64,000 nucleotides of DNA from Prunus persica (lineage: Eukaryota > Streptophyta > Magnoliopsida > Rosales > Rosaceae), in the NCBI RefSeq assembly GCF_000346465.2, contig NC_034016.1, positions 14,648,969-14,712,968 of the forward strand. Reading direction: 5' to 3'. Below are positions 1 through 64,000 of the stretch, piece by piece; position 1 is the first letter of the stretch, and each line of letters opens with the position of its first letter. Under the pieces are notes generated by a model. The model saw only the letters and a program-made list of their open reading frames with translations, was not told the origin of the DNA and searched no databases. Made by a program: the position numbers and the translations under genes.

Positions 1-153
1 CTTAAGGTTCCACAAAGGGATTTAAAGAGTCGTCAGGTGAAGATACACAAAGGCACCTTGTCTAATCAGATTGAGAATTGGGGTGATGTTGAAAAGACAC
101 TTACAGGAACACAGTATGAAAACTTCCTCCATGCAGATTATCGACGAAGGTAA
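1..153 (+). CDS. 3' end of sulfotransferase-like P-loop NTPase gene (partial)
   Basis: The frame starting at base 1 is open for 50 codons and stops at TAA 151-153. The peptide contains VPQRDLKSRQVKIHKG and later QIENWGDVEKTL, ending in FLHADYRRR. I recognise this as the extreme C-terminus of a conserved plant family of membrane-anchored P-loop proteins with a sulfotransferase fold, distantly related to nodulation sulfotransferases; its substrate is not established. Only the tail is in the window, so the PAPS-binding motifs cannot be checked. It is probably the last exon. Identification is from family memory of this tail only. Confidence 0.75.
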   Translation, partial: LKVPQRDLKSRQVKIHKGTLSNQIENWGDVEKTLTGTQYENFLHADYRRR

Positions 154-1536
154 AAAGCACCGGGGCGATGTACATACCATGCTTTGTTCTTTAACATTTT
201 TTTTTTCTTCTCTTTTCCTTAACCTCAGAAGCCAACAGGAGGTTACAGGTCACCTCCCTGTTGAAATTTTGGCGGCAGCTTCTGAATTTCAATTAGCTTC
301 CTTGTTATTACTCAAATTTTGTTTCTTGGCCACTCTCAATTAATATTCAATTGATTCTTTCATCTCTCTTGCTCTACAAGAAACTTTTGTTGTGGTATTT
401 AAACTAAATTAATAGATAAAGTTGATGTTTCACCATGCAATTCTTTAATCTTTGAACAAATTTCAAATGCAACTTGTTATTAGCCATCAATTAGATTCTA
501 ATCTCTTACTAATTTAAGGGTTAAATTGAGTAGGTTTTTTTTCTTCTTTGATACGAGTGTGAACATTTAAAGAGAGAGGAAATTGCGGTTTACTTGTTTT
601 GTCTGGTGAGCTCTCTAGTCTAGAACATACGGGATCTTTGACCCGCATGTACAGGCTGGTCAAAGATTTACAATCCACAGCGGAACGCGTACGGCGTGCT
701 TCCATCAATCTACATCGGCTGCGCTATTAAGGACCGTTGGATAGAACTCACGTATTTTATGGGACCCACGATGGGTATTTTCCTACTTTAGCTAAAATAG
801 GAATAAAACTCTCTTGTAATTGCTATTCCGATCAATAACACAATGATACATGAGATTTGATAAATAAGGGTTTCCTAAAATAGAGACACAGTTCAGAATC
901 CCTCTACATTCTCCAAAATCTCACTTTTTAACTCCGCAAAACTTGAATCTCTGCATCTCATGTTATATAAGGAAAACGGTCCACCCCATTCTGTTTTGGG
1001 AAAGTACAAGATCCAACCTTCCTTTTAAGTGATGACAATGAATTTTTATAATTATTATGGGCAGATATTTGTTTTTCTGTATTTATTTAACCAAAAAAGA
1101 AAAAAAAAGATAATTCCTTTCGGTTGCCAAAAGTAGAATTTGGATTATCATAAATAACCTAAAATTAATTAAATTCGGTAAAAACATTGAATTTAAAAAA
1201 AAAAATCACAAGTCCAGGTCAATTAATTAGCATCAAGCCAACCCATTGACTTACTGGAGTTACCTTAATTAGCTTTGGTTAATAATAATAAAAAAAAGAC
1301 AATAATTGCAACAAGAAAAAAAGAAAAAAGAAAAGAAAAAGAAAGCAGCAATACAATAATTTAGAAAAAAAAATTTGTTAACATGCAATCCAGCTCACGG
1401 AAGCACCAGTCAGTCTGCATCCAGTCCATGTACATCGGACGAGGCTTAGACCAAAACACTGCCGTGGGTCCTACACGTCACGGACGGCAAACGTGAGTTA
1501 ACGGACGTAGCAAACGAGGTCTCATCTCATCTCATT
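154..1536. other. Intergenic region, sulfotransferase-like 3' end to RBP47-like promoter
   Basis: No coding exon is recognisable here. The left part should hold the 3'UTR of the partial gene. The sequence is AT-rich with A-runs around 1090-1110, 1195-1210 and 1310-1375. Short ORFs in it are not gene-like. Confidence 0.5.
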
Positions 1537-1544
1537 TATAAAAA
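1537..1544 (+). promoter_or_regulatory. TATA-box candidate of the RBP47-like gene
   Basis: TATAAAAA lies about 270 bases upstream of the ATG at 1813. It is followed by a pyrimidine-rich leader with CT repeats (about 1662-1715), a common 5'UTR feature in plants. The transcription start is not visible from sequence. Confidence 0.4.
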
Positions 1545-1812
1545 AAAATTAAAAATTAAAAATAAAAAATTAAAGAAAAATCTATCGCAACACCGCCTCC
1601 TTTAAAACCCCATTTCGTCACTTCAAACCCTCCCTCTTTGCTCTGCGCAGCCCCCGTTGCTCTCTCTTTCTCTCTCTCTCTCTAAGCTTCAGACCACTCT
1701 CTCTGCTCTCTCTCTCTTGAAATCCCAGAGGAGAAGTACAAAGAAGACGAAGTAGAGAGAGGTGCAGAGAGAAGAAGAGAGTAAAAAGCTCAGACCCCAC
1801 CACAAGTCCAAT

Positions 1813-4800
1813 ATGGCCCAGCAATCCAACGGCGGCGATCTGGGCACACAGCAGCAGCAGCAGCAGCAACAACAGCAGCAGCAGCAACAGCAGCAGTGGA
1901 TGCATCAGCATCAGCATCAGCAGCAATGGATGGCCATGCAGTACCCAGCAGCCGCGATGGCGATGATGCAGCAGCAGATGATGGTGTACCCGCAGCATTA
2001 CATGCCTTACGCTGCTGCAGCTGCCCATCCTCATCATCCTCATCACAATCCCTACCAGCAGCAGCCTCAGGGCGTGCCTTATCAGCAGCAGCAGCAGCCG
2101 CCGAAGCAGCTGCAGCAGTCTCCCTCTCAGAAACAGGGGCCCACCGATGAGATCAGGACCATCTGGGTGGGCGACCTTCACCACTGGATGGACGAGACTT
2201 ACCTTCATGGATGCTTTGCTCACACTGGGCAGGTCAGCTCTTTAATGAACACGGAGTTGTATTTGAACCCGTTTCGGTTTCGATTTCGGTTTGTTTAGAG
2301 TTTTGAAATTTTTATGAATATGGATTTAAAATGTTAGTTGATATTGTGGGTTTTAGAGTTTATTTGACGTGATAACAGCTCTATGATTGATTTAAGGTTA
2401 ACAGTATGGGATTTACTCTATAGTTGTATGTTGGGTGAAGTCATAGGCATTCTAGCTTACCTTGGCAGTTTTTTCCTTTATTCAGAAGTAAAGTACTGAT
2501 TGAAAGAGTAAGGTAAATGCCAACTACCTACTTCTAAAATTGTTCTTGGTATATCAAGATGCCTTACCTGGATAAGGGAAATGATTCAGGTTTTGGTTAG
2601 TTGATTGAACTTGTTCAGTGAACAAATTTGCCTCTTTAGTGGCTAAGTTGGGTCAACTCTGTTGATTGTAGATTGGCGGCTGGTTTCCAACCTCTAGCTA
2701 GGAACTAATTTTTTCCCTACAGCAGCGTGTCTTCTATGCATAATGTTGACAATTTGTGATTTTCAGCAAGTTTCTTGCTGCATATCACCTTTAACTTAGA
2801 AAATTAAATGCATCCTCATGTGGATGGCCACCATCTTGTTGAGGGTTTGAGTTATTACTGTGTTTTTCCTATAGAGAGTAATAGCAGTTGATCAACTTCC
2901 CAATCTGTAGTAGTGTCATCGCAATGGCCATTCAATGCAAACCATTCATGTGATGTTAAAATCCTCTTCCATGTTTTGAAAATTTGTCTTTACTTTAGAT
3001 GGTTTATAGGTGAGGTCAATTATTGCATGGCCTAACCCCTTTGTTGATAACTATTTTGGACATACAATTATCTGGTAGTTGTAATTGATTTACAGAAGAG
3101 TGAATTGTCTTTTGCCAGCCTGTTATCCTTTCCTGCTAAAGTGCATCAAGTAAATGATACTGAATATTTGGCACTAGTATGTTACCAAGTTGTGTAGTTA
3201 AAAGTAGTTATCTCTTGTTCAATTTGCAGATCCTCTTGTTTAGTGTTGCCAATATGTGATGAAATGCTATTGCAATATATTGTCCTCACTTTTATTTTTC
3301 TAGTTAGGTTATTTTTTGGGTTGTTTGACGATATGGAGCCTAATGATTTCCATGTCTTAAAAATAATAAGAGCATCAATAGTGATTTAGAAAGGCAGTAG
3401 TTGAGGAACTATTTGCATGGGCCTGTTCTTCCGTATTTGCTTTTAGCAACTATGAGGAGGGTCAACAAAAGTTATAAAGTGCAACTTAACACTGGACACC
3501 AATGTACCCCTTATGTGCATACCCACACATCTCAACCAAACTGGGCCTTGCATGTGTAGAACCAAAAAGGCGATACCACAACTTGAACTGGGTTCACAGT
3601 CCACATAAACATGTTACCATATTTATTTCGCCAATGTGATGGACTCAACAATGTACATCAAACACAATTTAAGACGACCCCCTATCTTAATAAAAAAATT
3701 CTCTCTTGTATGTATTTTATTGGATATAAACTTTAAATTGCGCCTAACTATGTGCTTTTGGTGTCACAAACATTGCAGGTTTCCACAGTAAAGGTTATAC
3801 GCAATAAGCAAACTGCTCAGTCTGAAGGATATGGATTTGTCGAGTTCTTTTCACGTGAAGCAGCTGAAGAAGTTCTGCAGAGCTATAATGGTGCTGCAAT
3901 GCCGAATACAGAGCAGCCTTTTCGTTTGAACTGGGCAACCTTCAGTGCTGGGGATAGACGAGCAGACACTAGTTCTGATCTATCTATCTTTGTAGGAGAT
4001 TTGGCTACAGATGTGACTGATACTATGTTGCAGGAGACCTTTGGTAGTAGATATTCATCTGTCAAGGGAGCGAAAGTTGTTCTAGATGCAAATACTGGTC
4101 GTTCAAAAGGTTATGGTTTTGTTAGGTTTGGTGATGAAAATGAGAGGTCAAGGGCCATCACTGAAATGAATGGTGCGTATTGTTCGAGCAGGCCCATGCG
4201 CATAGGTGTTGCAACACCCAAAAAATCACCTGCTTATCAGCAACAGTATTCTTCACAAGGTATGATATCATGCTCCTGATTTTTTGTATAATTACTCACG
4301 TCCATCATAAGTCCACTCATTTTTGTTCAACAAGCAAATTTGCCTATGCACATTTGATAATTAAAGGTTATTTTCTTATGTAATGTACTTGTCATTTACA
4401 CAATTGTGATTTCTCCGTTCCTTTCTTAAAAATATGAGCATACAACAAACCAAGTCTTACTTTTTGGTCAACTCAATTGTATCTTCGACTACTGTGCCTG
4501 CTCCTCATTTCCTTTATTTATTTTATTTTATTTTTTCAGTTTGTATTTTTCTCTATAATTCATTTAGTTATATATCTACCTCCTCCTCCAGTTACATGTT
4601 TTCCTTTTCTTACATTGTATTTTTATTTTACATCAAGAAAAATTTAGGCTAGTTAGTAATGCTTGCTTCTTGTCTTGCGATGTAAGGTGTGAGTATTAGG
4701 TGGTTTTTGATGTTGTTTTCTATTATTTTTCCCCTGGAAACTTTCATTTTCAAACAGCACAGGAATCTCATCAGCTTATGGTCGTCCATTAATATTTATC

Positions 4801-6644
4801 CCTCTTCAACATTACTCTTAACTGCTTTGGTGCAAGCAATATATTATGCAATTGCTGAGCCAGTAATGTGTATATTAAGAATGGAGCAACTTCCCCATTG
4901 CGATCTTGAAAAGTTTTTATGTTGGTTTTATATATTTGGTAGTTTTTCAAATATTGGGAAATTATCTTCACTAAGTTGTGGTATAGAAATTTCTAAAATT
5001 TTAAAATTTAAAATTAGTTGTCAGCTTATAAAATTGAGTGGTTCAATTCAAAGTGAGAAGTAAAGCTAATGCCATCTCACGTGAGTTAGTTTTTCCTTTT
5101 TGTTTGAAAGAGTAAGTCTTCACCTAGCTAGTTGAATTTTGACTCAAGTTGTCATTTGGATTCTAACTTCAGTTGTAATTGATGATCATGGAATGGATTT
5201 CGGTTCTTGGACACGTTTGGCCATGCAGGTGGCTTTCATGTAGTAAGCATATTACTAAGTGAGAGAAACCTGTTGAGAAATCAGGAGCTAGAATAAGATT
5301 TAAATTAAGAAACAGAGACATAAAGTTCTAAAATCTTTACTGCTATAGGACACTTTTAGCCAAACAAATACACGGTTAAATTTATCCCTATCTGAAAGGA
5401 AAAGAAAAAATCTGCCCTTAAAACCTGTCATAATAACTAACTACTAACATTACTGTTGAAAATGCAGTTGTCTATTTTGACATATTCATAATTTTGAAGG
5501 CGATTTTTTAGTAAATGTATTACTTTATTCCCTTTAATTAGCATTGGTATTAGCTGGTGGTGGACATGCATCAAATGGCGCTGTTGCTCAAGGTTCCCAG
5601 TTTGATAGTGAGACCAATAACACAACTGTAAGTTCAACTCTTTTTTCTTTTTCCTGTTTCCAGTATCTTTAACCCTAGATAGCTCTTTAATCTGTGACTT
5701 ATTGCAGATATTTGTTGGAGGGCTTGATTCGGATGTCAATGATGAAGACCTCAGGCAGCCTTTTTCTCAATTTGGTGAAGTTGTCTCGGTGAAAATACCA
5801 GTCGGAAAAGCATGCGGTTTTGTTCAGTTTGCTAATAGGTACTCTTGTTGTTTAACATATATGGGTCTTGTCCTGTCATGTAGAAATAAAGCTGCAATCA
5901 GGAATGTTCCTGTCATTACAGCTTAGGAGTAATGGTACTCTCAGTATCAATGTTAAAATCATTCATTAGATATTAAACTGTATATAAGAAGTATAATGAA
6001 AAATTGTTGAAGACTGAAGGAGGTAGATGGTACCACTATAATCTTATTCTGTGGTGCCACGTAATGGACTCCTACACATTGTTTCGGTTTGTAGGAAGGA
6101 TGCTGAGAATGCAATGCAGATGCTGAATGGAACTGTTATTGGAAAGCAAACAGTTCGTCTTTCTTGGGGCCGCAGTCAGGGGAACAAGCAGGTAATACTT
6201 TGACAACTATGTCATGTTAATTGTATGCGGGTGTTGCAACATTTAGATATCTATCCCTGAATTATACCTGTATTTTTCTTGTCATTTGTTTGGTTTGATT
6301 TCTTTTATGCTGTACAACATTAAAGTGCCACAAATATCCCCCTTCCCCCTTTTCTCGTGGAGTTGAATGAATTGTCCCTAGGGTAAATTATCTGCCACTT
6401 GAGCATGTAGAATCCCTGAACCTTGCTCGCCCTGCCCCAAACCCCCTCTGTTCGTCTGTCTGTCTCTCAGTTGGGTTTTTCTCATCATTAATTACATGTG
6501 ATTTTGCAGTGGAGATCCGATTCAAGTAACCAGTGGAATGGGGCACATTATGGAGGACAGGGTTATGGTGGTTACGGACATGCTGCGCCACAGAGTCAGG
6601 ACCTGAGCATGCATGCTGCAGCCGCCGTTCATGGGGCTTCTTAA
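1813..6644 (+). CDS. RBP47: RBP47/UBP1-like polyadenylate-binding protein, three RRMs
   Basis: Six exons: 1813-2232, 3779-4259, 5542-5627, 5708-5838, 6095-6191 and 6510-6644. All have GT-AG borders with consistent phases (0,1,0,2,0), giving 449 aa. The N-terminus is rich in Q, H and M. RRM1 is at about 116-190 (RNP2 IWVGDL, RNP1 GYGFVEF), RRM2 at about 208-285 (IFVGDL, GYGFVRF) and RRM3 at about 330-402 (IFVGGL, CGFVQF). A tail rich in G, Q and W follows. This order matches RBP47, nuclear hnRNP-like proteins that bind poly(A)/U-rich RNA and enter stress granules. The start is the first in-frame ATG; the upstream extension begins with GTG. An alternative acceptor at 5554 would drop four residues (ALVL); I chose 5542 because family members carry a similar AxxLAGG there. 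No lesion is seen. Confidence 0.93.
2233..3778 (+). other. Long first intron of the RBP47-like gene
   Basis: This 1546-base intron splits RRM1 between GQ and VSTVKV, with donor GTCAGC and acceptor TTGCAG. I see no coding or recognisable mobile sequence in it. Confidence 0.75.
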
Positions 6645-7072
6645 CAGGGCTATCAGAGTTGCCAACAGCATGTAAACTGAACTTACAAGAGTGGCTTTTT
6701 AGATATAGTTTTCAGTGCCTTTAATTTAAGTAGGATTGATTTAGCTGGTTATTTAGCTGAATCTGTAATGTGCCGAATTTTGTTACCGGATTGAATTGAT
6801 ATCTTGAAAACAATGTGTGAGTAATATTTGAAAACTTGGTTTCTTTTTTTCTTTTTTAAATTTTATTGAAAACTTGTTTTCCAACAAGCTATTTATCAAA
6901 GTAAAGCTCTGCCTCAAATAATGGACTATATAGTTGTGTTATTTTCTTCAGACTTCAAAATAATTTCTGGGTATGATTAATTTTGTCTACATAAATGTGG
7001 GAAACAGGATCGAAGACCTAGGAAAATTTACACAGCAAATTGGTCAATTCCATTTGAGCACGAAACAGTAGA

Positions 7073-7109
<37 letters not shown>

Positions 7110-7762
7110 TTGGCAACCGATAACAGAATCTGTACACAATTGATAAACTTTAAAATCATAAACAAACTCAGATTTCAGTACACACCCAAGATTCAACCCA
7201 AAATGAAGAAGAAAGGAAATACAAGGGAAATGAACCTTGTTTGAGCAATAATCAACCAAGAGGAAAGGAAGATAGAGCTTCTTCAGAACTTAGATCCAGT
7301 AATTCAGAAAGGGGGAGTTGTGGTTGCTAGAGAGAGTGATAATTGCGGAAGAGAGGTGTACACTGTTCCTCATGTTTTCCTTTCCAACTTTAAAGAGAGA
7401 CTTTGTTTTCGTTTTCACGAAATCGTTTACCGTTTTTGTTATACGGCGTACCAAACACAAATTGTTTCTTAGTGTAGCTTTGACGCATTTCTGGTTCTGA
7501 AGTAAAAAAATTGAGTTATACCAAAAAATAACCAAGGAGCTGGTATTTAGTTTTCTCATCACCAAGGGGGTTTAGCCACCTCTTGGATCATAAGCTCAAG
7601 TCAAGCTTCTCTGAACTCGTATTTAGACTCTCAATCTCAGATTCAAGCCTACGGTCTCAGAAATTACTCCAGCTACCAGTTTGCAGTTCAGACCCTCAAC
7701 AAGATGTTCATGAAGAAATGAGTTTTGGCTGCAACAAAGCTCATAATACTTGTAACATCTCT
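6645..7762. other. RBP47-like 3'UTR and intergenic DNA with CT microsatellite
   Basis: The first 150-200 bases after the stop are probably 3'UTR. A CT dinucleotide run lies at about 7073-7099, with a shorter one just after. Nothing gene-like is visible; the ORFs at 7290-7936 lack recognisable domains. Confidence 0.5.
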
Positions 7763-8260
7763 TCAAAGTCCAATGATGGTATCGTAAAATGTACCACTCC
7801 TGGTCCATTAATTATCATGGCTTGTGCATATACTATCATCTGTAGTTGTCAAAGCAAATGTTGTTGCAATTTCTTTGAGAACACTGATATTAATAAGAGG
7901 CACATTTTAGCATTTTCTCTCGACTCTTATACCTAACCAATGAAACTACAACAAGAAGTTGAGGCATAACCCGAGCTAAAATGCTCATGTTCAGTCATTT
8001 TGTTCAGCGATCTCGTGCGTTTGAAATGAATACAACTCAATCCTGAAGCACCCAAACATATAAGGAAGACGGCAGGCAAAAGGGAGGCTTTGAGAGGATT
8101 TTGATGATGCCGAATGAAGTAAACATACTGAACTGTCGAGCAAAGACACCGAGAGATGGCACCAAGTAATCCAAAAATGTCAAGAACATCACCAAATAGC
8201 CTTTGCTGGGGTCTTTGTCTCCCAGATGCAAGTCAGCCAACATCACACCAAATACATATA
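7763..8260 (-). pseudogene. Detached 3' end of a D-type receptor gene (partial TM exon plus 3' flank)
   Basis: Bases from about 8040 to 8256 closely match part of the membrane exon of gene D (about 17255-17540). An internal piece is missing: the stretch that in D encodes the basic loop and part of the second hydrophobic segment. The flank 7763-7990 matches D's 3' flank (about 16870-17200), sharing the run AAGAGGCACATTTTAG. This is therefore a duplicated tail of a neighbouring unit, broken by the internal deletion. It lies directly downstream of gene E and could be part of its 3'UTR. It is not an independent gene. Confidence 0.7.
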
Positions 8261-8303
8261 TTAATACTAAGTACCTCAATACAATGATCTTTCCCTTATT
8301 TTT

Positions 8304-10117
8304 CTAATCTTTACAACATCTCGAAATACCCAAAGATAAAAGAAACATGAAAGGCAAAATGGATAGTTTGATAGGATTATTAGCATGTCGATGGAGGTAA
8401 TCATACTGAACCCCAGAGCAAATGCTTTGAGCGATGGCAAGAACTAGCCCACAAATGTCAGGAAAATTACCAAAAAGCCTGTTTGGTGGATATGGATGGT
8501 AATACCACCATATCCTTCCCCACCTCTTGAATTCAACTCTTTCTCTGTAACCCTTGTGAATGAGCTCACAGATGCAAATGAGTACGGCCGCAATAGCCAA
8601 CAACATACCATATAGTGCATAGTGGGGCTTACTTGGGGACGAAAGCTGATCAAAAGAAGCTGAAATAGTCTCTAGCCCAAGGCTAATGAGGAAAAAGATC
8701 CACTTCTCTGAATAAGTAAACTGCAAAAGAAATGAAGCGGCCATTTATTATTCAAAGATATCTTATCTAGCAAGAAATATAGCAAATCAAAACAATAAGA
8801 ATGAGTTTTAGAGCAAAACTTCTCCTCGTGCGACCGATAACGCGAGGAGGTGGCGTGAGGAGAGATAGAGAGAGGAGAATATGCAACCGATGTAGGTAAA
8901 GTTTTTCTTTGAGTTTTGATATCACTACTTTTGTCCTGTGCTTTGGCTTGTTATGGTCGTCTTCTTGTTTTTGTTTTGGATTGTCATAGTCATCTACTTG
9001 TTTTTGTAAGCTAGACATGATGTCCTTGTTAACATCCTTTGGCACCTACAATATGTGAAAATTGGGATAGAAAATATAATTGTTCAAATATTGGGTCATG
9101 TAATTCTCACATGCATGCACCCAAATAAGTAAGTGTTAGCTCAAAACCTCTGCTTTTTGTTTTTTATTTTGCCAATAGCTCAAAACCTTTGTTGAGGAAT
9201 GCGCAATTTCTTTGAGAAGCAAGAATAAAAAAAGATCACGGGGGCAATTTCAAAAAGAAAAAGATTGAAAAATCAAAGTTCAATCTCATAACCTAAGGGT
9301 CCGTTTAATAACTATTTTAATTTTAGTTTTTTTTTTGGTGCTAAAATATAGAGGAAAATGAGAGGGAGAATGGAAGTGAGGATGAGCTTGAGAGAGAGGA
9401 TGAGAGTGAGAAGTAACAAAAGTGAAAACAACAACTTGAAAGTGAAAGCAAATTTCAAATAGATTTCAGTTTTTAAATTTTATTTTCACTTTTGTTACTC
9501 CTCCCTCCCATCTTCTCCTCTCATTTTCCCTCTCAATCTCATTTCCACTTTCATTCTCACTTCCATTCTCCCTCTTTTTTCTCTATATTCTAGCATAAAA
9601 AATAAAAAATAAAAAATAAAATAAAAATGATTATCATACGGACCCTAAATTTATTGAAAGTCACAATAAGAGAGACTTTAAATAGAAAAATTCTAAACTA
9701 ACAAATAATCCATTAGAATCATGCTACACTCTCATATATAGACTCTAATCATGACCGTTAAGAATTCATTAAAGGCAAACCAAGACTGTTCAAACCGTCG
9801 ATAGACTAAACATTAAAACACAATAGTTTAGTTTAATCCTTATAATTCAAACGTTTGAGTGCGAAAGAAACCATAAATTAAGAAATGCAAAACAAAAAGC
9901 TGGTGACAAATATGCATGGTTGACTTTGAGTAGTTTTGACCAGTACTAGGTATACCTCTGGTGGCCTTAGCTTGTAGTAGGCATTGTAGTCCACAGAAGG
10001 AGATGGGCTAAGAAATCGGGTGTGTGTGGGCAGCTCCTCATCATGGATGCTAACCACATGCGATCCGCTGGAGCCCGATCCACTGGAACCGGGTTGACCT
10101 TGAAGCTCAAGCTCCAT
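8304..10117 (-). CDS. Gene E: stand-alone four-segment membrane protein related to the receptor C-termini
   Basis: Model on the minus strand: exon 1 10117-9956 (54 codons), exon 2 9045-8929 (39 codons), exon 3 8720-8304. All phases are 0, giving 231 aa. Exon 3 is homologous to the last exon of genes A, D, F and BC: EKWIFFLISLGLE (segment 1), YALYGMLLAIAAVLICICEL (segment 2), FPDICGLVLAIAQSICSGVQ (segment 3) and SILPFMFLLSLGIS (segment 4), with a basic loop between 2 and 3. Exon 1 is Ser/Gly-rich and acidic, with no TIR; exon 2 is a charged Lys/Asp/Gln-rich linker. No NB-ARC lies upstream before the Harbinger element. The exon 2 donor (GTAGTG) is the least certain point; GTGATA three bases on also keeps frame. 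A membrane partner of the full receptors is a guess. Confidence 0.65.
9297..9651. repeat. Foldback MITE
   Basis: The ends are inverted copies (GGGTCCGTTTAATAAC at left, a diverged complement ending CGGACCCT at right). The inner halves also pair: GAGAGGGAGAATGGAAGTGAG is answered by a CT-rich stretch at about 9515-9575. It lies in intron 1 of gene E. The superfamily is not clear. Confidence 0.6.
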
Positions 10118-10296
10118 TGTTTGTGAAATTTTCTTTTACAAATACACAGATACAAATCAAACACAAAAAGAAAAGGCTATAGGAAAGAAGATTTGGGATA
10201 CTGAAGAAGGGAGAAGAAGTAGATGAGTTACAGAGAGATCCAGAAATGCAGAACCGAAATTCTGATTGTGTGGTGATTAAACCTTTTTAATTAATA

Positions 10297-10304
10297 TTTA
10301 TATA
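10297..10304 (-). promoter_or_regulatory. TATA-box candidate of gene E
   Basis: On the minus strand the sequence reads CTATATAAAT, about 180 bases upstream of the ATG at 10117. This supports 10117 as the start of a real transcript rather than an orphan exon. Confidence 0.45.
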
Positions 10305-10984
10305 GAGAAAGAGGACGCGTCCTTACTTCTCGTATATTATTTCTTTTCATAATGGGAAAAAAAAAATTGATGGACGCGTCCTACCAGTTGATGTGCATGC
10401 AGTCAGCAACTTCACTGCGGTTTCTTTTGAACTTCCATTCTTCCGATAAAATTGGAATTATATCAATATCTTAAGTTTCCCTTACTGCTAAATTTGAAGG
10501 TGACAAATAATTTTAATGTTCCCATTACTGCCGTAGTATTGTATAATCACTCCCCATAATGACGTAGTAGTTGTCACTATCATATACTAACTAGTTACTA
10601 GGTTAATATCGTGTGAATAACTCATTTGGACTAACTTCTCAATGTATTTCATAATTCGAATAGTCAGTGTCGTATTAACTTACTAATCAGTTAGCACTCC
10701 GGCTCTCATTAAAAACCTTGTAATACCTCGTTAACATGCACACGTGATGTATCAGTTACTCACAAAAATAAACAAAGGTTATTTTATTACAAAAATCCCG
10801 AAATATATTAATAAAACCTAAAAAACAAAAACAAAGACACCTCACACACAAACTATTAAAACTTCTCCACATAATCATCCACCTCAATTCTCTCATGCAA
10901 CACCGTTCACCTTTTAACTCCTCAGAAACATGGTGTGTATTTGAACAAATGGGAAAACTGCCACACGACTTGGGTAACCAAATG

Positions 10985-11220
10985 GTTTGTGGGTTGGGTC
11001 CCGACTGACTCAATCGAATATTTGAAGCTTCTTGTAGTAAAAAATATATAAAATAGAAAATAACAAGAAACTGCAGGTTAGGGTTTTGAGACATATGAGA
11101 CTTTGTCAAGATGTGTTTTAAAATTGAAATGGAAAAAGGTCTCTTCTATTCTTAGTTGACTCTTAGTTGTACTCTGTTTGTAGTTTGTCCGTGTACTGTG
11201 CGTGTGGAGCTGTGTGGTTT
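10985..11220. repeat. Cluster unit-boundary block, copy 1
   Basis: This roughly 235-base block is shared with about 22044-22255 and about 28783-28982. Common runs include ACTCAATCGAATA, TTCTTAGTTGAC and GTAGTTTGTCC. Each copy lies upstream (minus-strand sense) of a family member or its relic, so the block marks the 5' edge of the duplicated unit. Confidence 0.65.
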
Positions 11221-11720
11221 ATAAAACGATGTGTTGATAAAACAACCAAAATTTCTAGAAGTTTAAGCTTTTAGAGTGGCTCCAGCGAAGGAGCCCAGCC
11301 CGAGGCAAGGGCAGAAAAAAAAAAAATTTTCGCTCCAGCGTGCAGCCCAGGCCCGGGTTTGGTGTGGGACCCACCAACTCGGGCCAGCCCGAAGGCCAAA
11401 CCAGCCCCAGGTCCAAAACGCGCGCGCTGACATCAGCGCTGACGCCAGCGCCAACGGTACGCTGCCACGTGTCGCGCTCAGCGCCTTCCGATCTGCTTCT
11501 CCTTTCTAATCCAACGGCTGAGGCTTTTTTGGGTGAAAAAAATATGAAAAAAAATTCTAAAAAATTCTAAAAAATTCTGATATTTTTTTCTATAAATACC
11601 TATCAATACCCTTCACTTTCAACACCAATACTCTTACATTTCATTATACTTCTACTAATATTCACTCTTTTTACACAACATTTTCCTCTTTTTCATCTAG
11701 CATTTTGATTTCATATTTTT

Positions 11721-12929
11721 ATGGCTTCTTCTATCGAAACCGGAGGGGCTTGGAGCACAATGGAAGATGTTTCTTTGTGTGAGGCTTGGCTCCAAATTTG
11801 TCATTGTCCCGTGTCCGGCAATGAAATGAAATTTTTTCATATGTGGAAAAAAATTCATGCCGAATTTTGTGAAAAAATTCCGGGGTCTACTCGTACGGAG
11901 ATGGCATTATCCAGTAGGTGGAAAATTCTCGATAAAGAGTTGGGAAAATGGAGAAATGCCCTAGCAAAAGCGATGGACAACTATAGAAGTGGGCAAAATC
12001 GTACTAACGAGGTAAGTATTTTATAATTTTTGTGTTATTAAGTTTAATCTCCTAATATATATATTTTGTTAATATTGCTTGCATTTTCAATATGTTGTAT
12101 ATATTTTGTTAATATTGCTTGCATTTTCAATATTTTGTTAATATTGCTTGCATTTTAAATATGTTGTATATATTTTGTTAATATTGCTTGCATTTTCAAT
12201 ATTTTGTTAATATTGCTTGCATTTTGAATATGTTGTTAATATTTCTTGTATTTTCAATATTTTGTTAATATTGCTTGTATTTTTAATATGTTGTTAATAT
12301 TTCTTGCATATCCAATATATTTTAAATATTTATTGCATTTCCATTTTTTTGTTCAATAGATGATTCAAGCACAAATGTGGTTCGGTGCAACCGGGGGTGG
12401 CAACAAAAGTTTCACCCATCATGAATGTTGGGAGGTGGTGAAATTTTGCAAACGCTTCGTAATTATTCCAACGGGTCCGGAGGTTGTGTTAAACGAGACG
12501 CCACTTCGTGATTCAATGACATCGGATTCACCTCTTGATTCTCCTATGAGTCAAGACTCACCCATCGAAAAGGAGCCGAGGCCCATTGGCCGAAAGCCCG
12601 TGAAGGCAAAGAAGAAGGGTAATTCAAGCAATCAAAATTCACAATTTTTGGAGGAAATTGCAAGGCAAAACGGCATAAGAATAGAAATGGAGCAAAAACG
12701 CCAAGAGCACGAGTTGGCCCTTGATGCTGAGTTTGCACGTGAAAGGGAGTATTTGCGCAAAAAAGATATGGACAAGACAGATCGGGAAACCATGGCGATG
12801 GATACAAGTCATATGTCCCCTGAAACAAAACAATTTTGGAAGCTAGAACGAAGGGATGTTATGAGAAGAAGACTTTTCCGGGATGATGGGCCTAGCAACA
12901 CGGATTGGTTAAATGATGGAAACCATTAA
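11721..12929 (+). CDS. Harbinger ORF1: Myb/SANT-like, NAM-associated-domain protein
   Basis: Two exons, 11721-12011 and 12360-12929, joined in phase 0 by GTAAGT and AATAG borders; 286 aa. The N-terminal half has the Trp-spaced pattern of a SANT/trihelix-like fold (GGAWSTMEDVSLCEAWLQI, later ALSSRWKILDKELGKW). The C-terminal half is rich in Lys, Glu and Arg and likely coiled (EKEPRPIGRKPVKAKKKG, then an E/R/K-rich helix). In PIF/Harbinger elements such a protein binds DNA and brings the transposase into the nucleus. No stop or frameshift is seen. The intron (12012-12359) is made of direct repeats of a 30-40 base AT-rich unit containing TTAATATTGCTTGCATTTT. Confidence 0.82.
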
Positions 12930-13242
12930 ATTAGTTAGCATATCTTTTATGTATTTGTATTTTAGTTGTTTTCTATTAAAGTTGTTATAATTCATGTATT
13001 TTATTTTATTAGTAATTCATAATGACTTGTATTACATTTCATTATTTAATAAACAAAGCATTCAATAAATTACCTTTTTATTCAACATATTCCATACTTC
13101 AAACAAAACATAATAAAAATAAAATTAAAAGTACAAACAAGGCACAATAATAAAAATAAAAGTACAAACAAGGCACAATAAAAATAAAAACACAACCAAA
13201 CCATACTAAATAAAACATAAGCAAAGCATCTATTCTCCATCA

Positions 13243-14610
13243 TTAATCTTCATTGCCTTTCACCGCCCATAGATGCTCCATCAAGTGAAATTGACGCATT
13301 TCATGAATATACGAAGATTGCATCTCCGTATATCGATCTATCATTCGGGTCATCAAATGACCATCCCTCACCAACGGTTCCGGCTCAAACGGTTCTCCAT
13401 TTGGCCCCATGGGCCTTTCATAAATCCGTGTCAAAGCCGTGTTCATTGGATCCGGTTCGTAGACCTCTAAAGCATCATAATCGTACTCATCCTCCACAAT
13501 CATATTATGGAGGATGATGCAAGTCATCATAATGCTTCTGAGGATCTCCTCATCAAACATGCGGGCCGCACCTCGAATAATCAACCACCTGGCTTGAAGG
13601 ATGCCAAAACACCTTTCGACATCTTTCCTGTATCCCTCTTGATATGTAGCAAATAATTTTTGCTTCTGGGATCGGGGATTTGGAATGGTTTTGACAAAAG
13701 TCGTCCACCTCGGGTAGATTCCATCAGCTAGGTAGTATCCTGTCTGGTATACTGTATTGTTGACTTCATAGGTGACATTGGGGCCCTGACCTCTCAATAC
13801 ATCGTTGAAGACGGGGGATTGACCCAGCACGTTGAGGTCATTTTGTGATCCTGCAACTCCGAAGAAGGCATGCCAAACCCATGTGTCGAAACCAGCAACC
13901 GCTTCAAGGATGATACTTTTTTGGCCTTTTCGATTTCCATAATCACCTTGCCAAGCAGTTGGGCAATTCTTCCATTGCCAATGCATGCAGTCGATGCTAC
14001 CAATCATTCCAGGGAATCCTCGAGCTTCGGCTTTTTGCAGAAGCCGTTGGAGGTCCCTGGGAGTAGGTCTACGCAGGTAGTCCCTAGTGTACAGAGTTTC
14101 AACAGCTTGACAAAATCTTACCAAAGCCTCCAACGTAGTGGACTTCCCCATCGGGGCAATCTCATCCACCTGATCAGCAGATGCTCCATACGCCAACATT
14201 CGTATAACAGCTGTAAGCTTTTGCTCCGGAAGAAGCCCCAAAACCCCAGCAGCATCACACTTTTGAACAAAGTATGCATCATAATTGCAAATATCATGCA
14301 TGACTTTATTGAACAAATGAGGTTGCATTCTAAATCGCCTTCGAAAATCAACATCAGAGTACAAAGAAGTTGGGATAAAATAATCTTCCAAAAGATTCTT
14401 ACCCCTAGAATGCCTATGTCTTTCCACATTCCGGCGGCGGCCGGCTTGTGAACTATGGCGGCGACCTTGGTTCTCTTCTTCTTCCAAAGCCACTGTTATG
14501 AGAACTTGCTCATCGACTTGTCTCTGCAACTCATTGACTTCATCTGCTCTACGGTTTCTCTCTCTTCTTTCTCTCTCTTGTCTCTCCAAGCATCTCCTAA
14601 ATTCTTCCAT
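13243..14610 (-). CDS. PIF/Harbinger transposase (DDE nuclease)
   Basis: Single-exon ORF of 455 aa, tail-to-tail with ORF1. An N-terminal Arg/Glu-rich helix is followed by the DDE_4-type nuclease: GSIDCMHWQWKNCP carries the first Asp (about D207), GSQNDLNVL the second (about D258), and KDVERCFGILQARW the Glu (about E332). ILHNMIVEDE follows near the C-terminus. All three catalytic residues are present and the frame is unbroken, so it may be active. Nuclear endonuclease/transposase activity is known for the family. The start at 14610 is the first Met of the helix, with a TATAAAA-like box about 90 bases upstream. Confidence 0.9.
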   Translation of the reverse strand: MEEFRRCLERQERERRERNRRADEVNELQRQVDEQVLITVALEEEENQGRRHSSQAGRRRNVERHRHSRGKNLLEDYFIPTSLYSDVDFRRRFRMQPHLFNKVMHDICNYDAYFVQKCDAAGVLGLLPEQKLTAVIRMLAYGASADQVDEIAPMGKSTTLEALVRFCQAVETLYTRDYLRRPTPRDLQRLLQKAEARGFPGMIGSIDCMHWQWKNCPTAWQGDYGNRKGQKSIILEAVAGFDTWVWHAFFGVAGSQNDLNVLGQSPVFNDVLRGQGPNVTYEVNNTVYQTGYYLADGIYPRWTTFVKTIPNPRSQKQKLFATYQEGYRKDVERCFGILQARWLIIRGAARMFDEEILRSIMMTCIILHNMIVEDEYDYDALEVYEPDPMNTALTRIYERPMGPNGEPFEPEPLVRDGHLMTRMIDRYTEMQSSYIHEMRQFHLMEHLWAVKGNED

Positions 14611-16013
14611 TCAGAATGAATGAAGTATGAATTATAAACTCTCAGAAATGAAAATATAGAAAGATGTGGTGTGAGAGGTATGAGCTGAGACTCTGGTTTT
14701 ATAGAAAAATTTGGCAAGATAGACATGCCACGTGGCTTGATTTTATTGGATGAAAATCATATCTGAAATTTGAAATTCATCCGAAATTTGAACCCTAATT
14801 TGTATGAAATTCAAAATTTGAAATTCATCCGAAATTTGAACCCAAATTTATCTGAAATTTGAACCCAAATTTATCTGAAATTTGAATTTTGAAATTCATC
14901 CGAAATTTGAACCCAAATTTATCTGAAATTTGAATTTTGAAATTCATTCGAAATTTGAATCCAAAAATTTATCTGAAATTTGAACTTTGAAATTAATCCG
15001 AAATTTGAATCCAAATATCTTATCCGAAAATTTTATCTGATTATGAATAGTCTTGACACGTAGGAATCCGAAAATCTTATCTGAAAATATTACCCAAATT
15101 AATTATTTTTATTAAAAAATAGGAGGAAAAAACAAAAAAGTAAATAGTAATTGCTATGGCTAAGGGCAACGGGTGGAGAAACGATTTACTATTTGCAAGG
15201 GCAACCACTATTCACGTAAATAGTGCTTGCCCTAGCTCCACCCTTGCCATGGCTAAGAGCATCTCCACCCACAAGGGCTAAGTTTAAGGCAAGGGCAAGT
15301 AAGGGCTGCCACTATTCACGTGAATAGTGTCAACCTTTGCATTTGTGGTTCCACCCATGAGGGCAAAGTCTAAGGCAATTACTATTCATTGTACTTTATT
15401 TCCTATTTTTTTATACTTTAAACCATTAATTTTGATAAGCTTTTTAGATTATATTTTCGGTTGTCATGTGTCACTATTTATTATAAAATTTTCACTTAAA
15501 ATTTAAGATAACATTTTTCGGATAAAATTTTCAAATAAAATTTTCGGATAAAATTTTCGGTTGCCACGTGTCCATATTTGTTATAAAATTCACATCCCAC
15601 TCATCATACAATTGAAATATCTACTCACTCATCATACAATTATTTTTAATTATTAGGTATTTATAGGGAAAATATCCAGAATTTTTTGGTATTTTTTTAA
15701 AAAAAATTTGAATTTTTTTCGATTTTTTTTGCAATTTTTTAAGCCAAAAAAAGCAAGGCCGTCAGATTTCTGGAAAAAATTGCATCGGAGGGTCCGGGAC
15801 GCGCCACGTGGCATATTCCTGTTGGAGCCTGTCGGAAGTGACGTCACGCTGACGTCACCAAACTCGGGCTTCAGCCCAGGCAAGACTTGCCCTTGGGCTT
15901 GATCGGGCTCGTGGGACCCACCACGAAACAGAGCTGCGGGCCTTGCGCTGGAGCCATCTCGGGCTCGCCCAGGGGGCCTTTCCCCCGGTTTCCTATGCGC
16001 GCTGGACGTGCTC

Positions 16014-16371
16014 TAAGGGCAAATGGGTGGAGTTGCTCTTAATAATAATAAAAAAACCGACCAACAATGTTATATTAAATTTCACAAAATTAATTATTAA
16101 AAAATGAATTAACAGTGTATATAAATCTTACGATTCTAAAAGACTTTTGGTTAGTCACCATTCTAGTTTCAGATAAATTTTCTAAAACTGTTTTGGCTAT
16201 TAAAATATGAGCCAGAAGAAGATATGGAATCCAAACCCTCCTCAAGACCACATCTCCTGCATGCAGGTGTTGGGCAATTTTTATACATGATTTATTATGT
16301 CATTCACTCAATATTTTGTAGTTTTTTTTCTTCATTTTTGTATTTCTATTTTTCTATTCAAACAACAATAA
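16014..16371. other. Intergenic region, no gene seen
   Basis: AT-rich DNA between the Harbinger right end and the next MITE. The 91-codon ORF starting at 16224 has no recognisable domain and runs into the MITE. Confidence 0.4.
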
Positions 16372-16838
16372 TGGTGTATTTACTAATCGGAAATTGGAAT
16401 TCTCATCAGAAATTGAATTTCACTTATGGAGGATTTCTGCGTTCACTTCACATCAAAGAATTGAAAAGTAAGTGGGGCCCACACAAAATTAGGAATTGAA
16501 TTCCTGATTTTGGAGGAATTCAATTCTTGGGTGGGAGGTGATATTCTAATTTTTGGAAAAGTAACCCAGGAATTCATATTTTTTACTCATTATATCCTCA
16601 CACAATTTTTAAAATTTCAAATATGCCATCTACTTTAACCCAACAACAAGGACATTTTAGTAATTAGCACAACTTCTACCCTAATTCCATATGATTTAGT
16701 AAACAACTTCAATACGAATCCGGAATCTAACTATCCTCAATCCATATGGTTTAGCAAACAACTTCATTAAGAATCTGGAATCTAATTCTCCTCAATTCAA
16801 TTCCTCCTAATCCAATTACGAATTAATAAACATGCCAT
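16372..16838. repeat. MITE with inverted ends
   Basis: The left end reads TATTTACTAATCGGAAATTG. The right end, complemented, reads TTTATTAATTCGTAATTGGA. Internal direct repeats contain AATCCGGAATCTAA-like units. The left arm is seen again at 63927-64000, at the window edge. Confidence 0.55.
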
Positions 16839-17207
16839 AAAGTTAACTATGATTTTCCACCTCTTCAAAGTCTCCATTCAAAGATGGTATCGTAATGTCT
16901 CGTATTTTAATTCTCAAAATAAATGGCCCAGATCAAAAGTCCATTAATTATCATGGTGGAGCCGCTTGTGCATATTATCATCTGTAGTTCTCATTCTCAA
17001 AGCAAATGTTATTGCAATTCCTTTCAAAACACTGATATTAATAAGAGGCACATTTTAGAATTTTGTCAGCAAACTCAGCATGAGTTGCGTGGGGAAATAG
17101 CTCTCTCATCCAATAAAAGATTCAGATTATGCTCAAAGGGTTTACTAAAACCTAACCAATGAAACTACAACAAGAAGTTGAGACATAATCTAGCTAAATC
17201 CCTATGG

Positions 17208-20200
17208 TCATGCATTTTGTTCATCAGTCTTGTCCGTTTGAATACAACTCAATCTTGAAGCACCCAAACATATAAGGAATATGGCAGGCAAAAGGGAGGC
17301 TTTGAGAGGATTTTGATGATGCCGAATGAAGTAAACGTACTGAACTGTCGAGCAAATACACTGAGAGATGGCACCAAGTAATCCAAAAATGTCAAGAACA
17401 TCACCAAATAGCCTTCGCTGGGGTCTTGGATAATAAAACCACCACAACGTCCTCCACCTCCTCAATTCAACTCTTTCCTTTTTACCCTTGTAAATGAGCT
17501 CCCAGATGCAAGTCAGTACAGCAGAAATAGCCAACATTACACCAAATACTGCATACTGGGGATTCCTTGGGGAGGAAACCTGATCAAAAGCAAGTGACAA
17601 AATCTCTAGGCACAGGGCAATGAGTAAAAAGATCCACTTTGCTGAAGTAGCCTACAAATAAATCAGTAATACAATGAACTAAAACTTAACAAGCAAGAAC
17701 AATGCAAAAGAAAATGTAGGTTAACTATGATTATGAGTTATGACTATTCGACAACCATTAGGCTTGAAAAATGATGTAGAACAGATGGGGAAAGCAATTG
17801 AAGAGGAGTTGCAAAGACGCATGCGCAAGGGTAAATCAGGCAAAACACATCACTTTGCTATGATGTATCGGCTTTTTCGGGCATCTGAGATTGTTTAGCA
17901 GCTTGAAACCTGGCGTTAAACTTTTTACACTTTTTGGAAATTTTGTTATTTTTCTATTTTAATTCATTGTTTATTCCTAGAATTTCTAGGAATATTTAAG
18001 TAGATTTTACCTGTGACTAGGGTCTTTTTTTTAAAATTCCAATTTGTCAAATAAACCTTAAGGTTTCCTCATATCTTCTTGGTGGATTTCAGAGTTACAT
18101 GTTCTAGGCTAAAGTTTTAGCCAATCTATTGTCCTCGTCATGCTATGTCAAAAAACTTAAACTGTCACGAAATAAGTCAACAATATATATCAAACTGACA
18201 CCTCCCTCACGTGCAGCCCCAATCCTACACAATTAGACCCTTCGAACTAGAGCTTTAATGTTAATACCATGTTAGAAAACGTATAGGCTCCAAAAGCTAA
18301 GGAAGGACCAAATGATAAGATTTTAAAAAAAATTTACAACATAATTCCAAAATATAAACACTTGAAAATAACCACGAGTGAATGTACTTTCAAAAACTTG
18401 GAAACTCGATGACAAAGATTGCGGCTAATATAGGGAGGCGGTTTCAAAAATAAAATAAAAGAAAAAAAATGTGTCGTATAGTAAGTGGAAGACATTTTAC
18501 CTTAGCGCTCAATGTCTTATCCGGTACACGCAAAGTTACCATAATGTCCTCAGTTCTATTTATTCCCTAGTATGAAAAAAAAAATTGCATTAATAGAGCA
18601 AGTTATTTGTCAAATAATAGTGAAAGTATTTCAAATTATTCTAGAACTATTTTCCTTTAAAATTTCAATAAGAAAATTATATTCTACATATGGCATACAT
18701 ATATTTACTTACCGTATTTTCCGATAGAACATGGTTAACATTCTTGTAAAACCACGACCTGCTATGTCGCCGACTTCTGAGCCTAGTTAAAGAATCTTGG
18801 CAGGAAAATATTTCTCTACCCATTTTTTGTATCAAGTCATTCATCCAAATATGGTCTTCTTTAATAATTACCAAGGCCTTTTCTATGAGTACTTGAATAC
18901 CGTACTCAGGGTTCTGGTGACAACTTTCTAGCATTTTTATCACATAGTTCTTATTTTTACCTTTTAAGAAACATGCAATGTCAAGGAAAACTTCTTTAAC
19001 CAGATCTTCTAGTGCATCGTAACTTATTTGGACAATGTCTTGAATCTCTAAGTCAACAACTCTTTTGTAATCATCCAATGCAGCTTTCCATTGATCTATG
19101 CTTCTACCACATAGGAGTGAACCTATAATTGTGAGAGCTAATGGAAGCCCCTTAGCATAGTGCACTATTGCAGTAGCGACTTTCGCATAATCATCAGGAA
19201 GTTTATTTCTTCGGAAGGCATTCCAACTGAAGAGCTCAAAAGCTTCATCAAAATATAATTCCTTCACCTTGTATATTAGGTTAACTTGATGAGCGGTTAA
19301 CAAATGTTTGTCTCTTGTTGTTATGATGATTCTACTGCCCAAACCAAACCAATCAGACCCTCCAACCAATTTGTTTAATTGGTCCAATTGATTCACGTTA
19401 TCAAGAATTAAGAGGACTTTCTTGTGGCTCAATATTTTCTTTATCACATTGATTCCTTTATCAACATGGGTCCAGTCCAATTGTTTCTCTCCTAGGATCT
19501 CAGAAAGAACAATCTTTTGTAGTTTGACTAGGCCTCCAGGTGCCACTGAATTTTCTCCTACACTTGCCAAAAAACAGCTACATTCGAACTCATGGGCAAT
19601 CGAATTATAAACAGCTTTAGCAATTGTTGTCTTACCTATTCCATTCGGCCCCCATATTCCTAACATGCGAACATCATTTACCCCAATTCCTAAAAGCTCA
19701 CTTATATCTTGTACGCGAGACTCTATTCCAACTGGATACTTTGCCACATTGAAATAAGTTCGGTTTAATACTTGTGCTGAAATTTCTTCAACAATGTTAT
19801 GAACAAATTTAGAATTGTGCCTGCCAGTTAAAAGCATATGAAACATTTAATGAAATGGAATTTTGCTAGCTAGCTATATATTTCGATCTTATAATTCTGT
19901 CTAAAAAGGAAAAGGGAATATAAACTCTCTCAATAATTTCTCAAGAGGAAGATGCTATATATGTTTAACCAAACAAGCGACTTTAGTTTTATTTTATTCA
20001 TATTACTTTCCTTAAGAAAAGTAATAATCCTAGCACACTAAGTTCACAAATTTGAGATCAATGTGGCAGTATTTCGTTTATTTATATATGAACTTATTAC
20101 AATTTCCATTTGTTTATTATAAGTATGATATTCTCATATCAAATGTTCTATTATTTGGCGACCAAATTTAATATAATTTTTTTTCTTGTGATGCTAGTAC

Positions 20201-21199
20201 GTGTGTTGGTGCCCAGGTATGACATGTAGGATAGATTAGGAGAAAAACTTAGTTGTTGCAAGGATAATATTGTTTTCCTATTTTCGACTAATAATGCTAT
20301 GCCAAGTGGAAGTGTTGTCACGCATGTCATAACGTTATTGACCAGAAATAACAAAATACTATCCTCGTTTCATGGAAGTATTTCTCCTTAGACTAGATGA
20401 TTGTCAACCTATGCTAGGGTACAACAACACCGAAGAAATCTTGTTTAACTGCCGAAGAAATCTTGTTTAACTGCTGAAATTCCAATTTTATAATCTCATA
20501 TATATTCTCGTTCCCATTTCGATTCTTTTTACTTATGATTCATTTTTATCTTGATTTCTTGTTATGTAATAATGTGTGAGCAAATTTGTTAAGTACTAAA
20601 ATGGATGAATTTTTTTAACAAAATAAAGAAATTAGAAACAAATAAATAAATCGAAACGCTAGTAAGTGGTTCTTAGAAATATACCCGTCCAAGAAATACC
20701 ACCCCGGCAAATTTGTTGCTTCTCTAAGAGCTGCCCTCCATCTCAGCACCTTCTCCATGTTATCTCTGAATTTGTTTTCATGGTTAGCAAATGCCTCACC
20801 AAAACTGCCTTGTTGGTTGCGCACATCTATGAGATCCACCTTGTAATAAACTGGCCAAACAATTTTCTGCTTTGCTGCTCTACATTGAAGGATCTCAACC
20901 AGTTCATCCAAGCACCAGACTGAAGATGCAAAATTCTCGGAGAATACGATGATAGAAATCCTTGACTCTCCAATCGCTTTAAAAAGCGTTGGCATTAATA
21001 GTAGTTCTTCTTCTCTTCTGATAAGCTCATCGGCAAGGAAGGTTTTAATTCCCCTTTGAAGCAAATTTCTGTACAAATTGTCTGTGAAATTGTTGTGGGT
21101 ATCCGCGTCTCTATAACAGAGAAAGACATCATATGCCCATGAATGGTTGAAAGAAGAAACGGAAGAGGCTCCTAATAATTGAGTGGTCACTGAATCCAT
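17208..21199 (-). CDS. Gene D: TIR-NBS-4TM immune receptor-like protein, complete
   Basis: Four exons on the minus strand: 21199-20685, 19820-18713, 18566-18501 and 17651-17208. GT-AG borders and phases (2,0,0) agree; 710 aa. TIR at about 20-170 (YDVFLCYRDADT; VWCLDEL with Glu99 at the position of the NADase glutamate). NB-ARC at about 173-541: P-loop GPNGIGKTT, kinase-2 VLLILDNV (second Asp replaced by Asn), GSRIIITTR, GLPLAL, RNBS-D FLDIACFLKG, and MND in place of MHD. A 22-residue linker precedes four hydrophobic segments (about 564-690). No LRR is present. It is the only member here with the full ARC2. The Asn in kinase-2 and the variant MHD may change nucleotide cycling. A pathogen target cannot be inferred. 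Confidence 0.85.
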
Positions 21200-21235
21200 T
21201 TTGTTTGAGAATGATATGTCAAAGACTTGAAATAA

Positions 21236-21243
21236 TTTATATA
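21236..21243 (-). promoter_or_regulatory. TATA-box candidate of gene D
   Basis: The minus strand reads CTATATAAATT about 40 bases upstream of the ATG at 21199, implying a very short 5'UTR. The same element and leader are preserved beside the TIR relic at 28252-28349. Confidence 0.5.
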
Positions 21244-21244
21244 G

Positions 21245-22043
21245 GGTTTAGGGTGTATGCCACTTGCTGTATATTAATTATTTGCAAAGTTGTTTCCTGT
21301 TACCTTCACTTGCTGTGGAAGTCAACTTGAATGAGATCGCTTGTTATTTCCTGCGGATTTCGGTGCAACTTTGAAGGTGTTTACTAATCCAGTCGTGTAT
21401 ATACTTGATGATGAAGATGGATAACCAACCGAAACAAGATTTGACCTATCATCTGTCAATTAAAGGTGCCTCGTATTTCTTAACTCATGATACCATGAAG
21501 AAAATTGAGGTCTCACCTACCCCAAAATTAACTGGCAATGAAGGAAGTAGTTCAACACCTTATAAGTCCTTAATAAGTTTCTCAACTTTCTAATATGGGA
21601 CAATTTTTCACATTCTCACAAAAGAAGCCACACAACCAAATGCTCAAGCCATTAAGTTTAACTTTTAGTTTCAGAGTGTGGGTTCGGTTGAGTGGCGGAT
21701 ATAGCCATGTCTGCCTACCCGAAAAATTTCAGAAAAATAAAATATATATGCAGCTTCCTAAACCCAAGACCCTAGAGGCATATGCATGAGAGAGAGAGAG
21801 AGAGTGAAGCCGACATGCAACCGCTAAGGCTCAGGCTTTATCACCCAGTTTTCAAGGTTAATATTCTTTTCTTCATAGTTCTAGTATGATACTGGATTGT
21901 TGTCAAAACATCTACGGAAGAAATTTTTTTTTCACTCAAATGGTAAAGTTTAGTATGTAAATTTTACTTACTCGACTTTTGAATTTTTTAGTATGTAAAT
22001 TTTTCCTACTCAACTTTTGAATCCTGAAACTGCCACTATTCGT
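21245..22043. other. Upstream region of gene D
   Basis: No gene is seen. Much of it is repeated at about 28390-28780 (shared GTGTTTACTAATCCAGTCGT), so it belongs to the duplicated receptor unit. A short GA microsatellite lies at 21789-21804. Short ORFs here lack domains. Confidence 0.55.
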
Positions 22044-22255
22044 TTCGATCATAACTCAATCGAATAATATTTTAAACTTCTTATTAAAAAAGGAAAAAAA
22101 CGAAAAAGAACGTGCAAGTTAGGGTCCTGAGACTTTGTCTAATTTGTTATTTTAAATTGATTTGGAAAAAAGTCTCCTATTCTTAGTTGACCCTTAGTTT
22201 ATACTCTGTAGTTTGTCCCATGTACTGCGCGTGTGAAGTTGTGTGGTTGAAGCAG
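22044..22255. repeat. Cluster unit-boundary block, copy 2
   Basis: Second copy of the block at 10985-11220. It is upstream of gene D in the minus-strand sense and followed by three short repeats of an AAGCAGTCTGACCAT-like unit (22249-22313). Confidence 0.65.
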
Positions 22256-24107
22256 TCTGACCATGAAACTTAAAGCAGTCTTATCATGATACTTAAAGCA
22301 GTCTGACCATAAAACATTGTTTTGAATGCAAGTGATAGTTTAAATCACAAATGGAGGGAGTTTCTCACACACAATACTACAGTGTTGTGGGAATTTGAAC
22401 CTGATATACCACTAGTTTGAGAGAAATTCAATTGCTTTTTCACCTCAGCCACACTTCCATAAACACAAATATGCCCCCAGCACAAGCTCCTAGGAACGTT
22501 CACCACCTTTCCTGTAATCGAATGTATATTAAAGATCAATACACAACAAAGACTCAGTCATTCCTCCAAGACCTCCTATGTTTTAATTCCTCTTCACGCC
22601 TATTTTCCTATACAAGTTACGCAGCACAAATGTTGTGACGCGTTGGTTGGTGGTGTGCCCTATTTTTCTTTTTGTTGCAGACTTTTATGAATAGAATATG
22701 TTGGGCCGTCAAATTTAGAAAGAAGAACTTGGACCACGTCAGGAGTCTTTCGGTAAAAGAGGCCTTTCTTCGTATGGAGGCCCAAATCAGGATCCTTTTT
22801 TGGCTTTTGCTTCGTCTGGAGTCGTTCCGTTATTGGGGACTTCAACTATGGAGGTCATCTCAATCCTGTTTTCTGTCTTGCACTTTTTATTATTGGCAAT
22901 TAGTTTGCGCGCACCCAAACACCCAAGATAGATGACGGGCAGAATGTTTACTTTGAAAGGATTCTCCATGCCCTTAAGCATGCACACAAACCGAGCTATG
23001 GTGGATAGCCACTGAGAGATTACACAAATTATTAATCCAAAAATGTCAGGAAACATTTCTAAACGCGCGCTTGAGCTTTCTCCATTTTTACACTTGAGAA
23101 TGAGTTCGCAGATGTTAAAGAATAGAGCCACAGAAGCCAACCACATACCAGTGAGTGCAAACTGTGGATTTCCTGGGGAGAAAAACTGATCACAAATAGC
23201 TGCAAGGATCTCCAGGAAGAAGCTAATGATTAAAAATATCCACTCTACTGTGTCGGCCTGCAAAAAAGATAATTAGCCACACAATCAACAAAATCTTCTC
23301 TGCTAAAGGAAAAATAAGACAGTTGAAGATTTTTTACCTCTAATAAGAAGCTTTTAATAGTAGTACTCCAACTTGTATTTTCTACCACGCCTGCTTTCGG
23401 TTTGGGTTGCTAGTATGAAAAGGCAAGTGCATTAACAAATTATATATATAAAAAGGTTTTGTTTGTAAATTTGAATACATATGTGTATTAAAAGATTATA
23501 TATAATACTTACTGTAACATCGTCAATTTGGTTACGTAGCTTTTCCAATATTTTAGTATCGGAGCTCGTTTCATCTCGTCCAGGAAACCCTTCAGTGCCT
23601 TCAGTTGCATTTACTCCCTAGAGTAACCGAAATAAAAGCAATTGCATGCATAAATAAATAAATAAATAAAAGGAATTTTCTTGACAAATTGAATAAGATA
23701 ATACATATGTGTACATATATTATACTCACTGTGACAGCCTCAGTGTTAGGAATTCTTCCTTGAAGTGTTTGTAATGCTAGAGTACTGGAGAATGTCTGAT
23801 CTCCTTCAACCAACTTTTCAGTGTTTTCAACTTTGTTTAGTGCCTATTTTTTCAAAAAAATAATTATATCAACAAAGTAATATATAAAAAAAGTAAAATG
23901 GTTTCCCTACTTCCTTCAAGGACAAACTAACAAACAAAAAATAAAAAGGTTTAGGGTTTAGGGTAAAACAATACATATGTGCATATAAATATTTATATAC
24001 ATGTATTCTACTTACATCGTCAGTTCCCGGAGCTTTTCCTAGCAAGTCTTCTTCTTGAATACTGGAGAATGTCTTATCTCCTTCAACCAAGTTTACATTG
24101 TTTTCAT

Positions 24108-24695
24108 TAGGGGTGGGCACTCAAACCGGCGAACCGGAAATCCAAGCCGAACCGCACCGAACCAAATCGGAAAAAAACCGAGTTGACTAAAAAGTCAAAA
24201 ACCGGTCAAAAACCGAACCGAACCGGTTTGGACCGGTTCCAGATCCGGTTCCATGTCTTCAAAACCGAACCGGGCCGAACCGAACCGGTGAAACTAAAAA
24301 TATATATAATTTCAATATATATTTATATTTAATGCTATATTTTAATTTCACTAAAAAAACCTAATATTTATCCAAGTTCATCTCAAAATATCTCTCTTTT
24401 CTCACTTTAGATGTATTTTTATACGAGATTGAATATTTTGTTAATTTTCAAGTAGAAAGTAATATTTCAGTTGAGAATTGTATTAAAAATATTTGAAGAA
24501 TAATTGTTTATAATCCGGTTCAAGCCGAACGGAACCGGAACCGGACGAAACCGGAGCGAAACCGGTTCAAACCGAACCGGACAGTTTTTGAAATTTTTTT
24601 AATTAAAACCGAACCGAACCAAACCGGATGAATAGTACCGGATCGGTTCTAATTTGAGGCAAAAACCGGTCCAAACCGAACCGTGCCCACCCCTA
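24108..24695. mobile_element. Non-autonomous hAT element inside a coding exon of F
   Basis: The terminal repeats TAGGGGTGGGCAC and its exact complement are flanked by an 8-bp duplication GTTTTCAT (24100-24107 and 24696-24703), the hAT signature. Both subterminal parts are packed with ACCGAACCGG-type repeats. It carries no transposase. Removing the element and one duplication restores a 105-base exon, 35 codons in phase 0. Confidence 0.88.
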
Positions 24696-24765
24696 GTTTT
24701 CATCTTCATTTTGTTCCTATTCATGAAAAAACCATTGATTTAACAAATTATTATATATAGAGCTT

Positions 24766-25250
24766 CAATTTAGGGATTCTTCAAATAAGCATATTTGAGG
24801 GACACCCTTATAGGTCTCACAACACATTGTTTTTCAATAATTAAGCCGTCTAATTTTTAGATATTCCCCCAAAGATCATCTCTGCAAAGAATCACTTGAA
24901 TCCGAAACCATTTGACTCCTCAAATAACCTTTTAGGGTCCCTTACGAATTTTTTTTCAACGATCCAAACTATCTATTTTTTTAAGTCTATATTCATAGAT
25001 CATTCTTGCAAAAAATTAGACAAATCGAAAATCGTTTCGACATCCAATTGTATCCTACAAAATCAATGAACACAGTGCTTCAAGAAAGTACTAAAATTTC
25101 AGTAACTCAATTGAGTGGTCAAATGATATTGGATTCAAATGATTTTTTGTAGAGATGATCTTTGAATGATTATCTAAAAAATAGACGGTTTGGATTAGTG
25201 AAATATAATGCGGAGTGAGATCGCTCAATAGAAGCTCACTATAATTCCAG
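24766..25250. repeat. Intronic MITE family M1, copy a
   Basis: Shares with the copies at 25647, 35165 and 39358 the block CATAGATCATYCTTGCAAAAAA, an inner ATTGAGTGGTCAAATGATAT-like stretch, and GAGATGATCTTTGAATGA. It lies in an intron of gene F. Its ends are diverged. Confidence 0.6.
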
Positions 25251-25646
25251 TATGTATTTGACTTACTGTAACATCGTCAGTTCTATTAATATGTCCTTGA
25301 ATCCTTTCTTCTTCTTGAGTATTGGAGAATGTCTCAACTCCAAGCAACTTTGCAGTATTTTCAACTTCATTTAGTCCCTATTGTATGAAAAAACAATTGC
25401 ATTAACAAACTAATACTTGAAAAGGAAAAAGCTTTTGCCAGTCAAATTGAATAAGACTATATGTGTGTGTGTGTGTTGTGTGTTCCACTCACTGTAACTT
25501 CGTTATAAGTTTCAGAAATTTTTCCTTGAAGTCTTTCTATTTCTGGAGTACCGGAGATTGTGTCATTTTGTTCAAGCATCAGTTCATTTCTTTGAGCTTC
25601 ATTTAGTCCCTATAGTATGATAAACAATTGCATTAATAAGTTTATA

Positions 25647-26049
25647 CAGTCCCCTTCTATTGAGGGATCCCTCAAATAATTTTATTTGAGGGACGCCCTT
25701 TAGGGTACCCTACAATTCTTTTCCCAATAATCCAAACCATCTATTTTTTAGGTATTCATTCATAGATCATCCTTACAAAAAATTAGACAAATCGAAAACC
25801 GTTTCGACATCCAATTGTGTCTTACAAAATCAATGAACACGGTGCTTTAAGAAAAGTACTAAAATTTTAATAACTCAATTGAGTGGTCACATGATATCGG
25901 ATTCAAGTGATTTTTTTGTAGAGATGATCTTTGAATGAGTATCTACAAAATAGACGGTTTGGATTAGTGAAATACAATCCGGAGTGGGGCCTACAAGGGG
26001 TGTCCCTCAAATAAGCTTATTTGAGGGATCCCTCAATGGAAACTCTCTG
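25647..26049. repeat. Intronic MITE family M1, copy b (best preserved)
   Basis: The inverted ends share ATTGAGGGATCCCTCAAATA. Flanks TAAGTTTATA (left) and TAAGTTTTTA (right) look like a diverged 9-10 base duplication, suggesting a Mutator-type MITE (inference). It lies in the intron of F after the NB exon. Confidence 0.68.
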
Positions 26050-26548
26050 TAAGTTTTTATATATATATATGAATGTACGTTTATATAAATTTGAATAGAT
26101 ATATATATATATATATATATAGTGCGTACCGTGCTTGCAAGTCATGCACCCCATGTTCTTCTTCAACATTGGTGAGGACATCTTCTTCGGGTCTTTTCAC
26201 TTGATGTTCTAGTTCCTTTTTTGTAATTTTGAGGATTTCATGAATATTTGAGGCAGGAACTCTTTTGTAACTTTCTAATATGGATTGCCATTCATCTATA
26301 TTTTTCCCATACAAAAGTGAACCCATAGCTGTGAGGGCTAATGGATTCCCTTGAGCATAGCCTACGAAACTATTTGCGAGTTCTTGATAATCATCCGGAA
26401 GTCCACTTGTTGGGAAGGCATTAGAACTGAAGAGCTCCAAAGCTTCATCAGATTCTAACTCCTTCACTTGGTAGCGCAAATGCTCAACCCTTGCTGATAT
26501 TCCTGGACGTACCGACTGCCGCGAACAAGAGGATCTTCTGCTTGACAT

Positions 26549-26899
26549 TGTTAATTAACTGGAGCTTGAGGTGTGTCAGAAGAAGGAACTTGAATTGACT
26601 GAGAATACTAGAATAGAATGAGGGGAAAGAAAAAGACCCTGAAAGACAAATGAGAGCTAGATAGTATGTCAGAGAAGTAAAGAGAGAAACTGATGGGTTA
26701 TGAGAATGAGATATAATGAGATAGAGAGAGAGGCAGTAACTCTACTTATATAAAAAAGGAGCAAAGTGTTTCTTGAGACAAGTTATGGAGAGGGATCAGA
26801 TAAGGGGAGGGAGGGCAGAAGGTAGAGAGGAATGAGGAGGAGGGAGGGAGACAAGTGCATGGGAGAAAGAAGTCGGCTAAAGGGTTGATATTAATAAGG

Positions 26900-26944
<45 letters not shown>

Positions 26945-27729
26945 CGTGATTGTTTATCAACCGTCTTTTTCTTAAGAGTTCTAGTCGGAGAGAGAGAGAG
27001 AGAGGAAAATGTGCTTGTTTATCACCCTACTACGCGGGCCTCTGGTCGGTAAGGGAAATGTGCTTGTTTATCACCCTACTACGCGGGCCTCTTGTGTCAG
27101 TCCCAGCACGCAAGCCAATGTTGTCCTTATTACTTACTTGTTTGTCATTTGAAAATAATACTAGCTAACATTAATCACTTATTTCGTTTATTAGGAGGAA
27201 TTTGAATACTGAACTGCATAAATAATTACTCTTAATCACTTGAGTTATAATTTCGTTGCTAAGTAAAATTAGATTCAATACAAGACACATTTAAATTAAG
27301 AATAATACTAGTCATACAACAATTTCATATCACATGATGTGGCAGTTAATGTGTACATATCACATAATGTAAAATACTAGTTTATGTTTTTATAATTTTA
27401 TTTATTAAAATACACTTTATTCATTTAATTGATGTAGCATATGATATGAATATACCACATCATATAATATAAAAATATATGATATGATATAGAAATATAA
27501 GATAAAAATATGATAAGTGTAGCATTACTCTGGAATGTGTGGCGACTATACGGAGAGTGGTGAGGAGAGAAAGTGAGAGGCTCCTTTATCCTGGTTGTTT
27601 GAAAGATCCAAGATGGGTATGTTTGAAAGCTCCTCTATCTTTGTTGTTTGAAAGCTCCAAGTGTGACATTGTTGAATGTTGACCAGTTCCATGTTTCGGT
27701 TTTCGACACGGCACATGTGGTCTCGTCTC
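26549..27729. other. Upstream region of F with GA microsatellite and tandem duplication
   Basis: GA dinucleotide run at about 26903-26939 and a shorter one at 26989-27004. A 49-base unit containing TGTGCTTGTTTATCACCCTA occurs twice in tandem (from 27009 and 27058). The rest is AT-rich DNA. No gene is supported; the ORFs here are microsatellite-driven. Confidence 0.5.
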
Positions 27730-27938
27730 CAGTGGCGGAGCTAGGATTCTTAGTATGCAGGGGCCAAAATTTCAAAATCACTTCTACTAGATTTTTCATC
27801 TTCAACTGGGAGGGCCATCACTAATCTAATTGCAGTAATTGTATTACTATATCATATATTTTATAATATATTACAAAAGATTAATAATTAAGTGGGGGGG
27901 CCAGGGCCATGGCAGGCCTGGCTGTAGCTCCGCCCCTG
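27730..27938. mobile_element. Short hAT-like MITE
   Basis: Ends CAGTGGCGGAGCTA and the complement of CAGGGGCGGAGCTA, flanked by the 8-bp direct repeat CTCGTCTC (27722-27729 and 27939-27946). At 209 bases it has no coding capacity. Confidence 0.82.
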
Positions 27939-28251
27939 CTCGTCTCTGTCAAATTGAACCGGATTCCTAGGCTACAATTTATCTAATTAACTACACTACT
28001 CATTCTAATTCATTCTTTAATTATTACACTTTAGCATGCTTCTTATCAATTTGAACCCCCATTATTAAAAAAAAACAAAAAAAAACAAACGAACGAACAG
28101 AAAGTGAAAGGTTAAGTATGCTTTTTACACACGTTTAAAAATCTTTATGTAATTAGCAAATATTCAGAATATTATTTATTTTAATTAGTTATTAACCATA
28201 CTAGTAATCAACAATCATGTATAAATACGTAATTGTCGACAATATAATATT

Positions 28252-28349
28252 CAGTCTCTATAGCAGAGAAAGACATCATATGCCCAGGAATGGTTGAAAG
28301 AAGTAAAGGAAGAGGAGGCTTCTAATAATTGAGTGGTCACTGAATCCAT
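28252..28349 (-). pseudogene. TIR exon relic (first ~32 codons plus promoter)
   Basis: From ATG 28349 the minus strand encodes a start nearly identical to gene D (MDSVTTQLL) and reaches YDVFLCYRD, where homology stops. The upstream leader and TATA box (about 28383-28390) also match D. This is probably the lost 5' end of the unit that gave gene F, separated from F's NB remnant by about 1.7 kb. Confidence 0.72.
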
Positions 28350-28782
28350 TTTGTTTGATACTGTCAAAGACTTGAAATAATTTATATAGGGTTTAGGGTG
28401 TATGCCACTTTCATATGCTGGTTCCTGCTACCTTCAACGTACTGTGAAAGTCAACGTGAATGAGATCGTGCTTGGTATTTCCTGCGGATTTCGGTGCAAT
28501 TTTGAAGGTGTTTACTAATCCAGTCGTGTATATAGTTGATGATGAAGATGACAAAGATTCTACCAGTCATCTGTTAAAGGATCGTGGTATATAAGTCGTA
28601 ATACCATAAAAAAAGTTGAGATTACATTCCAAAATTAATTGACAATGAAGGAAGTATAAGTCCTTACTAAAATTTTCAACTTTCCAATATGAAACATTTT
28701 TTCACATTCTACCGAAAGAAGCCACACAACCAAATGCTCAAGCCATTTATTTTAAATTTTAGCTTAACGTGTGGTTGTCCTA

Positions 28783-28982
28783 ACTCAATCGAATAATATT
28801 TAAACTTCTTATTAAAAAAATTAAAAAAGGAAGTGCAGGTTAGAGTCTTGAGACTTTGTCTAAATTTGTTACTTTAAATTGAAATGGAAAAAGGTCTCCT
28901 GTTCTTAGTTGACCCTTAGTTTATATACTCTGTTTGTAGTTTGTCCCTGTACTATGCGTGTGGAATTGTGTGGTTGAAGCAG
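28783..28982. repeat. Cluster unit-boundary block, copy 3
   Basis: Third copy of the block described at 10985-11220 and 22044-22255, upstream of the TIR relic. Confidence 0.62.
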
Positions 28983-29106
28983 TATATCATTAAATTTCAA
29001 AGCAGTACTGAATCCTACCATGACTAGTCTAATAAAATTGAATGACTCCATGTTTATGATTCTTATTGAACCCTACCATGAAACCTTTAAACCAATAAAA
29101 AAGTGA

Positions 29107-31941
29107 CAAGTGGTTTTTTCGGAAATTCTATCTCTTGGTATGAAGAGGCCCTTGATTTTCTGTAACACCCCGACCCCAAATTTAACCCTTATTTACTTAT
29201 TTAATTATTTAAGGGTATTTTGGTCATATTTTTAACCGGAAAGAGTTTGGAGCAGTGACTAGTATTTTTGGATAGGTCGTACTGAGATGAGTTCATAGAC
29301 ACGTAGTGGGCTCGAATCGGAGTTGTAACGAGAGAGATATGGTCAAAAGAAACCCAGTGGCAAAATCGTAAATATTTTGAAATGGGATTTTTTATAAAAA
29401 TCAGATTTTCTCTCTCTCTCTCTCTCTCCCTGCGCAGAAACAGCCCCCCCTGTTACTGTTCACCGCGGTGGTTTTTGGGCCACCACAGTCGCATCCGGCC
29501 ATCGCTGGGGGTGGCACCGGTCCCAAAAGAACCGTGCCATCTTCCTCTTCCCATCCCGGCCAATCTCAGCCACTGGAACCACCTGTGCTCGCCGGAAAAT
29601 GCAAAAATCCGACCGTTTTTAACCCAAAATTCAAGGAGCTCGTTCTCCCTCATTTCTTCTCCAAATTTGACGAGTAAGGTATGGATTTCTACCTATTTTC
29701 CATGCTCTAGCTGATGGTTGGGTAGGATTTCCTTAATTTTGAGCCTAGGATAGTCGATCTTCGATTTGAAATTCTGCCGATTTTGGGAGTTTGTTTTCGG
29801 CCACTTCCGGTCCGTTTTTGGGGTAGGTCCAAGAACAAAAGTGGCTCCAAATAGGGTGTTATACCTAGGGTAGGAATTGGGAGCCGTGGTTTTGAGATTT
29901 TCCGGCGAAGCGTTATCGCTTTGGGCACCCACGCGCTGCCGGCTCGTGCGGCGGCGCGTGGGCACTGTGGAAAAAGTGACACTGTGTCTCGATGAGATCC
30001 TTAGGTTGTCACGAGTGCGTAGGATTTCACGGATCTCAATTCGGACGTCGTTTGACTATCGAACTGACGATCGCATATTGTGCGTTATCCGGGTTCGATA
30101 GGTTGGGACCGTTGGATGGACCCAAATTTAATATATGTTAATCTAGATAATTCTAGGATCGTGTAGGAATTCACGGATCGTGAATCGGAGCCCCGAATGT
30201 TCCGAATAATAATTTTAAAGTTTATATTTTATATTAACCGTCAGATCGTGCGATCGTGAGCGTTCCGACCGTCCGATCTGAACCAAACTTGCAGGACAAG
30301 TGTCCTGTACCTGGTAGAACCCGTAGGGACTTTCGGATCGGAAATTGGAGGTCGTGGGTTCCGCACGTCCGTTTGACCAAGGTTAGAGTAGTTTGACCCT
30401 TGGTTGACCGTGAGTCTCCCGGAGTAATCTCACCTTTCCAAGGGAGATTATCGGGTGCTAGACTATTGAGGAGGGTTACACAATATTAGAATTAATATAT
30501 ATAATTATAATTATAATATGTTTGTACAAGAGTACAAAAGAGTCTAGACTGTCAGTTTGGAGTGCTATACGCACTACCTTAGGTACCTTCCCGGCTTTTG
30601 AATTCACTACAAGTACCACCAAGTGAAAGTTAGGTCCCACGTGGCGTAGGTTATCCGGCGTGTGGACAGGCCCCATACGTGGCGTTGGTTGTACCGGCGT
30701 ATGGGGAGATTTGTAATATGATGTTCAGGTCTCACGTGACGTAGGTTATCCGGCGTTGAGACAGGCCCCATACGTGGCGTTGGTTGTACCGGCGTATGGG
30801 GAGATTATGTGATATTGTGTTGAGGTCGCACGTGGCGTAGGTTATCCGGCGTGTCGACAGACCCCATACGTGGCGTTGGTTGTACCGGAGTATGGGGAGA
30901 TTTGTGATATGATGTTGAGGTCCCGCATGGCGTAGGTTATCCGGCGTTGGGACAGGCCCCATACGTGGCGTTGGGACAGGCCCCATACGTGGCGTTGGTT
31001 GTACCGGCGTATGGGGAGATATGTGATATGATGTGCAGGTCTCGCGTGGCGTAGGTTATCCGGCGTTGAGACAGACCCCATACGTGGCGTTGGTTGTACC
31101 GGCGTATGGGGAGATATTATGATAGTATGGCATGGTCGCACGTGGCGTAGGTTATCCGGCGTGTTGACAGGCCCCATACGTGGCGTTGGTTGTACCGGCG
31201 TATGGGGAAATTATATGAAATACAAAGAAATGAAATCAGGTATCGCCCAAGTGTGGAATTGGGTTTTATGGAAGAACTACGTGTGGCTTGATCCCTCAAA
31301 GAGGGTACGTAGGCAGCCTAAGGTTATTAGGTGCAGCCGCAGACTAAATGTTAGTCTTATAGAGATTGGTTCGGACCTTGTTGTTGGTCCTGAAATTGAG
31401 GTGAAATTGTGATTGTGTTAGGAGGCTAAAACCTTGCATGTTGAAATTTAACAGTCCTAGTTTATATTTTGAATTTATTGTTTACCTTGCTTAAGGCGTG
31501 AATTGATTGGCTAGCATGTTTGGTAGTTGGTTGAGATTTATTGGAAGGCCGAATGCCATTTATGAGAATTTGCATGAAATTATATTGTGCATGCTGCCAG
31601 TTGGGAATATTAAATGCGTTTTATGCAGGTTGAAATTTTGGGAAATGTCCAATTTATGGGGGAGACTCTGCCGAAATTTCGGCAGGAAGTCTCGGTCTTT
31701 AGTAAGTGGGCCTGGCATCGGGATGATGTCGGGAATTCCAAAGGGTTTGCCTCGGGTTTTGAAAAATTCGGGGCGGGTCCTTTCATTTTCTTATTGATGT
31801 TTGAGGATTGTAACAAGTAGTTTTTTTTCTGGTATGATTCTAGGGGGACGGGGTACTCTAAACGCTAAACATGTATAGTCCCCTTTTTTGTACTTGTCTC
31901 ACTTCCTCTAATGAATAAAATCATATCGCTTATCTCTAAAA
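29107..31941 (+). mobile_element. Polyadenylated non-coding retroposed insertion with 18-bp target duplication
   Basis: An 18-base direct repeat (29089-29106 and 31942-31959, containing ACCAATAAAAAAGTGA) flanks a 2.8-kb segment. The segment ends in a short A-run, preceded about 25 bases earlier by AATAAA (about 31915). Long duplications plus a poly(A) end are the mark of LINE-type target-primed insertion. No reverse transcriptase is seen. A TGTAACACCCCG motif is at 29162, a TATAAAA box at about 29391, then CT repeats and a GC-rich stretch. It may be an LTR-derived or non-coding transcript moved in trans. The ORFs inside lack domains. Confidence 0.62.
30629..31208 (+). repeat. Minisatellite, six ~95-base units
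   Basis: GTAGGTTATCCGGCG recurs at about 30646, 30741, 30837, 30932, 31051 and 31146. Spacing is 95-96 bases except one gap of 119, where a 24-base segment is doubled. Each unit has two related halves, one with GTTATCCGGCG and one with GTTGTACCGGCG, so the unit itself arose by an older duplication. Confidence 0.9.
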
Positions 31942-31959
31942 AAACCAATAAAAAAGTGA

Positions 31960-32746
31960 TAAACGAGGATCTAATTTAGCACCTTTTATAAAGAATTTTT
32001 CTCATCTAATGTGAAAAAAAAAAAAAAATCATTATTTTTGAAAATTTAAACTGCTAAAGACAATATTAGCGAATGTGACAATAATGTATATCAACCATCC
32101 AAGTCTAAAGTTATTTTGTTAGATGCTATTCTAATTTCAGATAAATGTTTTAACAGTTTAAAAAATAAATTTGTTATTCAACTGCTTAAGACATGAGCCA
32201 AAAGCAAATATGTAAAATCCAAGCTACCCCCAATTATCACACATTCATATGTTCCAGTGCAAGTTCCTTCATATTTCAATCCAAATCCCAAACCTCCTCT
32301 CAAAATCCTATCTGTGCACTCTCTCAGAATAATTAAGAATGCCCATAGCTATCCGTGTATATATATATAATTATATTCTATGCGGACATCCGGACGTTAT
32401 TATCGTGCGGACGTCATGTATTTTGTACTACTCCTCTCTGCTTTCATGCATATTTACAATAGTATCTGCACGATAATAACGTGCAGACATCCGGATAAGA
32501 GAATAACTATATATAGATTAATAATGTGTGTCATATGTCAAAAAAATATTCGCTCATCGTGACCCTATATATATACTTATATATCTCAAAGTGACAGATG
32601 CCATACAAGTCTCACAGCACAAATGCTGTCAAGCATTAGTAGTTCGTGGCGGGCTGTGAAAGAGGTCTTTCTTCAAATGGATGTCGAAATCAAGGCCTTG
32701 ATGGCCTTTTGCTTTTCTGGAGTTGATCCTTTACAGGGGATAAGAA
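31960..32746. other. Intergenic region downstream of BC
   Basis: No gene is seen. A foldback occurs at about 32381-32505: GGACATCCGGACGTTATTAT at left is answered by a complementary arm containing GATAATAACGTGCAGACATC at right. The 3'UTR of gene BC should occupy the right part. Confidence 0.5.
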
Positions 32747-34451
32747 CTAAGGAGATGAGCTGCTGAATGCTGGTTTTGTTGGTGCAGTTAGTTTGACAGC
32801 ACCCCAACACCCAAGAAAGAGGACCGGCAAAATGTTTACTTTGAAAGGATTCTGCTTATTCATAACTATGCACACAAAGCGAGCTATGGAGGACAGCCAC
32901 TGAGAGAATGCACAAATTAATCCAAAAACGTGAGGGAAAATATCGCCTGAACTTTCTCCGGGACTCTCAGATTCGACGATTTTTTCTATTTTAAACTTGA
33001 GAATGAGTTCGCAGACGCAAGTGACTAGAGCCACAGAAGCCAACGACATACCAATTAGTGCATACTGGGGCTTTCTTCGGGAGGACAACTGATCACAAAT
33101 AGCTGAAGATATCTCCAGGACGAAGCTAATGATTAAAAATATCCACTGTACTGAAACGGCCTACAAAAATGATATATAATTAGCAACACGATCAACAACA
33201 TCTACTGTGCTGAAAAAAAAAATAAAAAATCTCCAAGGCATATGCAAAGAAGGACGAAATGAGAAAGCTTTACATTCTATAAAAGAAAGTAGAAGATTTA
33301 CCAAAAGAAGGCAAATATGTTGAATATATATCTTCTTACCTTTGATAAGAAGTTTTTAGCAGTTTTGACAAACAAAAATAAGCTTTTAGTAGTAGTACCC
33401 CACCATGTCTCCGCTGATAATAAGGGCACCATGCCCTAGTATGAAGAAACAATTGCATTAACATATAGTAACATAACATAATTAAGATTTTTCTTGTCAA
33501 TTCAATAAGATAATACATATGTGCATATAATTTCATCCTTGCAAACCATCTATCTTTTAAGTGTTCATTCAAAGATCATTTCTACAAAAATTTAGACAAG
33601 TTGAAAATCATAAGACATCTAAGTGTGATTAACAAAATCACCAACACCGTATTTAAAGAAAACACTAAAATGACAACTATTTAATTGAATGGTTAAATAA
33701 TTTCATATATGAGTGCTTGTTTGAACTGATGATCTTTGAGCGAATACCTAACACAAATGGGTGAGATCATTAAAATACAATGCGAAGTGTGCCCTACAAA
33801 AATGTTTCTTATTTGAGAGATCCATCAACTGAAACTCTCTGCATATATATATATATTATACTCACATCGTTGACATCCCCAATTTGTAGAGCGATCCTTT
33901 CTTTCTTAATGTCGGAGTCATAATTTAGTCCCTATAATATGAAGAAAAAAAAATTGCATTAACAAATTACTATAAGAAATAGAAAAGTTATTCTTACCCA
34001 ATTGAATAAAATAATACCTTGAGTGTCTATATATATATATACTAACCGTAGCATCTTCCATTATGGGATTTGTTCTTTGACCACTTGATAGAGAATCGAA
34101 TAATGTATCATGTTGTGCAAAAGAGTTTTCTGAGCTTCTACTTTCATCCAATCCCTATATAGCACGAAAAAAAATTGCATTAACAAATTAATATAGAAAA
34201 AAAAGGAATTATTCTAGTCAAAATGAACAAGACAATGTATATTACTCACTATATCATTCTCACTGTTTGAAATTATCCTCTGAGGACTCCTTTCTACTTC
34301 TTGAACACTCGATAATGTTTCATGTCGTCCAAACGAGCTTTCCGTGCTTCCACCTCCATTCAATACCTATTGATGAAAGTAAATTGCATTAACAAATTAA
34401 TATAAAATATGAGAAAGTTTTGCTTCTCAAATTGACAAAGACAATACCTAT

Positions 34452-34496
<45 letters not shown>

Positions 34497-36299
34497 TCGT
34501 TCACCTAAGAACTTAAAAATAAAGTCTAGTGAGCACCTATTTAATAAATGCTCTTGGATTAATCCAATGACACATATAATTAGTAGTAAACCCTCATTCA
34601 TTCTCCATATTTTACCCAAATAAACCCTAATCATTCTAATATTAAAAAAACAAAAGGAGAAAAAGAAAATTAGGGAATGTGTTGGGGAAGAGAAAGGGGA
34701 GAGAGAAAAAATGTTTTGGTGATAGAAATTTACCTTTTCTAGAAAATAGAGAGAAGAGAGAGTAAAGCATTTTTAATTTAATTTTCATGTAAGATTTAAT
34801 CTCATTCATTAAAAGTAGAGCAATCTAATGACTTAAAAATTGTGTCAAAATTTGCGTATAAAAATATGATGTCACGGATCTGCCCATATATATAGTGCTG
34901 CTATTTTTCCACTCACCTGTTCTATTTTCCCATTCACAATTATTCCTAAAACACCCTTAAATTATTAAAATAAACTAATAATAAAATAACATTTAAAAAA
35001 ATAAAAACCCTCTCTCCTCCCTTCCTAACGCACCCCCTCAGCAACACTAGCTGTGCCACACCCACCCCCCTCCCAAACCTCTTCACCCTCGTCCACCATA
35101 TAAGATGAGTGGGGAAATAAGATACGTGTGTGGAAATAGCAGCACTATATATATATATATTATAGTATGCTTTTATTGAGACATTCTTAAATTTTTTTTG
35201 AGGGACACCATTAGGGTCTTCTACAATTTTTTTTTTTTCAACGATCCAAATCTTCTATTTTCCAAGTCTTCATTCATAGATCATCCTTGCAAAAAATCAA
35301 GAAAATAATTTTTATTTTTATTTTAGGGACACCCTTTAGGGTCTCTTAAGATTTTTTTTAACGATCCAAACTGTTTATTTTTCAAGTCTTCATTCATAGA
35401 TCATCCTTGTAAAAAATTAAGAAAATTAAAAATCATTAAGGCATCTAATTGAAACCAACAAAATAGAACATGATGCTTTAAGAAAAGAAGTATAATAATA
35501 ACCATCTAATTGAGTGGTCAAATGATTTCGGATTCAAGTGATTTTTTTGTAGAGATGATCTTTGAGGGCATATCTAAAAACTAGACGGTTCAGATCATTG
35601 AAATACAATTTGTGGTGAGCCATACAAGGGATCAAATAAACTTATTTGAGGAATCCCTCAACTGAATATAGAACATTGTACTTACTGTATCATCCTCTGT
35701 TTTTGAAATTATCCTTTGATCCTTTTCTTCTTCTTGAGTAGTGGATACTGCTTCATGTTGTCCGGTTGCGTTTTCATTGCTTCCCGCTTCATTCAATACC
35801 TATAGAGGAGAAAAATAACTGCATTGGCTATGAAAAAGTTTTGCTTGTCAAATTGAACAAGACAATACATATTCTACAGTCTACTCACTGTGTCATAAGT
35901 TTTCGAAATTATCCTTGGATCCCTTTCCACTTCTTGAGTACTGGATAATGTCTCATTTCTTCTGGTCGAGTTTTCTGTGCGTTCAGCTTCATTCAATACC
36001 TATAGATGAAAAAATAAATTGCATTAACAAATTAACATAAAAAACGAAAGTAATTTCCTTGTAAAATTGAACAGATAGTACATATGTGCATATATATTAT
36101 ATACATATTCTACCCACTGTATCATATGTTTTTGAAATTATTCTTCGATCACTTTCTATTTCTTGAGTACTGGATGATGTCTCATGTCGTCCAATCGAGT
36201 TTTCCATGCTTTCAAGTTCATTCAATATCTGTTGATGAAAAAGAAATTGCATTAATTACAAAATAAAAAAGAAGTTTTCTTGTCTAATTGAGAAATACA

Positions 36300-36333
<34 letters not shown>

Positions 36334-39300
36334 GCATATTGTACTCACTGCAACATTGTCAGTTTCTAGAATTTTTCTTTGATGCCTTCCTACTTCCGGA
36401 GTAGCAAGCAAACTTTCAGTGCTTTCCGTTTCATTGTGTCCCTGTAGTATGGAAAACACTAATTGATGAATAAATAAGAATAAGAAATTAAAAAGATTTC
36501 CCTGTAAATGTGTGCGTGTGTATATATATATATATGTATGTATGTGTCATTGCTTACTGTGGTTTCTGTGAGAAAATAGTTAATATTGTCGTGAAAATCA
36601 TTTCCAAGTATATCTTTATCCATTTCGTTCAGAAAGGAATACACCCAAGCATCTTTGTCTTCTTCAATATCCTCGAGGCCATTTTCTTGTTTTAGTGCAT
36701 TTTTGGTTATTTCCAGGACTTCATGAATAGTTGAGGCAGAAGCTGTTCTGTAACTGTTTAATACAGATTGCCATTGAGCTATACTTTTCCCACATACGAG
36801 TAAACCCATAGCTGTAAGAGCTAATGGATTCCCTCGAGCATAGTCTAAGAAACTAGTTGCGAGTTTCCGGTAATCAGGATCATCCGGCAGCCTACTTCTT
36901 GGGAAGGCATTAGAACTGAAGACCTCCAAAGCTTCACCAAACTCTAATTTCTTGACCTTGTATGCTAGGTCTACTCGATAATTAACGAGTACATGCTCAA
37001 ACCTTGTTGTTATGATAATTCTACTGCCAGAAGCAAACCAATTAAATTCTCCGACTAATTTTTCTAATTGGTTATTTTGACTCACATCATCAAGCACTAC
37101 GAGAACCCTCTTTCGGCGCATCATGTTCTTCATCACTCGGATTCTTCCAACAATACTGTTCACCCCCAATCTTACGTCTCCTAGAATGCTTCTAAGAAGA
37201 TTATGTTGTAGTTGGAGCAGGCCTTCCGATGTCTTTGAATTCTCTCTAACATTTTCCAAAAAGCAGCAAGCTTCAAACTTATGGGCCACTGAATTATATA
37301 CAGCTTTAGCAATTGTTGTCTTACCCATTCCACCATCACCCGATATACCTACCATGCGAACATCAGGGTCTCCAATGCCTAAAAGATCGTGCATATCTTG
37401 TACGCGAGACTCTATTTCAATTGGATAGTTGGCCTCATATTTCAAATAAGTACGGTTTAATAATTGTGAAATATGTTCATAGACGCGATGAATCAATTGG
37501 GATACATGCCTGCCAAACATATTCATAACACGTTAGTCAAATCAAAGTTTGCCGCATATGTTTAAATAAGGCAAAGAACATATAAACCGGCAAAAAAGAG
37601 AGTAGAGGATTTGCTAGATTAACAAGCCACTTTTACTTTGAGTAATTATTGTGTGGTACTGTGAAAACAGTAGCTTGATATAACTTTCACGTTATAACGT
37701 CAGTTGAGATTAAACAGAAAAAGAAGATAACCCTTGCTCCCAAAAAAAAAAAGCAAGATAACCCTCAAATGACTAAATGTGGTTAGAAAAATACCCGAAG
37801 AGATGGAACCCAGGCAAAACAACTGCTTCCCTAAGAGCTGCCCTCCATCTCAATACCTTCTCTGTATCATCATTGAACTTGCGTTCATGGTTAAATAATG
37901 CATCACCAAAATTGTCAGTTTGCTTTCTGACATCTGAGGGGTCCACTTTGTAAAAAATTGGCAAAACAATTTGTTGCTGTGTTTTTTTACATTCAAGGAT
38001 CTTAACGAGTTCATCCAAGCACCACGGTGAAGATGCATAGTTCTCAGAGAATATAATGATAGAAATCTTTGACTTTTCAATTTCCTTGAGAAACGTTGGT
38101 GATGTTCCATCCCCTGTTCTAAGGTCATCATCCATCAAGGTTTTAATTCCCATCTGTTGCAAATTGCTGCACAAGCGGTTTGTAAAACTGTAGTATGTAT
38201 CCGCAGGTCTAGAACTGAGAAAGACATCATACTTCCAAGTATTAGTGGTAGCCTACAGAAGAAATTGGTGAAATATTCAATTAAAATTTGAAGATATCCA
38301 GCAAGAAATGTGCAAAAGAATTCAATCAATCTAAATGAAACTTGTACTATAGCGTAGATTCAAGTCCTGTAAGTCATGTTTCCAAATAAAACCCCAAAAA
38401 ACTCTTACCGCACTCTCTCCTAGCTTCAAAGAAAAAACTCAATAGGAGGCATGAAGAAGAAGCATCACTTTCCATTTAGGCCAAATGCGGTGATGGTTTT
38501 GACAGTAACGCTTCTTCAATTTGTAGCAGTAGTGTTCATTTAGGCTCATGAAATTTGAGCTATTTTGAGTTTTGTGGGCCTTATTTGAGATTATGCTTAA
38601 ACTCAACTATGCTGACTACTAGTAGTTGGTAAGTCTTGTAAGTCATGTTTCCAATCTATAGATTTCAGATTTTGTAAACTTTACGAGGCAAAAATTGGGA
38701 AAAGAAAAGAAAGGAACAAATGACATACAAACTTGAAAGAAATTTATAATAGAATCCCACAAACAAAAGCTTTTCAAATAACAATGTACGAAAGTAATAT
38801 AAAAAACTATGACATGTCAAAGTTATGTCAATGTGGGACTCTTCGTCAGTTTGATTCTAATCAGATATTAATGTGTATAATGAGGGCCCTCTTTTGTTTG
38901 GCTCAAATTGGTTTAAAGTATCTGCCCTGCATAGTGAGTTCATGTGTTTGAATTCCCGGCTTTCAATATTTTTTGTATAAAAATAAATAAATAAATAAAC
39001 ATGCCATTCTGTGGAAAATACAAGATAGCAAACTAAAATTAATCCTATGTTGTCAACTAAAATCGATGAAAAATATTGTCATATACATATTCAAGCCAAT
39101 CTATCTACCAATCTCAACTCGTTAGGAAGATAATATCCCCAAAATGATTTGCAATAAATTTATAAAAAGTTGAAGACTTTTCACCTTTGAGAAACTTGTA
39201 GCATCTGGTTGACGTATGATGTCTTCAATTTCCTCCGTCTCCTAGAATGAAAAGTTGATTACTCAACTAAGCAAGGTCTTTATCAAATAAAAATAAAGGT

Positions 39301-40924
39301 ATTCCAGATAAATCTATTTTAATGCTGGAATTAATATATACATATATATATATATATATATTCGTCCCATTTTATGGAGGAATTCTTCAAATTATTTTAT
39401 TTGAAAGGTACCTTACTAATTTTTTATAAACGATCCAAACCGTCTATTTTTTTTGAGTTTTCATTCATAAATCATCCTTGCAACCCAAAAAAAAAAAAAA
39501 AGAAAAAAAAAAAAAAAGACAAATAGAAAATCATGGCATCTAATTGAGACTAACAAAATCAATGAACACGGTGCTTCAAGAAAGTACTTAAATTTTAATA
39601 ATTTAATTGAATGGTCAAATGATATTAGATTGAAGTGATTTTTTTTTGTAGAGATGATCTTTGAATGAGTATTTACAATAGACGGTTTGAAATTTTAGTA
39701 CTTTCTTGAAGCACAATGTTCATTGATTTTGTAGGACACAATTCGATGTCGAAACGGTTTTCGATTTGTCTAATTTGTTGTAAGGATGATCTATGAATGA
39801 AGACCTAAAAAATAGATGGTTTGGATCATTGGAAAGAAATTGTAGAGTACCCTAAAGGGTGTCCCTCAATAGAATATATATATATATATAACTTACTCTG
39901 TTTTCTCTCAAATAGGTACGGCTTAGTTGTACTGAAACCTCTTCAGCCATCTTGTGCACAAATTTAGGTTCATCCCTGCCAGTTTAAAAGCAAATGATGA
40001 AACATTTCATAAAATGGAATTGAGTTGATCTAAGAAACCTATTTTGTATAAATTGTACTTGATTGCCCGTTAAGACAGCATAGTATCATGTATGGGAGAT
40101 GAACTTATGGTATGAAAAATATACACGTAATATTTGTTATGTAAAGCTTTTCTTTTCCTAAATAAGTGACGATTGTGGAAAAATCTCTGAACCTTCAATG
40201 GGCGTTATGGAAGGCATTGACCAATGGCCACACCGCTTAAGAGGGCAATATTCTTTATTTTTTATTAGTTAAGTTAACTTCCGTTAGATTTAGGGGTTGT
40301 TACTGAAATAAATCAAATCTTTGTTACCTCATTAGATTTGCTAGAAAATAATGTGGAAACATCACAAATGGGCTAGAAAATATACCCGCGCAAGAAAGAC
40401 CACCAACACAAATTTGCTGCTTTCACAAGAGCTCTCCTCCATCTCAACACCTTCTCCATATCATCCTTGAATTTGGTTTCATGGCTAGCAAATGCCTCAC
40501 CAAAACTACCCTCTTGGTTTCTCACATGGGAGGGCATCACCTTGTAGAAAATTGGTACAACAATTTGTTGCTTTGATTCTTTACATTCAAGGATCTTAAC
40601 GAGTCCCTCCAAGCACCATACGGAAGATGCATAGTTTTCGGAGAAAACAATGATAGAAATCCTTGATCGTTCAATTGCTTGGAGAAAGTCTTGTGATATT
40701 TCTTCATCTCCACTTCTAACCTCATCATCTATGTAAGTTATAATTTCCTTCTGAAGCAACTCGCTGTACAAATGCTCAGTAAAACCGTTGCGTGTATCTT
40801 CAGCTCTAAAATTGAGAAAGACTTCATATGTAAGTGGATGGGTGAAATAAGAAGAGGAAGAAGAGGCTCCTGAATTTTTTCTGGTCAAAGAAGAGGCTCC
40901 TGAATGAGAGGTGATTGACTGCAT
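32747..40924 (-). CDS. Gene BC: TIR-TIR-NBS-repeat linker-4TM receptor-like protein
   Basis: Fourteen minus-strand exons: 40924-40386, 39975-39897, 39241-39185, 38252-37795, 37509-36558, 36441-36349, 36228-36118, 35999-35889, 35799-35686, 34366-34250, 34154-34047, 33931-33866, 33435-33340, 33160-32747. Phases agree throughout; 1104 aa. TIR1 at about 31-180 has CLEGL instead of CLDEL (Gly107 at the catalytic Glu position). Exon 2 is a stub of an NB exon. TIR2 at about 226-378 keeps CLDEL (Glu306). NB-ARC at about 379-695: GDGGMGKTT, VLVVLDDV, GSRIIITTR, GNPLAL; RNBS-D and MHD are missing. Six similar 31-39 residue linker modules span 696-913, and four hydrophobic segments start near 968. The codon before TIR2 in genomic frame is TAG, part of the acceptor, so TIR2 must be spliced onto upstream exons. 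Two separate genes remain possible without transcript data. Confidence 0.75.
33520..33845. repeat. Intronic MITE family M1, copy c (degenerate)
   Basis: Weakly conserved copy: TTCATTCAAAGATCATTTCTAC, ATTGAATGGTTAAATAATTT, and an end resembling GATCCATCAACTGAAACTCTC. It sits in the intron between BC exons 12 and 13. Confidence 0.5.
34894..35146. repeat. MITE family M2, short copy in a BC intron
   Basis: Inverted ends AGTGCTGCTATTT and GGAAATAGCAGCACT match those of the longer copy at 60217-60958. It lies in the intron between BC exons 9 and 10, next to AT dinucleotide runs that hide its target duplication. Confidence 0.65.
35165..35668. repeat. Intronic MITE family M1, copy d with internal duplication
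   Basis: Carries the block GTCTTCATTCATAGATCATC twice (about 35261 and 35388), so the left part is duplicated. The right end matches TTATTTGAGG.ATCCCTCAA. It lies in the same BC intron as the short M2 copy. Confidence 0.6.
39358..39890. repeat. Intronic MITE family M1, copy e, in inverted arrangement
   Basis: The left half reads like the other copies (GATCATCCTTGCAA, then GAGATGATCTTTGAATGAG). The right half from about 39700 repeats the first half in reverse complement (ATTCGATGTCGAAACGG, AAGGATGATCTATGAATGAA). It is therefore a head-to-head palindrome of two partial copies, in the BC intron between exons 2 and 3. Confidence 0.62.
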
Positions 40925-40979
40925 ATCCGCTAGCTGGATATGTAAAAGAGTTGGGGAGAATGGTTAATCTCTCTTGTTA

Positions 40980-40988
40980 TTATATATA
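40980..40988 (-). promoter_or_regulatory. TATA-box candidate of gene BC
   Basis: The minus strand reads ACATATATATAATA about 55-65 bases upstream of the ATG at 40924. No comparable start signal plus in-frame ATG was seen just upstream of the second TIR exon. Confidence 0.4.
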
Positions 40989-41391
40989 TGTTAGGCAACT
41001 TGCTCAAGTATCGTCATTTTTTTTTGAAGCAGTTTCCTGTCACCTTCGACGCCGGAAAGTCAAACCAACGCGATTTGCTAAGAGCATAATTTCCTGGCAC
41101 TTCAAAGGCGGGCAAAATTTGGGGTTTACCCTGTGAAAGAGTTGAAAAAGACATAAGACTGGGGGTCGTTTCTCTGTCTCTTTCTTTTTGGCTTGATTGT
41201 TATGGGTGGCACAAGCCAGTGCGTGTCACCATTGAATTGGTTCCTAAATTCTAACATAATAATTTGAAATAATTAGTGAAATGATGCCCTGCTCCCCAGT
41301 CTCCGATAATTTGAAATAATTAGTAAGGCATTATTCATCAAGTTTTTTTTCTTCTGTGATGTTATCAGTCTACTCATATTATAACGATGTT

Positions 41392-44300
41392 CATTACTAC
41401 AAAAAACACTTTGCGCGACAAAATAAGTTTGTTGCACAAAGTACAATTTTGTCACGCAAAACTCGTGAATAAAGGATTTGCGCGACGAACCTTATGGTCG
41501 CACAAATCTACCTCGTCGCACAAAACTTTGCGCGACGAAAAGTATTGGTCGCGCAAAGTTTTGCGTGACGAAAAATATTGGTCGCGCAAAGACAAAAAAA
41601 TTTTATTAAAAAAAAAATCCCGCATCCCATTTTTGGTACTTGCCCAAATTTTTAAAGTTTTGCGCGATCAATAATAACGTCACCCAAATATTTGCGCGAC
41701 GAAATATTTTTTGTGTTTTAAAATTTTTTAATTAAAATAAACTAATTTAATAGTTTGCTCGACGAAATATTTTGTCGTGTTAGGCTTTTGATTTTTTTTA
41801 AAATATTAATTTAATTTAATTAATTTATTCAAATTTTGACTTTTTAAATTTAATTTAATTGTATATTTTTTTAATTACTTTAATTTAAATTGACATATTC
41901 AAAATAAACTTACATATGAAAAATGGTGATTAAATTATCCAATAAATAAATAAATATATAATATTCAAAATGTACACATAAATTAACAAAGTACAATAAT
42001 AAAATTCTAATACAAATCTATTGTAGTGGTAGTGGCGGAGGATATGTTTTGATAGCGTCCTAATCCTCAACTTTAGCCGTCAAAGTCTCGACGGTTCCCT
42101 ACCCAAAAAAAAAAAACAAATATGGTCAAATAACAAAAAAGAAAAAAAATTGGCATAATCTCCCCTAAAATTGTTATACCACAAATCCAATCCAAACTCC
42201 AATCCTCACCCTATACTCAACCTCAAACCCCACACTAACTCAACACTAACTCCAAAAACACATATTGATGGAAAAAATTTAAAATTTAGAGAGAATATAC
42301 CTTTTGGCAAGATTGAGAGTGAGTGAGAATGAGAGGGATAAGTGAGTGTGAGAGAATTAGAGAAGATAGTGAGAGAGAGATGAGAGAGTGAGTGAGAGTG
42401 AGAGATAGTAAAAAGAGAGATGAGAGAGTGAGTGAGAGTGAGAGATAATGAGAGAGTGAGTGAGAGTGAGAGATAGTGAAAAGAGATATGAGAGTGAGTG
42501 AGAGTGAGAGATAGTGAAGAGAGAGATGAGAGATTAAGTGAGAGGAGTGAGTGTGAGAGAAAGGGTGGGATTTGGAGAGAGGGAAAGAGAGAGAGAGGAG
42601 AAGTAAGAGTAGAGAAAGACATTGACAAAATGGTGGAGGAGTTATTTTGGTTTTAAAAACCGTATCACTTTGCGCGACGAAAAATATATATTGGTCGCAC
42701 AAAGTTTTGCGTGATGAAAAACATTGGATTATTGGTTGCGCAAAGTTTGCGTGACGAAAAATACTGGTCGTACAACGTTTTGCCCGACGAAAAGTATTGG
42801 TTGTGCAAAGTCTAAAAAAAAAATTTAAATTTTTTTTTCCCACATCTCATTTTTGGTACCCGCCAAAATTTTAAAGTTTTGCACGGCAAAAAATATTGGT
42901 AGAGCAAAGTCTAAAAAAAATTAAAATTTTTTTTTTCCCACGTCTCACTTTTGGCACCCGCCCAAATTTTTAAAGTTTTGCGCAACGAAAAATATTGGTT
43001 GCGCAAAGTCTAAAAAAAATTTTAAAATAAAAATTTCCCACTTCTTATTTTTGGTACCCGCCCCAAATTTTAAAGTTTTGCGCAACAAAAAATATTCGAA
43101 CATTGGTCGCGCAAAGTTTTGCGTGACGAAAAAAATTGTTATGAATAATAAAAATTAAAAAATATTTTATTTTACAATTTAAAATATAAATAAGGTTAAA
43201 GCTACTTAATAAATATGTATACTATTCAATTTCTTAAGTTTTATACGTACAAAATAAATAAATTTAAAGCTACTTAATAAGTATATATATTATACACACA
43301 CACACACACCATTCAACAATTCAACCGTCAAACTTGTTTCTATGTATTTCAAGATCGTATACCCCAAAAAATCGCAAAAAAACAAACATTCAAATATCTA
43401 GTAACGGGACAAAACTTTGCGATTGTTATAAATAAAAAATCACGATTTAACGGTTATTTTAACTCCGATTTTGATGATTTTTTACAGCTACACTTATTGA
43501 CCCTATATGAATACAATGACTAAATTTGATCTTCAGTTTAAAATATTTACACTAGTAGATACCACAAAATCTTATGTTATATTTAACAAAAGTATAAATA
43601 AACTCTTAATTGTTAGTGAATATATTATTTTAATGGCATACGCATTCAACAAAACTAGTTTCAACGATCCAACCGTCAAACTTGTTTGTTTATACTTTGA
43701 GATCATATACGCCAAAAATCGAAAAAGATAAACATTCAGAGATCGAGTAATGGGATAAAACTTTTGACGGTTATAAATGAAAAATCACGATTTAACGGTT
43801 ATTTTAACTCTGATTTTGATGATTTTTTACAGCTACACTCCTTGACCCTATATGAATACAATGACTGAATTTGATCTTCAATTTAAAATATTTATACTAA
43901 TGGATACCACAAAATCTTATGTTATATTTAACGAAAGTATAAATAAACTTTTAGTTGTTAGTGAATATATTATTTTGATGGCATACGCATTCTACGAAAC
44001 TAGTTTCAACGATCCAACCGTCAAACTTGTTTCAACGATCCAACCGTCAAACTTGTTTAAACTTGTTTGTTTATACTTCGAGATCATATACGCCAAAAAT
44101 CGAAAAAAACAAACATTCGGAGATCAAGTAACGGGACATAACTTTTCGACGGTTATAAATGAAAAATCACGATTTAACGGTTACTTTAACTCCGATTTTG
44201 ATGATTTTTTACAGCTACACTCCTTGACCCTATATGAATACAATGACTAAATTTGATCTTCAATTTAAAATATTTACACTAGTGGATACCACAAAATTTT

Positions 44301-45077
44301 ATGTTATATTTAATGAAAGTATAAATAAACTCTTAATTGTTAGTGAATATATTGTTTTGATGGCATACGCATTCAACGAAACTAGTTTCAATGATCCAAC
44401 CGTCAAACTTGTTTGTTTATGCTTTAAGATCATATACGCCAAAAATTGGAAAAGAGAAATATTCAGAGATCAAGTAATGAGACAAAACTTTTGACGGTTA
44501 TAAATGAAAAATCACGATTTAACGGTTATTTTAACTCCAATTTTGATGATTTTTTTTTTTACAGCTACACTCCTTGACCCTATATGAATACAATGAACTA
44601 ATTCGATCATAATTTAAAATATATATTTTCTAACAAAAACCCAATCTGAACTACAATTTTTCTAACAAAAATCCGATCCGAACTAAAATAATAAATTTAA
44701 AGCTACTTAATAAATATATATATATACCGTTTAAGTGTTACGCATACAAAATAAAAAATAAAAAAAATGGTTTAGGCTATGAAATGTTTGGATTACGTCA
44801 TGCAAAGATTTAAATTTTTAAAGTTTTTTTTTTTTTTTTTTGGTAAAGACTTTGCGCGACGAAACACACTTTGTACCTAAAGACTTTGTGCAACGACGTC
44901 TCGCAAAGTCATTTTGCACTACAAAAAACAATTCATCGCGCAAAGTTTGGTCGCGCAAAACTTTGAGAGACGAAGTATTGTCGTCGCGCAAAAGTTTGTT
45001 GCGCAAAGTCACTTTGTGAGATGAATTGTTTTTCATCGTGCAAAATTTGGTCGCGCAAGGGTGTTTTTTTACTAGTG
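41392..45077. mobile_element. Non-autonomous CACTA (En/Spm-type) element
   Basis: The right terminus, complemented, reads CACTAGTAAAAAAACAC. The left reads CATTACTACAAAAAACAC, slightly diverged. A 3-base duplication GTT flanks them (41389-41391, 45078-45080). Both subterminal regions contain many direct and inverted TTTGCGCGACGAAA / TTTCGTCGCGCAAA units, typical of CACTA transposase-binding regions. No transposase is seen. GA-rich tracts fill 42300-42600. Confidence 0.78.
43316..44590. repeat. Tandem array, ~345-380 base units inside the CACTA element
   Basis: Three full units start at about 43506, 43851 and 44233 (each ATGAATACAATGACT), preceded by a partial unit. A unit contains TCCAACCGTCAAACTTG, ATCACGATTTAACGGTTA and GATGATTTTTTACAGCTAC. 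One unit has a short internal doubling of the TCAACGATCCAACCGTCAAA region (about 44005-44055). The ORFs here are by-products of the repeat. Confidence 0.85.
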
Positions 45078-45178
45078 GTTATAGATAATTTTGGGTCACC
45101 ACTGCCAGTATAAAAGTATTTCAAACATGAAAGGAAATGGAATGCAACTGAGACATATATGTTTGAAAGAAGCAAACA

Positions 45179-45210
<32 letters not shown>

Positions 45211-45344
45211 TAAAATCATTACATCCTTTCAAACTAGTATATTAAGTTTTTTCGCACAAAAAAATAAATATTCACCCTCACCCTGTTAGGGTTCTTACTG
45301 TGGTTGGGCAAATTGGAATGTATTATTAGCACCACAATTTCAAG

Positions 45345-45545
45345 AAGGCAGAGGGGAGTAAACATCCTCTCCTGATTAAATGGAAGCCGCCCCCTTGTGG
45401 TTGGTTCAAGTTAAACTTTGACAGTTCTGTTTGTAATAATATAGATGCTACGGGTTTTGTTATTCGAGATTTCGATGGTCATGTTTTATATAGGCTTGTG
45501 CTAAGAACATTGGAGATAATTTCATTAATGTGGCTGAAAGTATAG
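45345..45545 (+). pseudogene. RNase H-like (RVT_3) fragment, probably from a LINE
   Basis: Reading plus-strand frames gives IKWKPPPCGWFKLNFD, then ATGFVIRDFDGHVLY, the start of the RNase H domain found at the end of plant L1-like LINEs and in domesticated relatives. A frameshift follows, after which a KNIGDNFINVAES-like stretch appears in another frame. No reverse transcriptase is nearby. Confidence 0.7.
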
Positions 45546-47055
45546 ATCAATGGCCCAAGCTGCAAAGCGCATCCTGGACCACGCCAGTGACGACACTTGC
45601 CCGCGACGCGTCATCGGCTCGCTCCAAGTCGCGGCGCCTACCTGGCTCCAACACAGCGAGTTAAAAAAATAAAGAAAAAAGTAGAAGAAGGTGCAGCGGA
45701 AATAGCTGCCAGCAGCCACCGCCACCGCCACCGGCAACCGCAGCAACAGCCACCGCCAGAAGCTGTAGCGATAGCAGCCGTTGTCAAACGCTGCTGCTCG
45801 TGAATGGGAGAGCGTTGTGCAAAGACAGAATTTCAAGTTCGGTGCTGCTGATGGTCCTGATAGTGCTCTATGGTGCTTCAGAGCTCAGGGATTTATTTGG
45901 TTTGCTATTCATCGTTAATTAGGTGGAGTATAATATGAGGTTTCTAATGGCATATTACTTATAAGCATAGTATTGACTTACATATGTATACATGTGTGTG
46001 TTTATATATATAATTAAGGCATAATACGTATTGGCTTTGCTTTGCTTCTAATAACTATGAATAAACTACACATATATGCGTGTGAAAGGTTTTTCATGTG
46101 GTTGTTGCAAAACAGATTCGTCTAGGGTTAACAATTTTAGAATGATTCCAACCCAACCAGAAATGAATAGATTACTTGACTCAAACTTAACTGAAAGTTT
46201 AACTAGTATTACACGAAGATAATGATTTTCTTTCAATTTTTAAATGTGCATTACATAATATTTTTATTAGAGTTTTTCTATTTAAACCCCACACTTCTCT
46301 TTGTTCATCCCAACTTCTAATTCAAATTTTCACAATTTCTAAGAAAACCCCATTATCTTCCCAAACTACCCATAAATAAATACCCAACGCAAAAAATAAA
46401 ATAAAAACACTCATCAACCTCACACCCCACACCCTGCTATCTTGCCTCTCTCTCACCACTCTAAGTTCACCTCAACCTCACATTAAAAAGATAAAAACAC
46501 TATTGTCAAATGTTTAGCAGTATTATTTTATTAATTATTATTAAGTTGGATGACATCTATGAGAGCACCGCCAACAAATACATCCCAGCAAATTTGTAGC
46601 TAGGTCAAGTGCTTAGAAGCAGTTACCCTACACTTAAGGTCCTATATTCGAATCTCTCCTTCCTCAATATCGCTTGTTGAAAAAAAAAAAAGACAAAAAG
46701 CAAATTATTATTATTATTTTTTTTTGGGGTGAGTTTAAAACCATGTTAACCAGTAATCACAATGTTGTCAGCCAATAATACAGATTAAAGTATAACTTGA
46801 GTGCAAACTACAATCAGCCATCCCTTTGTCATTTACCGGTATTATAAAAGAAGAGAAACACACACTATTTGAATAGAGCATCCTCTCCTTTGGTATGAGA
46901 GAAACTTTGCACTGCAAGACATTGCCAAAAGAAGATTACAAAGACACACAGGCCCTCAACTTCTCCACCTTTGCGTGCCCTGTTCTTTAGTTCCAACAAG
47001 GCCCATGCCTTCCAACCCAAAACCTCCAAACCAAAAGGCGGGCATTAGTCAACCC
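45546..47055. other. Intergenic region, no intact gene
   Basis: GC-rich patch at 45580-45800 with CCGCCAC repeats, then AT-rich DNA. ORFs on both strands in the GC patch are low-complexity and lack domains. A T-rich stretch lies near 46700. Confidence 0.45.
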
Positions 47056-47172
47056 CTTACAACTACGCGATTCAGTGGCTGATCATAATGTGGTCTCTTA
47101 CAATGCAATGATTGAAGGTTACTAAAGACAGGATAAGATGTCTGAAGCGTTGGATCTTTTCAATGAGATGAG
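47056..47172 (+). pseudogene. PPR-repeat fragment
   Basis: The plus strand encodes HNVVSYNAMIEGY, a stop, then RQDKMSEALDLFNEMR, a textbook PPR motif interrupted by a TAA. It breaks off directly into carboxylesterase sequence at about 47173, so two unrelated gene pieces are fused here. It derives from an organelle RNA-processing factor gene, but only about one repeat is left. Confidence 0.72.
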
Positions 47173-47645
47173 GCGGAGCCCCGAGCACCCACTCCCTCTT
47201 GCGTATGAAGACCCATGGGAAGCACTCCAATGGGCTGCGGCCCATTCGAATTGTAATGGACCATAAACCTGGCTCAACGATCATGTTGACTTTGACCGTG
47301 TTTTCGTGGCAGGGACAGCGCTGAGGCCAACCTCATGCACCACGTGGTGCATCGGGCCTGAGTCCATGGGTAAAGATAGTTGGGATGATTTTGTTTCACC
47401 CGTAGTTTGGGAACGAAAAGCCCAATAAGCTGCTCAAGGTTATTTTTCCAGTGTGTAGTGGGCTGAACGACCTGAGAGTGAACCCGGGCAAGGATCTGAA
47501 ATTGGAGGACATTGGGTGTGGGAAGGTGTTGGTTTTTGTGGCTGAGAAGGACGTTTTGAGGGACAGGGCTTGGGCTTACTATGAGGCATTGAAAATAGTG
47601 TGTGGGTGGAGTGAGGTGGTTGAGATTGTGGAGAGTGAAGGGCAG

Positions 47646-47953
47646 TGAAAGTTTTCCTCTGGGACTCCATTAAAGAGCTCAATCAAGCTTAGCAATCACA
47701 GAAGATAGAAGAGAGAGTTCGAGAGAGAGATTTGATACTGAAGGAATGTTTTTCCTTATTTCTCAAAGGAACAGTACCAGCTTATATATCCATACATGTA
47801 GATCAGTTTAGCTTAATTAACACTAACCAGCTGATTAACTTAACAGATTGCTAACTAACCAGTAATCGTAACTAACATGCCAGCTCACAATATACAACTA
47901 ACAGTACATGGGCAAAAGAGCTTTAATCAGGTGGTCTGAGGTGTAGGCTAACA
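47646..47953 (-). repeat. Copia 3' LTR (308 bp)
   Basis: On the minus strand it begins TGTTAGCCTACACC and ends GGAAAACTTTCA (TG...CA). It is preceded by a polypurine tract GCGGGGGGA (about 47954-47962). The polyprotein frame reads through the border and stops inside the LTR at 47923-47925, as in many Copia elements. Confidence 0.8.
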
Positions 47954-50900
47954 TCCCCCCGCAAGCTAATGCTAGGAGAACTAAGCATTAGGTTGTCACG
48001 AAGATAAGAGAATTGAGAAGTGTGTAAGCCCTTAGTAAAGATATCCGCAAGTTGATTGCTGCTTGGAATATGAGAAACCACCATATCACCACGAGTGACG
48101 CGTTCACGAATAAAGTGAAAGTCAATTTAAATGTGCTTCGTGCGTGCATGAAAGACAGGGTTACTAGCAAGAGCAAGAGCTGAAATGTTATCACACCAAA
48201 GAATAGGGGGTCGATCAAGAAACAAATGGAGATCACAGAGAAGTTGTCGAAGCCATGACATCTCAGCTGCAGTGATTGCAAGAGCTCGATATTCTGCTTC
48301 TGTCGAAGAACGAGAGACGGTACTTTGTTTCTTGGCACACCAAGAGATGGGATTATTGCCCAGAAAAACAACATATCCAGTCGTGGAGCGCCTATCATTC
48401 ACATCACCAGCCCAGTCAGCATCAGAATAGGCCTGAAGATGAACATCCCTAGAAGTGAAATGAATCCCATGAGTGAGGGTACCAGCAAGATAACGTAGAA
48501 CACGTTTCACAGCAGCAAAATGAGGCTCAATAGGAGTGTGCATAAACTGGCAGAGAGTGTTTACTGCAAAAGAAATATAAGGTCTGCTAAAAGTGAGATA
48601 TTGAAGCCCTCCCACCAGACTCCGATAAAGCGTAGGATCTGAGAGAGGAACACCATCAAACTTGAGTAATTTTGTAGTAGGTAAGCAAGGAGTAGGACAG
48701 GGCTTGCAGTGTGTCATGCCAGCTTTAGCTAGAAGATCAGTAGCATATTTAGATTGATTCACATGAATACCAGCAGAAGTATATTGCACCTGAAGGCCCA
48801 AAAAATAGGTTAATTTCCCAAGGTCTTTCATATCAAACTCATGACCAAGAGCTGTAATAGTTTGCTGAATCAGAAGCAAATTGTTCCCAGTCAAGAGAAT
48901 ATCATCTACGTATAAAGGAAGGATGAGAAGATCACTGCCAGATGCTCGAACAAACAAGGATGTATCTGCTAAGGACTGAACAAACCCCAGTGTGAGAAGA
49001 TGAGTGGTGAATCTTTCATTCCAAGCCCGTGGAGCCTGTTTGAGGCCATATAAAGATTTCAACAAGCGACAAACATGGTATGGCTGTTTGGAATCAGTAA
49101 AACCAGGTGGCTGTTGCATGTAAACTTCTTCATGAAGAAGGCCATGAAGAAAAGCATTCTTAACATCCAGTTGCTTAATAGTCCAATGAAATTGGGCAGC
49201 TAAAGCAAGTACCAAGCGAACAGTAGAATGCTTGACAACAGGGCTGAATGTTTCATCATAGTCTAAACCAGCCTCCTGATGAAATCCCTTAGCAACAAGT
49301 CGAGCCTTGTGGCGAGAAACGGATCCATCAGCATTCTTTTTCAACTTAAATACCCATTTACAGCCAATGACATTCATAGAAGGTTGATAAGGAACTAGAG
49401 TCCAAGTCTTCTGTTTCTCAAGAGCCTGAAACTCTTCAACCATGGCCTGAGTCCATTCAGGAGTCTTTGCTGCCAGAGAATAAGTATGAGGCTCTATCAA
49501 ATAAGAAGGAGCACATGATGTCTTGGCAGCTAAGAAACCCTTACGAGGTTTAAGTATACCAGACTTGGAACGAGTCTGCATAGGGTGAACATTAGTAGAT
49601 GGCCCAGAGAGATCAACACCAAGATCCACTAAAGATGATGGTGATGCAGTAGATGAAGATGTTGGAGACTGTGAAGAGTGTGCTTCAATAGAACCAGAAG
49701 ATTGAGAAGATTGGGCACCCTGAAGCTGATCCTGTACATGCTCAATAGAACCATTAGTAACAACTATAAGAGAAGAGCCAATAGCTTCCCTGGTATGTGG
49801 TACTGGACTGTGTAGAGAAACAGAAAAAGCAGGGGACACTTGTGAGTCATCAAGTCGAGACGGAGACTGAGATACTACAGGTCTAGATGAAAGAACAGAC
49901 CGAGATGAAGGTAAAGCAGTTGGTGGAGGATGAAAAGAAGTGGTTCTGAAAGGAAAAGAATCCTCATCAAAAATAACATGTCTAGATATATAAATGCGAT
50001 CAGTATGAGGTTGAAGACATAGATACCCCTTGTAATCTAAAGCATACCCCAAAAACACACACTGTTCAGACCTAGGTTGCACCTTAAATTGGTTGTAATG
50101 ATGTAAAAGAGGATAACAGGCACACCCAAAGACCTTCAAGGGTGTAAGATTTGGTTCCCTATGAAAAAGCTTAGAGAATGAAGATTCCATATTGAGAGCT
50201 CTGCAAGGCATTCTATTAATCAGATAGTTGGAGGTAGCTAAAGCATGAAACAAATACTTAGAAGGAAGAGCAGCAGTAGTTAAGAGAGTAATGGCAGTCT
50301 CCACTAAATGTCGATGCTTTCTCTCTGCCCTACCATTTTGTTCAGGGGTATATGGACATGATTTGTGGTGGACAATACCCTTGGAACTAAGATAGGTCTG
50401 GAACTCCATGGTCACATATTCACCCCCACCATCACTCTGAAAATTCTTAATAGTTGCAGCAAATTGAGTCTCAACATAAGAAACAAAATGAACAAAAGAA
50501 GAGAAGCAATCTGACTTCTTTATTAATGGAAACAACCAACAAAATTTGGTACACTCATCAAGAAATATGACATAGTATTTATGACCATGAAGAGATGGAT
50601 AAGGAGTAGGACCCCAAACATCGGAGTGTATCACCTCAAAAGGAATTTGAGATACAATATGAGTAGAAGAAAAAGGTTGTTTACACATCTTGCCTTGCAA
50701 GCAGTAACTACAAACGTGAGAAGAAGTTGAGGATATAGGTATATGAATCTTAGCTAACATAGAGCTAGTTATTTCATTCGATGGATGTCCTAATCGATAA
50801 TGCCAAAGGGTATGACTAACTTTCTGGCCGTGAAAAGCAGCCATAGGTGGTAAGGTAGGAAGAGTCCTTGTGGGGAGAGGATAAAGGCCATTAAGACACT

Positions 50901-52354
50901 TTCCGTGATACAGAAGTCTCCCCTTCAAATCCTGTATTTGGAACCAAAAGGCATTATAGAGAAGTTGGCAATTATTGTCAAGACAAAAACGATGCACAGA
51001 TAAGAGATTAGTAGCAAGATGTGGAACATGTAAAACCTCAGGCAAAGTAAAGACTTGATGACCAGACACAAAGGAAGAACTACCAATATGAGCTATGTCC
51101 AGTCCAGTACCATTACCTATGGTGACATTATCCTTGGTGGTTGACGGTGTAACATTAGAAAGAAGTTGCAGATCAGATGTCATGTGATTGGTTGCCCCAC
51201 TATCTGTCAACCAAATATTAGGATCAGTGAATTGACCAGTAGAAGTTGTTGTAAGTGTAGTAAGAGCTGGTGAAGGAGGCGAGCCTTGATAGGAATAATT
51301 GTGGCGATGTGGATAATTTGGAGCAGTATGCCCAAATTGTAAGCACAGTTGACAAGTCTCATGACATGGTAAAGAAGAAACAGAGCTAGGTGGAGCGGTG
51401 GGTGAAGGAGATAAGATACCAGGACTAGGATTTGGTGGAACAAAGTACTGAGTCGAATTGGTACCAGAACCATGACTCCATGAACTATTACCATTAGGCC
51501 ACTGACCACCATTGTTCATTGGACCAGAATGACCATTGTTCCACTGGCCAGAACTATTGTTCCACTGACCACCATTGTTCCACTGACCAGAATTAGGTGG
51601 ACCATTCCAAGAACCATTATTACCACCAGCATGCCAAGAACCTCCTCGACCACCAGTATTCCAAGTGCGGCCACGGGACCAAGAACCACGACCACGATGA
51701 TTCGGCCGACGATTCCAGTGAGATTGCCAATTAGGAGAGCCATTAACACCTTGCTAATTAGGATGACCACCTCCACGATCTGTGGAATAAGAAGCCGAGT
51801 TATCACCGTGAGCAACATGAGGTGATGATGGAGAATTTCCCTTCTGAGCAACCATTGCAGTCATGATTGAGGGAGGAAATGACTTAGAAGCTGCATCTAA
51901 ATCGCTTTCTTCTTCAAGAAGAAGATCACGCAACTCTACTAGAGTAACACGCACTGGTCTGGCACGAATATGTGATTTGAAATGATTATACTCTACTGGA
52001 AGACCTTTGAGAATAATCAAAATCATATCAGAATCAGATATAGGATGACCAGCTGCTGACAATTGTTGACGAGCCGCACGAATTTTCTTCCAGTAAACAT
52101 CAACAGAATCAGGACCTTTCTGCATTCCATGTAGAGTGTTCTTAAGGTGCATGACTTTGAGCTCAGAGATCGAAGAGTAACAATTTTTCAATGTGCTCCA
52201 TGCCTCTGCAGCAGATCGACAATTGATCATTTCAGAAAATGCATCATCAGACAAACTTGCAGCAATCAAATTCAAGACCGCAGTGTCCATTGCTTCCCAT
52301 TCAAAAGAACTCTCCTCGTCAGACTCAACCGGAGCAATAGCCGTACCATCAAGA
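47923..52354 (-). pseudogene. Copia (Ty1) gag-pol, minus-strand copy, 5'-truncated, two nonsense codons
   Basis: One reading frame runs from 52354 to a stop in the LTR. Order: gag (UBN2-like, from about codon 50), zinc knuckle near 51350 (last Cys changed to Tyr), protease WLTDSGATNHM near 51200, integrase with SDVWGPTP and FQSDGGGEYV (50420-50660), reverse transcriptase YVDDILLTG near 48900, and RNase H with SRSSTEAEYRAL near 48300. In-frame stops lie at 51754-51756 (a Trp codon TGG in the other copy, here TAG) and at 48127-48129 near the end of RNase H. The 5' LTR, primer-binding site and first gag codons are missing. Its 52354-49776 part is the left arm of a large inverted repeat. Confidence 0.88.
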
Positions 52355-52387
52355 GCATGGTATCAAGAGCCATGTGTTCCGGAGGAA

Positions 52388-52407
52388 GTCCCAGAGGAAA
52401 ACTTTCA
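52388..52407 (+). repeat. Last 20 bases of a Copia 5' LTR
   Basis: Matches the terminal 20 bases of the LTR at 47646-47665 in reverse complement, ending in CTTTCA immediately before the primer-binding site. The rest of this LTR is missing. Confidence 0.75.
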
Positions 52408-52419
52408 TGGTATCAGAGC
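52408..52419 (+). promoter_or_regulatory. Primer-binding site (initiator Met-tRNA type)
   Basis: TGGTATCAGAGC directly follows the LTR end. This is the usual plant Copia/Gypsy primer site complementary to the 3' end of initiator methionine tRNA. It fixes the orientation and 5' end of the plus-strand copy. Confidence 0.88.
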
Positions 52420-52650
52420 ATCCTCTCTGATTATCATTGATTGATTTTCTTTTCTCTTTCTCTTTTCTTCCGCTGCTCAGTTCTTCGATCCTTACTCTGC
52501 TTCGTTTCTCTCTGCGATTTTCTAGTTTTCTTCTCGACTTCGATCTGGTCTCTTCGCTTCGATTTCGTCTTTGTTTCTTGCAATTGCTTCCTCTGTACCT
52601 GCTTTCTCAAGTTCCATTTCAATTTCTGTGAACCCTAACTTTTGGGGACA

Positions 52651-55369
52651 ATGGTGAAAAGTTCTGTAACTCCGGTTGACTTACTTCGCAATGCCTGCAA
52701 TTACATCACGTTGAAACTTGATGAGACTAATTATGTTCAATGGAGTTATCAGGTTGAGAAATTTCTCAAGGTCCATCGTCTCTCTGATTTTCTTGATGGT
52801 ACGGCTATTGCTCTGGTTGAGTCTGACGAGGAGAGTTCTTTTGAATGGGAAGCAATGGACACTGCGGTCTTGAATTTGATTGCTGCAAGTTTGTCTGATG
52901 ATGCATTTTCTGAAATGATCAATTGTCGATCTGCTGCAGAGGCATGGAGCACATTGAAAAATTGTTACTCTTCGATCTCTGAGCTCAAAGTCATGCACCT
53001 TAAGAACACTCTACATGGAATGCAGAAAGGTCCTGATTCTGTTGATGTTTACTGGAAGAAAATTCGTGCGGCTCGTCAACAATTGTCAGCAGCTGGTCAT
53101 CCTATATCTGATTCTGATATGATTTTGATTATTCTCAAAGGTCTTCCAGTAGAGTATAATCATTTCAAATCACATATTCGTGCCAGACCAGTGCGTGTTA
53201 CTCTAGTAGAGTTGCGTGATCTTCTTCTTGAAGAAGAAAGCGATTTAGATGCAGCTTCTAAGTCATTTCCTCCCTCAATCATGACTGCAATGGTTGCTCA
53301 GAAGGGAAATTCTCCATCATCACCTCATGTTGCTCACGGTGATAACTCGGCTTCTTATTCCACAGATCGTGGAGGTGGTCATCCTAATTGGCAAGGTGTT
53401 AATGGCTCTCCTAATTGGCAATCTCACTGGAATCGTCGGCCGAATCATCGTGGTCGTGGTTCTTGGTCCCGTGGCCGCACTTGGAATACTGGTGGTCGAG
53501 GAGGTTCTTGGCATGCTGGTGGTAATAATGGTTCTTGGAATGGTCCACCTAATTCTGGTCAGTGGAACAATGGTGGTCAGTGGAACAATAGTTCTGGCCA
53601 GTGGAACAATGGTCATTCTGGTCCAATGAACAATGGTGGTCAGTGGCCTAATGGTAATAGTTCATAGAGTCATGGTTCTGGTACCAATTCGACTCAGTAC
53701 TTTGTTCCACCAAATCCAAGTCCTGGTATCTTATCTCCTTCACCCACCGCTCCACCTAGCTCTGTTTCTTCTTTACCATGTCATGAGACTTGTCAACTGT
53801 GCTTACAATTTAGGCATACTGCTCCAAATTGTCCACATTGCCACAATTATTCCTATCAAGGCTCGCCTCCTTCACCAGCTCTTACTGCACTTACAACCAC
53901 TTCTACAGGTCAATTCACTGATCCTAATATTTGGTTGACAGATAGTGGGGCAACCAATCACATGACATCTGATCTGCAACTTCTTTCTAATGTTACACCG
54001 TCAACCACCAAGGATAATGTCACCATAGGTAATGGTACTGGACTGGACATAGCTCATATTGGTAGTTCTTCCTTTGTGTCTGGTCATCAAGTCTTTACTT
54101 TGCCTGAGGTTTTACATGTTCCACATCTTGCTACTAATCTCTTATCTGTGCATCGTTTTTGTCTTGACAATAATTGCCAACTTCTCTATAATGCCTTTTG
54201 GTTCCAAATACAGGATTTGAAGGGGAGACTTCTGTATCACGGAAAGTGTCTTAATGGCCTTTATCCTCTCCCCACAAGGACTCTTCCTACCTTACCACCT
54301 ATGGCTGCTTTTCACGGCCAGAAAGTTAGTCATACCCTTTGGCATTATCGATTAGGACATCCATCGAATGAAATAACTAGCTCTATGTTAGCTAAGATTC
54401 ATATACCTATATCCTCAACTTCTTCTCACGTTTGTAGTTACTGCTTGCAAGGCAAGATGTGTAAACAACCTTTTTCTTCTACTCATATTGTATCTCAAAT
54501 TCCTTTTGAGGTGATACACTCCGATGTTTGGGGTCCTACTCCTTATCCATCTCTTCATGGTCATAAATACTATGTCATATTTCTTGATGAGTGTACCAAA
54601 TTTTGTTGGTTGTTTCCATTAATAAAGAAGTCAGATTGCTTCTCTTCTTTTGTTCATTTTGTTTCTTATGTTGAGACTCAATTTGCTGCAACTATTAAGA
54701 ATTTTCAGAGTGATGGTGGGGGTGAATATGTGACCAAGGAGTTCCAGACCTATCTTAGTTCCAAGGGTATTGTCCACCACAAATCATGTCCATATACCCC
54801 TGAACAAAATGGTAGGGCAGAGAGAAAGCATCGACATTTAGTGGAGACTGCCATTACTCTCTTAACTACTGCTGCTCTTCCTTCTAAGTATTTGTTTCAT
54901 GCTTTAGCTACCTCCAACTATCTGATTAATAGAATGCCTTGCAGAGCTCTCAATATGGAATCTTCATTCTCTAAGCTTTTTCATAGGGAACCAAATCTTA
55001 CACCCTTGAAGGTCTTTGGGTGTGCCTGTTATCCTCTTTTACATCATTACAACCAATTTAAGGTGCAACCTAGGTCTGAACAGTGTGTGTTTTTGGGGTA
55101 TGCTTTAGATTACAAGGGGTATCTATGTCTTCAACCTCATACTGATCGCATTTATATATCTAGACATGTTATTTTTGATGAGGATTCTTTTCCTTTCAGA
55201 ACCACTTCTTTTCATCCTCCACCAACTGCTTTACCTTCATCTCGGTCTGTTCTTTCATCTAGACCTGTAGTATCTCTGTCTCCGTCTCGACTTGATGACT
55301 CACAAGTGTCCCCTGCTTTTTCTGTTTCTCTACACAGTCCAGTACCACATACCAGGGAAGCTATTGGCT
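52651..55369 (+). pseudogene. Copia gag-pol, plus-strand copy, 3'-truncated, one nonsense codon
   Basis: The frame starts at ATG 52651 and stays open to 55369 except for a TAG at 53665-53667, where the minus copy has TGG (Trp). It covers gag, a zinc knuckle CQLC...H...C with all four ligands (Gly before His changed to Arg), protease (TDSGATNHM at about 53935) and integrase with the DDE region (about 54470-54830). It breaks off after the integrase, before reverse transcriptase. Past 55369 the sequence returns to the carboxylesterase pseudogene. No 3' LTR is present. Confidence 0.88.
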
Positions 55370-55460
55370 AATGGACCATGTGTTCCATTTGTTCAACCCA
55401 AGTTGTGACAAGGCTGTGGAGATGGTCAAAAAGGTGGTTTCTTTCGTAAATCAGGACTAG

Positions 55461-55723
55461 GTTGGGCTTAGGCTTGGGTGTGTTTTGAAATTTCAATTTC
55501 ATCTTAAGATTTGTCATTGTAATAGAATATGAGCATATTTGCAGAGCTGAATTAGTAGCGCCTTGAGTTTTATTTGCTGGGAAAACATCAATTTCACAAT
55601 TTTGAGTCGTATATATTTTATTTTTTTGGCTAAACTGCATGCATGTCAAAATTTTGCTGGGCATGACAAACACAATCTTCTAAGCTGCAAAGTTACAAAG
55701 ACATTACAAGTTCGTAGTCTAGC
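55461..55723. other. Spacer between carboxylesterase relic and gene A
   Basis: AT-rich; probably the 3'UTR of gene A on the minus strand and old 3' flank of the esterase on the plus strand. Nothing else is recognised. Confidence 0.4.
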
Positions 55724-58700
55724 TCAAGAGCCAACAGCAATGGATTCCAATTCCTTCTCACTGGTCTCCTCTCTTGTTCTGCCCCTTGCATTCCGAATTA
55801 ATTTTGAAACAACCAAACACAGAAGAAAAAGGACAGGCAAAATGTTTACTTTGAAAGGATTGTCCTTATGCCGAAGCACGCACACAAACTGAACCATGGA
55901 GTACGCCCACTGAGTGATTGCATAAATTAATCCACAAATCTCAGGGAAAGTACCAAAAAGGGTGCCTGAACATGGACAATAAAACCACCACAGCAATATT
56001 CCGCACTTGCCAAATTGAACATTTCCTCTTCTGCCTTTGTGAATGAATTCCCAAATGCAAGTGGCTAGAGCCATAATAGCCAGCCCCATACCAAAGAGTG
56101 CATAGAGGGGCTTTCTTGGGGAGGAAAGTTGATCACATATAGCTGAAAAGATCTCTAGCATCAGGCTAACGATTAAAAACATCCACTCCGCTGAAAATAC
56201 CTACAAAAGAAATTAGTAGTTCAATTAAAGTTTAAGAGATATATCTTGCAAGAAAAAATTTTAAGCAACTGATCGAGAGGTGCTTAGAAAGTTGTAGAGT
56301 TTGCACCTTACTTAAGAAGCTTTTAGCACTAGACCATATCCCATCTGGTTGCTCAGGCAAACTTTCTTGGTGTTGAATTCCAATTGTTCCCTGGTATGAA
56401 AAAGCTAGCAACTAAGCTATTAACAAATTCAAGTTCCTTATCAAATAAAATGATAGTGCTTTCAGGTAACTGCAAGGCAAACTCATTTGTTTCTTGGCAA
56501 CATATATGCATTTGTATATATATTCTACTTACAATGTAAACATCCTCACGAACATCCTGTCGAGCAGTTTCTATATGCATTTCTTCTTGCAAGTCATGCA
56601 TTTGAACATGTTCTTCTTCATTCGGATCAATCCTCACGAGGGCAGTTTCCATGGATATTTCCGGATGTTCTAGAGCATTTTTGGTTATTTTGAGGATTTC
56701 ATCAGTATCCAGGGAAGGAGCTCTTCTGTAACAATCCAATGCAGCTCGCCACTCATCTACACTTCTACCACATAGAAGCGAACCAGTAACCGTGAGAGCT
56801 AATGGGATCCCCTTAGCATAATCTACTAGACTTACTGCAAGGTTCTTATAATCATCTGGAAGTCCTTTTTCCGGGAAGGCGTTATAGCTGAAGAGTTCAG
56901 AAGCTTCATAAGTATCTAGTTCCTTGACCTCATACACTAAGTCAACTTGATGAGACGTTAGCAAATGCTTATGTCTTGTTGTTATGATAATTCTACTACC
57001 CAAACCAAGCCAATCAGACCTTCCAGCTAATTTGTTTAATTGGTCCAATTGATCCACATCATCAAGCATCAAGAGAACCCTTTTATGACTCAACCTTTGC
57101 TTTATTACATTGATACCTTTATCAACGCTTGTCAACTCCAATTCTTTTCCCCCTAGAATCTCATAAAGAAGAGTCTTCTGTAGTTGGAGCAGGCCTCTAG
57201 GTGCCGCTGAGTTTTCTCTAACATTTTCCAGAAAACAACTACCTTCAAACTGATGGACAATTGAGTTATAAACTGCTTTGGCAATTGTTGTCTTACCTAT
57301 TCCCCTAATCCCCCATATACCTACCATGCGAACATCATTTACCCCAGCACCTAAAAGCTCACCCATATCTTGCAAACGAGACTCTATACCAACTGGGTAC
57401 TTTGCCACATGCAAATATGTACGATTTAATACTTGCAATGAAATCTCTTCAACGATGTCATTGATAAATTTGGACTCGCTCCTGTCAGAATAAAATATTT
57501 TAAAAAACATGAAAAGAAATGGAATTTAATTGATATGTATATTTAAAAGAGCCGAACAACATGCAATATATCTATTAATGTAGTAGTTTGAAGTAAGTGC
57601 TCCTCCATGCAAGGTCCTGGTTTCGAGTTCTAGCGTCTATATAGTGTGTGTGAGTTTAGAATATTATCCAAGGGTGGAATCAGGAATTTTTCAATAGGTA
57701 AGCTAGCTAAAGTTATTAGCTTAAAATCTAATGACAATTTTTTTTTTTTGGCACTAACAATTTCTATAGTTTTTATATAAATAAAAGTATACATTAAATC
57801 ATATAAATCACGCTAGTTATAAACACAAGAAAAAAAAAAGGAATTAGAGCCATATTATTCACGAAATGGTGAATTTTATTTAGAAAAATCCTTCTCTTTT
57901 GGAGATACATTAATGGAAAAGGATTAAAATTGATGTTTGGGACAAACTTTGAGACCAAATACAAATGTAGATCTTTGACTAGCCCTATTGGTGTGGTAGG
58001 ATATGCAATTATATATGTATTTTATTTATTTATAGTTCAAAATATTAGGCTATATATGTTTAATTTTTTTTTCCCCCAAAACCTTCCCCAGGCTACAGCC
58101 CCTAAGCTAGTTCTGCCCCTTATATTATCACCTCTCTCAACAGAAAATGTCCTAAAAAAAAGTCAAACAACACATAAACACACACAAAAAAGGCAAACAA
58201 TACAATACGCATTAATTTTGAAGTTTGCTTTTTCTTACGGAAGTATAGGTTAACCATATTATTTTCTTTTTATCAAAGAGAAACTTTATTAGATAAATAC
58301 AATCAAAGACATCAACATGATATAAAATTAAGGCTTAATAGGGTTCATATAAGTTTGGTATCCTAAATTTGTACCCTTAATGCATGTCTATCCCGCATTC
58401 TCAATTTTAACACTCACGTACGTACCTTTAGTTTGTAAAATTTTTACAATGTACCTCTGAAATTAGCATTAATTGCTGTCAAAATTGCCATTAAATGATG
58501 ATGTGGCATATTTGGGACTCACTTTTTTTTTTTATAAAATGATGTGGCATTTAATATTAATAATAAATATTAATATCAAGTATTTAAAAAGTTAAAAATT
58601 AAAAAAAAAAAGATAACCGGCCTCAAATATAGCTATAGTAATTAGGTGGTTAGAAATATACCCATCCTTCAAAGTCCACCCGTGCAAATTTGCTGCTTCC

Positions 58701-59164
58701 GTAAGAACTGCCCTCCATCTCATCACCTTCTCCATGTCATTAATGAATATGCGTTCATGGTCGACAAATGCTTCACCAAAAGTGCCCAATTGCTTTCTCA
58801 CATGCGAGGGTTTCACTTTGTAAAAAATTGGCATAACCATCTGTTGTTTTGAACTTTTACAATCAAGGATCTTGACGAGTTCATCCAAGCACCAGGACGA
58901 GGATCCAAAGTTTTCGGAGAATACGATGATAGAAATCTTCGACCCTTCAATTTCGTTCCAAAGTGCTGGTGACATTTCTTCCCCTCTCTTATAGTCAGTA
59001 TCCATGAAGGTTTTAATTCCCTTCTGTTGCAAATTGCTGTACAAGTGGTCTGTAAAATTGTAGCGTGTATCTGCAGCTCTATAACTGATAAAGACATCAT
59101 TTCTCCAAGAATTGGTGGAAGAGGAAGAGGAAGAGGATACTGATTCACTGGTGATTAAAGCCAT
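55724..59164 (-). CDS. Gene A: TIR-NBS-4TM immune receptor-like protein, complete
   Basis: Four minus-strand exons: 59164-58662, 57481-56533, 56390-56307 and 56200-55724; phases 2, 0, 0; 670 aa. TIR at about 20-167: NDVFISYRAADT and WCLDEL with the catalytic-type Glu95. NB-ARC at about 168-484: GIRGIGKTT (about 225-233), VLLMLDDV, GSRIIITTR, GIPLAL, then a shortened ARC2 that loses the RNBS-D block but keeps VQMHDLQEEM, an MHD-like motif. The linker is only 28 residues (GTIGIQHQESL...SFLSK). Four hydrophobic segments follow (AEWMFLIVSLMLEIF; MGLAIMALATCIWEF; EICGLIYAITQWAYSMVQF; VNILPVLFLLCLVV), then a charged tail. No LRR and no look-alike linker exons. No lesion is seen. Confidence 0.87.
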
Positions 59165-59242
59165 AATGTTTGATGGGGTGTCGGATAAGGTAAAACAGGG
59201 GAAAAGAGTTGGGAATCGTGGTCAGGTCAAAGATTTTCTCAA

Positions 59243-59252
59243 GTTATATATA
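59243..59252 (-). promoter_or_regulatory. TATA-box candidate of gene A
   Basis: The minus strand reads CTATATATATAAC about 80 bases upstream of the ATG at 59164. The position is similar to the TATA-like boxes of D and BC. Confidence 0.45.
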
Positions 59253-60216
59253 TAGGCGGCCTCTTGCTGGGCACCATAGATACTTGAGTTGAGAAGCAGT
59301 TTCCTGCTACCTTCAACGTGCCTGAATTTCAACCCAAGTAATACGACAAAGTTTCCTACCTACTACCTTCTCGGTGAAAGTTTCCTACTACCTTCGGTCT
59401 ACCTTTTAGCTGGACCGAAGCGTAAGAGTATTTTATCAATTAAGTTTAGAAAATAAATTATGGTATCCACTATAAATTTTATTTTAACAATTTTGAGTTA
59501 TTTATTTTTGAAGTTTTCATTCACAGATAATTTTTGTAAAAAATTAGACAAATTGAAAAGTATCATGACATCTAATTATAACTAAAATAAATGAATATGG
59601 TGATCCAAAATAACACTAAAATGAAAACATTTCATTGAGAGGTCAAAAGTTCGAAGAAACACAATACAAAGTGTATCACAAAGGTATCCTCAAACAAGCA
59701 TGTATATATATAGGTTTGAAAGCACAAAAAAATGCATACTAAGACAAAGCCTAGGTTTAAATATGTATATGATATACATATAGATTGTTACGAATCATAT
59801 TTGCAATGAAGGTTCCTGCTGCATTCAACGCACAAGTCGCATGAATCTGAAATCGACCTAAATGAGAAATAGTTTTCGTTTACTTTCGGTGTGAAAGGTT
59901 ATTGAAGGCTTTTTATCGCAAAATGTGAAGCTTCGAAACTATCAAGTTATGTTCTTTATAATTTTTTTTTTCTTCATTCGTGGTCCTTCAAATTAAAATG
60001 GATGCTCACAACTAGTTCACATGCCATCAACTTCCATTAAAAATTTTGTTAACTTGATGACTGGGCCCAAATGTGTGACTCACGAGTTTAGATCTTATGT
60101 CCCCATTTTGTCTTTCCCTTCTTCGTTCCTTATCTAATTTTTTGACACATGTCCTTTCACTTAACTCTAACATAACAGTGTTAAATTTTAATAAAATTAA
60201 AAATAATAAAAATTAA
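59253..60216. other. Upstream region of gene A with an M1 MITE remnant
   Basis: No gene is seen. From about 59490 to 59700 a degraded M1 MITE is recognisable (TTTTTGTAAAAAATTAGACAAATTGAAAA-like stretch, then CATCTAATTATAACTAA). The rest is AT-rich. Confidence 0.45.
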
Positions 60217-60958
60217 GAGTGCTGCTATTTCCATCCACCTGTCATATTTTCCCACCCACCTTATCTTTCAACTTTTAAAGACAAATCTAACCCTATTGTA
60301 AAATGACTTAAAAGGACTTAAGAAAAAAGAAAGAGGAAAAAAAAAAGAAGGCAGACTTCTCAGTTCTCAAGTAACCCTATCATTTGACAGAGAGAAAAAA
60401 AAAAAAAACACAAGAATACGACTCCTTGCTCATGAGAAGGTGAAGAAGGCGAGTACTGTTGTTTTTCCCTTATCTGTTTAGCTTTGTACTCTTTGGCATT
60501 CTCATGTCTTAAGAATGGGCGTTTTATATTTTTTTTTATTGCAAAGTTCAATAGATTTCTGGTCCTTGGATAACTCTGGAGAAAAGTTTATTTACAATAG
60601 TAGAAAGCTAAGAGCATAAATGTGATTATATTCACAGAATCCATATTTACAAAAATAAAAATAAAAATTACAGCAAAAAACTATTTTAGTTCAGTAAACA
60701 TGAGAGACAGCGATGGAGTGTGAGAGATGGAAAATAAGATAGAGCAAAAATGAGAGAGAGATGTGTGGACTGTGAGAGAGAGAGAGAAGACACGAGTAGA
60801 AAGAATAAAGGAGAGAGAAAATGAGGTAATAATTAAAAAGGTATTTTAAGAATATTTGTGGGTGTAAAAATAAGATTGTGTTTTTTAAATTTTATATGGT
60901 GGGTGGGAAGATAATGTGAGTGGGAAAATAGGACAGGTGGGTGGAAATAGCAGCACTC
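60217..60958. repeat. MITE family M2, long copy with 8-bp target duplication
   Basis: The inverted ends GAGTGCTGCTATTTCCA and complement continue imperfectly for about 50 bases (CACCTGTCATATTTTCCCAC). An 8-base direct repeat AAAATTAA flanks it (60209-60216, 60959-60966). The inside is A-rich and GA-rich. A short relative lies in a BC intron at 34894-35146. Confidence 0.75.
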
Positions 60959-60966
60959 AAAATTAA

Positions 60967-63030
60967 TAATTGAAGAAAACCAAAAGACCCAACAGCCACC
61001 AAAACTCCCATTTTCAAAGATGAGAAAGAGCGAGAGATAGAAAAGGTGAGACATAGAGATAGAGAAGGGGCCAACCAAATGGAAACCGCGAAGGCAGTGA
61101 AAATTGCAAGAGTCAACTCAGTTCTCAAAGCAAACAAAAACCATTTGTTAGTACGAAAATCGTATTGGCATTTCCTAGACTGTAGTATAGGATGAAAATT
61201 AGTTTGTGAGGAATTGCTACTAGAAGTTTTGGCACTACTCTTTCAATCCCATACCTCCGAGGCATACCCTGACCATATGAGAAACTTGACAACAGGTAAA
61301 TCATGACATATCATGCATTCATGATAGGAGTTATAGTTGAAGTTTTGTTTTGAGTCTTTGTAATTGAAATTAAAATATGAGTCGGTTGGTGACATCAGTA
61401 AGAGTCCTTAATGAATTAGACTTTGTATTTTTAGTGAATCAGAATTTAGTTCAAAGAGTTTTAGTTCAATTGGTCTTAGAGTCATAATTGTTTTGGAAGT
61501 GTAGTCTCACAAGTTTCTCTCCTGTGAGAAACTTGCTGTGAATAAAAGGAGGCTTTGCCCTCTTGTGAGGGCCAGCTTTTCCAATGTCCAAAACCTTTGA
61601 TGCATATTGAATATATTTTGGGAAAAGCTGCTACACTTAGTTCACTCGGAAAGTCATCAAGTGCTTCGGTTGCTTGGTGATTGATCGAATTCATTCATCA
61701 TTCATATTGCATACATATGCATGTCGGTGTCTCATATGGTTAAGGACACCAAGACACTCTGTGTGTTTATCCTCCGGTGAGCTTGAAGCAATCGTGACCA
61801 GTATTGCATTCAACAAAAGGAGTGTCAAAGATCATCCCGTGACAGAAGTTGAGTTACGAAGAAGTCGGTAAACATTGTCTAGATTGTGTCTAGGACAAGT
61901 GTGTGTGCGTATTTCTTGTAATCTCAATTCTATAGTGGATTCGTTCTGGACTAAGGAGTCCCGTGGATTTTTCCCAGAGGTGGGATTTTACCACGTAAAA
62001 TAAATATCTGCGTGTTCTTTTATTTTAAGCTTTGCACATCTCAGGATTGATAACTCATATCAATCCTGCTTCAAAGGTTGATCATTATTTATTGCAAAAA
62101 AATCCGAAATAGCTTGTTTAACCTTCTCCAAGCATTTATAGATATCCTACAGGTATTTTCACCATTTCAACAATATTTCATAACGCACAGCAACATTAAT
62201 GGTTCCTTATACAACTCTTGCTGGTCTTCCAGAGCTCAGAGACCGTTTCGTGGTTGCCAATAATTTCGAGAATGGGCCAGCCACGACAATCCCCAAAATC
62301 TCATCCCAATTAATGCTAACCCCTTCATTGATCTCTTTTTGAATGTCTTCGAACCGTCTGAATAGACAGGAAGGACATATGTCAAAAAGTTATATAAGGA
62401 AACAGATATCTTTGCCACATGAAACTAATCTACTCTGTTATGTGACAAATTTGTGTTTAATATATAATTAACCAAACTTGATATTACAACACCTCATTTA
62501 ATTTATATTCTTAATTTCTTTTGGTTCAGTAGACATGAATTTAACAAGAAAGTAGTCATCATTATGATAATTGTATTTTAATCAATTGAAAGTTATAGCT
62601 TTCCACCATACTTTTAGGAAGAATTGAAAGTTCAATATTGACAAGGGATAAGAACTGAGGAGTAGCAGTAGAGTATAACTGTGTGTTTTTCTATGTTGTC
62701 ACATGCACTCTTACATTCATTTCTCATTTTCTTTTTGTTTCAATAATTGTAAAATTTCGTGTGGCAAGATCCTAAACATGCTTCACCAATTTCATAATTG
62801 TTCATTTTCCAACCTCACACCCATGCCAATCTTTTGTAGTTCATATATATGACTGTATCTGCAGATATCTTATAGGGAAAAGACCCACAAGAATTTATTC
62901 TGAGAGGCTGGAATATCAAAATGTGCTCTAGTTCAAGAGCCCAACTTGTATGAGCCACCATTTATAAAAAAATAAAAAAATAAAAAATATATGTTAAGCA
63001 ATTATACTTCAATTCTTGTGCGAATCTGCT
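60967..63030. other. Intergenic region with a possible LTR remnant
   Basis: About 61488-62070 resembles a Copia-type LTR: it starts TGTTTTGGAAGTG and contains TGTGTCTAGGACAAG, CCCGTGGATTTTTCCCAGAGG and TTTTACCACGTAAAATAAAT, a layout common at the 3' side of plant Copia LTRs. No primer site or gag-pol follows, so it would be a solo or broken LTR. The rest shows nothing gene-like. Confidence 0.35.
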
Positions 63031-63039
63031 GCCATTTGG

Positions 63040-63250
63040 TATTTATAAAAAATTCTGAATTTTTTCCTTTTTATTTTCTTCGCTGACGTCAGCGCCCTGA
63101 GGCAACAACTCCAGCTATTCTTGTCTTCGAGTCTGCACAGTCTTGGTGGAGCCTACCATTTGCCCGGGCTATTATCTACCACTGGAGTTGGTTTTCCTCA
63201 CCAGGGGGGCCTTTTGCTAGGGCAGCCCACACCTGTGGAAGTGCTCTAAT
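63040..63250. repeat. Harbinger-related MITE end
   Basis: TATTTATAAAAAATTCTGAA, GCTGACGTCAGCGCC, GCCCGGGCT and the end GTGCTCTAA mirror the subterminal region of the Harbinger element at 11274-16013 (same order of TATA-like box, TGACGTCA, GC-rich part). It is probably a non-autonomous relative of that element. Confidence 0.5.
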
Positions 63251-63394
63251 GACAATTGTAATACGCTAATTATGAGACCCACATGCTAATAAAAAATAAA
63301 AAAAAAAACAACAATTAATGCATTATGTTGTTAAGAGCATCTACATTATGTTGTTAAGAGCATCCGCAATAGTTGTTCAATATACTTCACTCAT

Positions 63395-63735
63395 ATTTTG
63401 TGGTGGTTTTGTTTCACCCGTATTTTGGGAACGAAAAAACCGATAAGCTGCTGGAGGTTATTTTTCCCGCGTGTAGCGGGCTCGATGACCTGAGAGTGAC
63501 CTCGGGGAAGGATCCAAATTTGGGGCAGGTTGGGTGTGGGAGGGTGTTGGTTTTTGTTGTGGCTGAGGAGGACTTTTTGAGGGACAGGGCCTGGGCTTAC
63601 TATGAGGCATATTGAAGAAGAGTAGGTGGGGTAGGGTGGTTGAGATTGTGGACAGTGAAGGGGAGGACCATGTGTTTCATTTGTTCGACCCAAGTTGTTA
63701 CAAGGCTGTGGACTTAGTCAAAAAGGTCGTTTCAA
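63395..63735 (+). pseudogene. Second carboxylesterase (CXE) pseudogene fragment
   Basis: Encodes VLFHPYFGNEKTDKLLEVIF, CGRVLVFVVAEEDFLRDRAW (catalytic Asp region), then a frameshift after WAYYEA. In another frame it continues VVEIVDSEGEDHVFHLFDPS with the catalytic His. The oxyanion-hole HGGG and nucleophile GDSAG regions are absent. It is closely related to the copy at 47175-55460 and shows how that copy read before the Copia insertion. Confidence 0.8.
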
Positions 63736-63926
63736 TGTCATACCATAAGATTTCCCATTCTAATACGTCAAGTGCTCAATATAAATATTTTTTTTTCTCA
63801 AGGCAAACTCCGTTCATTAAATATGCAAAACATTACAAGAGTTTGTATGCTCAACAACATAAATAGAAGCATAAGACATAGGCATTACAAGAGTTTGGGC
63901 CCAAAATCAATCATTGTGAATTTATA

Positions 63927-64000
63927 GTATGTTCACTAATCAGGAATTAGAATTCTCATCAGGAATTGAATTCAACCTATTGAAAATTCTTACGTTTACT
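63927..64000. repeat. MITE fragment cut by the window end
   Basis: Matches the left arm of the MITE at 16372-16838: TTCACTAATCAGGAATTAG, then GAATTCTCATCAGGAATTGA. Confidence 0.5.

Follow-up and report, generated by a model that had tools for sequence, protein, structure and literature searches.

Two TIR exons lie ahead of a single NB-ARC exon on the minus strand of peach (Prunus persica) chromosome 8, and the locus raises the question of whether they are read together as one dual-TIR receptor or belong to two neighbouring genes. We addressed this question in a window of 64,000 nucleotides (NC_034016.1, 14,648,969 to 14,712,968), the whole stretch of DNA that was analysed and to which the positions below refer. 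An earlier note on this DNA had proposed that two neighbouring units were assembled into a TIR-TIR-NBS-linker-4TM fusion receptor, in which 4TM stands for four transmembrane helices.

Fourteen exons in phase and a second TIR without a start

The fourteen exons do join in phase as claimed: every internal boundary of the exon model has an AG acceptor and a GT donor, the phases agree, and the conceptual translation of the joined exons runs to 1104 residues and has a single stop, at its end. All lie on the minus strand. Exon 1 (40924-40386) encodes the first TIR (TIR1, matched by Pfam) with its ATG and a Ser-rich leader; exon 2 (39975-39897) is a remnant NB exon, recognised by DNA alignments to NB exons; exon 3 (39241-39185) is the first 57 nt of a decayed LRR1 exon, recognised by DNA and protein matches; and exon 4 (38252-37795) encodes the second TIR (TIR2), which is 5'-truncated and has neither ATG nor leader. 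They are followed by the NB-ARC exon 5 (37509-36558, Pfam), by seven linker exons of phase 0 that span 36441-33866 (exons 6-8, 36441-36349, 36228-36118 and 35999-35889; exons 9-10, 35799-35686 and 34366-34250; exons 11-12, 34154-34047 and 33931-33866), by a pre-membrane exon 13 (33435-33340), and by exon 14 (33160-32747), which carries the stop codon and, from hydrophobicity and AlphaFold2, the four transmembrane helices. The Pfam matches above cut-off in the 1104 residues comprise two TIR stretches and one NB-ARC, and neither half matches an LRR family. It is possible that all fourteen exons belong to one mRNA, which sequence alone does not establish.

The absence of a start for TIR2 was likewise confirmed, with an in-frame TAG before exon 4 and the first in-frame ATGs (codons 34 and 40) falling beyond the first TIR motif. 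TIR2 might instead start in an unrecognised upstream exon, which would make TIR1 a bystander and the downstream part an ordinary TIR-NBS-linker-4TM gene with a single TIR. Its reading frames are intact, and a permissive scan of 39400-38253 returned seven candidate ATG..GT phase-0 start exons (e.g., 38549-38469, 27 codons, ending in AAA before the donor GTGATG). However, the scan that yields these putative exons is a permissive one, and the neighbouring units B, D and E hold the ATG and leader inside the TIR exon itself; we consider a separate start improbable.

TNL ancestry of the upstream half

Judged from its sequence, the upstream half is the descendant of an ordinary TIR-NBS-LRR (TNL) gene and is a TNL no longer. 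It aligns block by block with L062, a TNL on the same chromosome (C8:14.04 Mb), through colinear DNA matches in 40871-38700 that cover the TIR exon, the NB/LRR1 intron, the LRR1 exon and the LRR1/LRR2 intron, and the TIR1 exon is 77% identical in DNA to the TIR exon of L062. The order of TIR exon, NB exon, introns and LRR1 exon is shared, whereas the NB and LRR1 exons that are open in L062 are here internally deleted and broken, respectively. In the former NB exon (39897..39975, minus strand), a large internal deletion has joined the 5' end (..LSRTYL) to the 3' end (RENR, before the donor GTAAGT). The 5' side matches the NB-exon start of unit B at 76.5%, and the 3' side aligns with the NB-exon end and donor of L060 and L062 in alignments that are short and AT-rich (scores 42 and 38). 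The earlier note placed the end of exon 2 right after LSRTYL; it actually lies four residues later, at RENR. By DNA alignment, the NB-ARC domain of the upstream unit is gone and only the two ends of its NB exon are left. A foldback (MITE-like) repeat occupies 39364..39869 in the former NB/LRR1 intron and has at least 137 genome-wide matches including itself, a figure that counts matches and not copies.

The decayed LRR1 exon (38808..39241, minus strand), traced by DNA and protein matches, carries indels and a TGA at 39124-39122 in the natural read-on of the frame. An LRR protein match, SFSKVKSLQLFIN..YLPNELRLVD (best E 2e-4), runs across exon 3 and intron 3, and four places at C8:13.89-13.94 Mb match 39204-39158 with 87% identity, two of which were checked (L060 and L061) and are TNL genes. 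DNA alignment to L062 also identifies a remnant of the TNL LRR1/LRR2 intron (38700..38807, minus strand), beyond which the LRR2 acceptor, CAG in L062, is aligned as CAA. With LRR1 broken by indels and the TGA, and with CAA at the LRR2 acceptor, no open LRR exon is left in the upstream unit. The proposal that the ancestral upstream gene had lost its NB-ARC and membrane exon was therefore right about the NB-ARC and wrong about the membrane exon, since the ancestor was a TNL with LRR exons. A former TIR-NBS-4TM gene was considered as the ancestor and set aside, because an LRR-bearing TNL fits the colinear blocks in 40871-38700.

The GT donor of exon 3 sits within this old coding exon, reading GTG where L062 reads ATG. 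The stretch from exon 2 to exon 4 could accommodate 26 exons of 30-400 nt that are open, in phase and bounded by AG and GT, of which exon 3 alone survives a stricter splice filter; 35.5% of 200 mononucleotide shuffles also yield one or more exons that survive it, so the presence of exon 3 by itself is weak evidence. A direct splice between exons 2 and 4 would likewise keep the phase, and exon 2 probably retains its ancestral acceptor and donor; therefore, a fusion would require no new donor.

In intron 3, a 126-bp block (38768-38643) shows an unexplained 73% likeness to sequence beside a 4TM-like exon, L063 (C8:16.36 Mb), and shares part of its length with the LRR1/LRR2 intron match.

The downstream unit as a member of a TIR-NBS-linker-4TM family

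On comparison of exons and domains, the downstream unit is a start-less member of a tandem family that combines a TIR, a shortened NBS, an exon-repeat linker and four transmembrane helices, so that the locus does hold two neighbouring units of different origin, as had been claimed. Its members were detected in Prunus and Rubus, and a TIR-4TM relative in Salix; a chance origin of the downstream unit was rejected because the architecture recurs. The unit has the NB-ARC and C-terminal 4TM module of the family and, like it, no LRR; its TIR exon, however, lacks the ATG and leader. P0003, P0005, P0009, P0012 and P0019 (Prunus and Rubus) and the peach units B and D share the TIR, shortened NB-ARC, linker and four-helix end, and P0003 and P0015 also have the repeated linker. 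In the Prunus and Rubus relatives a single TIR carries both the ATG and the Ser-rich leader, whereas here TIR2 is start-less and a foreign TIR exon stands before it. Their database names are 'TMV resistance protein N-like', hypothetical or unnamed protein. Within the window, exon comparison identified unit B (17244..21217; TIR with ATG leader, NBS and 4TM exons), unit C (22790..26500; NBS fragment, linker exons and 4TM, with no TIR match), which is a truncated relative of P0003/P0015, and unit D (55733..59164), a single-TIR TIR-NBS-4TM orthologue of P0005/P0009 (NBS 94.0%/92.1% and TIR 80.6%/83.5% identical), all on the minus strand. P0055 from Salix viminalis (uniref, 1511 aa) has a TIR and then the same 4TM module; it differs in having no NB-ARC between its last TIR and the 4TM, and is possibly a gene model joining neighbouring genes. 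Among the open-licence papers listed in our searches, none describes a TIR-NBS protein that ends in a four-helix membrane module, and the available text of peach, Rosaceae and integrated-domain NLR surveys mentions no such protein (PMC4851768, PMC10598982, PMC4336698, PMC12787737).

The NB-ARC exon retains the P-loop, kinase-2, RNBS-B and GNPLAL motifs, and its Pfam match stops at profile position 227 of 248. Linker exons 7-10 are duplicates of a unit of ~37 residues (20-26 of 37-38 positions identical). Hydrophobic stretches in the last exons cover residues 963-993, 998-1026, 1045-1063 and 1073-1091, and the AlphaFold2 model of the 4TM end, built on 8 sequences, has four helices (mean pLDDT 72, pTM 0.59). 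A fold search with this model returned no significant match, the pentameric channel subunits and sensor domains in its non-significant lists being taken as probable instances of common four-helix arrangements, and no Pfam model matched the four-helix module above cut-off. The layout had been described as non-standard for a plant receptor; this holds for the missing LRR domain and the well-predicted 4TM end, but not for the rest, as TIR-NBS-linker-4TM is a tandem family and the order TIR-TIR-NBS is known.

The downstream frames stay open throughout their 2637 nt, and their splice sites are canonical. Had the unit been dead through even 2% neutral divergence, the probability of no stop would be ~0.15, counting stops only, and that of whole frames ~0.002 under an assumed rate of one indel per eight substitutions; therefore, the unit was either recently silenced or is still used. 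The focal NBS is identical to P. brigantina P0243 at 202 of 212 positions (95.3%), no less conserved than the NBS of unit D (94.0%), and the P. brigantina gene model reaches it from a neighbour's membrane exon, skipping TIR2. Branch dN/dS of the focal NBS is 0.65-1.12 versus 0.28-0.46 in the sisters B and D, with several overlapping bootstrap ranges; the NBS branch of unit F is also fast (0.89 with either outgroup and 0.69 against D), so a fast focal NBS is by itself no proof of decay. Small branch dS makes the values for TIR2 (3.20 with one outgroup, 0.63 with another) and 4TM (0.97 to 2.00, undefined in one of six) unstable, and TIR1 spans 0.57 to 6.59; the selection tests are only partly useful, the NBS values being the steadier ones.

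One receptor or two units

In the TIR tree, TIR1 groups with P0121 (100/100) on the side that holds 8 TNL rows, a weak split (47/85) with three 4TM-family rows (B, E and P0019) on the same side, and TIR2 groups with unit D and P0005/P0009/P0160 (87/72). TIR1 is 95% identical to P0121, where it is also open. At the position of the catalytic Glu, TIR1 has Gly107 (WCLEGL), aligned with the Glu of WCLDEL/WCLEEL in RUN1 (6o0w) and ROQ1, and it is also without the Gly of NLSGW. TIR2 keeps the catalytic Glu (WCLDEL, Glu306); its AA loop is altered (SRPADTY versus the consensus FRG.DTR), with the AA-loop Gly lost. The count of broken conserved columns, out of 36, fails to separate the focal TIRs (TIR1, 4; TIR2, 3) from those of the single-TIR units (B, 8; D, 6; E, 6; F, 2).

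A fused dual-TIR receptor, the capture proposed in the earlier note, would arise if exons 1-2, with or without exon 3, were spliced to TIR2, giving a membrane-anchored protein of 1104 or 1085 residues in which the Glu-less TIR1 might act as a scaffold in cis for the Glu-keeping TIR2. Consistent phases and canonical splice sites, the missing start of TIR2, and frames that are intact and conserved in P. brigantina all agree with such a product, and TIR1 and TIR2 are the closest same-strand TIR pair among the 150 scored matches listed (2597 bp start to start; the next, 4008 bp). Dual-TIR receptors are also already known. According to the available text of the reports, cotton GhRVD1 is a dual-TIR TNL with a demonstrated product, has two adjacent TIRs ahead of its NB-ARC as in the conceptual 14-exon product, and requires both TIRs for cell death (PMC10170703, PMC12856790). 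In the same text, GhRVD1 has LRRs and no 4TM end is described, whereas the peach locus is known as sequence, and Pfam finds no GhRVD1-type LRR domain in its 14-exon product. TTNL genes of Fragaria and Arabidopsis, as far as the available text describes them, share the TIR-TIR-NBS order and, unlike the peach product, are classed with LRRs (PMC5806312, PMC2175511). However, the exon 3 donor lies within an old coding exon, both TIRs have lost motif residues, and among 5.8 billion proteins, other peach proteins included, none, annotated or assembled, crosses the upstream/downstream junction in the searched length ranges. We therefore regard the fused receptor as rather unlikely.

The most likely explanation is two separate damaged units, and we hold with modest confidence that a TNL relic abuts a start-less TIR-NBS-linker-4TM unit, with two products or pseudogenes as the presumed default. 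We count in its favour the TNL colinearity, LRR match, exon 3 donor, TIR tree, damaged TIR motifs, lack of a junction-crossing protein, the P. brigantina model that skips TIR2, and the focal NBS dN/dS; against it stand the open 2637 nt, NBS conservation, the open TIR1 of P0121, the exon 2-exon 4 phase, the few broken TIR columns, the fast unit F, the overlapping bootstrap ranges and the weak tree split. The upstream unit keeps an open TIR exon, with its NB exon cut to its ends, a foldback in the next intron, and LRR1 interrupted by indels and a stop. By default its transcript would end in the old LRR exon and encode a 245-residue TIR-X-like protein that lacks the catalytic glutamate. The downstream unit has whole frames and has lost its 5' end, the ATG and Ser-rich leader. 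Its four helices may anchor in the membrane a TIR-NBS module without LRRs or a complete winged-helix part, and the exon-repeat linker may be a spacer of variable length. With two damaged units, the fused 1104-residue receptor would be at most an accidental or occasional splice product.

It is a speculative and unlikely prospect that a splice across the TNL wreck rescued the start-less TIR-NBS-4TM gene, creating an LRR-less, membrane-anchored dual-TIR receptor in which a catalytically dead TIR stays permanently tied to a live one as a natural half-active pair. Such a fusion may be common to other Prunus, because TIR1 (P0121) and the NBS (P0243) are each ~95% conserved elsewhere. If it is true, resistance-gene clusters make new receptors out of wreckage, with a dead NLR giving its promoter, start codon and TIR to a neighbour lacking its own. 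If it is false, the locus still highlights a little-described TIR-NBS-4TM class filed as 'TMV resistance protein N-like', and an LRR-less, membrane-anchored TIR-NBS would be a natural test of whether TIRs can signal from the membrane without the usual sensor part.

Gene model and the start of TIR2

The 14-exon gene model (40924-32747, minus strand) lies on peach chromosome 8, in a window at C8:14648969-14712968 of a 227.5 Mb assembly. It was rebuilt from the sequence, and the model of the earlier note held: all introns are GT/AG, the phases are consistent, and 1104 residues are encoded with a single terminal stop. Pfam recognizes two TIR domains and a single NB-ARC in this product above its cut-offs. 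The second TIR (TIR2, exon 4, 38252-37795) was also correctly described as start-less, as its exon opens right behind the in-frame acceptor TAG and its first ATG comes no earlier than the 34th codon. Of the neighboring cluster units, B, D, and E carry ATG, leader, and TIR in one exon, and F has a broken leader. At the DNA level, the TIR2 exon resembles unit D as far upstream as 38251, and not beyond. Since there is no early ATG, the leader of the relatives lies in the TIR exon, and the similarity ends at 38251, TIR2 has lost its start. It may instead have its own start exon upstream, for which there are seven candidates, a point against a fusion with the first TIR (TIR1). In the unit F leader (locus L018, ~5399-5441, C8:14720.3 kb), the ATG frame, which does not match the TIR frame of that unit, ends at a TAG behind MKYNLTTE; the leader of the almond relative of unit F, P0012, reads through (MKYNLTTELAASS).

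The upstream half as a TNL relic

The earlier note had traced the upstream exons to a unit like the downstream one. Instead, ordered blocks between 40871 and 38700, including LRR1, align colinearly with a TIR-NBS-LRR (TNL) locus at C8:14.04 Mb (L062), indicating a TNL relic beside a TIR-NBS-4TM unit. These blocks comprise the TIR exon (40871-40378, 77%), the intron between the NB and LRR1 exons (39363-39242, 70.5% with the next base included), the ancestral LRR1 acceptor (39241, by alignment), a block inside the LRR1 exon (39203-39159, 87%), and the LRR1/LRR2 intron (38807-38700, 72%), the acceptor of which aligns as CAA in the relic vs. CAG in L062. Further, TNL protein searches (best E 2e-4) identified an LRR-exon start, SFSKVKSLQLFIN..YLPNELRLVD, that spans exon 3 (39241-39185) into intron 3; its DNA recurs at four places in C8:13.89-13.94 Mb, and the two inspected, L060 and L061, are TNL genes.

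Exon 2 (39975-39897) does not end at the LSRTYL motif as previously thought. Its 5' part is the beginning of an NB exon (DEPKFVHKMAEEVSVQLSRTYL), with 76.5% DNA identity to the start of the unit B NB exon, and its RENR/GTAAGT aligns to the NB exon end and donor in L060 and L062 (scores 42 and 38; short and partly AT-rich). Because exon 2 joins an NB-exon beginning to an NB-exon end with its donor, the NB exon seems to have suffered a frame-keeping internal deletion. The intron after this remnant holds a foldback repeat (39869-39364) with at least 137 matches genome-wide, itself counted. Pieces of one foldback family (39364-39869, 35146-35590, 33539-33739, 24795-25961, and 59500-59622) occupy several introns or flanks of this cluster, and another piece lies in intron 1 of the L060 TNL (4506-4887).

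Exon 3 is the first part of LRR1, in frame, and its assigned donor GTGAAA sits within the old coding exon, where L062 has ATGAAA. Natural read-on past exon 3 ends at a TGA (39124-39122), giving a 245-residue TIR-X-like protein; splicing exon 2 to exon 4, with exon 3 skipped, is likewise in phase. Within intron 3, 126 bp (38768-38643) are 73% like a stretch of L063 (4792-4917, around C8:16358.8 kb). In L063, a 4TM-like exon follows this stretch after 30 bp, so the block may possibly be a trace of a membrane exon that was lost.

The downstream half and its four-helix module

The downstream half begins with a TIR and an NB-ARC that stops shortly past the GLPLA-type motif; these are followed by seven small linker exons and one four-helix (4TM) exon. 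Linker exons 7-10 are repeats of a ~37-residue unit, with 20-26 of 37-38 positions identical. The 4TM module was modeled as four helices (AlphaFold2, mean pLDDT 72, pTM 0.59); a fold search with this model gave no significant match, and no Pfam model scored above cut-off. The module also occurs in units A-D within the window, in units E and F outside, and elsewhere on C1, C4, C5, C6, and C8, with 25 matches scored in the genome, some being fragments of a single copy. It is present in 7 of 335 proteins gathered by three protein searches (P0003, P0005, P0009, P0012, P0019, P0243, and Salix P0055), a set picked by similarity to the focal gene and thus no census. Unit D is orthologous to P0005 and P0009 (NBS 94.0% and 92.1%), unit F is related to P0012, and unit C is a truncated relative of P0003/P0015.

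The tandem TIR-NBS-4TM array, all on the minus strand, runs from 8032 to 59164 and on to C8:14713403-14720280 (units E and F). Several units look damaged, with no TIR match in unit C and only 4TM matches in unit A. Off-cluster, 4TM open reading frames were found on C5 (L024, L026, and L028, 1.22-1.37 Mb), C4 (L025), C1 (L029), and C6 (L035), with no NB-ARC among the matches listed for C5:1.2-1.4 Mb. The module may have been acquired from a distinct family of 4TM genes. The long P0055 model from Salix viminalis contains two TIRs plus three 4TM stretches and ends in a TIR, a linker, and a 4TM, with no NB-ARC in this C-terminal part.

A possible fused receptor and its two TIRs

That the upstream exons are spliced to TIR2, yielding a single fused dual-TIR receptor, is a minority hypothesis. 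In its favor, the 2637 nt of intact frames would be improbable following long neutral decay, and the focal NBS is identical to P. brigantina P0243 at 202 of 212 positions, a conservation no lower than that of the unit D NBS. Against it, the P. brigantina model carrying this NBS enters it from the membrane exon of the neighbor, without TIR2, and dN/dS on the focal NBS branch is 0.65-1.12, compared with 0.28-0.46 for its sisters B and D; F reaches 0.89, and the bootstrap ranges overlap in several cases. P0243 is a chimeric model (tail of the unit D orthologue, focal NBS, then a 4TM exon like that of unit B), and therefore the order of units appears conserved in P. brigantina while the gene model itself is wrong. 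Also in favor of a fusion, TIR1 and TIR2 form the closest same-strand TIR exon pair among the 150 matches scored, and TIR1 is 95% identical to P0121. The P0121 reading frame continues into intron 1, so this protein looks genomic; its source code 'lgn' presumably denotes sequence-archive contigs. Against a fusion, no junction-crossing protein was among the best 120 matches in the three protein searches, at lengths of 607-1932, 180-572, or 337-1073 residues, where other peach proteins were present. The first and last of these searches scored only candidates sharing most words, and a near-identical junction-crossing protein would rank first even within the best 120.

Of the layout called non-standard earlier, tandem TIRs have precedents, whereas no description of the TIR-NBS-4TM class was found in the searchable literature. 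Cotton GhRVD1 is a dual-TIR receptor in which, as reported, neither TIR triggers cell death alone (PMC10170703; PMC12856790), and dual-TIR TTNLs are listed as 24 of 1134 NBS-LRR genes across six Fragaria species (PMC5806312) and as two genes in Arabidopsis (PMC2175511), all sharing dual TIRs with the 1104-residue model. At least two TIRs occur in 94 of 334 TIR proteins gathered here, and at least 10 proteins have, by eye, two consecutive TIRs ahead of the P-loop motif (P0002, P0025, P0031, P0033, P0035, P0038, P0128, P0129, P0252, and P0291).

TIR1 has Gly107 at the position of the WCLxEL glutamate of RUN1 (6o0w) and ROQ1, which we take to be their catalytic glutamate; the RUN1 chain of PDB 7s2z has Ala there. 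TIR1 further carries Trp instead of the conserved NLSGW Gly. TIR2 keeps WCLDEL, but SRPADTY stands at the site of the consensus FRG.DTR. Among 36 columns conserved in ≥90% of 308 reference TIRs, 4 are broken in TIR1, 3 in TIR2, 5 in P0121, 8 in B, 6 each in D and E, 2 in F, and none in L062. TIR catalysis is described as requiring at least two TIRs in proximity (PMC9153377), and a TNL without the catalytic Glu is reported still to confer resistance (PMC12856790); it is therefore thinkable that a dead TIR is tethered to a live one.
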